Assembly (NCBI RefSeq): GCF_030253575.1 | Contig: NC_080560.1 | Location: 33,841,501-33,905,500, forward strand | Source: Rhododendron vialii | Taxonomy: Eukaryota; Streptophyta; Magnoliopsida; Ericales; Ericaceae | Length of the DNA: 64,000 nucleotides | Direction: 5' to 3' | Shown here: positions 1 through 64,000 of the stretch, one piece after another | How the letters are laid out: each line of letters starts with the position of its first letter | How positions within the stretch are numbered: position 1 is the first letter of the stretch | The notes under the pieces: generated by a model | What the model saw: only the letters and a program-made list of their open reading frames with translations | The model's database searches: none | What the model was told of the DNA's origin: nothing | Made by a program: the position numbers and the translations under genes

Positions 1-1690
1 GAAAGCTGGATAGATGAACCAGCTTTGTAGAATAACCCACGCTCTGGAGTTCCCAATAAATAACGAATGATTTGCTTGACAGCTGCTAGATGAAGATGCC
101 GAGGTTGGTGCATAAACTGACTCATCAAATTGACAGCGTAGGAAATATCTGGTCTGGTCATTGCTAAGTAGACCAAGCTGCCTACTAGTTGTCTATATGC
201 CGTAGGATCAGAGAGTAAATTGCCTTCATCTTTCCGATATTTGGCATTAACCTCAAGTGGAGTGTCCACTGGAGTTGAGTTCTCAAGACTAGCCAAAGCA
301 ATAAGGTCTTTTGCATATTTGGACTGATTAACAAAAATCCCTTGAGTTGACTTATGTACTTCAAGTCCTAGGAAGTAGGTGAGGGTTCCAAGTTCCTTCA
401 TATGAAAAGAAGAATGTAAAGATTCTCGTAGCTAATGAATACCTTTCATATCTGTGCCCGTGATGATGATGTCGCCGACATATACAAGGAGAATAGTTAT
501 ACCAACACCAGAGTGACGAATAAACAGAGAAGGATCAGTAGCACTTTGACTTAAACCAAGTTGATGAAGAGTCTGATGAAACTTTTCAAACGAAGCCCGC
601 GGTGCTTGTTTTAGCCCATAAAGAGAGCGTCGTAGACGACATACATCTGTAATAGAATTCCTTTGGATACCCGGAGGAAGTCTCATATAGACTTCTTCTT
701 TAAGATCACCATGTAAGAAGGCATTTTTCACATCCATTTGAAACAAAGGCCAATATTGAGAAGTTGCAATAGAAATCAGTGCACAAACGGTTGTCATTTT
801 AGCCACAGGAGCAAAAGTCTCCTCATAATTAATGCCATACTCTTGTCTATTTCCAAGAGCCACCAACCGAGCTTTGTATGGTTCAAAGGAGCCATCAGAT
901 TTGAGTTTAACCGAGTAAACCCATTTGTAGCCAATCGGTTTATGGTTAACTGGACACGAGACAATGTCCCAAGTGTGGTTTTTCTCTAGAGCTTCCAATT
1001 CTTCCTGCATTGCTTTTTGCCAACATGAATGCTGCATGGCTTGTGAATAAGTGGTTGGAATTGATGTCGGGGACGAAGTGGCTAAAAACGACAAGCGTTC
1101 CGGTGGTCTAGATGGGCGAGTGGATCTTCGAAGTTGAGGAGGTTCAGGACTTGGATCAGGAGCCGGGGAGCATTCGCGGTTAGGACCGTCTGGTGGAATG
1201 GTAGTGTTACCTCTTCGCTGATATACAATCCCAGGTTTAGACCTTGTCAAATTTGGAGAAGTACTATCAAAGTCAGGAAGGTAAGTGTATGATGATGGAG
1301 GAGTAGAAGCATGATGATTTTGGAAAAAATACTGATTTTCAACAAAGACAACATGACGAGAAATGCGAATGCGACGAACGGAAGGATCATAGCACAAAAA
1401 TCCCTTTTGATTAGGCACATACCCAAGGAATGCACAACGTGCAGATTGCGTTGTTAATTTGTTCCGATTTGGTGCTGGCAAGTGAACATAACAAAGACAA
1501 CCAAAAGTATGCAATTGGTTGTAGTCGGGATGAGTTTTGTGCAACCGAAAGTGTGGAGATTGATTTTGAAGATTGGGTGAAGGTAGTTTATTGATTAGAT
1601 GCACAGCCGTAGATAGAGCTTCGACCCAAAAATGAGTTGGAACAAATGCATCAAGAAGAAGTGTTCTGGTAACATCCAAGAGATGTTGAT
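1..1690 (-). mobile_element. Ty1/copia retrotransposon fragment (integrase C-terminus, reverse transcriptase, RNase H), degenerate
   Basis: Reading on the minus strand from about 1690 to 1, the sequence encodes the end of a copia integrase (LLDVTRTLLLDAFVP), the GYVPNQKGF/FLGY region, and a reverse transcriptase with YKARLVALG, VKNAFLHGDLKEEVYM and LYGLKQAPRA. Downstream comes RNase H-type sequence (TRPDISYAVNLMSQF) to the window edge. The RT catalytic box reads YVGD where copia elements have YVDD, and an in-frame TAG at 432-434 splits RT from RNase H, so the polyprotein is not functional. The upstream end stops abruptly in a T-rich run (1690-1705) inside the integrase, with no gag, protease, integrase core or LTR visible. 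I see no LTR at the left because the window ends first. It lies in what should be HCF136 gene territory, in the opposite orientation. Confidence 0.9.
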
Positions 1691-2591
1691 TTTTTTTTTT
1701 TTTTTGACAAATCTATGAGAGTAAGTATATTTCTGGAAAAACTGTGTTGTCATTCCCTTAGGAAGACCCTCTTCTTATACTCTTCATTATTCTATACAAT
1801 AAATGTTTACAACTATCCAGTCCCAAAGATTAAGACATTTACCACTAATTCCCTAATCACAAACAATCATACAAGTCAAAGATCCTACAACTGATTTGCT
1901 GGTCCTAAGCAATCAGACCGTTAAAACAAATCATCTATTTTTGGTATGAGAATCATCTCCAGAAATTCAGCTTTGACACAGCAATCAGCAGTAGTAGAAA
2001 TAAGTAGCTTTTTGCTTGATAACAATGTGTAGTTTTCTATAAATTTTTTGAAATGAAAAAGAGCCACTTCATTCTCTTGCGCCAAATGTAAATCTCTCCC
2101 TGTTTAGCCAGAGAGGAATGTTGATACTTAGAACTATTTTAAGCGCCTTTGTCCTTGTTGATTAATTACGATTCTTCTGCCCAATCTACACATTGAGTGC
2201 CTTTCGTTAATCTTCTTTTCTTTTCTTTTTTTATTGACCTACATCAGTATAGCTTTCAATCTGTTCTGCACCTGTATCAGGACACTGGTTTTTCTCTTTG
2301 GAGTGATATTTTGGTTACTATAGTTCGTTTAACTGTGGAATGATTTATTTAGTTAGTAGTAGTTCATTTTTGCTTGAAATATAGGGATAATGAACAAAAT
2401 ACCAGATGCAAAATAAGGGTTGATTTGTGTCGATTGTTGGAGTACCACTGTCCCTTCTGATGACGGCTTTATGAACTTCTGTATAGTCAACATGTACCTG
2501 CTTTCTGTCTTTCCCATTGTCTTGTACTATTCAATTCAACCTGTGAGTACTCAATCATGCCAATTCTCACTCATATCTATTGATGTTGCAG
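1691..2591. other. Intron or flank sequence before the HCF136 exons
   Basis: This 0.9-kb stretch is AT-rich with no coding pattern I recognise. It ends in a splice acceptor (TTGCAG at 2586-2591). Earlier HCF136 exons should lie here or further left but are not visible, so it is probably the remainder of an intron enlarged by the copia fragment. Confidence 0.5.
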
Positions 2592-4290
2592 CCATACTGG
2601 CAGCCACATAACAGGTCAGTTGCAAGAAGAATTCAAAACATGGGATGGAGAGCTGATGGTGGCCTTTGGCTCCTTGTTCGTGGTGGGGGACTTTATCTTA
2701 GCAAAGGCACAGGGGCAAGTGAAAGATCTTTTTCTAGTGAATAATTACTCATCATCATACATCTTGTTGGCAATATTCTGAATTCATCTGCACTAATAAT
2801 ACGTAGCTTTGGATGGGAAGTTATTCTTGGTGTTGATCGTATGATTCCATACTATATGTCTGCTTTATCTTTGCTATCATAATTTTTTGGCTGCTTCTTT
2901 ATTGCATATTGGAAAACAGCTTGAAGAACACTACCAATCCTGATATTTGTAATTTTGACATCATGACTTTATTGGTGTGACGGAATTGGGCATCAAATAA
3001 GGAAGCCCCAATAGTTGTGATGGTCGCCCCTTTTGTGACTCTAAATTTGCACTCTCCTTTGTGATTGGCTGGTTGCAATTGTCAATGATATTCACCATAA
3101 AATAGCGTCACTAACATCTATCAGGGCACTTGCGGTCAAATCATTTGTCGAAATTGATGGATGGATTTTTGTATGCTCCTTGTCTTGTGCAATATGGGAT
3201 ACATCACATTCTGCCATCAAGTTCTCTTCCCTCGTGCTATGTACCCATAGTAGCAAAATTGCAATCATTGTAATTCATAATGTTCAGTTGATGAATTTTT
3301 CCTTGTTTTGGTTTTAAGTGCTTGTGGTTCTTAACATTTCCAGATAACAGAAGATTTTCAAGAAATTCCTGTACAAAGTCGTGGTTTTGGCATTCTTGAT
3401 GTTGGCTATCGTTCTCAGGTAACATTTAGTCATTATTACTTGTGATAGCATGTTCCTGTGTTGGTTCTCATCAAATGAGACATGGGCTGTTTCATACGAA
3501 TTAAGAAAGCTTTCTAGATGAATTGCTTTAATATTGGACTTCGACGTGACTTCAGAGTGCTATAGGAGATGCGATCATAGTATTTAGTTTTCAAATGCTG
3601 AATGATTTGATTGTACAGGATGAGGCTTGGGCAGCTGGGGGCAGTGGGATTCTGTTAAGAACCAACAATGGGGGCAAGACATGGATCCGTGACAAGGCAG
3701 CTGATAATATTGCAGCAAATCTCTATTCTGTAAAGTGAGCTTCAATACTTGCTTAAACTCTAGTGTCAATCTGATCATTTGGACGATCAATGAAAACTTC
3801 TTGATTTGTGCAGCATGCTCCTTGTTTAATCTCTGTCTGTGTCTACCTTGTTTTTTTTACTCTAGTTGTGATGCACATGTTTGTAGATAGTATGCACTTA
3901 TTTGCAGAGCTAACAAATTTGACATTTTATAAGAAATTTAGTTAAGAACTGTAGCTCTAGATTCTAATTTTTTATTACTCACCGTTGATTACCTTTCTGT
4001 CTTGCAACCAGAAGGATTACATACATTTGATTTGCTTAATGCATTAAATAACCAAAAAAAAATGCTTATCCAAAAAAAAAAAAACCAAAAATAAATAAAT
4101 TCCTCATGGGATTATTTTGAGAAGTTTCAAGTTGTTTGTTTGGTTTTTGATTTAAACTTGGTTATGGTGTTCATGTTTTCTGGCAAATTTATGTACTGAT
4201 TTTTGAAGTTTATGTGGTGGCAGGTTTATCAATGACCAAACGGGGTTTGTGCTGGGAAATGACGGCGTCTTGCTTCGGTATCTCGGATAA
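2592..4290 (+). CDS. HCF136: Photosystem II stability/assembly factor HCF136 (Ycf48-type), last four exons only
   Basis: Four exons encode the conserved C-terminus of HCF136, a thylakoid-lumen beta-propeller protein needed to assemble the photosystem II reaction centre. Exons: 2592-2714 (PYWQPHNRSVARRIQNMGWR onward), 3344-3418 (ITEDFQEIPVQSRGFGILDV onward), 3619-3734 (DEAWAAGGSGILLRTNNGGK onward), 4224-4290 (ending GNDGVLLRYLG and TAA). Reading frame is kept across all joins (phases 0, 0, 2). The first visible intron starts with GC (GGG then GCAAGT at 2715), a GC-AG intron; the others are GT-AG. About 125 of the roughly 400 residues are present. The 5' exons are outside the window or lost; a copia fragment sits immediately upstream. 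What remains is open and well conserved, so either a long-intron gene or a recently truncated copy is possible. Confidence 0.88.
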
Positions 4291-5291
4291 AGTAGGTGAT
4301 CTATTTGCAACTTCCTGTTGGGTGTTTGGATTTATTAAGTAGCACCGACATGATATGGACACAAAAGTATTTTTTCCAAAAATGGAGAAACACGACACGA
4401 TGGGGACATGCTACAAAATTCTGTCTAGTTTCTTGTTATACTCCGGATGAAATAGAAAAGAAAATAGCTTCATTTTGACATTTAAAATAGTAAGATACAG
4501 TTTTTGAAATGAATAACCTTGGTTCAAAGGTAAGTTAAACGAAAAGTATAGGACATCTGATTTGAGTGTCACATGTGTCCGAATATTGTCCGGAGTGTGT
4601 CGGTGTGCAACAAATAATCTGTACTGGTACGTGACCTTTGGTGAAGTGTTTGTCATTTAGCTCAAATCTTTCCTTGTGGTAGGTAAATAAAGAAAACCAA
4701 AAGCTTGCAAGGTTCTTGCTTGTGTCTGCACCTCTTGTCAACTGAAATACTAGTTGTTATTTTGAGGGTGCCGCACATATAACCGAAACATTCCTCCTAT
4801 ATGCAGGCGTCTCAACGACTCAAGCAATTTTCGAACTGCTTATATGCTGGCATTCACACTACAAGGAAAGAGTAATATTTACTTGATTCAATTTTGTAAT
4901 TGCGAGCAACACAGTTTTTGTAATTATGATTCCAACTATTGAAAGAACAAAAGAAACCAAAAAGAAGAAGGGTTGTGTTCAGAATTTACAGTTCTTTGCT
5001 AGAAGTGTAATGCAAGAATGAATTTTTTCACACTGACCAAGCTTGTGTTTTGAAGTGCCTTTACTTTACGAAGTTTGTGCTATCTGGGTTAGCTTTTCAA
5101 GATGTTTCATATATCATGCCAGTTGAACTAGATTTTTGTTTCTGTTTTCATTTGTGAACAGATTGGTTTGATTTGAATGCCGGATTCATAAAGCATGGTG
5201 CATTTCTATTGTTTTTTCTTAAGGAAAAAGGCTGGGAAACTAATAGGCCTGGTCCTTCAATTTGAGCATTTGGGACATGGTTACAATCATA
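4291..5291. other. 3' flank of HCF136, no gene seen
   Basis: AT-rich sequence without a convincing ORF. It probably contains the HCF136 3' untranslated region and intergenic DNA. No RNA gene seen. Confidence 0.5.
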
Positions 5292-5508
5292 ACTGGGGCT
5301 AGAGCTGGGCAACAGACACGAAATACGATAACAAGACACGAACCGAACACGAAGTTAGCGGGTTAGGGTTAAACATTTCTGACACGAAACATGAAAATGA
5401 CACGACTCGAGAACACGAATTCTAAATGGGTCGGGTTCGGATTGAACATGTGAGACACGAAATTAACACGACTAACACGGTTACTAATCTGTGTCACCCA
5501 TTAACACG

Positions 5509-5510
<2 letters not shown>

Positions 5511-5568
<58 letters not shown>
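5511..5568. repeat. (CA)n(TA)n microsatellite
   Basis: About 20 CA units followed by about nine TA units, in the spacer of the hAT-type element. Copy B has only a short TA run at the same place. Confidence 0.95.
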
Positions 5569-5569
5569 A

Positions 5570-5970
5570 CAGTCATTTTAAAATGAGAAAGTCCTTATTT
5601 TAGTTAAAATAAGGATCTCCCCATTTCTTCAATTTTCCGATCGAATTTCGATGATCCGAGTCGCTCAATGTGTTCAAAATGTGATTTTAAAGGTACCCGC
5701 GAGAAATCAGCAAAAAAATGACCGGGAAGAGCTTCATCCAAACAGCTTTTGTTTGAACCGTTCGATAAAAAACAAACAAAACTGCTCAGATGAAGTCTCT
5801 CTCGGTAATTTTTTTTGCTGATTTTAGTTTTTTGGCTGATTTCTCGCGAGTACTCTTAAAATCACGTTCTGAACACATTGAGCGGCTCGGATCATCAAAG
5901 TTCGATCGGAAAAGGGAAGTCTTTATTTTATTAAGTTAAGGTGGTCCTTAGGAGAAGGAGACTTATATAT
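5570..5970. mobile_element. Palindromic MITE nested in the hAT-type element
   Basis: Two arms of about 150 bp are inverted copies of each other, for example GATGATCCGAGTCGCTCAAT (about 5650) against the reverse complement of ATTGAGCGGCTCGGATCATC (about 5877-5896). The exact ends and target duplication are unclear because the insertion site is a TA run. The uninterrupted copy B at 34968-35424 shows the pre-insertion state. Confidence 0.7.
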
Positions 5971-6216
5971 ATAATATATGGTATTTTTATAATTTTATAT
6001 AGAGTTGGGCAACAGATACGATAACACGACACGAACTGGACACGAAATTGACGGGTTAGGATTGAGCATTTCTGATACGAAACATGAAACTGACACGACT
6101 CGAGAAACACGAATTCTAAATGGATTGGGTTCGGATTGGGTGGTTTGTGACACGAACCCGACTGACACGACACAAACACAACCCGACACGACCCGTTACC
6201 CAGGTGTAACTGGGGC

Positions 6217-6515
6217 TGAGTCATTTGGAATAGACTCATGCCCTTCAATCTTAGCCATCTGTTTCATGTCACCAGTCTCTCCGTGGGGACGATTCGAGCT
6301 ATGACTCAAGCCTGTTGTAGGGAGCGCCAGCAAATTCCTGACCGTGTCGCCAAGCCGATCTAAGTCCTTGTTTGGTTCCAAATGTCCATGGGCTCTTTCG
6401 GTCATGCTCTGTGAGGGTTGTCATGCGGTCATTGTCTCTCTGTTACTCTTTTCTGCTCACCATAAGGGAAAGTAAAAAACATAATTCACTCATTATTAAC
6501 GAAAAATCTATGAGT
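6217..6515. other. Intergenic, nothing recognised
   Basis: No coding pattern, repeat or RNA gene recognised between the hAT element and the large hairpin. Confidence 0.4.
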
Positions 6516-6921
6516 ACCGACCATTGGGGGAGAGAAAACGTACCGACGGCCGCCGGCGGGCCGTTTCCGGCCACCGGACGGCCGATCCGAGCCGTTCAAA
6601 AATTCTAAAAAATAAAACCGAGGGGGTTAGCGCGGGAATCAAGGGCATCCGAGGTGTTTAGGGTGCTTGATCAAAGCACCCTTTTTTCGTGTATATATGT
6701 ACACACACATATATACACGAAAAAAGGGTGCTTTGTGTACATATATACACGAAAAAAGGGTGCTTTGATCAAGCACCCTAAACACCTCGGATGCCCTTGA
6801 TTCCCGCGCTAACCCCCTCGGTTTTATTTTTTAGAATTTTTGAACGGCTCGGATCGGCCGTCCGGTGGCCGGAGACGGCCCGCCGGCGGCCGTCGGTACG
6901 TTTTCCCTCCCCGTGGTCGGT
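6513..6921. mobile_element. Large near-perfect foldback (hairpin MITE)
   Basis: Two arms of roughly 190 bp mirror each other around about 6715. The ends are GTACCGACCATTGGGGGAG on the left and the inverse of CTCCCCGTGGTCGGTAC on the right. GC-rich tracts (GACGGCCGCCGGCGGGCC) and AGGGTGCTTGATCAAAGCAC occur in both arms with few mismatches. The loop contains an extra partial copy of the TATATACACGAAAAAAGGG segment. No ORF. Transcription through it would give a long double-stranded RNA. I could not settle a target duplication. Confidence 0.75.
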
Positions 6922-6929
6922 ACATATAG

Positions 6930-7705
6930 CATTAACATTAAATTATTAATCGATTTTTCTTTAATATTGTTGGCATTGAATTATTTGTACAAAATCAAAG
7001 TAAAAAAAAAAATTCACTTACATTTGTGATTGAGAAGATAGTACTGTAACTCAATAGAATAAAATAAAATAAAATTAAGCCAAATAAATTGTCAATCAAA
7101 ATTAAAAAGTTTATTTCATGAAATATTTGTATCGCAATTTTTTTTTAATCACCGACAAACTAAAATTCTGGAACAATCCATAACGGCAGTCCTGTTTCTC
7201 AAACCTTAGGCGCAGAGAGATGATTTACTGCCAAGTGCCAGCATCGATCCAAATTTCACATCGCACATTTGTATAGATCATACGCATTTTTCCACTTGGG
7301 AAACATAAAATCTTATTTGCGGATCATTCTGTAAAGAAGGCTTTACGGAGGCCAATCGTGCACGTCCAAAGTGTTTTTGGACGGTCCAGATTGTAAATCA
7401 ATTATGACCGGTTACAATTGAAAATGAATATCAGCCATTAATTACGCAAATGAATTACTAAGATTGCGCCACTCCGTGAACAGGTTCTAATAAATTTATC
7501 TCCTTGGGAAAAAGACTTCCGCACAATGTACTACATGTCAACCGCATACGCAACGTGGTGAGCAACTCTAGCTTATGACTTATTTTGTCAACTTGGAGGC
7601 TAGCTACCACCCTTCGCTAGATCTTCTTGCCAAACCCATACCCAATCAAACTAACATTTGATCTCTTCTTCTCTTCGTCTCTCTCCATACACACACATAT
7701 GTGTG

Positions 7706-7707
<2 letters not shown>
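6930..7707. other. Upstream region of the endoglucanase gene
   Basis: AT-rich, non-coding; likely promoter and 5' leader. No certain TATA box or other element recognised. Confidence 0.4.

Positions 7708-7777
<70 letters not shown>
7708..7777. repeat. (GA)n microsatellite
   Basis: About 34 GA units, 170 bp upstream of the endoglucanase start codon, probably in its promoter or 5' leader. GA-rich leaders are common in plant genes. Confidence 0.95.
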
Positions 7778-7779
<2 letters not shown>

Positions 7780-7832
7780 TTACTACCAAAGCGCATAGAG
7801 ACTACTAAGTCTGACTCTGAACCACCATTTAA

Positions 7833-14769
<6,937 letters not shown>

Positions 14770-15194
14770 TCACCACTTCAGGGAAGAGTTCTTTTCCTTC
14801 GTTCCTCACTTCAGGCAAGATTCGAGATTGAAATAGTCTGATGATCAAGAAACAAGTTTCCTACTGTTTCCTAGTCTAATTTTTGAATTGTAACCTGCTT
14901 ACAAGCAAATTTTGAAGAATTTTTTTTTCCAGAAGAGTTTCTCCATTACCATTTGCAGTGACTTTAAATGTATTGTTGAACAACCAACACAAAACAAGCA
15001 AGCTACAGGGGACAATGGCCAGAAGCAGGGCCTTAACCCATCAAGGGTAGGCGACACCATCAAAACACCTAAAAGCACGACAGAAAGCAAAATTACGAGC
15101 ACCAAATCACTAGAGGGAAATTTTGTTCACCCGAGTTTGTTCCCCGACTGGAATCCTTCTGGGCCTTATTTTTCATTATTCCTTTTGTATGTAT
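14770..15194. other. 3' flank of the endoglucanase gene
   Basis: Non-coding. It should contain the endoglucanase 3' untranslated region. It ends at the target duplication of the large MULE (15195-15203). Confidence 0.5.
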
Positions 15195-15203
15195 TAATAT
15201 GTT

Positions 15204-15254
15204 GAGAAGTGCTACAATACACACCCTTTATTTGGGTGTGTATCATATGCACCC
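15204..15254 (+). repeat. Left terminal inverted repeat of the MULE
   Basis: Starts GAGAAGTGCTACAATACACA and continues through TATCATATGCACCC. It matches the inverted right end with a few substitutions and indels. The 9-bp duplication lies at 15195-15203. Confidence 0.85.
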
Positions 15255-15536
15255 TTTTTGATTACCATTAGATGCTTGAGAAATGATCTGGACCCTTTAA
15301 AATGTTACGATAGGTTAATAACAAAAAACTTGTTACCAGTGCAACAGGTAAACCTTGTAAATTAACCAAAATGGAAAGAAAATCCCGTCTCTCACTTTTT
15401 TCCCAACCAGCGTATCTCTTTCTTTTCCTTCGACGAAACCAGACCTATTAGTCCGCCGTTCGCCCTCCCTCATCCCAGTTCGTCAGTCGTGGTCACTCCT
15501 CCTTGTCCATCATCGTCGCTTCTCTCAGGTATGAAT

Positions 15537-15540
<4 letters not shown>

Positions 15541-15585
<45 letters not shown>
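15541..15585. repeat. (CT)n microsatellite in the MULE
   Basis: About 22 CT units, downstream of a possible 5'-leader splice donor (CTCAG then GTATGA at about 15528-15534) of the transposase gene. Confidence 0.9.
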
Positions 15586-15588
<3 letters not shown>

Positions 15589-16409
15589 CACATACATATA
15601 CATGTGTGTGTATACGCGTGTATCTGTGCATGTATTCAGAGATTTGAACGTATATTTGTTTGTGACGGAAGCCTAAACAGATTATGGGAGGTTCTAGTTG
15701 TTGGGCTACTGAATGTGTGTGCATACGTGTATATCTGTACATGGATTCAGTGATTTGGGTATAAATTTGTTTATGAAAGAAGGTTAAATAGATTTTTTGG
15801 AAGGTTCTAGTTGTCGGGTTACTGAATGCATAGAAGTTACATGTAATGCTCACAAACTATTCGATAAAATGCCAATTAGATTGACTGAGTATTGTGAAAT
15901 AATAATTGTAGAGTTCAAAATGAACAAAAAAATAGTAGTAAATTAAAAGTGAGGATTACTTGCATACAATTGTCTTCATTCAGTGTTTGCATTAATTCCT
16001 GAAAAAAAGAAAGTTTGGTTAGTTGTAAAATTGCTGGAGTTACAATTGACTGACTTTTTTGTGTTTGACATAATGCTTCTTTCAATTTTGATATTCATTC
16101 AAGTACCAAACGCACACGTGAAAACCAAATACATGTAATACATGATGGTGGTATTACTTTGGTCTATTTGGTGTCTAACCTTTTATTGGTATGTTCAAGA
16201 GGAACCAATCAAGTTGCTGCTCTATAATAGAAAACCCAAAGGGCAATAGAGTTACTGAAGTCAAATTCAATTTGTTTCAATTGGTATAGATCATGGTTAG
16301 GATAAAATTATTTGAACTGCAATAGATGAGAAACTCTCCCCCACCCAAATCATCAAAAAAGTAACCATTCTAAACATTGTCACTTGTGGGTTTTTTTTGT
16401 TTAGGTTTG

Positions 16410-18830
16410 ATGGATCAATCCTCAAGTCGTACGAGCAAAGATGTCAATGTGAAAAATGATATGAATAAATTTCCTGAAGAAGAAGATGATCTAGGAGACT
16501 CAATTGAAGATGGTTGTGTTAATGGGAAACAAGGTTTAGATTCCCAAATAGGATTAGAAGGTTTGAATATGCTCACTGCAAGGGATGTTTTCAAAATGAA
16601 GTTTGATTCTGAGGAAAATGCGCATGCTTTTTACAATGCCTATGCTAAGGTAATGGGGTTTAGCATCCGAAAGGATAGAAAAAAGGTACGTAGGGAGAAT
16701 GTGGTGGTGAGTAGAAAATGGGTATGCTCTAGGCAAGGAGTACGTGCAAAGAAATACTTGGAGCATGTTGATAGATTGAGAGCACCAAGGGCAGAAACTA
16801 GGGTTGGATGTAAAGCTGTCTTTCGTGTGCGCTATGATGTGAAAATGAGAGAATATATAGTGACTCACTTTGTAAGCGAACACAACCATCCCTTGGTCGC
16901 ACCCCACTGTGTCCCTTTTCTTTGGTCACATAGGTCTGTAACAAGTGCTGACAAAGCCCAAACAAAAGCTATGCGTAATGTCGGCATTAGCACTGGCCAG
17001 ATAATGGACCTTATGACCATTCAGTCTGGTGGTTTCGATAAGGTTGGTTTTGTTCGAAAAGATTTGCATAATACTGTTCAAGCTGACCGAAAAGTAGAAC
17101 TCAAGGATGGGGATGCAGAGGGTATCTTGGGATACTTATCTGCTAAAGCTCTAGACGACCCAATGTTTTTTTACAAGTATGACGTCGATCATGAAAATTG
17201 TTTAGACAAACTGTTTTGGGCTGATTCAAGGTCTCGCCTAGACTATGTTGCATTCGGTGATGTACTTGTTTTTGACACTACTTATAGGACAAATGCATAC
17301 AAAAAGCCATTTGTAATGCTTTGCGGCGTGAGTAACCATTACATGTCAATCATATTTGGTTGTGCTCTATTACCAAATGAGACTACAGAAACATACATGT
17401 GGGTTTTAGAAACATTAATGGAGGCCATGGATGGTAAAAAACCCATCTCAGTGGTGACAGATGGTGATAAAGCTATGAGTCAAGCCATCATAACTGTCAT
17501 TCCAAACGCTAAGCATCGCTTGTGTACTTGGCATCTACAACGAAATGCTGTGTCAAATGTCCACAAACCCAAATTTCATGAGGATTTCAAGCGGTTGAAG
17601 TCATTAGAATGTGATAGGGATGAGTTTGACAAGGCTTGGGCTGTCTTGGTCAAACAATACAATATTGAAAACAATAGTTGGGTGGTAGAGGTCTATCGCA
17701 ATCGTCATAAGTGGGCTGAGTCTTATCTTCGTGGACATTTCTTTGCCGGTATGAGCAGCAGTCAGCGTTGCGAAGGCATGCACGCTTATTTTAATAGGTT
17801 CCTAAAAGTGAGGCTTAGACTATATGAATTTGTTTGGCATTATGATAGGGCCATTGCTCGAATGCGTGTTAATGAGGCAGCCGCGGAGGGTGTAACAGAG
17901 AACAGTTTCCCGGTGTTGACAACGCAATTAAAGAAACTTGAGAAAAATGCAGCAGAGTTGTATACAAGGAAGATTTTTTTAAAGTTTCGGGCGGAAATGG
18001 AGCTAGAGGCCAAGTTTTATGTGAAGCAACAACTTGAAGAGGAGGATCATTATGTCTATATTCTAGAACAGTACGCAACTGAAAATAAGTGGAGAGTTGA
18101 GTTTCATCCATTCGATGGCAGCATAAAATGCCCTTGCATGAAACTTGAGTCATTTGGGATACCTTGCTGCCACATAATTACTGTCATGAAATTTCAACAA
18201 CTTGTATCTATCCCTATGAGTTGTGTGGTTCAGAGGTGGACTAGGAGTGCTAGGTCAAGCAATCCACAACCTAGTCTCACCAAAATTCCCAACCTACTGA
18301 CACAAACCACACGATATGGCATATTGAGCTCATCATTCAATTTATTGTCCTATTATGCGTCGCACACGGACAAAGATTTTATGGAGGCGAGGGAAGCAGG
18401 TTTCCAAATGATGTCCGAGATGAAGAAGCGCTGGGAACTGAGAAATGCGGATAAGGGTGAGGAAAAAAATAGTGCCACCAAACTATTTGGGATTCGGGAC
18501 CCCAAGGTAGTCAAGACAAAAGGCAATCCTGGGGGACCCTCTTCTGCCAGTAAACTCCCCACAGCAAGAAAATGTGGGAACTGCAGGTGTGGTGTTTTAG
18601 TAGCAAAGATTATGATGCTTTATGTCACTACTTGAGCAGTTTTTTTATTTTATTTTATAGCTTCACTACTTCTAAGTGCAAAGCTCTTTGTTTGGTAACG
18701 CAGGAGCATTGGCCACACGAAGCGAACTTGTAAAAAAGTAAAAGCGAAGGAGAGGGAGGGTTGCGAAGAGCACTTTTCTGCATTCACAAATCCAGAGTTA
18801 TTCCCCCATCAGGATGAAGACGGACGTTGA
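16410..18830 (+). CDS. FAR1-type MULE transposase
   Basis: A 767-residue protein from two exons, 16410-18586 and 18704-18830. Domains: acidic N-terminus; FAR1 DNA-binding zinc-finger domain (about 60-160, FYNAYAKVMGFSIRKD ... HNHPL); MULE/DDE transposase core with Asp288 (VFDTTY), Asp351 (VTDGDKAM) and Glu455 (SSQRCEGMHAYF); SWIM zinc finger (about 573-595, CPCMKLESFGIPCCH). The second exon completes a C-terminal CCHC zinc knuckle, CGNCRSIGHTKRTC, which the unspliced frame would lose. The start ATG at 16410 follows a splice-acceptor-like TTTGTTTAG, suggesting a 5'-leader intron. There is no frameshift or stop. Its place inside MULE ends with a 9-bp duplication shows it is the element's own transposase rather than a domesticated FHY3/FAR1 regulator, although the domain order is shared. 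Mechanism inferred from the family: cut-and-paste DNA transposition in the nucleus. Confidence 0.92.
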
Positions 18831-19253
18831 CAAAACAGGGCAAGGAACTAGCAATGCATAAGTCCGTAGTCGTTGATCTAAGTTGGTTTGAATTGGAGGA
18901 ACTTTAGGCAGAATTTTAGGGAACTAAGCCTTAACAATTTTGGGAACTGAGTTTCTTTATCTTTCTTTCTTTCTTTCTTTTTTTTTCATTTTTTGTGTTT
19001 CATTTAGAATCATTTTCCCATGTTCAATGTTTCAGTGGATGCTAGTGGTACTTGGTTTCAATACTAGTCTTAAAAGTCTTGCTACTCATGGGTATATAAG
19101 CCTTTAACAATTTGATTATCTTATGTGTACGGTTCTGTGATTATATGAATGTTTGTTTAATAGCCCTCTTGGTGGCATTGGATGTGTAGTTAAATTTTTT
19201 GGCTAGTAAATTCTTTTTTTGCTTTGTTCAGTTCATCACACAGGTAATCAAAG

Positions 19254-20393
19254 ATGCCAACCAAAAGAAAGGCAATAGGTAGTAAGAAGAAGCAGAAGAA
19301 GATTAAAACAATTGATGCCCCACTTGACCTAGGAAGGTTCAGATCAAGGGCTGTGACTGTTGAGAGGTTTGTTGACATGGATAAATTGGCTCGGACAGGT
19401 ATTCCTAATTTGATCATAGACTCCAACCTTGAGAACTTAATGAAACAAAAAGGACAGGCAAATGTGGACATGGTCCGTGAGTTCTTCCACGGAATTATTA
19501 GACCGTATGACACAATCAACCACAAGATGGTGTCTGTTTTGAGGGGGGTGAAGGTGGAGTTTTCAGCGGATTCTATTGCAGAGTTCTTAAAGATTGATCG
19601 CCCTAACCCGTATGACGAAAGGCAATATCCCTTCTTGTCCGGCGTCAGGCTCCCAGATAAGCTTGAAATTGCGAAGGTGTTGTACATCAACGGGATTAAA
19701 CCAATAGATGAGTGGTGTGTGCGTTTTCTCAAACCAGATGTCTCGGTGCTCCACGTCATGGTGTGGTACAATCTGGATCCTAGAGGAGTCAAGAATGCAT
19801 TCAACTTGGAGAAAGCAAGATTGTTATACAAGATAATTAAGAAGGACCCTATTGATGTGGGAAAGATTATTTGGAAGGTTGTGGAGGTGGCTTCCAAGGC
19901 AGAGCATGCAACTGCTGCACTACCTTATGGTCTACTGATAACGGAAATTTTGCTTGAGAATGATGTGCCTGTTCGAGATGGTATAGAGGGAGATAGCTGG
20001 AAGCCTCAGATGAATGCAATAGCACGTGGCACCCTGGGTAAGACACAGGGCCAGAGTAGGAAACATCGTGCAGGCACTGATCCCGCTTCTTTGGAGAGCA
20101 TTGCAGCGCGATTGGATGAGGCACTAGCCTTGATAAAAAAAATGCAGTCAGACCACAAGAAGGATATGAACAAGTTCAAGGCAGAGGTGAAGGAGATGCG
20201 AAAAGCCCTCCTTCACTGTGAAAATGATTCAAGCACTGATGAGAGCGAAGATGGAGCAGAGAGTGAAGATGGGACTGGGGGCAAAAATGAGGCGGAGAGT
20301 GATGATGGGACCGAGAAGGAAGAAGATGGAACCGAGGGTGAATGTGGAGATGATAGCGAAGATACAGATAACAATGAAGATGGAGATGAATAA
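19254..20393 (+). CDS. Plant transposon-associated protein (putative plant transposon protein family)
   Basis: A 379-residue intronless ORF with a clear ATG at 19254, 420 bp after the transposase stop. It starts with a basic, nuclear-localisation-like stretch (PTKRKAIGSKKKQKKIK). A globular domain of about 230 residues (VDMDKLARTGIPNLI ... VREFFHGIIRP ... FSADSIAEFLKIDRPNPY) resembles the uncharacterised domain often annotated as putative plant transposon protein. It ends with a short coiled coil (about 280-320) and a strongly acidic tail of ESEDG-type repeats. No catalytic motif recognised. Being inside the MULE on the same strand as the transposase, it may be an accessory protein, but this is inference; the family has no established function known to me. 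Family assignment is from pattern memory and moderately sure. Confidence 0.75.
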   Translation: MPTKRKAIGSKKKQKKIKTIDAPLDLGRFRSRAVTVERFVDMDKLARTGIPNLIIDSNLENLMKQKGQANVDMVREFFHGIIRPYDTINHKMVSVLRGVKVEFSADSIAEFLKIDRPNPYDERQYPFLSGVRLPDKLEIAKVLYINGIKPIDEWCVRFLKPDVSVLHVMVWYNLDPRGVKNAFNLEKARLLYKIIKKDPIDVGKIIWKVVEVASKAEHATAALPYGLLITEILLENDVPVRDGIEGDSWKPQMNAIARGTLGKTQGQSRKHRAGTDPASLESIAARLDEALALIKKMQSDHKKDMNKFKAEVKEMRKALLHCENDSSTDESEDGAESEDGTGGKNEAESDDGTEKEEDGTEGECGDDSEDTDNNEDGDE

Positions 20394-22060
20394 ACGGATA
20401 CAAATTGTTGAACATCTAAGTTTTTTTATTATTCCTTTATGTTTTCAATGTTTTTGCAACCTTCTTTTGGATGGTTTAGGTATTTTGATCATTTTATAGG
20501 TCCTGTTAAGATGCAGTTTAGATGTTATTCCTGCCACTTTTTGTAAAGTTCTTCCTTGCTTGGATAGGTTTTCTGCAGTTTAGATGTCTTTCTAGTTATT
20601 TTTCTCCTGGCAATAACCTGTTAAGAATGGATCTGGTGTCTTAAAGTTCTATTTGTGAAGTTGGTTTTCTGCAGTTTAGAAATTCCAAGGGTTCAACCCC
20701 CATGTGCGAGTTATTGTTTCCACTGTGTATTTGGCATTTTTGCTTTCTTGCAGCTGCCAAAAGTTGCAGAATGCAAAATGAAAAGCACCCATTTCAATCC
20801 CTTTAATTTACGCTTTGCATGTCCTTTCCGTTGTTATTTAATACGTTTTGTGTTCGAATTCGTGCTAGCAGGTCTTGTAGACCATTGGAGGTGAAAAGTA
20901 GCAAATTGGAGGCTGCTAGATGAGACAAGGAGCAAAGAGTGAAAACCGAGAAGAAAAGGAGTCAAAACTGAGTTGCAGCGAGCTTGGTCCGGACCAACGT
21001 CGCTCTGGTCCAGACTAGAGCTCCACGATCACTTTCCCAGCTCGCAGCACTGCTGGTCTGGACGACCAATCTCTGGTCCAAACCAGAACCTCCTGAGCAA
21101 AATCCCAGTTCACAACAGCCTTGGTTTGGACGAGCTGTGCCTTGGTCCAGACCATCGGGACCGACGTTCTCCGTTTATTTTTAAGCGTTTTATGTAATAT
21201 TTAGGGCCCTAAGTATAAATACTCGCTAGAAACATTATTTTAGGCTATCTTATGTTTTGGCAACGGGAGAGAGAGGCAAGAATAACGTTAATAGAGATTT
21301 CTCCATGTTCTCCATGATTTCTCCATGTTCGCCATGGATTTGGGGTGTCCTTGACTTGGTATTTTGAGCCCAAGTAAAGCTCTTTTTCTGCTGCGTAGAG
21401 GTCGACGTTCGTGAATGACGCGGGGTGCCCTCCAGGAATCGGTTGTCCTACCCCAAGCTTGTTGTCTTCCTCTGTGACTCTGTGGACTAGCATGTGGGGG
21501 ATTTGATTGCACAGTGAGCAGCTCTTCCTGTCATGAACAAGATCTAAAGCAAATTTAGAGTCTTCTTTCTGTCATGTTTTTTTTTTGTTTTCTGGGTTCT
21601 GATTCCCGAAAACGTTGTATATTTTTGCTTGACAGAATCGTATGTGAAAAATGATGGAAAATCTTGGAGTGCTTTCAAACATTTCAATTTATCTAATTTC
21701 AGAAACGAAAAATTATTGCTTTGCACTTGGACCAATCTCGGCAATAATCACCAGTTCATGACACATCCAATATAGTTGGGCTAACTACAGACATAAACGT
21801 TTTGGCCTGTAAACAAATCACAATGAACTTGGAGCACCACGTGCCAATGCCACCCAGCAATTACCTACCAAAAAACATAACTGACCATTTACAATTTAAG
21901 TTTTTGCTACATAACATTCTGACATTGTGCATAACGAATGGTCCCTCATAGATGTCTTCGCCAAACAACCTCGTAGATGTCTTTGCCAAACAAACATTGA
22001 ACTTCACTCCAGAATTAAATTGTCCCTGACCAAAATTATATATTGTTAGTGTGATTACAT
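20394..22060. other. Non-coding interior of the MULE between convergent genes
   Basis: Contains several GCAGTTTAGA words (about 20510-20680) after the ORF. A GC-richer block at 20970-21180 has four variants of a GGTCCAGAC / GGTCTGGAC motif, followed by TATAAATACT at about 21216. The block could be a piece of a regulatory region or another insertion. No protein-coding ORF I would accept. Confidence 0.4.
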
Positions 22061-22084
22061 TATCGGGACTAAGGAATATAATGT

Positions 22085-25000
22085 GGAGGATACCCACCTT
22101 AGCTTATACTTTTCAATTCTAACAGAAATCTCTGGCCACTTCAAGTTATTTGGATCTCTCACCAAGTCAACCGGCAACCTTAGCCTTTCTAGAGGATCAA
22201 ACTATTAAACATTCAAAATAAAGATTTAACTATTTAAGCATTCATGACTATGAACAATTTTATTTTTACAAATATCTCACCCCTTGTACACCATTTGGCA
22301 ATGGGATGCCCTGCATATGCTTTATGACAAACATCCCGCAATCATATCTTCATGAACATTGATGTAGGTTATACGTTAGCAAAAATCATAAGCAATAGGC
22401 CTACTTAAAAAATGAACAAGGAGCATTATCAATACGAGTTATCTTGGATAGGAGGATCTTCAAGTGTAATCCAATCAAACATAGTCACGTCAGCAACATA
22501 AAAGTGCCCATATTTTGTTTGAAGCATCAAATGCAGAGCATGAACCTGTATGTGGATGCCTAGTTAGACAAAAAACCCAAGGATACTAGTTAAAATAAAT
22601 AATGTAATAAATCACTTACCAGTTTTATTGCCATTTGTTTTCGTTCACTGTTATCTCTGCAAGTTGGCAGGGAGTCAAGTAGATATATCTTTTGGTATAC
22701 CATATCCAACTTTAAACAGAACCAATGTGTGTTCGCATCGTTCATTGGAATATATATCTTCCAATCACAAGACAAACAAAGAAGGGTCATGCATGATAAT
22801 AAGGGGGGAAAAAAACTCATTTTGATTGATAGATTACCTCCTGACAAGCATGAATTTCTCCAGTATATTTAGTCTCACCGAAATAGCACTGTGCTAAAGG
22901 TGGGTACTCATCTTCATTGACTTCGTCATTAATAATCCTTTGCTACATACATATGTGAAAGTGATAAACCAATACCTTCAATGCCAAAATGGTAAACAAC
23001 CTCTGAAAAATAACTCACCGAAATGTAAGTTGGCAAGTACCAAGTTGTGTGACACTTATCTTGATGTCTCTTCTTCTGCACACTTGTTAGTTGCACTGCC
23101 ACAAGAGTAATAATCTACATAGCATGCAAAGACATATTGATAAGGTGTAGGAAACAATATTGTTAAGTGGAATTTCATATGCAAACATGAAAAAGTAAAC
23201 TCGTACAGAACTGTCTAACCAAACTCCCGGCTTTAATGAACACAAATCTCGACGGGTAGCAAGATCTATCGCAAAACTCACAATAGTTTCACTGCAGCAA
23301 TTATCAATCAGGAATAAAGAAAAATTGTAATGGCACATCCAAGATTCTGCATAAATAATAACATATTTTACCTGAAGGAGAGGTCTCGATCTAGTTCTTT
23401 ATCAAAATAATATGCCACAAGGACCTTCTCATCTGATGATAGAGGATGTGGAGGTATTGGCTTTGGCTGTGGAAGTGACTTCTTAAAATAAGGTGGAACA
23501 AAACAAAGGCAAAACAAGGTTAAGTAAATTCTATTAAGGGGCTCATAGTGGGTAATAACATCAAGAAAGAATTAACCTTAGGAATGGAGGGACCATTAAA
23601 TGTTGCACAAAGTAAATCCAGTGCAGTGCTAATCTGATAAGAAATTGCAATGAGCAGCGAGTAAGTACCAACAAACATCATTTCTAATCATTTCAAATTA
23701 AACATCACTAACAAATGTACATAGTTTACCTTTTGGCATTTGACGTCGTCTGAATCAAGCTCAGATTCTTCATCCATATTTACCTTCGTTATGGTAGCCT
23801 TTTTATTGCCTTTCATCCTTTTCATCCCGATATCCAAAGGGATATAAGGTGAGCACAAATATTGACTTCGCTTCAGCTCATTGGAAGGTCGAGTTTGTGG
23901 ACAACCAATACCATTTTGAGAAAATGAATCAAATTCGACAAGTCGTGAAGAACACCTTCGAAGTTGTTTGGTTGGCTTTTTAATGCGTGGATTTTTTCGA
24001 CTTGCAATTGGATCAACAATTTCAACATCTACACCGGCAGAAATTGTATTCAAATCCGTCATTCCAGAAGTTCTTGCTCTTTTCAGACCTTGGGCGGGTT
24101 GCTTTTTAACGAGGGACTTCACATTCACTTCCTCCACCGGTTGGAATGGAAGACAACTTTCATTAGTGTCGATGGATATAGTGACATCAGGCTTTTTTTT
24201 GGGCGCAAGGTTCACTTCTACCGGTTGGAGTGAAACAGTTTCTTTTCCAGAAACTTTATTGACCATTTGAGCTAAAAGTGACTTCATCCCAACGAGCTCA
24301 ATCTCCACTTTTGCCATCCGATCGCCATCACAATGATTTTCAATGAATATCATCTTCATTTCTGTCATCTCTTTCTCAACTTTTGTCATCCGATTGTCGT
24401 CATAACGATATTGATCGAAGCTTTTCTTGAACTCAGCCAGCTCAAACTCAACTTTTGCTATCCGACTATCATTACAGATGCATGTGGTCTTTGGAGATGG
24501 TTGCTTATGTTCTTCAAAACCTTTGTCATTTGAAGATTCTTGGTTCTGTTCTTCAAAATTTGTGTTCTCAGGAGATGCTTGGTTCTGTTTTTCAATATGG
24601 GTGAACTTCATATACACCTAATTTTCAAAATACCATAAACAAGTTAGAATGGAAAATCAACAACCTACAAAGTGAAAAACCTACAAACCAAAATTGAACT
24701 AAGAGTGAAATACCTTCTTGTTTTGGTAATCTCCAAGCAGACTCATAGTACCACTTATTTCTACATCCCCCCAATGAGCCAAGGAAGGAGTTGATCGTGG
24801 ACAAGGTGTGCATGTCTCCTTCGTCGTAACATGATCTAAGAAAAACAACTACCAAACAAGTAGAAATTTAGTGTTATTATCATAACTCATAACGATTTAT
24901 ACAATGAAACTAATTATACTCTACAAACACAGAGTTGGAAAAGATTTTAGTACCATACCACTAAAAGAAGCAAGCATCCGTTTGCCCTTAGATGACCTTT

Positions 25001-26150
25001 CTGCTTGCATTTTCTAACGCTGCCAATAAGGAAGTCAAGGGTTAGCTTTGCCCAATTACACTCCTTCATGGCTTCGACATTTTTAATAGCATGGAGATAG
25101 GATTTCTTGAGCGCAGGTTTTGTTGTTGGACATAAGAACGCACCTAACACGTAGAGGACAAATTTCATCTTGAAATCATCTCCAACACTTTTTGTTTCCT
25201 TTAGATAGTCTTTCAATCCCTTCAAAGGAATAGAGCCTTGAACTACTCCAACCATTTTACAGAGATCCATAAATCCTTCCCTTGACCCTTTGAGCTGTAC
25301 GTCCTTACCCTCACATTGTATACCCAATACATTATGAACCTCAACCGGTGTAAGTAGAAGTTGTTGTCCATGAACATCCATTGAAGAACTTTCGGGATCG
25401 AAGTTTTTAATTAACCATCGAGTCAAGATGTGATCTTGTTTCATACATCTCAACCCCAGTAGGCCACCCAATCCAATCTCCCTAATAGCCTCACTTTGTT
25501 CAAGGCTTAATTTGCTTATTATCTTCACAATTGAACGTAGGGATATGCGGGCTTGAATATAATCCTGAACAAAAACACAATAAAAAGAACACTTCAAAGA
25601 AAAAATTGACTCAACGGGTAACGTGTTATAACAAATCCTTGCAAAAAAATTACCTTTTTATGTTTTGGAGTTGGTGAACCTTGAACCTTCTTACGTTCAT
25701 CATGATCAAAACTTTCATCATCACCCAGAGGGTTACCTCCTTGTATATCCATTGACCCACCAGTCATGGCCCGATATGGACCATCTACTTTATGTTCTGC
25801 ACTAGTGTCATTTTCAATAGTGTTATTTTCATAATCAAACATTGTGGGACAGTGAATGTATACATATATGACCTCATTCTTAGCAAACATTGCAAACATA
25901 TCTCTCATAGCTACATCAGAATTTATCTTAATCATTGTTCCATTCTCATATATTGGTGGAAGCTTCAAGCTTTTGATATATAGGAGAGTTGTCAGGACAC
26001 CCAATTTCATTTAAAACATCCAAACATTCGAAATAAGACAACTTATCCAGGTCTACTCAGAGATGCCCACCTCTCCACCATTGTAATAACTATTATTCAT
26101 TACTTCACCCCATAATGAAGTTGTAAAGTAACATAACCATTAGGAGTCAT
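22085..26150 (-). CDS. Ulp1-type cysteine protease gene carried by the MULE (N-terminus probably broken)
   Basis: A minus-strand multi-exon gene. In order: 25654-26010 (acidic region), 24964-25564 (SLRSIVKIISKLSLEQSEAI ... RWLIKNFDPES, a domain common in these transposon proteins), about 24700-24838, 23731-24617 (three KVEFELAEFKKSF-like coiled-coil repeats, then a basic region with KNPRIKKPTK), and short exons from 23637 to 22060. The last encode a C48 protease: ATRRDLCSLKPGVWLDS (about 23250), catalytic His in DANTHWFCLKL (about 22735), Asp in IYLLDSLP (about 22690), Cys in DCGMFVIKHMQG (about 22320). Ulp1 enzymes cleave SUMO conjugates. All three catalytic residues are visible. Upstream of 26010 a PB1-like MULE segment (LDKLSYFECLDVLNEIGC) lies in other frames, so at least two frame changes separate it. 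Exon limits are approximate; several GT-AG sites fit. Confidence 0.72.
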
Positions 26151-27170
26151 GTGTGTACTGACATGCACAAAATTAGTCTGTAAAATATACGTAAAATTTG
26201 AGAAAAATTTATCAAACATTAGTCTGTATTCGTGTACTGATACACAGGGAGAGAGAAGAGAGAGAGACCTTCGTTGAACGGAATCACTGATTCCGATGAT
26301 GATGGACGAAGCAAACCAATATCGTGGGTTAGAGTTATAGTCTACCCGACAAATCTGGGAATAGGGCAGATCAGTTGATGACTGTTGAGGGAAACGGCGA
26401 GGCGAACTCCGACGAGGCAAATTCTCCGTAGAGTTCTTCGTCTGATGAAAATGGCGCTGCAAGGCAGCGAGTGCTCCTGCCGTTAGCGTATTTCGGGGGA
26501 GCGTTCACCCGACGACAATTTTGTCTGCAACGAAAAGATTTATTTTAATTTTTTCTTAAGGAGTGCGAGGGGTTACCATAACTCAGTGCACTTGAGGTTT
26601 AAATTTTAAGTAACAGTTGGGCCATAAGTTTGGGCTGAAAGAAAAATTAGGCCCTATTTTATTTTTGAGAATTAATTTATGTTAAAAATAATTATTTTAA
26701 TTTTTAAAAAATTTGAAGCTAAAATTATTTCAAGTGAAAATAATTTACTTCTTTAAAATAGGTTCTCGATAATTACTAAAGGAAAAAGATATTATCATTA
26801 TCATAATCTAATAAAAAGTCAAGGCATTTTTTACACGATTTTTAAAGTGTTTCATATTTGTAGCCATTTTTTTTGAATTTTTTTGAAATACTATGATGTT
26901 TAATATTTTTCACAATATTTTTAATTGCATAGTAAACTTTCACATAAATAGTCTAACTAAAAGGAATAGAGAAGTCGATCATCTGTATTAATAAGTAGGA
27001 AACACTAACAAAAAAGTTAATATGGGTGATCAAAAGAGTGATGGTGACGAGATAAATTTACCAATACATTTTAGGTTATGTGTAAAAGACAATAATATTT
27101 AGGCTGTGCTATTTATTTTTTGGTCAATAGAACTACTAATGTTTTGTGAATTAGTGCAACCATCCGAATT
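26151..27170. other. MULE interior, probable promoter side of the Ulp1-type gene
   Basis: A plausible first ATG for the Ulp1-type gene is at 26150 (minus strand). Further right the DNA is very AT-rich with no coding pattern. Confidence 0.4.
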
Positions 27171-27174
27171 ACAA

Positions 27175-27690
27175 ATAACTAATACTCGTATTTGATAATG
27201 TAATCGATTACAAGAGTTATCAATACCAATCAATTACGTAATTGAAACCGCAGAGAAATATAATCTATCATGTAATCAGTTATTTGTGTTATTCAGAACA
27301 ATTGATTTTTCAATCTATTGCAATGTTGTTTTTAACTTATTTCGCAATTGATTAGAGAACTTACTGAGGCCCATCAATTAGCAAATTGATTGAGTAATAG
27401 ACTTCACATTGTTATCCAATCGTACTCAATTCAATTACAAAATTGATTAGATTGTCTAATCGATTACATAATTGAACATAATTGAATTGATTACATATTC
27501 GATTATGATGTCCAATCGAATATGTAATCAATTACTATATATTTGATTATAATGTCTAATCAATTGAAAAATCAATTATAAAGTCTAATCGATTATGGAA
27601 TTGAACATTCACATAATAGATTACATATTTGATTAACTACCGTTAAAAAAAAAATTTGATTGAGTAATTGATTGCACAATTGATTTTAGA
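27175..27690. repeat. Subterminal AT-rich short-repeat block of the MULE
   Basis: About 500 bp composed largely of variants of TAATCGATTACA, AATTGATTA and their inverses, repeated a dozen or more times. It lies just inside the GTTACGA repeat array. Confidence 0.75.
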
Positions 27691-27714
27691 AAAGTTATGA
27701 AATATTAATAGACT

Positions 27715-27905
27715 AAAATGTTACGATTCCGTAGTGAAAATGTTACGAACTGAAAATGTTACGATTCTAAAAATGTAACGAATCTGTTGCTAAAAAGTTA
27801 CGATTCATTCGTAAAAGTTACGATATACACTAAAAGGTTATGAATCAAAAGTTACGAATTTTTGGTATAAAAGTTACGATAAGCCTAAAATGTTATGAAT
27901 GACCG
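27715..27905. repeat. Subterminal GTTACGA repeat array of the MULE
   Basis: About ten spaced copies of AAA(A/T)GTTACGA or one-base variants in 190 bp, ending about 100 bp from the right end. A single matching AAAATGTTACGA occurs near the left end at about 15300. Repeated subterminal motifs of this kind are often transposase-binding sites; binding here is inferred only. Confidence 0.75.
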
Positions 27906-27951
27906 GTTCAGCAGGTAATTTTTAATGAGGTGGCACAATATGGACCACACA

Positions 27952-28002
27952 ATAGGTGCATATGATATGCACCTTAAAGGGGTGTGTATTGAAGATTTCT
28001 CC
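27952..28002 (-). repeat. Right terminal inverted repeat of the MULE
   Basis: Reading from 28001 on the minus strand: GAGAAATCTTCAATACACAC, then CATATCATATGCACC. It pairs with 15204-15254. The duplicated target TAATATGTT follows at 28003-28011. Confidence 0.85.
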
Positions 28003-28015
28003 TAATATGTTAGGC

Positions 28016-28218
28016 AAAAATGCTACTTGCACAACCGTTGTGTTGGTTGTGTGTGTATTTGGACGGTCTAGATTTTAAAAAGACCCTTCCAAGAAAAAGT
28101 TGAACTTTTATGGGGAAGAGTTTGAACGAATCCTGACCATTTATTACAGCAATGGACGGCTAGAGATTAGTTGTGTGTTGTGTTTTACACAACCGTTGTG
28201 TGTGTAGCACTTTTGCTA
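28016..28218. mobile_element. Short MITE abutting the MULE
   Basis: Inverted ends: AATGCTACTTGCACAACCGT on the left and, on the other strand, AAGTGCTACACACACAACGG on the right. The 7-bp GTTAGGC occurs on both sides (28009-28015 and 28219-28225), overlapping the MULE target duplication. No ORF. Confidence 0.7.
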
Positions 28219-28239
28219 GTTAGGCGGCCATGCAAACAG

Positions 28240-28810
28240 AAATGATTCGTGCACAGCAAGATGTGCACAGCAGCCTTTTCCTCCCGCCCCGGGTTGCACA
28301 AAGATGATCGGAGCCGCTCATTTTGTTCAAAATATGTCGTTTAAGGTCTCTATAAAAACCGAAATGCTACTGGTACATACAATCTGTGCACAGATTGTGC
28401 ACAGATTTTGTGGTGGGGCCCACCATGGGTCCCACACAAATGATCCGAGCTGTTCATTAAATGTAAAACATTTTTTCAAGAGTTTCTAAAAAAAAATCAG
28501 CTCAATCCAATACCTATAGGTGCTTGATCTAATCATCTAACTTTTCATTACCCGAAAATCTGAATGAAAATTTAGATAATTGGATCGAGTACTTATAGGT
28601 ATTAGATTGAGCTGATTTTTTACGAAAACTCTTGAAAAAATATTTTACATTTAATGAACGGCTCGGATTATTTGTGTGAGACCCGTGGTGGGCCCACCAC
28701 AAAATCTGTGCACAATCTGTGCACAAATTGTCTGTACCAGTAGCATGGTTCCTGTAAAAATTGGGCGGAAGAAAAAGGCTGCTGTGCACGTAGCACAGCT
28801 CCCATGCAAA
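28240..28810. mobile_element. Two nested palindromic MITEs
   Basis: The inner palindrome, about 28364-28747, begins ATGCTACTGGTACATACAAT and ends with its inverse. Its arms share ATCTGTGCACA repeats and CTTGAAAAAATATTTTACAT-type sequence. The outer arms (CAGCAGCCTTTTCCTCCCGCC-type near 28268 and its inverse GGCGGAAGAAAAAGGCTGCTG-type near 28764) belong to an older element into which the inner one inserted. No ORF. Confidence 0.65.
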
Positions 28811-29063
28811 AGTTCAACTTAATCGAGTATCAATAAGTACTTGCTATATATAATGATCTTTGTCGTATCTTTTGCTTCAAAATCAAATCTTTTTTCAACC
28901 TTTAAGACCAAGAATTAGACTTTTAAATCAAGCACCTACGATGTCCGATTGAATTGAACTATTAAAGCAAGGCAACAAGAAAAAGAAGAAACATGAAAAC
29001 CACACATCAGGCTTGAGAGTTAGAAGCAAAAATTCTAAGAGATCAACTCGAGGTTTTAATTTT

Positions 29064-29655
29064 GGGCAAATTTTTATAGTCGTCCCTCTAGTTTTATGGT
29101 TTTTTTTAATTTCGTCCCTCTAATTTTAATTGTCTCAATTTCGCCCCTATAGTTTGTTTTACGTTTCAAATTGGTAAAATCGTTAACACGGTTAATAAAA
29201 CTAACGGAAAAAATATGATTAAAAAAATTAAATGCTCTAATTTTCAATTCGGTTGAACCGGTGCGAAGATCTTATTTTTTTTGATCATTTTATCCTAGAT
29301 GATCGTAATAAATTTTTGGCTCTAAGGCCTTTCAACAAGCACCCGAACACTCCTTATTTAGTTTCAGGGCTCTCTTAGGGTGCTTATTGAAAGGCCTTAG
29401 AGCCAAAAATCTATTATGACCATTTAAGATAAAATGATCAAAAAAATAAGATCTTCGTACCGGTTCAACCGGATTGAAAATTGGAGCACTTAATTTTTTA
29501 ATCATATTTTTTTCATTAGTTTCATTAACGGTGTTAACGATTTTACCAATTTGGAACGTAAAACAAATTATAGGGACAAAACTGAGACAATTGAAACAAG
29601 AAGGACGAAATTGAGACAACCATAAAACTAGAGGGACGACTACGGAAATTTACCA
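29064..29655. mobile_element. Foldback MULE-type element with one internal hairpin unit
   Basis: The ends GGGCAAATTTTTATAGTCGT and (inverted) TGGTAAATTTCCGTAGTCGT enclose long arms. The 9-bp flanks TTTAATTTT (29055-29063) and TTTAATCTT (29656-29664) differ by one base, as expected for an aged Mutator-type duplication. The core contains a hairpin around GGCTCTAAGGCCTTTCAA. It shares its TTAAAAAAATTAA(G/A)TGCTC and ATCATTTTATCC words with the larger element at 46281-48006. No ORF. Confidence 0.75.
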
Positions 29656-29664
29656 TTTAATCTT

Positions 29665-30060
29665 TTATGTAATGCTCAACTCTGCAAGCAAGAACCGGTC
29701 AGAAAAACAAGGTTCTTTAAAGCTGGCATGATCATACCGTAGGAGTGGAAAAACGAGCGATGCTGACACAACTTTAAAACACAATTTCGGACGCAACTGC
29801 TTCCAGAGCCATTCATTGCACGCGGGTCCACATGCATCGACCGGCTCCAAACACAATTGTGTATTCGGAGTTGTGTTCTTGGACTTTTATAAGTAAATAA
29901 AAAGCCTAAACTACCAATTAATCATCCCTTATTTGCACAGAATGCTACTCCAGTATTCAAAATACCGGAAGTAGTAATTAACATCTGAAATTGTAAAGAT
30001 CACATGCTGCAATGCAAATGAGTACTGGGGCTGGCTAAGACATGCATGCATGTGCCCTCC
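29665..30060. other. Intergenic, nothing recognised
   Basis: No gene, repeat family or RNA gene recognised. Confidence 0.4.
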
Positions 30061-30065
30061 TTCTA

Positions 30066-30604
30066 CAACTACTTCTTGTTCTCCTGGTCAGAAAGCTTGA
30101 GCTTTTCTTCGAGCTTGAGCCTCGGGGCCGGAAATCTCCTCCTCCGCACTAGACTTAAGAATGTGTGCGAGCAGCATTCGGTAGGTCCGGCATGATACAA
30201 CCTTTCTTGAGAACTTCTGCCCAAGCCGAGTGGGGAAGTATTCTTCATCCTTGTGATCCTCATCCCCATCCTCAAGATCCTCAACCCGATCCTTCTCAAC
30301 CAGGATGTGGATGGCGGGAGACTTCTTCACCGTGGTGGCGATAGGAGGGTCCGTGGTAATTTTCTGGACTAGACGGAAAATCTTGGTCGGGAAGACAGTG
30401 TTATCAATGTAGACATCGGATAGTTTATGCCACTCCTCCTCGTCTTTGACGTGGGAATCAGACTCATCCGACTCTGACTCTGATCCGACCCCGACTCCAT
30501 GAGAATCGGACTTCTCCGACCCCAACCCCGACTCCTCCTCCTCTTTGTCCTCTCTTCGTCCCTTTTAACTGCTTCGTCCTCCTCTTCATTCTTTCTCTTT
30601 GTCA
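30066..30604 (-). pseudogene. Decayed charged ORF of unknown function
   Basis: On the minus strand a Glu/Lys/Ser/Asp-rich reading frame (KRKNEEEDEAVKRDEER) near 30590-30520 shifts into another frame (SESESDESDSHVKDEEEWHK ... FPTRLGQKFSRKVVSCRTYR) that runs open to 30088. No single frame spans both, so the copy is either frame-shifted or spliced in a way I cannot see. The family is not recognised. Upstream sequence on the far side of the copia element (32781-32909, reading MEWADLAMAIIGCAIFFRFA) would join the first frame without a shift if the copia insertion and one copy of its 5-bp duplication were absent. Confidence 0.4.
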
Positions 30605-30609
30605 CTGTC

Positions 30610-32775
30610 TGTAAAATTCTGGAAGTTCTTAAACATTTTATTCATCTTTGATCACTATATATACAGAGTACAAAAGAATCAAATCCCCTAAGTCATGGGA
30701 TTATGCAAGATTACAGCTAGCATGATTACAGAATGCACATGGACATATTGACCATGAGGTGCTAAAATCATGGGCTGAAATATCTTCAGTCAAGGATATG
30801 ACTGAAATGCGGATATGACTGAAATGTGCTTTCCTAATACTCCCCCTCAAGTTGGAGCATGAGGATTGATCATATTCTTCTCTTCCCATTGTGTTTTTCA
30901 GGACCGACGCACGGGGACGATGATTGGATGGGGTAAAGCACATGGCGGATTATACATCTTTGAACAAGATGATGAGCATTTTCCTTTCACCAGTTTAGTC
31001 CAAAAGCCTTCTTTTGATCTTTGGCATTGGCGTCTTGGTCATCCTTCTGCTGCTCGCTTGCGCATTTTAGCAAAGTTGCAATCTGCAATTTCTTACCAGG
31101 ATTGCTTATGTTCCATTTGTCCCCTTTCCAAGCAAACTCGATTGCCATTTCCTAGTAGTTATATTAAATCTGTTGCTCTATTTGATCTCATTCATTGTGA
31201 TTTATGGGGTGGTTACCATACACCTTCTTTGATTGGTGCTCACTACTTCTTAAGCGTGGTTGACGATTTTAGTAGATGTACTTGGGTATTTCTAATGCGT
31301 GCTAAATCTGAGGCAAAACGATTTTTATGTGATTTCATTGTCATGGTCAGAACCCAATTCAACAAAACAGTGAAATTCATTCGTTCAGACAATGGTTCGG
31401 AATTCATTTTCAATGAAGTCCAAAAATTCCTTCAGGAAAATGGCATCCTTCATCAACGTAGTTGTGTTGGAACACCTCAACAAAATGGAGTGGTTGAACG
31501 CAAAAATAGACATTTACTTGAAGTCGCTCGGTCCTTACGATTTCAAGCAAATCTTCCACTTAAGTTTTGGGGTGATTGTGTTCTAACAGCTACTTACTTG
31601 ATCAATAGAATTCCTACACCGGTCTTGTCTGGAAAATCTCCTTATGAAGTTCTGTTTGGCACTATGCCCAAATACTCTCATCTTCGTGTATTTGGTTGCT
31701 TATGCTTTGCTCACAATATTCATTATAGTCACAAGTTCGATGCCCGTGCTCGAAAGTGTATATTTATTGGATATCCATTTGGACAAAAGGGTTACCGCTT
31801 ATACGATCTTGAAAATGGGAAAACCTTTACAAGTCGGGATGTCACATTTCATGAAACTGTTTTTCCATTTTATATTCACTCAGCACCATCTGAATCCCAT
31901 CCAGTCATTCCCGTACCTATTCTTGAAACCGTTGATTCTCCAGTGTCATCTATAGCATCTCCGAATTCCACTGTTTCACCCATGTTGACCAATCAGTCCA
32001 CAGAGACCAATATATCTCCGCAAAATGATACGGCACCTCCCATTCGTCAATCCACTCGAGTTCGTCAAGTTCCAGCCTATTTACGTGATTACGAATGCTC
32101 TACTGCCATGTTGCCAACCCCTCCAAGGAAGTCCAGTGCACAGGTATCACCCGGTTCTCCCATTCCTTTGTCCAATTATCTCAATTACTCTAAATTCTCT
32201 ACTGCACATATGTCCTTCATAGCAGCCCTTTCTTTAGAAGAGGAACCTACTTCTTTTACCATGGCTATGAAACATGCTCATTGGAGGGATGCTATGGCAA
32301 TTGAAATTAAAGCCTTGGAGGACAATGATACTTGGGTTTTGACTAATCTTCCTCCAGGAAAAACACCAATTGGGTGTAAATGGGTATTCAAAATCAAACG
32401 TCACTCCGATGGAACCATAGAGCGTTATAAGGCACGTCTTGTTGCCAAAGGTTACACCCAACAAGAAGGCCTTGATTATCATGATACTTTCGCTCCTGTG
32501 GCTAAGTTAACAACCCTCCGTTGCTTACTCGCTATAGCTGCTATCAAGCATTGGTCTTTGCACCAACTTGATGTGCACAATGCATTTTTACATGGCGACC
32601 TCAACGAAGAAATTTTTATGAGCTTACCACCAGGCTTTCATCGTAAGGGGGAGACTCGAGTTTGTCACCTTAATAAATCTCTGTATGGTTTAAAGCAAGC
32701 TTCCCGTCAATGGTTTGCAAAAATTTCGTCTGCCCTCCTTGAGGCCGGATATGACTGAAATGTGCTTTCCTAATA
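30610..32775 (-). mobile_element. Ty1/copia element with internally inverted body and truncated 5' LTR
   Basis: A 230-bp LTR reading on the minus strand starts TATTAGGAAAGC (30839) and ends TTTTACA (30610). The purine tract TTGAGGGGGAG adjoins its start (30840-30850), so this is the 3' LTR. The far end (32746-32775) carries only the outer 30 bp of the other LTR. CTGTC flanks both ends (30605-30609 and 32776-32780), a 5-bp LTR-element target duplication. The coding body between about 30888 and 32746 reads on the plus strand, opposite to the LTRs. Confidence 0.8.
30888..32758 (+). pseudogene. Copia polyprotein fragment (GAG-pre-integrase, integrase, partial reverse transcriptase)
   Basis: One open frame of about 620 residues without stops. 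Order: GAG-pre-integrase with the zinc-binding part (WHWRLGHPSAARL ... CSICPLSKQTRLPF), integrase core with the D,D,E residues in IHCDLWGG, IRSDNGSEF and QQNGVVERKN, the FIGYPFGQKGYRLYD region, then reverse transcriptase (YKARLVAKGYTQQEG, VHNAFLHGDLNEE, LYGLKQASRQWF). It is cut off before the YVDD box, running into LTR-derived sequence where the frame ends at TGA. gag, protease and RNase H are missing, so it is not functional. Its orientation is opposite to the LTR and purine tract at its left. Confidence 0.85.
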
Positions 32776-32917
32776 CTGTCTCTTGGGTGGAATGTGAGGA
32801 GGGTAGATTTTTAGGGTTTCCTGCAAACCTGAAGAAAATTGCGCACCCGATGATCGCCATGGCTAAGTCTGCCCACTCCATGCCGATCCCTATGCTGTGA
32901 GTAACGAGGGTGGAATG

Positions 32918-33644
32918 CAATGTTATGAATACCGTATTGGCCAGGCCAAGGTACCGGTTTTTCTACTAGTACGTATCGGTACCGGTCAGATATCGGGTAC
33001 CGTTTCAGATTTACCGCAACTATAATATATATAAAAATTATATATAATCATAATTCAAAAAAATCCCTCATACTATGCAATTCATCATATAATACCTATG
33101 TGTTTGCATCTTGTCCCACATTGCCTAATTATAAAACTCTTTTCCATCTTAAATGACTTTGCACACTAGTGGACTTGTAAATGAGGATCCAAGGAGAGAT
33201 CTCGCGTGCTCGGCAAAAGGGCTGTGGCCGACAGCAATTTGGAAAAACTGATTCGGAAATCAATTGACCGGGTGCGCGTCACGGGTTATTCGTGCACAGG
33301 GGGGTGCAAATCCGGGATTTGAGCCTCGCGCACGTACTATGGTTAAGCCCATGTTTTGCTAAAATTCTGAAATTTTTTTTTTTTTTTGGGTTAAGATAAC
33401 CCAAAAAAATATTTTGAAACGTTTTTTTTTTTTTTGGGACCACAAAATGATTAAATGACATTAAAAAAAAAAACTTTGCAAAATCTCGGCCGGAGTTCCC
33501 GGTACCGGCCGGTATTTTTCGAGATGACTAGTACCGGGCGGTAACGACCGGTATTTGGTCCGGAACGGTATTGGGAGGTTAGGGTACCGGTTTCTCTCAA
33601 ATTCGGTACGTACTGGCCGGTACGGTACGAGATTGATATCATTG
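32918..33644. mobile_element. hAT-type MITE rich in GGTACCGG words
   Basis: Ends CAATGTTATGAATACCGTA and (inverted) CAATGATATCAATCTCGTA. The perfect 8-bp duplication GTGGAATG flanks it (32910-32917 and 33645-33652). Subterminal regions on both sides are full of TACCGG/CCGGTA repeats. No ORF. Confidence 0.82.
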
Positions 33645-33825
33645 GTGGAATGTGCTCTGGCTGAGTCATGCTTTGTTTTTTAACTTGTGGAATTTGAATT
33701 CCTGTTGGATCCATTTGATTAGCCAAATAATGATAGAAAGTGCAATAAAGAAAAAAAAAAATACCGAGTACTTTTTTGTTGTTCAGTTAGCAAGAAGTGA
33801 TAGAAAACAAACTTTTCCGTACAAC

Positions 33826-34596
33826 TAGGAATGGCAACGGGATGGGGCGGGCGCGGGATTTTTGCGTATCCCGACCCGAAAATTATTACCTGACCCCGAC
33901 CGAGTATTTTTTCGGTAGCCCCATTCCCGTTCTAATCGGGGAAAGGGTTTACCCGCCCCGCTCCATAAAAAATTAAAAAGATTGCTAATCTAAAACCAAA
34001 ATAAAAGAAAATAAGTAGAAATAAAGTGTTAGTTTAGTATAATGGTGAAAATATAAAGGTGAAAATATAAGGGTTTTTTAGTATAATACTCCATCCGTTC
34101 CAAAATGAGGGACCTTTTTGAAAAAGCATGTTATTTTCAATTGCTTATATCTTTCAATGTGAGTGTTAAAAAATATGCAATATGGATCTTATTTGATAGA
34201 TTATAATTAGTTTTATTAAACAAAGTTTTCAAAATAACATAAAACTTCATAAATCGGAAGGTATAAGCATTTTAAAATGGCACGGAATCACAAAAGATCA
34301 CTCATTTTGGAACGGAAAAAGTAATAATATTAGGGTAAAAATATAAAATTTGAAGTATTAATGATAATTAGATTAGGATAAAAGTATAATTTTATAAATA
34401 AATACATTCCGGCGCGAGTAATATCGGGGAGAGTATATCGGGGCGAGGTCGGGGTGGGTTTAGGGGTAGGGTATTATCACCCCGAACCCTACCCGAACCT
34501 AGCCGGGTTTTAGTATTTTTACCCTGACCTGATACTCGAAAAGGTGGTGGAAAACTCGTCATGTTTGGGGCGAGGCGGGTCTGATTGCCATCTCTA
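33826..34596. mobile_element. hAT-type MITE containing a Stowaway MITE
   Basis: Ends TAGGAATGGCAACGGGATG and (inverted) TAGAGATGGCAATCAGACC. The perfect 8-bp duplication CGTACAAC lies at 33818-33825 and 34597-34604. GC-rich CCCCGACC subterminal words enclose an AT-rich centre that hosts the Stowaway at 34089-34321. Confidence 0.85.
34089..34321. mobile_element. Stowaway-type (Tc1/mariner) MITE
   Basis: Ends CTCCATCCGTTCCAAAATGA and (inverted) CTTTTTCCGTTCCAAAATGA, flanked by TA on each side (34087-34088 and 34322-34323). These are classic Stowaway ends. 233 bp, non-coding. Confidence 0.88.
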
Positions 34597-34967
34597 CGTA
34601 CAACCTTCAAAAGCTAGAAAGCGTGCTTTACTTTTTCTCATAAAAAGTGCAGAGAAATTTTATTTTCTTGCATGAATGAACAATCACTACTATAGTATTT
34701 TTTTTTGCAAGACTTTCATCTTAATCAAACTGATGCGATAAGGAAAAATATATTTTCTTTTTCTTTATTTTCTCTCATTTTCGCTTTCCATTATATTTTT
34801 CTCTCTAATCAAACGGATCCATAGAAAGAGCCAAAGATGAGGGAAAATTTAAAAACAAAAAAATGAATTTAACTTTCCTCTTATTTTCTTACCGACTTAT
34901 TCTCTACTTTCTCTCTTAATTATTTTCTTATTTTGTTAATTCAACTTTCCTTTCACAAGTTCCAAAC

Positions 34968-35424
34968 TAGACCTGGGTAACAGGTTGTATCGGGTCGTAT
35001 TTGTGTCGGATCAGTCGGGTTTGTATCACAAACCATCCAACCCGAACCCGACCCATTTAGAATTCATGTTTTCAAGTCGTGTTATTTTTGTGTTTCGTGT
35101 CAGAAATGTTCAACCCTAACCCATTAACTTCGTGTCCGGTTCGTGTTGTGTTATTATATCCGTTCCCCAACTCTATATAGAATTACAAATATACTATATT
35201 ATATATATATATGTTCGTGTTAATGGGTGACACATACTAGTAACCGTGTTGGTCGTGTCAATTTCGTGTCTCGCGTATTCAACCTGAATCCGACCCATTT
35301 AGAATTCGTATTCTCTAGTCGTGTCATTTTCGTGTTTCATGTCAGAAATATTCAATCCTAACCCGCTAATTTTGTATCCGGTTCGTATCGTATTATCGTG
35401 TTTCATGTTTGTTGCCCAGCTCTA
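34968..35424. mobile_element. hAT-type non-autonomous element (copy B)
   Basis: Ends TAGACCTGGGTAAC and (inverted) TAGAGCTGGGCAAC. The perfect 8-bp duplication TTCCAAAC lies at 34960-34967 and 35425-35432. It has the same two-unit body as copy A (5300-6208), reversed, with an uninterrupted AT-rich spacer. No ORF. Confidence 0.88.
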
Positions 35425-35432
35425 TTCCAAAC

Positions 35433-35842
35433 AGAGCTAGGGGTTCTTCTCTCTCTCCATTGTTTATACTCTATTTATTGTGAAAAAAGATACAAGAATC
35501 CCATAAATTAATTAAGGATGATTCTGATTAGCTATAAATCTTTTGTTTTAGAAGTTTTATTAAAAGTGAGCTTATCAGTTAAATTATTTTTCGATCAATG
35601 GATTATGATACGAAGATTATGGGATCAAAGCTTGCTTTCCATAATTTTATGGCAATTGAATTTGAATGATAGTTTATCCCTTCCATATAAAAGTCAGCAC
35701 AAATCTAAGGGTCTAATTTTTAAATGATTTTCAAAAACTAATAATTTAACATAAGAAAATTCTAACAATTATTGGCCAATTAATATGTGCCACCGGTCGT
35801 AATCAGGACTCTTCTCACTAAAGAACCCATAATATAAAAGCA
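35433..35842. other. Intergenic, nothing recognised
   Basis: AT-rich. A short open frame at 35518-35727 has no recognisable protein features. Confidence 0.4.
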
Positions 35843-37670
35843 TTAGCGAATGCCCGTGCCTGAAGGCACGGCACAACACATTTTGAAGACAACTAAAGCT
35901 ACGGGTCGAGCAATGAGCAAAGGGAGCATGTTGAAAAAAATGGATAGGAATAAAGTAAAATATGGTAACGTTTAAAAGAGTGTCAATAACAACACATGTT
36001 CTAATGAAACAAAGTTTATAAAAATGAGAAAAAAAGGTTTACAATTACTCCATGTATTAATCTTGCAAAAAAATGTTGTTTTGACAACTATCAAGGAAAA
36101 AAATAATAGGGTGTTGCCGTTCAAAAAAGAAAGATAGAAAGAATAGGGCGTTAATTAGTTTTGCACTCTTTCTTTTCCTATGTCGGTAGATATTAAAAGA
36201 CATTAAAAAAAAATGCCTCCAGCCTCAAGTAAACACTCCAATTGCTTACAATTTTTTGTAAACATGTCTCTCATCGTTCTCTTCTCTGTCATTTTGATTT
36301 TAGACTTTCTAGACATTTAGAGTCGGCTTCAAAACCAGTCCTATCTCCTTAATTTTAGGGTGTAAATATGGCTGATCTTCTTGTTCTCTTGTACAGTAAT
36401 ACAAATCTTCGGAATTTATGAATCTGAAAATAAGGAATGAATAGGTTAAATCTTTATTTTTGCATCTATGTCCATAAACATTAACAAACGCTGTGGTATT
36501 AGCAAAATGAGAAGCACAGTCTACCAATATTCTTAAGTCGTTCTATATCTATGAACATAAAAAAATTCGTATCGATCTGTATCTATGAACATAAAAAAAT
36601 CTGTATTGTTAGTAAACGTATTGTTAAAAAATTTGATTAAACATGAAAATCTATAATAATCACTAACAAAACTCCAAACCACAAAAATATTAATGGGACC
36701 ACTTATCACTTTCCCTCTTTTTTCAATACGTGTGACGCAAACTCAGGTATACATGGCATCAAAATATCAAGAATGACATTCCGTTCACGTACAGAGCCTT
36801 AATCTTCATAGAATAGCGAATGGCTATAATTCCGTTCTCGTAACGTCTTTGTTTTTTTAAACTGTAGAGAAGGGGATTTAGCTCCGTGCATTAGAGCTGG
36901 AAAAACTGTTGAAGCAGAAAAACAAAAGATTACCTCACTATCGGTGTCTCGGTGATGTCTGCAATAGTCTTTATGGTTTAGCATCAAAAGTTGGAATAAA
37001 AAATCATCATTAAATTAATTAGAAGTTGGAAATGAAAACTAATATTAACACATTGTATCGTGCCAATTAAAAAAGAACACATTATATCATCTTTCCTTTA
37101 CCTTTACGGTAACTTTTTTTGCTTACCGCTTAACAGCGGTGGAAAAGGGTGTAAATATCTTTGTGTCTCTGTGTATGAGAGAGAGAGAGAGAGAGAAAGA
37201 GAGAGGAAATTCACAGCCGTGATTGTGATTGTAAAATTTTATAATAAACCCCACAAAATCACAGCCGTGATTGTGATTCCTAAACTGAAAAGGAAATTAA
37301 AAAATTTTAGTAACTGGCAGCCGTGATTGTGATTGCCGCTTAACAACCGTGATTTTTTCCTCATTGCAATTCATTACGTGATTGGGGGTTCATTCTTTCC
37401 AAATATACTTGCTATATATTTCCCAATTAATGTGATAATCAATAGAAGTTTAAATGTCAATATTTGGTAAACATGGTAAAAAATTAAATCTCTGAATCAT
37501 AGGGAATCAATCTCAGGGATTCTTTTTTTTTTTTTTTTGATTAGCCGATTACCAAAATGCGATGATGATAACCCTTGAACAACCAACGGTCTAAATTTAT
37601 AGAGGGGACAAATCTGAGCGTTGGTTGTCTTTTGGATTAACACACAGTCCTATCTTATTATATAGATAGA
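35843..37670 (-). mobile_element. Non-autonomous Helitron, 1.8 kb
   Basis: On the minus strand it starts TCTATCTATATAATAAGATA at 37670, preceded by A. It ends with the hairpin CCGTGCC-TTCA-GGCACGG (35854-35871), then GGCATTCG and the terminal CTAA (35843), followed by T. A 5' TC, a 3' hairpin about 11 nt before CTRR and insertion between A and T are Helitron rules. No Rep/helicase coding was found, so it would depend on another element. The interior includes a GA run at about 37177-37205 and repeated GCCGTGATTGTGATT words (about 37215-37340). Confidence 0.72.
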
Positions 37671-37768
37671 TTATAATTTTTGTTTAATATATAGTATAGA
37701 TGATTCCGGTAATTTGTTAAGAAATGTCAAATTATTTTCGATAGTGAATAAAGATTTGATGATGAGTA

Positions 37769-37952
37769 CTAGTGTTAATCCGTGCCTACGGCACTATGCA
37801 TCTCGGTTGGAAGGGGATGACAGTTGTGTGATTTAGGTGAAAACCATGAACACTTAACCGGAAAGTGGGAGGATGCACTATAGCTTTTGGATCAAATGAA
37901 TCTAAGCCGTTCCAACAACTTATCCCCACACCCTTCTGTTTTATAATAGAGA
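37769..37952 (-). mobile_element. 184-bp micro-Helitron
   Basis: On the minus strand it begins TCTCTATTATAAAACAG (37952), preceded by A. It ends with hairpin GTGCC-GTA-GGCAC, GGATTAACA and terminal CTAG (37769), followed by T. All terminal Helitron features fit within 184 bp. No coding capacity. Confidence 0.72.
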
Positions 37953-38548
37953 TGATAACAATTATTATTATGCATGCTTGAGCTGATGCAAGTTTTGCAG
38001 AGTCGAGCCTGAACACTCCCAAACTCGGCTGCTTTGCAGCCCTACATGATGTACTCCATCCCGAAAATTTCCTACTATATATCTCTCTCTTTTTAAGTGC
38101 AATGTATTATTAAGCTCAGCCAAAAAAATCAAAGGTCTAGGGATGAAATCTCCCATACAACAAACACAAAAAACAATAGGAAAGGCAGCCAATTTGCTAC
38201 TGTCCTGGTTAACCTGATATCAGTTACTATTTCGTACGTTTTTTCCTCTTTATTTGGTATGAATAATTTTGACCAAGCTTCAATTTACTCTTTGTACACT
38301 ATAAAAAATGTTAAATCAAAGAATCTTCTAATTTGGTAATGTTCATGCATCGTTCAAATAGATAACCACATGCATTGTTCCAAGGATCACTACAAGATGT
38401 ATATGCCAAAATTGTATATTGCCGTGGATGACTACGCAAACATCTTTTTCTATTTGTGAAAAAGTTACATTTAATATGATTCTCCGAATCCATCTAAAAT
38501 GTAAAAATCATAAAATTCCATGAGTTTTGCTATGACCACACACAAACA
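37953..38548. other. Intergenic, nothing recognised
   Basis: No gene or clear repeat seen. Confidence 0.4.
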
Positions 38549-38663
38549 GTACTTACTGCTTACACAAATTCGCTCACCTCACATGTGGGGTTTAACACAT
38601 ATTACACACTCCCAATGTGTGTGGGGGCTCACGTGTGATGTGAGAGAGTTTTGTGTAAGCAGG
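38549..38663. mobile_element. Short MITE-like inverted repeat
   Basis: CTGCTTACACAAATTCGCTC near 38557 and the inverse of GAGAGAGTTTTGTGTAAGCAG-type sequence near 38640-38661 pair. CTCACATGTG-type words lie inside. About 115 bp, non-coding. Confidence 0.55.
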
Positions 38664-39810
38664 GGTAGAGCCAAAAAATTTAGTTAGTGGGGTTAAAAAT
38701 TAGATTGATCATATGCAGCTATATTTTTTGTACGCACAAATCCAAAATTAACTAAATTAAGAGGTTAATTATAAGATCGATATGCATAAATAATTCATGT
38801 TTGCCTCATAATTGGCCCCAAAAGACTTGTTTGTAAAATAATTCATGATGGTCTTATTTATAGCACTATAAACTCTCGAAAAGAAGAGAACGCTTGGAAT
38901 TTTAAGCATTTAAAACAAATTGGGGCAATTTAGAGATTTTTTGTGGGGTCAAAATAAAAAAAATATTGGTTACAAACTATCAAATGTGTGTAATTGTTTG
39001 TGTTAGGTTTCAAAATTATTGAAGTTCTATTTTACTTTGTTCTTATTCACCTTGCATTTTGTTTTACATTTCCCCCTCCACGTTTCCTCTTACTATATAT
39101 CTTGCATCCCTTTGAGAAGGAAAAATTATTCATTGTTCTTGGAGTAAGGCTGTGTGATACATTACCTTATGTTGTGATTAGTAAATATTGTGGGATTCTT
39201 AACTTTTGCATTGATAGATTAGAAAACAAATTGACATGTGAGTTGTTGTGATTAGTGTGAAGTATTGCTCCAAAAGCACACTCAATAACTCTTCTTGAGT
39301 AGTCTAATTGTACTAGAATACGCTTGTGAAAAAGATACTCCATCGATCCCAAAATAATTGTCCAAATCTTAATATTTAAATTTAAAAAATTATTTAAATT
39401 TTGTAATTTTAATATTTATAATATTATATATTAAGACTTTCCGCAGTAGAATTAAGCAAAATTTATCAAACTGAGAATTCATATAATACATACGATAAGA
39501 CATTCTAAATTAAAATATAGGTATATATGAGATTTAAATTTGATGACACAATCCTTCAAAAGGTCATGCGCTCCTGCACTCAATCATCACACTGCACTCG
39601 CGCTCTCAATCTTCGCTCCCGTAAAATTTAGTAGTTCTTGATATATTTCAAAGCCACTTTCACGCTTCCGCTCACGCTTTGACTAACGTACAATCAGGTG
39701 ACTTTAGGATCTAAATAGTGAAATATAGACAATTACTGCCGGGGAGTATTAATTAAGCAAATCAATTACTCCGCCCTTCAGTTTTTCAGCGTAGGGCTCG
39801 GGAGAAATTT
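38664..39810. other. Intergenic, nothing recognised
   Basis: AT-rich with scattered short ORFs lacking protein features. No RNA gene seen. Confidence 0.4.
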
Positions 39811-39811
39811 T

Positions 39812-40062
39812 GGGATGCAAATAGGGTATTGTACACGCGGTATCCGGCAACGTGTCTGAGTCGTCCAAACATTTTTTTGATGGTCCAAATCTGAGCAGAG
39901 AAGAAGTGGAGAGATCAAGAGTGGCCGGCTGAATAGGAGAGAGGGATGCAAATAGGATGTTGTACATGCGGTACCTGGCAACGCGTCTGAGCCGTCCAAA
40001 CGTTTTTTTGACGGCCCAAATCTAAGCAGAGGAGAGAGAGTGGCCAGCTGAATAGGAAAGAT
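39812..40062 (+). repeat. Two tandem copies (about 130 bp) upstream of the YSL gene
   Basis: Units starting GGGATGCAAATAGG(G/A)T at about 39812 and 39943 share the words GTCCAAAC, TTTTTTTGA and GTGGCC(G/A)GCTGAATAGGA. They differ at about one base in ten. They lie 220-460 bp upstream of the TATA box of the YSL gene. Confidence 0.8.
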
Positions 40063-40274
40063 GATGCTCGAATCTTGACCACCCAAAATACCTTTGAACG
40101 GCTCGAATGGGCGCCTGATATTGACCGTTCAAAACGCGTTCGGAGTGGAGAGGTTTTTAGTCGTTTGGACTTCCTCGAAGATAGGCTACAAGTTTGGTAG
40201 CAAGCTGAACTGTCATTCGCTTTTCTATGGGGATTCGTCAATCCGACTTTGACCCACCCATTCAATTCTCCTAC

Positions 40275-40283
40275 TATAAATAG
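40275..40283 (+). promoter_or_regulatory. TATA box of the YSL gene
   Basis: TATAAATAG, a strong plant TATA box, 218 bp upstream of the YSL start codon and just before a pyrimidine- then GA-rich leader. The transcription start would be near 40305-40315. Confidence 0.7.
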
Positions 40284-40427
40284 CATTGACACCCCTCCCT
40301 CATCGTCTTATCTCTAACCACTCCTCCTTCCCCGAAGAGAGAGAAAAAGATAGAGAGAGAGAGAGAGAGAGTCCCTCTCAATCTCTTGTCTCATCCTTCT
40401 TCGTTAGAGTCAGACAGAGAAACTCCG

Positions 40428-40430
<3 letters not shown>

Positions 40431-40490
<60 letters not shown>
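40431..40490. repeat. (GA)n microsatellite in the YSL 5' leader
   Basis: About 30 GA units ending 10 bp before the ATG, with a shorter GA run at 40352-40371. Length variation here would change the 5' leader of the mRNA. Confidence 0.95.
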
Positions 40491-40492
<2 letters not shown>

Positions 40493-40500
40493 CCACCGGC

Positions 40501-43500
40501 ATGGAGCGAGGGGCGAGAGTCGGAGGAGAGGGACAAGGTGACGGTGGCAAATGGACGGAGGAAAAAGAAAACCATCAAGAAGGAGAAGAGAGTATGGCGA
40601 TGACGATGGAGCACGCGTTCAAGAAAGAGCAGGTGCCGCCGTGGGAGGAGCAGGTGACGGTGAGGTCGGTGGTGACGAGTCTCGTGCTCAGCGCCGTGTT
40701 CACCTTCATCGTGTGCAAGCTCAACCTCACGACCGGTATCATCCCTTCCCTCAACGTGGCGGCCGGGTTGCTGGGGTTCGCTCTCATCAAGGCCTGGACC
40801 TCCTTGCTCGAGAAGTTCGGTCTCTTGAAACAGCCGTTCACCCGCCAAGAAAACACCGTGATACAGACCTGCGTTGTTGCTTCCTCCGGCATCGCTTTTA
40901 GCAGTATGTTCTCTCGCTTTTATATCGTTATTGAGGTTTTAAATATAGTATCGGAACACGTAATGGTAACACGTAATGGTAACGGTATTACAATAGATTA
41001 AAGAACGATATTATCGGTTCTTGCGGTCGTGAATTTGTAAAAATCATTAGATTAATTGTCTAAATCAGCCATAACGGTCGAACATCGGCCATGAATCGGA
41101 AAAAGATCGATAAGTAATGGGAAAGAAAACACGTTACAATTGTAATACTCATAGTTACCCGTTTGGAATGTGATGAACCATAGTAGCTTTTACCCCTGGC
41201 GTATTTCACCTGGTCAATTTTCTTTTACTTTCTTGACTCAACCCACTAGACAAGTAAATTAATGGAAAAAAATCAGCCAAAAGTTTGGCTTTTCTTGTCT
41301 TTGAAAAGATCTTTTTCCAGTTGAGGTCCTTATGAAATACTCCTATGTTATCCAGTTTTCTTGTCGAATCCAGGAACAAAATTGATTTTAAGAAACCTTT
41401 TTGTTTTAAGAAACCTTTTTGTTTCTTAAACTTAGGAAAATTGATTTTAAGAAACCTTTTTGTTTTAAGAAACCTTTTTGTTTCTTAAACTTAGGAAAAT
41501 TGATTTTAAGAAACCTTTTTGTTTCTTAAATTTAGGAAAATTGATGTTCATCCGCGATAGTTTCACACATATAATAGGCAATGAAGAATGAATTTACTCG
41601 CAAATTAGCTATTATTGGTGATGAAATATTACTTTGTCTTTTGTTTTCGTCGCAGTAGACTTTTTTGTTGTAGAGTTTAATGGGATGCACTATGGTATAA
41701 TGTATATTTTCGTTATAATTTCTTCCAAACGCAAAACCGGATCAAAGGGAGGATCAAAGACCTGACATAGGTCTTTGATCTCCCTTGTTGCAAAATGTAA
41801 TTTTTTCTCTTTTTTACGAACTTGTTGGGAAATTTCTCAGGTGGCACTGCAAGCTATCTGCTAGGTATGAGCGCGCGAGTTGCTTCGCAAGCAGATGAAG
41901 GGAACACCCCAATCAACGTGAAGAATCTTTCTTTGGGATGGATGATTGGCTTTCTCTTCGCCGTGAGCTTTGTTGGCCTGTTTTCCATTGTTCCCCTGAG
42001 GAAGGTATAAAACAACTTCATTTTCGTTCTAGTAACTTTTAAGCATTGTCAGTCTTCTATTTTAAATTTAGCTTTTCTAAAAGTTCAAAACTATATATTT
42101 CTTTGAGTTTTTCCAAACAGTTTTCAGAAAATTCCTTTGGCTTTTGATACTTGTTTTCGAGGAATTTTCAGGAAACTGAGCATTTTTTTCGAAATATCAT
42201 ATCAGCAGATGCATGTTCATGTTTTCAAAACTCTGTACTTTTATTAAAAGATTGAAGCTTGGTCAGTGCTTGATATCATTTCAAACATGATTTTGAGTTC
42301 GACGTTAGTTTCACGACACTGTATTATTTTGATAAAGATCCTCAACCTAATTACTTGTTGGCAATTGGTTTGACCAGATGATGATACTGAAGTACAAGTT
42401 GACATACCCGAGTGGAACTGCAACTGCATACCTCATCAACAGCTTCCACACTCCTAAAGGAGCCAAATTGGCAAAGTAAGCAACTACTTGTTTCAACTCT
42501 GACCCTAACTCTGTCGAATGCTATGTGGTCGAGGGAGATAATAAATGGAAAAAAAAAAATATTCACACCGCACTTTTTAAAACAAGAATTATCGATTCAA
42601 AAGCTTCAGTTTCAATCCACTGCACTTTTTATTTCGATTTTGAATAAAAATGCTGTTAAAGGCTTAAGGCTAATTCAGTTACTCAATTTTCGTATGCAGG
42701 AAACAAGTTGCGACGCTCTTCTATGCTTTCTGCGGAAGCTTTGCTAGTGCACTTTTCCAGTGGATCTTTGCTGCTGATGACGGCTGTGGATTTGGTAGCA
42801 TTCCAACATTTGGTCTTCAGGCCTACAAGCAAAGGTTAGCTCTATCTTTACTTTTGTAGTTACCGTATTCATCTTTTCACATGGTGGTTCTAACCCAATA
42901 TCTGGAGTGCACTGATGCTATAAAAAGGGTTGTACATCTTTATCTCTATGGTGCGTCTTCATTCATTCACCGCTATCTACAAGATTACTGTACACCTTGT
43001 TTCAGCGTAAATAGAATTGAAATCCTTAGATTTTACATTTGAATTTTCGGTCAACTAATGATCTACATGCACTACTTCACCATGAAATTTACTGGTACCA
43101 AGAACGATTTCTGTGCGAAATGTGTTGTCCAAATTCACTAGTGTACGGGGAAAACATACACAAGTAAATCTGGACCACAACAGTTCACTTTATGTTCCCT
43201 TTTTTTCACCTCAATTCTGAAACAACTTGTCGTTAGAGAATTATCTGCCACAAAATATGTGCACGTTAGAGAATTCGCTGTTTGAATGATAACTTTTGTG
43301 CTGAGAAATTATCGCGTTTTGGTTTGTTGGGAATCACATCTTCACATGACAATAAACATTGAGAACGCGAAGCATTTTAACGATTGAGAAAGGGATGCGT
43401 TTTGACGACAATTGGAACTTCCTCTAGCATAAAAGTCTGCTGAATTTAGCACCTATGAGATTCTCATAAAAGTTACGTAAATGAAACTTGCAGGTTCTAC

Positions 43501-44854
43501 TTTGATTTCTCAGCCACATACGTCGGTGTCGGGATGATCTGCCCTTACATGGTGAATATATCACTGCTAATTGGAGCTATTATCTCATGGGGAATCATGT
43601 GGCCGCATATCGCTACCAAGGCAGGCGACTGGTACAGTGCTGATTTACCTCCAAGCAGCCTTCATGGCATGCAAGGATACCGGGTATGATATTAATTGTA
43701 CTACTATTTTGATTTTCTACTTGTATGTTTGATGATCCTTTTTGTTCTACAACTAACACCATCATTACATACAGTAGTGGCTATATTTTCATGATTTGTT
43801 TGGTTTTGAACAGGTTTTTGTCGCTATTGCCACGATCCTCGGTGATGGTCTTTTTCATTTCATATACATGCTGATAGTAACAGCGCGCAATTTCAAAGCC
43901 CAGAAATCAGGCGAGGAGGAATCCGAGTCAATTGTCGATTACGACGAACAGAAGAGAACGGAATATTTCTTGAAAGATCAGATCCCAAACACAGTCGCGA
44001 TTGGAGGGTATGTTGTGCTCGCTGCAATATCCATTGGCGTTGTACCGGTCATTTTCCCCCAGTTGAAGTGGTATCACATATTCGTCGCTTACATGATTGC
44101 ACCGGTTCTGGCCTTCTGCAACGCGTACGGGTGTGGTCTCACTGACTGGTCCCTGGCCTCCAATTATGGCAAAATCGCTATCATTATCTTCAGTTCCTGG
44201 GTTGGGCTCGGACATGGAGGAATCATTGCTGGACTCGCTTCATGCGGTGTTATGATGAGCATCGTATCTACAGCTTCTGATCTGATGCAAGATTTCAAGA
44301 CCGGGTATCTGACACTTGCATCTCCTCGTTCAATGTTCGTTAGCCAAGTATTGGGAACCGCGATGGGTTGCGTAATGTCACCACTGGTCTTTTGGTTCTT
44401 CTACAAGGCATACGCCGTGGGTGACCCAGATGGCTCATACCCTGCACCCTACTCCCTAATGTACCGAGGAATCGCCCTTCTTGGAGTGGAGGGAATTTCT
44501 ACCCTTCCAAAACACTGCCTTGCACTTGCCATCGGATTCTTTGCCGGTGCCATTGTGGTAAACATCATCACCGCGCTACTACAGAAGTTTGAGACCAAAT
44601 GGAAGATCTACAGGTTTATTCCGAGCCCGATGTGCATGGCGATTCCTTTCTACCTCGGAGGTTACTTTGCCATTGACATGTGCGTGGGGAGTTTGATCCT
44701 TTTCGTGTGGCAGAGGGTGAACAAGAAGAAGGCAAACGACTTTGCGCCTGCTGTGGCTTCTGGTATGATCTGCGGGGAGTCATTGTGGGGAGTCCCGGCG
44801 GCAATCATGTCTCTGGCTGGCCTAAAAGCTCCGATATGCATGAAGTTTTGGTAG
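40501..44854 (+). CDS. YSL7: Yellow-stripe-like oligopeptide/metal-chelate transporter (YSL5/7/8 clade)
   Basis: Membrane protein of the OPT family that imports metal-nicotianamine complexes or small peptides; YSL7-clade members transport short peptides rather than clearly metals. Six exons: 40501-40903, 41841-42004, 42378-42475, 42700-42834, 43494-43683, 43814-44854, all GT-AG, giving about 676 residues. Hallmarks: [146 protein letters not shown], ending [10 protein letters not shown]. About 14 hydrophobic segments. The usual GG after GIAF reads SG. A second in-frame ATG at residue 31 (MAMTMEHAF) is an alternative start. Complete and apparently functional. Confidence 0.94.
41380..41545 (+). 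repeat. Minisatellite in YSL intron 1
   Basis: Repeats of TTTTAAGAAACCTTTTTGTT and TTCTTAAACTTAGGAAAATT in about 2.5 units of roughly 65 bp, with the inner 20-bp piece itself duplicated. Confidence 0.85.
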
Positions 44855-45390
44855 TCGATTCCGCGGCTTCTCTCTCTCTCCAATGGATTTCTCAGTTACA
44901 TCTTCATATCTTTTTTCATTGCCATTGTACATACAGATTTCTGGCTTCTACTTTGGTAATCAAGGGAAGGTGTTCATTTTTGTTGCTAGAAACAGATGAT
45001 GTCTAATTTTAGCAGCGTAAGAACTTAATTTTCAGATTTTGACAAAGATATTTAGCCCTAGAGGTTTTGGAATACAAAATGTTGCACATTGTTTCTTTGT
45101 CTGCGGTTTTTAGTGGATTTGCCTCCCTCACTTTACTTTATGTCTCAAAGTTCCACAGCATTAGTGTTTCTTGTGATATCTCAACGGGTTTTGATTTTGA
45201 TACTCCACTTTAGTACACAGGCGCTTCACTTTTAACGTGAAGTTACTAGTAAGTTCATGTATAGAGTGGAGCGCCTGCGTACACAAGTGGAGCGCGGAAA
45301 TCAAATTTCTCAAAGTGTGTTTCTTGTGATAAGCATCACAACAAAATGAAAAGTGAACAAAAATCATAGTTTATTTGGGATGGGGAATGA
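44855..45390. other. 3' flank of the YSL gene
   Basis: Probably the 3' untranslated region, then intergenic DNA. A short inverted repeat (GTACACAGGCGCTTCACTTT / AGTGGAGCGCCTGCGTACAC) lies at about 45213-45290. Confidence 0.5.
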
Positions 45391-45556
45391 AGATGCTGCC
45401 AAACACCCTTACCAAGCGGGTGTCGAGCAATTGATTTGGCAATCGACTGTTCAGATCTTTAACTGAGTAATGAACGGTTTTGATTTTAATGCACTTAGAT
45501 TCAATCTGTGCCAAGATAAACGGGTCGGCCGCTCGACACTCACTTGGCAGCATTCC
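45391..45556. mobile_element. Short MITE with CTGCCAA ends
   Basis: ATGCTGCCAAACACCC near the left and the inverse (ATGCTGCCAAGTGAGTGTCG) at the right form imperfect inverted ends of about 35 bp, including GTGTCGAGC. A related inverted repeat occurs at 62971-63130. No ORF. Confidence 0.6.
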
Positions 45557-46271
45557 CTGCCTGGATGTTTGCTAGTTCGTTCGACTTTTGCATTGATGGC
45601 TCGGATCAAGCCAAACAGTGAGAGAGAGACTCACGGCATGGTTTATACAGCTTTATAAGAACACGTCTGTTGATGAGTTTGGGCTACTATAGTAACTAAA
45701 ATCACTCAAGATCTACTTGTTAGGTTTGACACTTCAGTTTTAGTCAATCACACTTCGTTTTTAGTTTTATTTTTCACATGATCAAGACACAAAGTGATCA
45801 GTGGCTAAAATTGGAATGCCAAAATCAATTTCCGTTTTGGTTATTTCATAGTAAATGTTTAATTCTTGATAAAGTTGAATTTTCCTTTTCTACACTTTCC
45901 ATAATGCCAAATTAGATATAAAAGGTCGGGAAAAAAACTTTCATGGGAATCTCCCGTGGAAGGTCAGGGAAAATTAGTCTAATTTAAATCTCTCGGTTAG
46001 TACTAAAAAGTTTTTAAATTTAGGCTTAATTTTGATGGCAGGAATAAAAAATTAGGGATGAGCGTCTTATTTATGGGAATCTCTCGTGGAGAATGCATTA
46101 TGTAACAAAAAACGCATTTTGAGGATGCTGCTCCCATAGATTTTGTTGCCACGTAAATTCTGTTAAAGCACATTTTGTACATGCGCGATTCTACACTTTA
46201 ATGCAATTGCGCGAAAAATTATTTTTAAAATACGTTTTTGAACGTAGTATTAGTATATTTCTCAAATTCGT
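45557..46271. other. Intergenic, nothing recognised
   Basis: No gene or clear repeat seen. Confidence 0.4.
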
Positions 46272-46280
46272 TTAAAAAAA

Positions 46281-48006
46281 GGGCAAATTTCACTGACCTC
46301 CCCTCAGGTTTCTGATAAAGACAGAAACCTCCCTTCATGTTTCTGAAATTGCACTGTCCTCCCCTCTGCTTCTATTGACTGTTGCACTTTAACCCAACGT
46401 TTGTTGACGCTACGGAAAGCAACTAACGGTGATGAGGTCAGCATATATGGAACATATAAACTAAAGGTTGAAAAATTAAGTGTTCTAAATTTCAATCCGT
46501 TTGAATGGGTGAGAAGATTTTATTTTTTTTATCATTTAATTCTAAAGGGTCATAATTAAATTTTGACTATACGACTCTCGTTGATTAGCCCTAAGAAAGT
46601 CGTAGAATCAAATATCTCTTAGGACTAATCAACGAGAGCCCTAGAGTCAAAATTTAATTATGACCATTTAGAATTAAATGATCAGAAAAATAAAATCTTT
46701 TCACCCATTCAAACGGATTGAAATTTGGAACACTTAATTTTTCAACATTTAGTTTATATATTAAAAAATATGGTTAAAAAAATTAAGTGCTCCAAATTTC
46801 AATCCGTTTGAACAGATAGAAAGATTTTATTTTTCTGATCATTTTATCCAAAATGGTCATAATTAAATTTTGACTTTAGGACTCTCGTTGATTAGCCCTA
46901 AAAAAGTTGTACAACCAAATATTTTAGAACTAACCAAAGAGAGTCCTAAAATCAAAGTTTAACTATGACCATTTTGGATAAAATGATCAGAAAACTAAAA
47001 TCTTTATATCTGTTCCAACTGATTGAAATTTGGAGCACTTAATTTTTTAACTATTTTTTTTAATATATAAACTGTAGGTTAAAAAATTAAGTGTTCCAAA
47101 TTTCAATCCGTTTGAATGAGTGAGAAGATTTTATTTTTTTGATTATTTAATTCTAAAGGGTCATAATTAAATTTTGACTCTAGTACTCTCGTTGGTTAGT
47201 CCTAAGATATTTGATTGTCCGATTTTCTTAAGGCTAATCAACGAGAGTCCTAGAGTCAAAATTCAATTATGACCATTTAGGATAAAATGATCAGAAAAAT
47301 AAAATCTTTCTATCGGTTCAAACGAATTGAAATTTGGAGCACTTAATTTTTTAACCATATTTTTTAATATATAAACTAAAAGTTGAAAAATTAAGTGTTC
47401 CAAATTTCAATCAGTTTGAATGGGTGAGAAGATTTTATTTTTCTGATCATTTAATTCTAAATGGTCATAATCAAATTTTGACTCTATGACTCTCGTTGGT
47501 TAGTTTTAAGAGATATTTGATTCTACGACTTTCTTAGGGCTAATCAATAAGAGTTTTAGAGTCAAAATTTAATAATGACCCTTTAAAATTAAATGATAAA
47601 AAAAAATAAAATCTTTTCACTCATTCAGACGAATTGAAATTTGGAACTAGAGGAGGGTGTGTAGAGAGAAAAACGTGTGTCAATGAATTTAATGCGTCAA
47701 CGGGGCTAGACTTTCTGACTGACAATTTACCCAGAAGACAAATTTTTATTGGTGGGAGGTACCACCAGGCAAAGTAGACGTGTTGCCCTTGGGGCAACCA
47801 ATAATTTCTCAGTCCTTTTTAGCTTTTTCCCTTTTACTTATTTATTTTATTCATTACAAGTACGTGGGCATAAAAGTAAAATCAAATTTCCTGTTAACAG
47901 GCGTTGCCCGACAAGAGGCAGAGGGGAGGACAGTGCAATTTCAAGAATGTGGGGGGAGGTTTCTGTCTTTGTCAGAAACCTGAGGGGAGGTCAGTGAAAT
48001 TTACCC
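46281..48006. mobile_element. Foldback MULE-type element with four tandem hairpin units
   Basis: The ends GGGCAAATTTCACTGACCTC and (inverted) GGGTAAATTTCACTGACCTC begin inverted repeats that continue for about 80 bp, with an inner pair containing GCACTGTCCTCCCCTCTGC. Flanks TTAAAAAAA (46272-46280) and TTATAAAAA (48007-48015) match at 8 of 9 bases. Inside, four units of about 300 bp follow each other (about 46460-46760, 46770-47060, 47070-47370, 47380-47650). Each is an inverted pair around TTGATTAGCCCTAAGA-type loops with CAAATTTCAATCCGTTTGAA at its outer side. Non-coding. Confidence 0.8.
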
Positions 48007-48058
48007 TTATAAAAACGTGAATATCAATCAAAAACTCTCATCCATATCCTCTCTGAGA

Positions 48059-48405
48059 GCATCTCCAATCCATCTCCAAAATAGAGGATGGATGTAAAAA
48101 GATTTTGTAATTTATTTTAATTTTTCTTCACTTTTTGTATTTTTTGGAAGAATCTTTAAGGGATCCATCGTTCTTTTTAAAGTTTGGAGGAATTTTGTAC
48201 TCCAAATTTACTTTTGGTCCTCCATTTTTAGAGGACCAAATTTACTTTTGAAGGACCAAACTCTAAAAAGGACGGTAAGTCCCTCAAAAATTCTTTCAAA
48301 AAGTACAAAAAGTAAAGAAAAAAAGAATAAATTATAAAATCTTCCATTAATGTGTCACATCTATCCTCTATTTTATTTGAAAAAATAGAAGAGGATTGGA
48401 GATGC
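48059..48405. mobile_element. PIF/Harbinger-like MITE
   Basis: The inverted ends GCATCTCCAATCC (48059 and, inverted, 48405) are of the GCATCTCCAA type common in plant Harbinger-derived MITEs. The arms extend through TAGAGGATGGATGT-type and TCTTTAAGGGA-type sequence to a palindromic centre at about 48225 (GGTCCTCCATTTTTAGAGGACC). Target duplication not settled. It lies just upstream of the ferredoxin/MBL gene. Confidence 0.65.
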
Positions 48406-48512
48406 TGTTGCCTGAGACCAAACCCTCCATACATAGTCATCTTCTCCGCTCGAGAGGGTCTGTTCGTTTGACAGAAGCTTTCTGACTTTTCAAAGATCTT
48501 TTTGTCTTTGCG

Positions 48513-51500
48513 ATGCATGCACAAACAGCTTCAGCAATCCATCAGCTCTCAAAGTTCAGAACTAATGTATCTGATCCCAAGAAAAGGCCACGCGTATTCT
48601 TTCCACGCCCTCCTGCTGCTGCTGCTGCTGCTGCACAGAAGGCCTCTACTTCTTCGCCTGTTTCCGCGAGTAGGAGGCAGAGACGTCCTCAGAATGTCGA
48701 CGGCGATTTCTTTGTTGGTACTGAAACTAGTTCATTTCCTTCAATTTTTATTCATGTTTTGTTTTCCTCCGCTTTCACGTTACCAAAAGGAAGAATATTA
48801 ATTTGTTATGTAGGATTTCCCAAGCATTGTCGCACAACTTAACACCATCCAAAAGGAAAAATATTAATTTGTTATTTAGTCATGCTTGATATTGGAGTAT
48901 TTTTTATGGAGGTGGCCTAGATAAACTAAATCAAGCCGAGCCTTAAATCGATTGGGGTTGGCTGCATGAGGGGGCCTTTATGGAGTGCAATTTTGTTCAC
49001 CCTCCTTAAAAGAGAGTGAACATTATCTTCTCTCTAATTGGTTGAAATGGTGTAGATCTCACCTGTGTAATACACTCTTTGGTAAGTATGCCATCACTTT
49101 GTGGTGTGATCCACACCATTTCAACCAATAGGAAGGAGGGTAATGTTCACCCTCTTAAGTGGGGGTGAACAAAACTCAACTCGCCTTTATGTTACTATAA
49201 AAACCACCACGGTAGCTAATTGTCGACAAAAACTTAGTGTACTTAAAATATGGCTGAGATAATTTGTAGTGACATTACTAGCCAAGATAATTTGTAGTGA
49301 CATTGCCATGCCTTGCTACCTTATATACGCATCTTTCTATTGATTTTGCAGATCACACGTGCATAGATTGTGATACATGTCGTTGGATGGCTCCGGTAAT
49401 TCCCTAAACTTTGCTTATTTTTAAGCATAACCTACACTATTTTTTTTTAAATATGGTTACAACCAAAGGATACATACTTATAGTTGCTAGATTCATTAAC
49501 TCAAATAGAACTTATTTACCCGAAAAGAATTCTCATCGTATTTAGCCAATTCAAATTGGCATTTTACATAGTGCGAGAAGTAATACAATGCCATGTAAAA
49601 TTGGTTGGACTAATCTGTCCTAACCGACAGAATGGGGGGTGGTGTTGAAACTTGTTACTGTTGTCTGCTCATCTATTTTAATGCCATGATCTCCAAGGTT
49701 CATGGGTGCTATATGAACACTTTGTCTAAGCCCAATCTCTTTCTACCAAAAAAACTATTGAGATGAGTAAAGCATACAGAGGAGGGAATTCATGGGCATA
49801 CTTAGTTGTAGTGGAGTCATTCTTGTTATATGTGAATACACAACAAACAAAAGCTCCATACTAGATGGATTCATGTATCACTCTACCTATTAGGAGTTTT
49901 TCTATTAGTGTAATAAGAAGAAAGGTAACCTAATTGTGATAATCCTAACTTGATCCTATTCAGCAAGTTTTCGCACGGGTTGGTGATATGTCAGCTGTCT
50001 TTAAACAGCCAAGCAGTAAAGAAGAACGGCTAAAGGCACTTCAGGTGTGTTTATTTCATCTGATTTCACGTATGTGTTTAAGCGAATTTTCGATCGTTGG
50101 TGTACTGTGTTAGAGAAACGACAAAAGGGTGTTACTTAGCAGTTGACCTGTGAAGTATCCACACGCCTAAGTGGTCGCCATATCTGTGTAGGATACACCT
50201 GGGACACAATGGGATACATACGGTCCCATATAATAAATTTTAAAGGGGACAGGCATGTAGACATGAAGTTGTTCCATAATTTTAGTAAACTTATTTTGAT
50301 GCATAAATTTTTAACAAACTTGTTACGTGTGCCCCATGATTTTTCTTTTTGATGGATCATCATTTAATTATCTGAAGGCAGTATAGTTTTTGTTTTGTGC
50401 TAAGTTCATTTTGATTTTTCTTTTTGATGGATCATCAATTATTTATCTAGAGGCAGTATAGTTTTTGTTTTGTGATAAGTTTGTTTTGAGTTTCAATCGT
50501 TTGCGAATACTATATTCATACTAATCACAATTACAAATATGTAAAGTATATGTATTTTTTGAATACTAATCGCAATTACAAATATGTAAAGTATATGTAT
50601 TTTATTAATGTTGCTGTGTCCATTGCCCCATTAATTCGAAGTTACCGTGTCACGTGTCCGTATCCGTTCTTCTTAGCAGTTGCAGTAATAGATGCTTTTG
50701 CTTTCTGGACAACCTATGGTTTTCCCACTTTGGCTATTAATTTTTGTAAACAGATACCAAGAAATATATAGAATACAATATTTGTTGCAGTATGTACCAA
50801 TCATTATAGTCATCCTCTTTAACAAGTCTGAAGTCAATTTATTCCCCTGTTGCGACTCCTGATTTTCCATTTTTATTTTTGATGAACAAGGCCTTGCTTT
50901 CATGTCCTTCAAGCTCCATACGTACTGAGAAACCTGGAAAAGACATTCTTGAAGCTCAGAAGACATTCCCGATTCAGATCAATGAGCAGAGAATTCCGGT
51001 AGCTCATTTTTTGCATTATGATTACTCTGTTCACATTTTTCCTTTTTTCACAATGTATTTCTGGACAGTTTAACCATATTCCATGTACCATATAATAGTA
51101 TATATACCTTATCTAACTTTTTTGAAGGAAATTTATGTGCACTTTCAAATTTGTTCACTTATGGAGATCAAATAAGCGTGGAAAGCCTTCAAAAATAAAT
51201 TTGCTCACTTCTCATAATCGTTGTTGTTTTTTATTGGACAAGACTTCAATAGCAACCAAGTAACTGACCTCAATTATCAAATCAAAGATGCAGTCATTGC
51301 TGACTTCCCTTTTCCAGTAGTAGGATGCTACCTAATACTGCCTCTGTCCTCTTCGCTTCATCACAAGTAGATGCTTAATTCAGGATACTAGGATATACTC
51401 TAAACAACTTAACAGCAGAATAGTTATGGCCCTAGTAAGTAGTAACCATTGGTGTGCTTCTGGTGGTGTATTAAGGACACGTGTTCTGACTATATAGTTT

Positions 51501-54500
51501 TGCGGTGACTAGTGCTATTACCACTCTATGTTGGTCAGTCCATCACTGATTTTAATCTTGATAAGTACTAGTACGAAAGAATAGAGAAGTATTCTTCCGA
51601 TTGGATTACTTTATTTCGAGAAAGTGGTTTTTTTTTTTACTACAGTGAATTTTGAACAAAATTCACTATGGTTGAATACACGATCCCATCTCTAGGCATT
51701 AGTTCTTTTTAGGTATGATGGCATATGCTTCAACTATTTAAGTTCTCTGTTGTCTCTTTTTAACCCTTTTCATGGTGAATGAGAAAGTATGCAATTTGAA
51801 TTGCTAGAAACATGTGAAGTTACTATAAAAGCCAAAGAAATACAGATGTAAAGAGAACGTACCGCCTGATACAACAAGATCAAGCAAACAAAGGAGCTGA
51901 CCAGTCAGAGACAAAAGTATCGTTAGGGCTATTTTTAAACTCGATTTAATGTTAAAAGGTTAGAAGACGGAGGAGATGTGGTATCTCCCTGCCTAAGACC
52001 ATTACCCCTACTTCTGTAGCTCTATTTATGCCTATGGAGATCAAAGCTCTACTCCACCCCCTGAACTAAACAGGTAACTGGAAAGTCTTTAGGCTATGTT
52101 TGGTTCAACGGAACGGAAGGGACAAAGGAATGGAATTAGATTGCATAAGATTGGAATATCCATTTTCAGTCCCATGTTTGGTTGTGATGAGGAATAACCA
52201 TTCTCATTCCTATTTCTCTCATCCTCTGTAGTTTTTTTCATGTGGAATATATTGGTATTTTGATAGTAGATTTTGGTACGTCGAGTGGATTTTGGTGTGG
52301 CTACAATAAATTTTGATTATTAGTTTTGGAGTGCTACATTAGTAATTTGGGAGGCATCAGTAAATTTGGAAGTGGCGTTAGTAAGGTGATAGGGTTTGTC
52401 TTTTTATCTTTGCTCTAAATGCTGTTTAAGTTCAACGTGTAGGGTATCCATTATATAAGGGGAGCTATATATCATGAGAATATTTTCCAATGTGGTAGGG
52501 AGTGTTACACTATTTTTGCAACATGATGCACCCTACATATATAGATGCTGTTAGTTCAATGACTACTCATAAGATGTCAAAAAAAATTTAAAGTTTTCAT
52601 AAATCCACCTATTATCGCCCTTTTTGTTATGCACCACCCCGCAATCCAATCTGTGGATTGTTGCTCTTGTGTTTTGGGACAGGTTTTCTGATCCTCAGGT
52701 TTCAGTTGCTGTTGGGGAAAGATTACCTGATCGAATCCTCAAAGTTCTTTCAAGATGGGTGAATCCCTTTCATGTGTTTTGGATTCCTCAGAAGAAAGAT
52801 TTGCTCTCACTTTATGAGCTCCCATTGAATGAGTGAAATCTATGAGGGTTTGCTACTTACTTGATAGCGAAGCTTATCAACGATCCAAAACTGAGCAAAT
52901 GCAAATTAGCAGACTTGGGGCAGAGAGTTCTTGGGATCCCGAATGAGTATTACCCAAATCGTTTTGGGGCGACACAAGAAATCAAGTTGTGTTATTTGTA
53001 AAGTGTTTATTTCCAGCGTGATTAGAAGGACTAATGTTGAGCTTTTGATTCCGCTCACAGTGAATTTCTGACTATTATTTCTTTAACCTGAAAAATGTTT
53101 CCATAGTTCTGTGTATTATCACCTTTCAGTTTCACAGACCATCAAACACTTTTTTTTCTTCCTTTTTCTGCCTCTCTTTTTAATGGTTCACCCACACCCC
53201 CAATATGTGATTTTTCTCAATGATTAAACAGCTTTTGCAATGAACAACCACTACTTTTGCTTTCTAGTTTCCCCAAAAGCTTTGGTTTTTTGACTTAATT
53301 GGCAATTAAATGCTTCCAGGGTGTGTATCACTGTGGTTATCACTCTGACAAATCATATGGAGCTGCTTCCTACTTGATCATTCGCCCTGAAGGAAATATT
53401 CTTGTAGACAGGTAACTTCAAGCTTTCCCATCAGTCTATCAACAAAATTCCCATTATAATCAGAACATTTAATATGATGAGTACAGTGCGGGGTGCATGA
53501 GGCTACAGAATAAAGCTAGAAGATGTTATCTTCGACTACAAGATTTGGCGAAACGAGTTTAGTTGACTGACTTCTTATTGTAACGTTTGCAGTCCCAGAT
53601 ACACAGAGAGGCTTGCCTCTAACATGGAGACAATGGGTGGTGTCCGATACATGTTTCTCACCCACAAGTATGTTGAAATGACCCTTCACAAATTTCCTCT
53701 CCAAACTTTGTTAGATGACCTGATTTCTTTTTCGGTGACCAGGGATGATGTTGCAGATCATGAGAAGTGGTCAAAGCGGTTCAGATGTGACCGAATTTTG
53801 CACTCAAAAGATGTACAGTCGATATATGCTTTTATGGCCCTCTCTGTTTCTTCACTAGCTATTAGTGTTTCTCCAATGAATGTGATGATAACTCTCACCT
53901 GAAAGGAAATAGAGAGAAAGGATAGGCAAAGTATTATTTGCAATGCTGACAGTTAACAATTTCAGTATAGCAAGGTCCACATAATAGTACCCAATTGAAA
54001 AATGGAAAGGTTCGCCAATAGCAACAGAAATATAGAAAGGTTCATCCATGACAAAAGGTTCTTCCATAAGAAGAGACTAGGCAGCAGGCAATATGAATTA
54101 CTTCGTCACTTGTTTGTTCGTGCTGTTCAGAGAGAGAGTTTGCATTTGGAACAGGCTAGTGTTAGAACTGGCAGATTAAACCATAGAGATTTTAACTAGA
54201 AGTTGATGCTAATGTAAAGTCAATCCTATTTAGTGAGCAAAGCAGTGTCCCCTATTTGCTATGCTACATGGGTTATGGTAGAAACGTCAAGTGTAACTTG
54301 AAAAGAGACCCTAACGAAGCTTTATTGTTCCCTTGGATTGGCTTGGAAGGAGAGCAATGAGGATAATGCTAAGTTTCAAGAAACTTAAATATTTCTTCCA
54401 GATGCAATTTGTACTAATGAATTCATGGTTACCTCTTCTAATCATATTTTACTTCAGCTAAACGTCTAGTAAACATGTCTCTCAGACGAGAGTCAAGACA

Positions 54501-57353
54501 TGGCTTTTTCACAATTTCCAAAATTTAAGCTGTTGTATGGTCTTGGATAGAACCCCTTATATACTCAATGTGGGACTTCGCTTTACACCCTCTCTCGCGT
54601 GTTGCCTATCCTTGGTCCGTAGATCTGATACCGTGTTACAAGGTATGGGGTAGAACTCCATGGCTGTAGATATAATTGTAACAGCTCCTCCCCTTCTCCG
54701 TCTTTAAGGCTTTAAGGGGAATGCCCAGCTACAGGTCATATGCATCCCATACTCTCCATGTAACATAGCAGCTTATATCATATTCTTACAAAGGCAAAAA
54801 ACCCCACATTTTTCATGATCTTTATGGCAGTTGCATTTTTGCAAAATTCCTTTTTTTCTTCCCTCAGAGGGCATCAATTGCAACGAAGTTACTCTTCTTT
54901 CGATTAGATTTGATCAGCTTTTTGTAAGTCAAGCATGTTATTTGGTATTCTGGTATTTTCAGGTTGAGTTTTCTACAGCTGATGTGGAGATTAAGCTAGA
55001 GGGGAATGGGCCATGGAACCTTGGCTGTGACATTGATCTTGTATACACTCCAGGTCATTCAGAAGTGAGTGCATATGCCTGCCATAGTTTCATTTAAGGG
55101 TTCTACCATGTTTACACATCCTTAATAGGCTAACTTTTTGTTCACCTATTGAATCAAGATATAGTCTCGCGAATCCAACCACAGAAACTTAGCTAACTGG
55201 CATTTTTTCGTATCTCTACTATATATGGTAGGGATCAGTCTGCTTGTTTAACAAGCCACTGAAGACGCTCTTTACAGGGGCCCATCTGTCAATGAATGAA
55301 ACCGGGTTGAGCATATTCGAGAGATACAATTGGTTTTCAGGTATGAACGATTGGTTTTCAAGTCAAATCTCAATTTTTTCTCATGATTTTCCCTTTCTAC
55401 AAATTGTTTGTAGTACATGTTTTAGTTTGCTATCCTAATGCAAAGTATTGATATTAGTTTCAGATACATGCTCATTTCTTTGTCATCTCATGTTTGTGTT
55501 GCAGTACCCATGCAGTTGAAGAGTGTCAGATTATTACTTGAGTTAGATTTTGAGTGGATCTTACCAGGTGGGTGTGCTCTATCTCCAATCGTAAGAATTC
55601 ATATTTCACATTGTGCTTTATCTCCAATCGTAAGAATTCATATTTCGCATTGTGACAGTCATGGATGCTATGATTCCTATGAAAGCTACTCATCTAATCA
55701 CGACCATTTTAAATAAAAAAAGGTTGACTCATGTAAACCCTACCCATTTTGCTGGAAGTTTGATTTGTTTTTGTTGTTGTTTTTCTTTTCTGTTTTAAAC
55801 CCGTAGGTTTATATATGTGTACACTGGTCCTGTCAATTTTATCAGTATAAATTCAACATTTGACCACATAAGGATTTACTTGGCTATGGAATTGGTTACA
55901 TTTCCCATGCATTATTACATTTCCCATGTATTCTTCTGTTCGTAGTTGAGAAATTAGCACATTAAGCTGTTCAAAGTGAAAAATTGGCTAGAAATTTTTT
56001 CTCAGAGGTTTTGGCAACAAGGGACTTGAGCCCTGTTTACCAATATTTTATTTCTTTGGAGCGACTCAACAGAGAAAGAAAACAAAGGCAACAAGCCAAC
56101 AACAAAAAGAAAAGGGCGATGCGGCTTGTCTCCAAAGGCAGACCCATGGTTCCACGCCGTATTTCAGGACTTCACCGGAAGAGAAATGGCAGTCGAGTCA
56201 AATGTGAAATTGGTAATAAGAAAGAAACGTGTCGACACATAAAAGAAAATCGTTGATTCTAGGCATGCCGTTCTTCAAGAACGAAATTGACGCAAGAGGT
56301 GAGAGAGAAACTAGTTTACAAGTTGAAGAAGAATGGAAGAGATTCTTCCATCAATCTCCAACGATCTATCTATCACTAGGAGCGATACATCGAAGATCCT
56401 AATTATTACCTAGAATTGGGTTAGTAAGACAAAAATTAAGACAAATAAAGAGAGGGTTTACAATGAAGTCTAAAAAGACTATTTATAGGAAACATCAAAT
56501 GTGTAGGAAATAACTTCCTAACTTCTTCAATACTCTTCTTTCTCCTTTGCTTCCACTTGTCAAAATAACTTCCAACTTCCCTTCGACTTCTGGATGTGTA
56601 GGAGCATGCAAGTGTAAATAACTTCCCTTCAACTTCAAAGTGTGTAGGACAATGACATGCGTTCTTTTAACTTCTAAATGTGTAGGAGCATGCCAAGTGT
56701 CCTTTTAACTTCCAAATGTGTAGGAGCATGCCTAGTGTCCTGTACTTCATTAAAATACAAGCAAATAAAAGAAATACTAAAACTAGTTATATTATTAATA
56801 CGAATTAATGAAATAAAATAGGAAGCATTCTCATAATTGCCACCTTCCAGTCGATCATCGACATGCGGTGAATATATGGTGTAAACAAGCCCCCTACATC
56901 AAAACTACCGTTTCGTTCTAGTTTAGTGTTATTTACTTTTTTCGGGCAAAGAATGGCCCCAAGTTTGGTACCATCTTCTTTCAGGGATCACATTTTTAAA
57001 ATTTGGCTTTCCTTTCAATGTAACTAGGACAGTGGGACACATTCAAGTTGCTTTACTTTATTTGTTCACCATACTTGCAATGGTAAATAGCTTTTTCAAC
57101 CTGCTCCTATCTTTTGCTTTATTTTTGCTCAATTTTCCCCTCTCATCCTACCTATCATTGAAATGCACATCAGGAAAACAAAGAAGGAGACAAATGATCT
57201 CATGTTGAACTTGTTTCTCTGATGACAGATGAAGTATTGAATTTTCTTCCTCATTTTGCAGGTCACGGCAGGAGAGCTGAATTTAGAGATTATGAAGATA
57301 AGAATTCGGTTTTGGAAGCTTTCTTGGATGCAAAATTGACGCAGGATTATTGA
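48513..57353 (+). CDS. Chloroplast-type ferredoxin/metallo-beta-lactamase fusion protein (At4g33540-like)
   Basis: Eleven exons: 48513-48717, 49352-49395, 49964-50044, 50891-50998, 53320-53411, 53593-53667, 53743-53812, 54963-55064, 55232-55340, 55505-55567, 57262-57353, all GT-AG and frame-consistent, giving about 346 residues. The N-terminus (about 1-65) is Ser/Ala/Arg-rich with few acids, like a plastid transit peptide, and has a seven-Ala run from GCT repeats. A 4Fe-4S ferredoxin module follows ([15 protein letters not shown], then SCP). Next comes the metallo-beta-lactamase fold: [19 protein letters not shown], metal-binding THKDDVADH in place of the usual THxHx[24 protein letters not shown], ending [15 protein letters not shown]. 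The enzymatic substrate of this plant family is not established to my knowledge; localisation is inferred from the N-terminus. Introns 4 (2.3 kb) and 10 (1.7 kb) hold repeats. The gene looks intact. Confidence 0.92.
48991..49174. mobile_element. Short MITE in intron 1 of the ferredoxin/MBL gene
   Basis: Ends TTTTGTTCACCCTCCTTAAA and (inverted) TTTTGTTCACCCCCACTTAA. An inner pair GGTTGAAATGGTGT / ACACCATTTCAACC strengthens the hairpin. A second family member starts at 63819 and runs to the window end. Confidence 0.8.
52624..52999 (+). pseudogene. Unrecognised protein-coding-like fragment in intron 4 of the ferredoxin/MBL gene
   Basis: Two short frames read like real protein: 52660-52836 ([17 protein letters not shown] ... 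[17 protein letters not shown]) and, after a stop and frame change, 52870-52998 ([20 protein letters not shown] ... [15 protein letters not shown]). I do not recognise the family. It is not part of the host gene, whose flanking exons join in frame without it. A captured or retrocopied gene fragment is possible, and so is chance. Confidence 0.3.
55568..57261. repeat. Intron 10 of the ferredoxin/MBL gene with minisatellites
   Basis: A 37-bp direct duplication containing CTCCAATCGTAAGAATTCAT lies at about 55577-55650. About three diverged units around AAATGTGTAGGAGCATGC lie at about 56580-56740. No transposon ends recognised. Confidence 0.6.
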
Positions 57354-57605
57354 AGGAACATACTCTGCACAAAGGATAAAGTGTTCTCTATCGGTAGACA
57401 AGGTGCAGGCCCCCGAAATCGCAATGCTTAAGCAAACTTGGGATTTCGTAGTCCCTGTTTTCCAAGATTGATGCAGGATTATTGAAGCAACATACTCTGC
57501 ACAAAAGGTCAAGTGCTTTCGATTGGTTGACTAGGTGCAGGCCCCTGAAATCATGCTGCTTAAGCAAACTTGGGATTTCATAGTCCCTATTTTACGAGAA
57601 TTTTG
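57341..57605 (+). repeat. Tandem duplication over the stop codon and 3' UTR of the ferredoxin/MBL gene
   Basis: A unit of 132 bp beginning GCAGGATTATTGAAG at 57341 recurs at 57473, with words such as AACATACTCTGCACAAA, AGCAAACTTGGGATTTC and TAGTCCCT in both copies. The first unit contains the real stop codon (57351-57353). A second local duplication (about 62 bp, GGAAACTAGAAGGTTCAATT) lies at about 57908-58025. Confidence 0.85.
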
Positions 57606-58288
57606 TACTCTGGTAAGAATTACTAAAGTAGGTGACTCAACAAGCCTGACAAAGGAGGTCAAGTTCCAAAACGTTATCGTTGCAGAGAAACTGGCATATT
57701 TTAGCTTGAGAATTTGGTCTATGGGGAATAGATGAATTCTAGACCAATTGTGGAATTTAAATGCTACATAAACTTGATAATGGGTTTAAACATTGACATA
57801 AATCAGGATATAGTTTTCTGGGCTAAGGAACTTTGGAAAACGAATGACTCATTGCGGAATTGATATAAGTTGGAAATAAAAGTGCTAGTATTCTTTTCCA
57901 TTCTAGCTATAACAGTGCTGGAGGGTTGCCTCTGGAAACTAGAAGGTTCAATTTATGTTTGCACATTGGAGCTAAAACAGTACTGGAGGGTTGTCTATGG
58001 AAACTAGAAGGTTCAATTTATGTTCATACGTTGCAGTGGTGACAAGTGGTGTTCGCTCCTTGCGTGGTACAATGGTTTTCGAGTTAGGGGGAATCATATT
58101 ATTACTTTCTCCCAAGACCCTCCGTTCAGACTTACATAATGGCATTTCCAACGATTGCCATGCAACTCCCAGCCTAGCATACGAGAACTAAGAGTACGGT
58201 GAAATAGCTTAATTGACGTTTATATTCATCTAAACTGTGATAGTTGTACATGAAACCACATGGAAGTGGGAGGCTATCCAAGTTACAA
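57606..58288. other. Spacer between convergent genes
   Basis: Holds the second tandem duplication noted above and probably the 3' ends of both flanking transcripts. No gene seen. Confidence 0.45.
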
Positions 58289-61200
58289 CTATTCGGTAGA
58301 CTTGAAAGGGGAGCCTTGATTGCTGTTGGAGTCCACCCTCCATAGGTCCTGAACCTGAGCTGCAAACTGCAAGTTCCAGAGCACATCCTCCACAGTAGGC
58401 CTATCAGTTGGTTCATTGGAAAGACACCTGACACAAATCTCCATCACAGTTTTTAGTGAATCATCAGAACACTCCTTGTGGATCGCTGGATCAACGATGC
58501 TTCTCCGAGCTACGTCATCATCTGTCGTTAAGCTTACTTGTAACTGGAAAAAGAGCAAACATTGCAGGATTAGGAATGAACACTCGTTCCTTCACTCTCC
58601 TACTAAAGGTACCGAGGAACCACAAGATAATCTGGTGTAGGAATTCATGTTAAAAGCAAAAGTCTTACGAGATCCTTAGCAGTGGTAATGGAACTTCGGC
58701 ACATGATAACTCTTCCAACGATGATTTCGAGCAAAATTATGCCCATGTCATATACATCGTTCTTGTCACCATTCGCTGTGCCCCTGTAAAGTTTCAGAAA
58801 ACACTTTAACAAAGAATTGAAAGGAAATACTTTTGGAATAATGGAGCAAAGTTGTCGAGTGGGAAAGCAAGCCTAGTCAAGAAAGAAACCGCTCACGTGT
58901 TCCGCTCTTTCGGTCCAGTGTGTACAGCTCCACTACATACCTAAGAAAGTATAAAGGAGTACGCAACGGTTAACCAGGGGCTTGTAACTGTAAACTGAAA
59001 AGATTATATCACGTAAAGGAGCAAAACAATAGTTTCCTTCTGGTAGTACCTGGATCCGGTTTTCAGCTAACAAAGGAAGGTTATAGTTGTTTATCTTCAC
59101 ATGGAGTTCATGATCCAGCAGAACATCGGTTATCTTCAAATCGTTTGAAAACACACCAGGCACTATTCCTGTATGAAGAAACTGAATACCCCTTGCAACT
59201 CCGATTGCAGCTGCTATCCTTTGTGTCCAAGTGAACTTGTGTCCTGAAACTACCTCTGTCATATGGACTGTTAAATGAGGATTACCAAGCATACAGGTAA
59301 AGGAATCATAGCTGGACCATTAGTTATGTATCAACGTTCCAACAAAAGATACTTTTATGCATTCAAACCCGGGTTCTGCAGCTTTGAGTCCCGGTAACTC
59401 ACAGTTACCGACAGCTTCTTCTATTGGTTAAGAACAACTCTTAAGATTGTAATAAGGAGATGCCTAATATGGACCCATTTTCCGGCTACTTCGAAGCAAC
59501 ATTAAACAGGTCCTATGTCTAGTACTACTATTAATGGGGAAATGAGGCAGTGAAAAAGAAAAAAAGGTGATGGTAGGCATGGTACATGACACTCTGAAGG
59601 ACAACCAGGCAACGGTTAGGGGACACTATTATCTAACCAAAAGTTGGTATTTCCCTGAAACGAATAATCGGAAAGAAAATAAATCTAAGCGACTCATTTA
59701 CCAGAAATGCAGCTTCTAAGTGTCCCATTGGGCACAAATTCCTGAACCAGAAATGTTGTGCTGACGCTTGAATCATCTGGGTAGCACTCAAAGCTATGGC
59801 CAACAAAACTAACAAGGTGGCGGTGTCTAAGTCTTGAAATTAATTCAATTTGGTGTCTGTAGGACTGGATCCCATGCCTCTTTCTCATTTTCAAGCTTCT
59901 AATAGCGACGAGAGTTCCATCTGTGAGTATCCCTTTGTGAACCTGATTCAAGAACAAAGGCAAGACATGTTTATGCGTTTGCATATGTAAGTATAGAAGC
60001 TATATACATACAGTGTAATAAGTGAGCTGAATATGCTACTCCGAAAATAATTTTGTGAGAACTATCATGTGAGGGAAATAGTGCAGAATTCATTTAACCG
60101 AAGTATGCGTTATAGGCAGGAAAACAAAAGAAGAAGAAAGAAACAATACAAAAGAAACAAACTGGGAAAGGCAACTGCATATACATGAGACGAGCATGGA
60201 TGAAGTGAGTTGATCAAAATATTTATTTCATTCTTGGGTTTCATAAGTTGGATATGCAAAATTGATCAAATATATTATCTAAACACTACCATTGCAGTTT
60301 GCACCCTGTCAAGATGGTGGAGTTTAGGGTTTAGGGTTCAAGTTCACCATCACAAGTAAATATAATTCGTGTTAGGACTGTTTAAAAATGAAAACGAGAA
60401 CAGGCGTTGAAAGATTATAACAAAACAAAAAAAAAGTGGGACGTGCTAGTCGAAAACATTTTAGCCCAAATCATACCTTACCCTGAGATCCTTCGCCGAT
60501 GAAATTTAACGAGCTAAAGTTACTGGTAGCCTCCTTAAGCTCCTCCAGATAAAAAGTTCGATAAGGAGGGAGTCCAAGTGCTCCAAGCTTCATCGTCTCC
60601 GATATGTACCCTGCTAGCAAGATAGAGTCCTTTTTATATGAACAGAAGCAGGAATACTTTGCACTGCCATGCATGAAAGTACAGGAGTAAGGAAAGCAAT
60701 GGAGCCAATTTTGTCTCCCTTAAGTGGTTTTCCTACACTATTGAGTTGCCGCAGTTGGAATTTGATGGTTCTGAAGAATCTAAACCAAAGTTAATTTTTG
60801 CAAGATAATCGACCAAATTATAAGTTTACGGTTCTTATCTGATAGAATCGAGCTTTTGTCATTCTGATGTCGACTATGAAAACTAGTCGATCAATATGAC
60901 ATGCATAACTGCAACAAAATAACTTAGCTGCCTAATGCAAGGAAATGGAATTCCAAGAGAGTTTTCATAAGCTGAAAGATAACGGTCATGGATACTACAA
61001 AATCCGTGAGTTTCGTATGTCATATCCAATACCATTTTGGTTAGTGCACAAATTAACGAGGAAATTCGGAAATCCCGAGAGTAAATTCTAGGGTGATGCC
61101 GCAAAAATCTACACTCACCGTTGTTGCGTTATCACAAGAGAGTCTATTCAGAGCAAATACACAGTAATGAATTGGGCTCCCTGGAATTTCCCAGCAATGC

Positions 61201-62698
61201 TAACTATGCAAAGCAGGGCCTTAATCCCTAAGCATATTAGAGAAGAACAAAAGTAAATCCTCCATTTCAGAGAGGAAAGAGAAATATGGATCTTACTTGC
61301 ATCTGAAAGCATCTTCATAGTGTACGCAGGTGGAACCTTTTCTATTATTAGTCTTGCTTGAGGTGTTTTCACCGTTTGTTTCGCGTATACTTTTCTCATA
61401 CCCAAGAAAAGCACAACACAAAGTGCAATTCCACCAAAAATCCCTCCTACTGAACTTGATGCCAAAACTGATCTCTTGATCGATTTTCGCTCCCGCTCAT
61501 GGGGGGTAATTTTCACGGCCAGTGCTTCAATGCGGCAAAACGAATACGGGTGCTGCTCTTGAGCACTACTCTGTGACAAGCAATTTCCAGTATACTGGAC
61601 AACCCTTGTACTAGAATTGGACTGTAAGCATCTGGGCAACTCTCCGGTCAAATAATTCGACGACAAGTTTACAAAAGCAAGTCTAGCATTGCAGGAAGTG
61701 TTTCCATAAAGCACTCCGGTGAATTTGTTGCCTGAAATATCGAGATAGGAAAGCGAAGGTAGTGACAGCAACTGGGCCAGAAATGGTCCAGTAAGCCCAT
61801 TGGAAGAGATATCCAGCTGCTGGAGTCGATAACAGGAGCTTATTTCTTCCGGTATGCCAAAGCTAAACTTGTTCTTTCTAAGGACCAGAATCAACAAGTT
61901 TGTGTGCAGTAGTTTTGGAAAATGGGGCCCAAGTTCATTATATCCCACATCAAGAACTTGAAGATTTGTCAAGTTCTGGAGATTAGGGACTTCTCCAGAC
62001 AAACGATTCATCGAAAGCAAAAGAACACGGAGATTTTCCATCCTTGTGAAAGAAAATGGAATAGGCCCACTAAGTGAATTGTTGCCTAAACTCAAAACAG
62101 CAAGCAATGGCAGTGAAACAAGCCAACCAGGAATCCGACCGGTGAAGTTGTTGTGATCAAGTATGAGTGTTTGGAGGTTGCTCAAAGATGACAACTCTTG
62201 AGGGAGAGGGCCAGAAAAGTAATTTGAGCTCATGTTGAGAATCTCAAGTGAAGACAGTCTCCCAATACTGGCAGGCAATGGACCCCATAAGCCTAAACAA
62301 ACTAAAGAGAGGACTTTCAAGCTGGGGAGGGTGGAAAGAGTGGAGAAGAAAGAATCAGAGGAGAAACCACTCTGAGGCACCATTGTTGTCTGAGGAAGCC
62401 AACAGTTATCACTGATGATATGCAGCTGGGTTAGGTCACCCCCATAGCATACTAGTGTTAGAGATGGGTTTGGTTCAGTGTTGCAAAAATCTGTGGTTTG
62501 GTTCCAGGTGCTCAGGACTTGTGGGTAGTTTAGTAACTGTTGGATTTCGGAAAGGACATGGGATTGGGAAGATTGTAGCTGGTCTGAGTCAGGGATTGAA
62601 ACCACAACCATGAACAGGAGGAAGAAGAAGAAGAAGAGAAGGAGATTTAGTGGATGGTACTGAAATGGTTTTGCCATTAGCACTCTGGATTGAAGCAC
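58289..62698 (-). CDS. LRR receptor-like protein with inactive kinase domain (At3g03770 type)
   Basis: Seven exons in transcript order: 62698-61297, 60610-60477, 59942-59702, 59243-59050, 58940-58897, 58783-58669, 58543-58289, all GT-AG, giving about 794 residues. The signal peptide follows a second ATG at residue 8 (MAKPFQYHPLNLLLFFFFF), the likely true start at 62677. About ten leucine-rich repeats (LEILNMSSNYFSGPLPQELS, LQTLILDHNNFTGRIPGWLV) precede a transmembrane helix near 410-435. The kinase-like domain starts at YRTFYLEELKEATSNFSSLN and GEGSQGKVHKG. Catalytic residues are missing: the VAIK lysine is Arg (VAIRSLK), HRD is replaced by FSNDLKITDVLLD, and DFG by INNYNLP. This loss is typical of the subfamily, so it is a pseudokinase by design, not decay. 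Role inferred: plasma-membrane signalling partner of active kinases. Confidence 0.93.
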
Positions 62699-62970
62699 TG
62701 ATAAGATTTGAGTCTGCTAAAGTTCTTAATAGAATACCTATCAGAGACTTGAGACATTGAAGCCTTTTTCTTTCTGTTTTTTTTCCCTTTCTCCTTTTCT
62801 TTCTCCTCGAGCAATTCTATAGTGACCACATTTGGTGCGTTTAGGATACCGTGTGAGTTTTCATTCTTGCGTCGGTAAGAAATATGACAAGTGGGAGCTC
62901 ATTCCACCAATGCACTAAAGATAACTCACATGGTATTCTAACATGGTCACCGAAAGTGTTCCCCATTAAT
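62699..62970. other. 5' flank of the LRR pseudokinase gene
   Basis: Promoter side of the minus-strand gene. A pyrimidine-rich tract (about 62765-62805) reads as a GA-rich leader on the gene strand. No certain TATA box. Confidence 0.4.
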
Positions 62971-63130
62971 ATGCTAAGCACCTCGCTTGGCAGCGGTGCC
63001 GAGCAGCTAATCCGAGCAACAGACGGTTCAAATTTTTATGCGTTAGGATTAGATCCGAGCCGTCCGTGCCAAGATGAATAGCCGGATCGACCGCTCGGCA
63101 CCGCTGCCAAGCACCCCCGCTTGGCAGCAT
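62971..63130. mobile_element. Short MITE with CTTGGCAGC ends
   Basis: CGCTTGGCAGCGGTGCCGAGC-type sequence at 62983-63003 and its inverse at about 63092-63113 form GC-rich arms around about 90 bp. Related to the element at 45391-45556. No ORF. Confidence 0.6.
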
Positions 63131-63533
63131 CTCCCAATCCACCCGTTGTCCCTCCATGGTCACCATAACCCTCTACAATTTTATTTTGTGGATTCTTTTT
63201 GGGCCTACAATCGTCATCCAAAACGCTCATCCAGCACCATAGACAGAGAAGAACATGTCACAAGTGAAAGATTAGTATGATCAAATGTGTATACATTTGT
63301 ATGTTTCTATACATATGCATATATAAAACAATTAAGTTCCATTTTGGTTATATAAACTGAACAACAACTATATTTTTTAAACTTGAACTTAGCAAATTAT
63401 AGAACAAAATATAAGGTATTCTTGTACTTATCGATATTCGCTCGAACTGTACTTTACACATTGTTCTTCACGGCCTACAAACTGGAAGTATGTAGAGATA
63501 CAGAGAGATGGGGTATGGGGAGAAGATGATCAA

Positions 63534-63695
63534 CACAGGTGTTGGCCTCATCCGAATTGTCCATGCTCGACAATGTACGGCTCAGATTTTATTTCGACTG
63601 GACGGCTGAGATATGCTTGTCCAAGATGAAATGAAATCTGAGCCACTCATTGTCGAGCATGGACAGCCTAAATGGGGCAACACCCATGCCCCTTA
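63534..63695. mobile_element. Palindromic MITE
   Basis: TGTCCATGCTCGACAATG occurs near 63558 and, inverted, near 63648-63666, within arms of about 60 bp that begin GGTGTTGGCC on the left and (inverted) GGTGTTGCCC on the right. Non-coding. Confidence 0.65.
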
Positions 63696-63818
63696 GGGGA
63701 TACTCCATATTTTAGTCGGACAGAAGTTCTAACGTTTTAAAATGCACATGAACTTAACTAAGATCGAAAACCATATAATATCACTGGAGATAATCACATG
63801 TCATGATCACAAATTTAA

Positions 63819-64000
63819 TTTTGTTCGCCCTCCTTAAAAGAGGGTGAATATTATCCTCTTTCCTATTGATTGAAATGGTGTAGATTTCACACCAAAGTGA
63901 TGTCATGCTTGCCAGGAAATGTATTGCAAATGTGGGACCTATACTTTTTCAATCAATAAGATAAAAGGTAACGTGCATCCTCTTTTAAAGAGGATGAACA
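63819..64000. mobile_element. Second copy of the TTTTGTTC(A/G)CCCTCC MITE, cut by the window end
   Basis: Begins TTTTGTTCGCCCTCCTTAAA and ends with GAGGATGAACA at the last base, its expected inverted end. It matches the family member at 48991-49174, including the inner GATTGAAATGGTGT segment. Confidence 0.75.

Follow-up and report, generated by a model that had tools for sequence, protein, structure and literature searches.

The window, the whole 64,000-nt stretch of DNA analysed here, contains a MULE of 12,799 bp at positions 15204–28002, flanked on both sides by a target-site duplication of the 9-bp length typical of MULEs, here perfect. Its ends are imperfect inverted repeats of approximately 50 bp that agree at about 80% in cross-matches between the ends, with a 26-nt pair at 81%. 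Between them lie a transposase gene, a second open reading frame (ORF2), an opposite-strand protease gene and an array of short motifs:

15195–15203, no strand: left 9-bp target-site duplication, TAATATGTT
15204–15253, plus: left terminal inverted repeat, ~80% match to the right end, length approximate
15304–15310, plus: single left-end GTTACGA motif, at about element position 100
16377–18586, plus: transposase exon 1 as listed (first ATG at 16410), with FAR1, MULE and weak SWIM matches
18704–18830, plus: transposase last exon, after an inferred GT-AG intron (18587–18703), with the CCHC knuckle CGNCRSIGHTKRTC
19254–20393, plus: ORF2, 379 aa, PF20167 (Transposase_32) at residues 58–239, acidic tail
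22100–22201, minus: protease gene, C48 exon h (C-terminal part)
22281–22347, minus: protease gene, C48 exon g, catalytic Cys (YDCGMFV)
22436–22545, minus: protease gene, C48 exon f, Gln (IQDNS)
22620–22769, minus: protease gene, C48 exon e, His (NTHW) and Asp (LLDS), upstream boundary approximate
23691–24617, minus: protease gene, long linker frame (coordinates are those of the frame) containing imperfect repeats of 39 nt
24950–25597, minus: protease gene, open frame with a PMD/DUF1985-like exon (below both Pfam cut-offs)
25597–26139, minus: protease gene, N-terminal region, PB1-like stretch spread over three frames
27694–27898, plus: array of 10 GTTAYGA heptamers in a single orientation
27953–28002, minus: right terminal inverted repeat, length approximate
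28003–28011, no strand: right 9-bp target-site duplication, TAATATGTT

The first-pass annotation had described diverged inverted ends of about 50 bp, the perfect duplication, a FAR1-type transposase with DDE, SWIM and CCHC residues, an acidic-tailed ORF of 379 residues and an opposite-strand Ulp1-type protease with His, Asp and Cys, and these descriptions hold, with the refinements given below. In the present analysis an LTR-like stretch was noticed near 20870–21500.

Pfam profile searches of the transposase frame, ORF1, return an N-terminal FAR1 domain (PF03101, residues 85–174, 4.4e-22), a MULE/DDE transposase domain (PF10551, 7.2e-27) and a weak SWIM match (0.092); the DDE-type residues were read off the sequence. 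The CCHC knuckle is seen only once the intron, into which the listed 752-aa ORF reads on, is spliced out, giving a predicted transposase of 778 aa from 16377 or 767 aa from the first ATG. Judged by these domains, ORF1 is a FAR1/Jittery-type transposase. ORF2 passes the curated cut-off for PF20167 (3.6e-19; 69.8 bits against 45) and has, in a form close to that of its four MULE relatives, a GK(S/T)(E/Q)GQS(K/R)xHR stretch.

The C48 domain of the protease gene is split over at least four minus-strand exons. Joined, these match PF02902 at 1.3e-15, and their His, Asp, Gln and Cys align with those of yeast Ulp1 (1euv), so that the gene is a candidate Ulp1-type (C48) protease with its active-site residues kept. 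The exon upstream reaches 20.3 bits for DUF1985 (PF09331; cut-off 35.1) and 28.7 bits for PMD (cut-off 34.9); the exons of two relatives, one matching DUF1985 at 24.1 bits and the other only PMD, weakly, also stay below the cut-offs. A profile comparison found no relationship between this exon and ORF2 (0.2%), and their homology was dropped. On the N-terminal side, a stretch at about 26150–25850, which we take to be PB1-like, is broken over three frames; this part of the gene looks frame-shifted and shows no indel difference from the second full copy of the element.

Copies and relatives in the genome

That second copy lies on another chromosome, C13. It is 13,144 bp long and 99.6% identical to the window element, and it carries both ends, all three genes and its own, different 9-bp duplication. 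It answers the search that the first-pass annotation had proposed, for other copies of 10–15 kb with both ends and a 9-bp duplication, and supports mobility as one unit; because it exists, the objection that no other copy combines both ends with the three genes falls away. The two copies differ by 39 substitutions over 12.8 kb. Only under substitution rates of 4e-9 to 1.3e-8 would this place their divergence at 0.1–0.4 My, and the element looks to have moved recently.

Shorter copies are more numerous. Among the best 40 left and best 40 right ends there are 27 end pairs, 25 of them shorter than the two full copies. Both ends are present at 16 of 19 other places examined, with a perfect 9-bp duplication at two (C13 and L022), a duplication with 8/9 agreement by eye at six and an ambiguous one at eight.

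The first-pass annotation had called the element composite. If this means recently assembled, it is unsupported, because the transposase/protease pair is old, judging from its distribution in this genome, and ORF2 is placed alike in diverged relatives. Within 31 kb of 23 of the 28 transposase matches at ≥47% identity there is a DUF1985-like exon, in every case (23/23) downstream and on the opposite strand. None of the 27 transposase matches at ≤34% identity has any of 132 DUF1985-like matches (43 in a first neighbourhood comparison, 89 compared later) within 40 kb, and 20 of those 43 have no transposase of this kind within 40 kb. ORF2 relatives occupy the matching place in four diverged elements (47–54% transposase identity), on the same strand and about 0.8–1.4 kb downstream of the transposase; a recent origin of ORF2 by capture out of a nested retrotransposon is therefore not favoured. 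In a transposase tree built from relatives within this genome, a single clade of ORF2-bearing transposases is rejected (AU p 1.7e-60), so that ORF2 was either lost in some lineages or gained more than once.

A one-way motif array near the right end

The GTTAYGA array, which the first-pass annotation missed, is carried by all 17 family copies examined: the right 450 bp holds 5–14 forward motifs and no reverse ones, compared with a maximum of 2 in 5,000 simulations, and one further motif lies near left position ~100 in each copy. Array length differs among copies, and the array is present also in short derivatives that lack the ORFs. Outside the array, the window element has five reverse GTTAYGA.

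A related family (family 2, 55% transposase identity) carries a different motif. In the right 600 bp of two copies there are 17–18 forward GTTATRC, no reverse ones and no GTTAYGA; the corresponding right-end region of the window element has no GTTATRC. The left flanks examined contain reverse GTTATRC, two in one copy and one in the other, which limits the one-way arrangement in family 2 to the right side. The family-specific, dense motif array in an element's own non-coding DNA that characterizes VANC/KIU systems is thus found here, as GTTAYGA and as GTTATRC. Arrays are not a feature seen in every lineage: we found none in 3.6 kb upstream of the exon at C13:21234707 or in 2.6 kb upstream of the exon at C9:3657015, at neither of which the element ends were located. 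The C9 relative has a 110-bp × 6.7 array with GTAAG between its genes, and at C2:37257000–37262000 only a GATGGTG run was seen.

Possible roles of the array and accessory genes

We tentatively propose that the element belongs to a Jittery/FAR1-type MULE family marked by terminal inverted repeats and 9-bp duplications, that it is the potentially autonomous copy type of this family, and that it carries a VANC/KIU-like anti-silencing protein that reads the array; we place this joint proposal somewhat short of an even chance. Given the structure of the copies, the transposase would mobilise both the full element and the numerous short copies derived from it by deletion. The convergent gene would encode the VANC/KIU-like protein, in which a PMD/DUF1985-type domain is combined with an Ulp1-type protease. 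The most likely target of this protein is the GTTAYGA array near the right end, whose motifs share one orientation, and the protein would clear the host's silencing marks from copies of its own family. By analogy, the array may be an address tag that aids escape from host silencing. More speculatively, the protease domain may act on silencing proteins at array sites by removing SUMO or a related tag. ORF2 would be an accessory protein, to which gene order provisionally assigns VANB's second-gene role in Hiun. The first-pass annotation had suggested that the element may use SUMO processing for transposition or silencing escape; the sequence points more towards the VANC/KIU-like route, with an array that resembles VANC targets and a gene that recalls the DUF1985/Ulp1 (KIU) variants.

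Several observations weigh against this interpretation: the DUF1985 and PMD matches below cut-off, the frame-shifted appearance of the protease gene's N-terminal part, the 20 of 43 DUF1985-like matches without such a transposase nearby, the reverse GTTAYGA outside the array, the array-free flanks at the C13 and C9 exons, the lack of relationship between ORF2 and the DUF1985-like exon, and four differences in ORF2 between the two full copies, all amino-acid changing. The transposase, too, could bind the array, and the reverse GTTATRC in family 2 left flanks is arranged like inverted repeats. The fuller claim, of a FAR1/Jittery MULE lineage with self-recognising anti-silencing in which a DUF1985-Ulp1 protein reads family-specific heptamers and the PF20167 protein is a third component, appears rather unlikely.

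A serious, if doubtful, alternative is that the array consists of subterminal transposase-binding sites, as in Ac and Spm, and that the DUF1985/Ulp1 gene does something else, for example de-SUMOylating to stabilise the transposase. In its favour, the array is kept in derivatives without the ORFs, the left-end motif recurs in all 17 copies, copies below 2.5 kb, some with internal gaps, retain ~160–270 bp of the left end and ~1.3–1.6 kb of the right, and the family 2 motif is also found, reversed, in the left flank. However, 5–14 motifs on the right against one on the left, in one orientation, fit poorly with a site on which the two ends depend to the same degree, and the length of the array varies among copies.

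That the Ulp1-type gene and ORF2 are captured passengers with no part in transposition is improbable. In its favour, ORF2 is present in only 5 of 20 ingroup rows, its differences between the full copies alter the protein, the protease gene has a disrupted N-terminal frame, and the authors of the grapevine study prefer repeated ULP transduplication or, failing that, frequent loss (PMC2528002). Against this stand the constant place and orientation of the DUF1985-like exon (23/23) across divergent transposases, the kept C48 active site and the matching place of ORF2 in five element lineages. FAR1-type proteins exist as host genes as well (PMC2528002), but a host gene cluster or assembly artefact is refuted because two near-identical copies, on different chromosomes, are flanked by different duplications, and 27 end pairs among the best ends add to this.

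If the fuller claim of a self-recognising FAR1/Jittery lineage is right, VANC-type address-tag anti-silencing would extend beyond VANDALs and would not require non-TIR ends, and a coupling to de-SUMOylation would be conceivable. How a plant transposon escapes silencing in a sequence-specific way is understood for Arabidopsis VANC; the window element adds a MULE lineage that has kept an Ulp1-type active site and has a candidate recognition array, and together with the changed motif of the related family it provides ready-made DNA probes for binding. The PF20167 protein connects accessory genes of DNA transposons to their counterparts in LTR retrotransposons.

Comparison with known systems

PF20167 occurs in ORFs of LTR retrotransposons, one of them in sunflower Athila (PMC11728184). 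In this genome it also adjoins a Copia RVT_2 frame at both loci inspected (L060 and L061); these ORFs are 23–25% identical to ORF2 and lack its GK(S/T)(E/Q)GQS(K/R)xHR stretch.

Like the window element, VANDAL21/Hiun has three genes (VANA, VANB and VANC); VANC carries DUF1985. VANC21 binds YAGTATTAY motifs, which are packed densely and point the same way in non-coding DNA, often within tandem repeats, and a related VANC has other motifs (PMC5735166). The window array resembles these VANDAL arrays, which are dense, same-oriented, non-coding and different between related families. Hiun nonetheless differs in transposase group and motif, the account in PMC5735166 does not mention Ulp1, whereas a C48 domain is present here, and VANDALs are described with short degenerate ends (PMC6446971). 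Arabidopsis KI-MULE/KAONASHI (KIU) elements also have three genes, with the Ulp1-type gene reverse to the transposase (PMC13317346, PMC2528002); KIU genes are VANC genes carrying an Ulp1 domain, whose function in MULEs is stated as unknown (PMC13317346). KI-MULEs are non-TIR elements with mudrA, and we do not file the window element among them because it has inverted repeats, with a 9-bp duplication, and a FAR1/Jittery-type transposase. MuDR-group MULEs mostly carry an opposite-strand PMD, which the PMD-like exon here recalls, but belong to another transposase group (PMC6446971).

Maize Jittery, like Jittery group 36 in the MULE census, shares with the window element the N-terminal FAR1 domain, MULE/DDE core and inverted repeats; Jittery likewise makes 9-bp duplications and has a transposase of 798 aa against 767–778 aa here (PMC9569675, PMC6446971). 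Its inverted repeats are ~200 bp long (PMC9569675), compared with ~50 bp and imperfect here, and the census gives the plant Jittery sub-group one ORF, against three in the window element (PMC6446971). In melon and grapevine, some Jittery-like MULE families have been described with a ULP sequence downstream of the transposase, as here, and the grapevine elements Jitvine-1 and Jitvine-2 (11.9 and 14.4 kb) are likewise large and Jittery-like; the text of that report does not state the ULP orientation, the Jitvine table lists no inverted-repeat or duplication length, and neither a PF20167 ORF nor a motif array is mentioned in its Jitvine account (PMC2528002). Jittery-like MULEs with ULP are a known kind, and the window element is a variation on it.

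Two full copies of a three-gene MULE

The window holds a MULE whose family includes two full copies of recent date. Its transposase is open, the protease active site is kept, the two genes form a conserved, convergent pair, and the motif arrays are specific to each family. The element spans 12,799 bp (window 15204–28002), is bounded by two copies of its target duplication, TAATATGTT, and ends in imperfect inverted repeats (match of about 80%). The first-pass annotation had described a composite element here, and a genome search with its ends (13 contigs, 533 Mb; window on contig 4) recovered a second full copy on C13 (27485933–27499076, minus strand, 13,144 bp), flanked by a distinct duplication of its own, TATAAACAT. 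Identity between the two is 99.6%, measured across stretches of 7.9 kb and 4.9 kb. We count 39 substitutions and six indels between them; among the indels is a 356-bp insertion that the C13 copy carries at window position 23132. This insertion has CACTACTAGAAA ends, sits in the protease gene between coding frames and resembles a small non-autonomous CACTA-type element.

Scoring the best 40 of 902 left-end and the best 40 of 643 right-end candidates gave 27 same-strand pairs with a spacing of 1.4–13.1 kb, two of them full length, and 13 unpaired ends per side. Duplications were checked at 19 places (the C13 copy and 18 loci). Both ends are present at 16, and three are without one end in the stretch examined; the two-ended places comprise two perfect 9-bp duplications (C13 and locus L022), six that match at 8/9 positions by eye and eight ambiguous cases. 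The window element moves as a single unit.

Right outside the right duplication, a sequence of about 200 bp (window 28012–28222) with inverted ends (ACAACCGTTGTGT) and, by eye, GTTAGGC on either side looks like a small MITE inserted beside the element. Four further stretches of the window (432–1679, 30866–32758, 43796–44854 and 61148–62698), judged by eye from translations, contain Copia-like pol pieces, an LRR receptor-like ORF and a transporter-like ORF of the multi-pass, oligopeptide-transporter type.

Transposase and convergent protease gene

In profile searches, ORF1 (plus strand) matches the FAR1 (4.4e-22) and MULE (7.2e-27) domains and, weakly, SWIM (0.092), bearing out the FAR1-type transposase proposed from a first reading. 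With an inferred GT-AG intron taken out, the predicted protein has 778 aa from 16377, or 767 from the first ATG, and ends in a CCHC knuckle.

On the minus strand, convergent with ORF1, the frame 25597–24950 has matches, below the cut-off in each case, to the plant mobile domain (9.4e-7) and to DUF1985 (5.7e-4), and does not differ between the two full copies. Four exons (e to h), positioned from splice consensus, join into a C48 domain (1.3e-15) whose predicted His, Asp, Gln and Cys line up with yeast Ulp1 (1euv, E 0.015); the C48 match and the aligned His, Asp and Cys support the earlier claim of a putative Ulp1-type protease. Ahead of the DUF1985-like frame, at about 26150–25850, PB1-like sequence is spread across three frames, and the N-terminus may therefore be decayed or spliced another way. 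Between ORF2 and the protease gene, window 20870–21500 is an LTR-like stretch with a TATA-box-like sequence and GGTCCGGAC-type repeats; it could represent a solo LTR or an ancient insertion.

The genome-wide distribution of matches indicates that the transposase/protease pairing is old. We used 55 of 61 transposase matches, leaving out six (surplus pieces, and fragments belonging to deletion derivatives), and 132 DUF1985-like matches (43 of the top 49 compared first, the other 89 in a later comparison). A DUF1985-like match lies within 31 kb of 23 of the 28 transposase matches of at least 47% identity, a set that includes both full copies and some near copies of one another; all 23 partners are downstream and on the opposite strand, and the remaining five lack a partner within 40 kb. 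The 27 transposase matches at 34% identity or less all lie more than 40 kb from every one of the 132. Such a transposase is missing within 40 kb of 20 of the 43 DUF1985-like matches, nine of these 20 being weak (28–29% identity). C48 exons are also present, in unchanged order, in the relative at C13:21234707, and were recovered in part in that at C9:3657015.

Distribution of ORF2

ORF2 (379 aa, plus strand) scores 69.8 bits against PF20167 (cut-off 45). Among the 108 of 268 candidates scored, full-length matches occur in the two full copies only, and two deletion derivatives keep a C-terminal piece. Diverged matches (28–37% identity, with stops) lie on the same strand 0.8–1.4 kb downstream of four transposases: C2:37246317, where the three genes are arranged as in the window element; C5:14650431, with the third gene 30 kb off; C1:32560393, with third-gene pieces 85–87 kb distant; and C1:30401276, with no third gene found within 40 kb. 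ORF2 is absent from the examined DNA of C13:21234707 and C9:3657015. It thus appears to predate the window element, yet not to be universal. A tree built from 20 ingroup rows does not group the five that bear ORF2 into one clade, and two separate gains are possible; a single origin with later losses is favoured, because ORF2 and its four relatives share their position and, past the Pfam domain, close forms of a GK(S/T)(E/Q)GQS(K/R)xHR stretch.

PF20167 is widespread in the genome (at least 150 matches). At two other loci inspected, the ORFs are without that stretch, and a Copia RVT_2 frame lies at a distance of about 2 kb:

L060 3429–4757, PF20167 ORF with acidic tail, downstream of the Copia pol frame
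L061 3098–4399, PF20167 ORF with acidic tail, downstream of the Copia pol frame

Both look like the additional ORF that Sirevirus-type elements have at the envelope position. PF20167 also occurs in a sunflower Athila element (PMC11728184).

Oriented motif arrays and known systems

Window 27694–27898 contains ten GTTAYGA motifs, every one on the plus strand. The rest of the element has one forward (left end) and five reverse, and the 51 kb outside it has six on both strands together. In 17/17 copies examined with both ends, which are not independent because all belong to one family, the right 450 bp carry 5–14 forward and no reverse motifs, where 5,000 first-order simulations reached a maximum of two; a further single motif lies 95–104 bp in from the left end. 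Window 27200–27690, upstream of the protease gene, is dense in AATYGATT/TAATCGAT repeats in both orientations.

A related family of two copies (family 2; C1:39943402 and C1:5638320; transposase 55% identical to ORF1) has 17 and 18 forward GTTATRC, none in reverse, and no GTTAYGA in its right 600 bp; the matching region of the window element has no GTTATRC. The family 2 inverted repeat is unlike that of the window element and was detected in one copy of the two, at its left end (85% over 103 bp). In the stretches examined of C13:21234707 and C9:3657015, no array turned up in the right flank; the latter has, between its two convergent genes, a 110-bp unit repeated 6.7 times (L039 6155–6892), rich in GTAAG in a single orientation.

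We infer that the DUF1985–Ulp1 gene may act on the GTTAYGA arrays. The chief competing explanation, binding of these arrays by the transposase, is favoured by the left flanks of family 2, where GTTATRC stands in reverse orientation (two in one copy, one in the other).

A literature search, weak because most subscription papers were beyond reach, returned no report of PF20167 within a MULE or of Jittery elements joined with VANC-like arrays. Already published are Jittery-like MULEs with a ULP sequence (PMC2528002), KI-MULEs with three genes (PMC13317346) and, in a table of PMC6446971, an antisense plant mobile domain in MuDR-group MULEs and a plant Jittery sub-group with one ORF. For action by the DUF1985–Ulp1 gene, the systems to compare are KIU and VANC. 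KIU genes are VANC genes with Ulp1, whose function there is reported as unknown, and reportedly direct hypomethylation towards their own kind (PMC13317346). According to PMC5735166, VANC proteins carry DUF1985; VANC21 causes methylation loss and binds YAGTATTAY motifs that are packed densely into non-coding regions in a single orientation, frequently within tandem repeats, and the motifs of VANC6 targets differ from YAGTATTAY.
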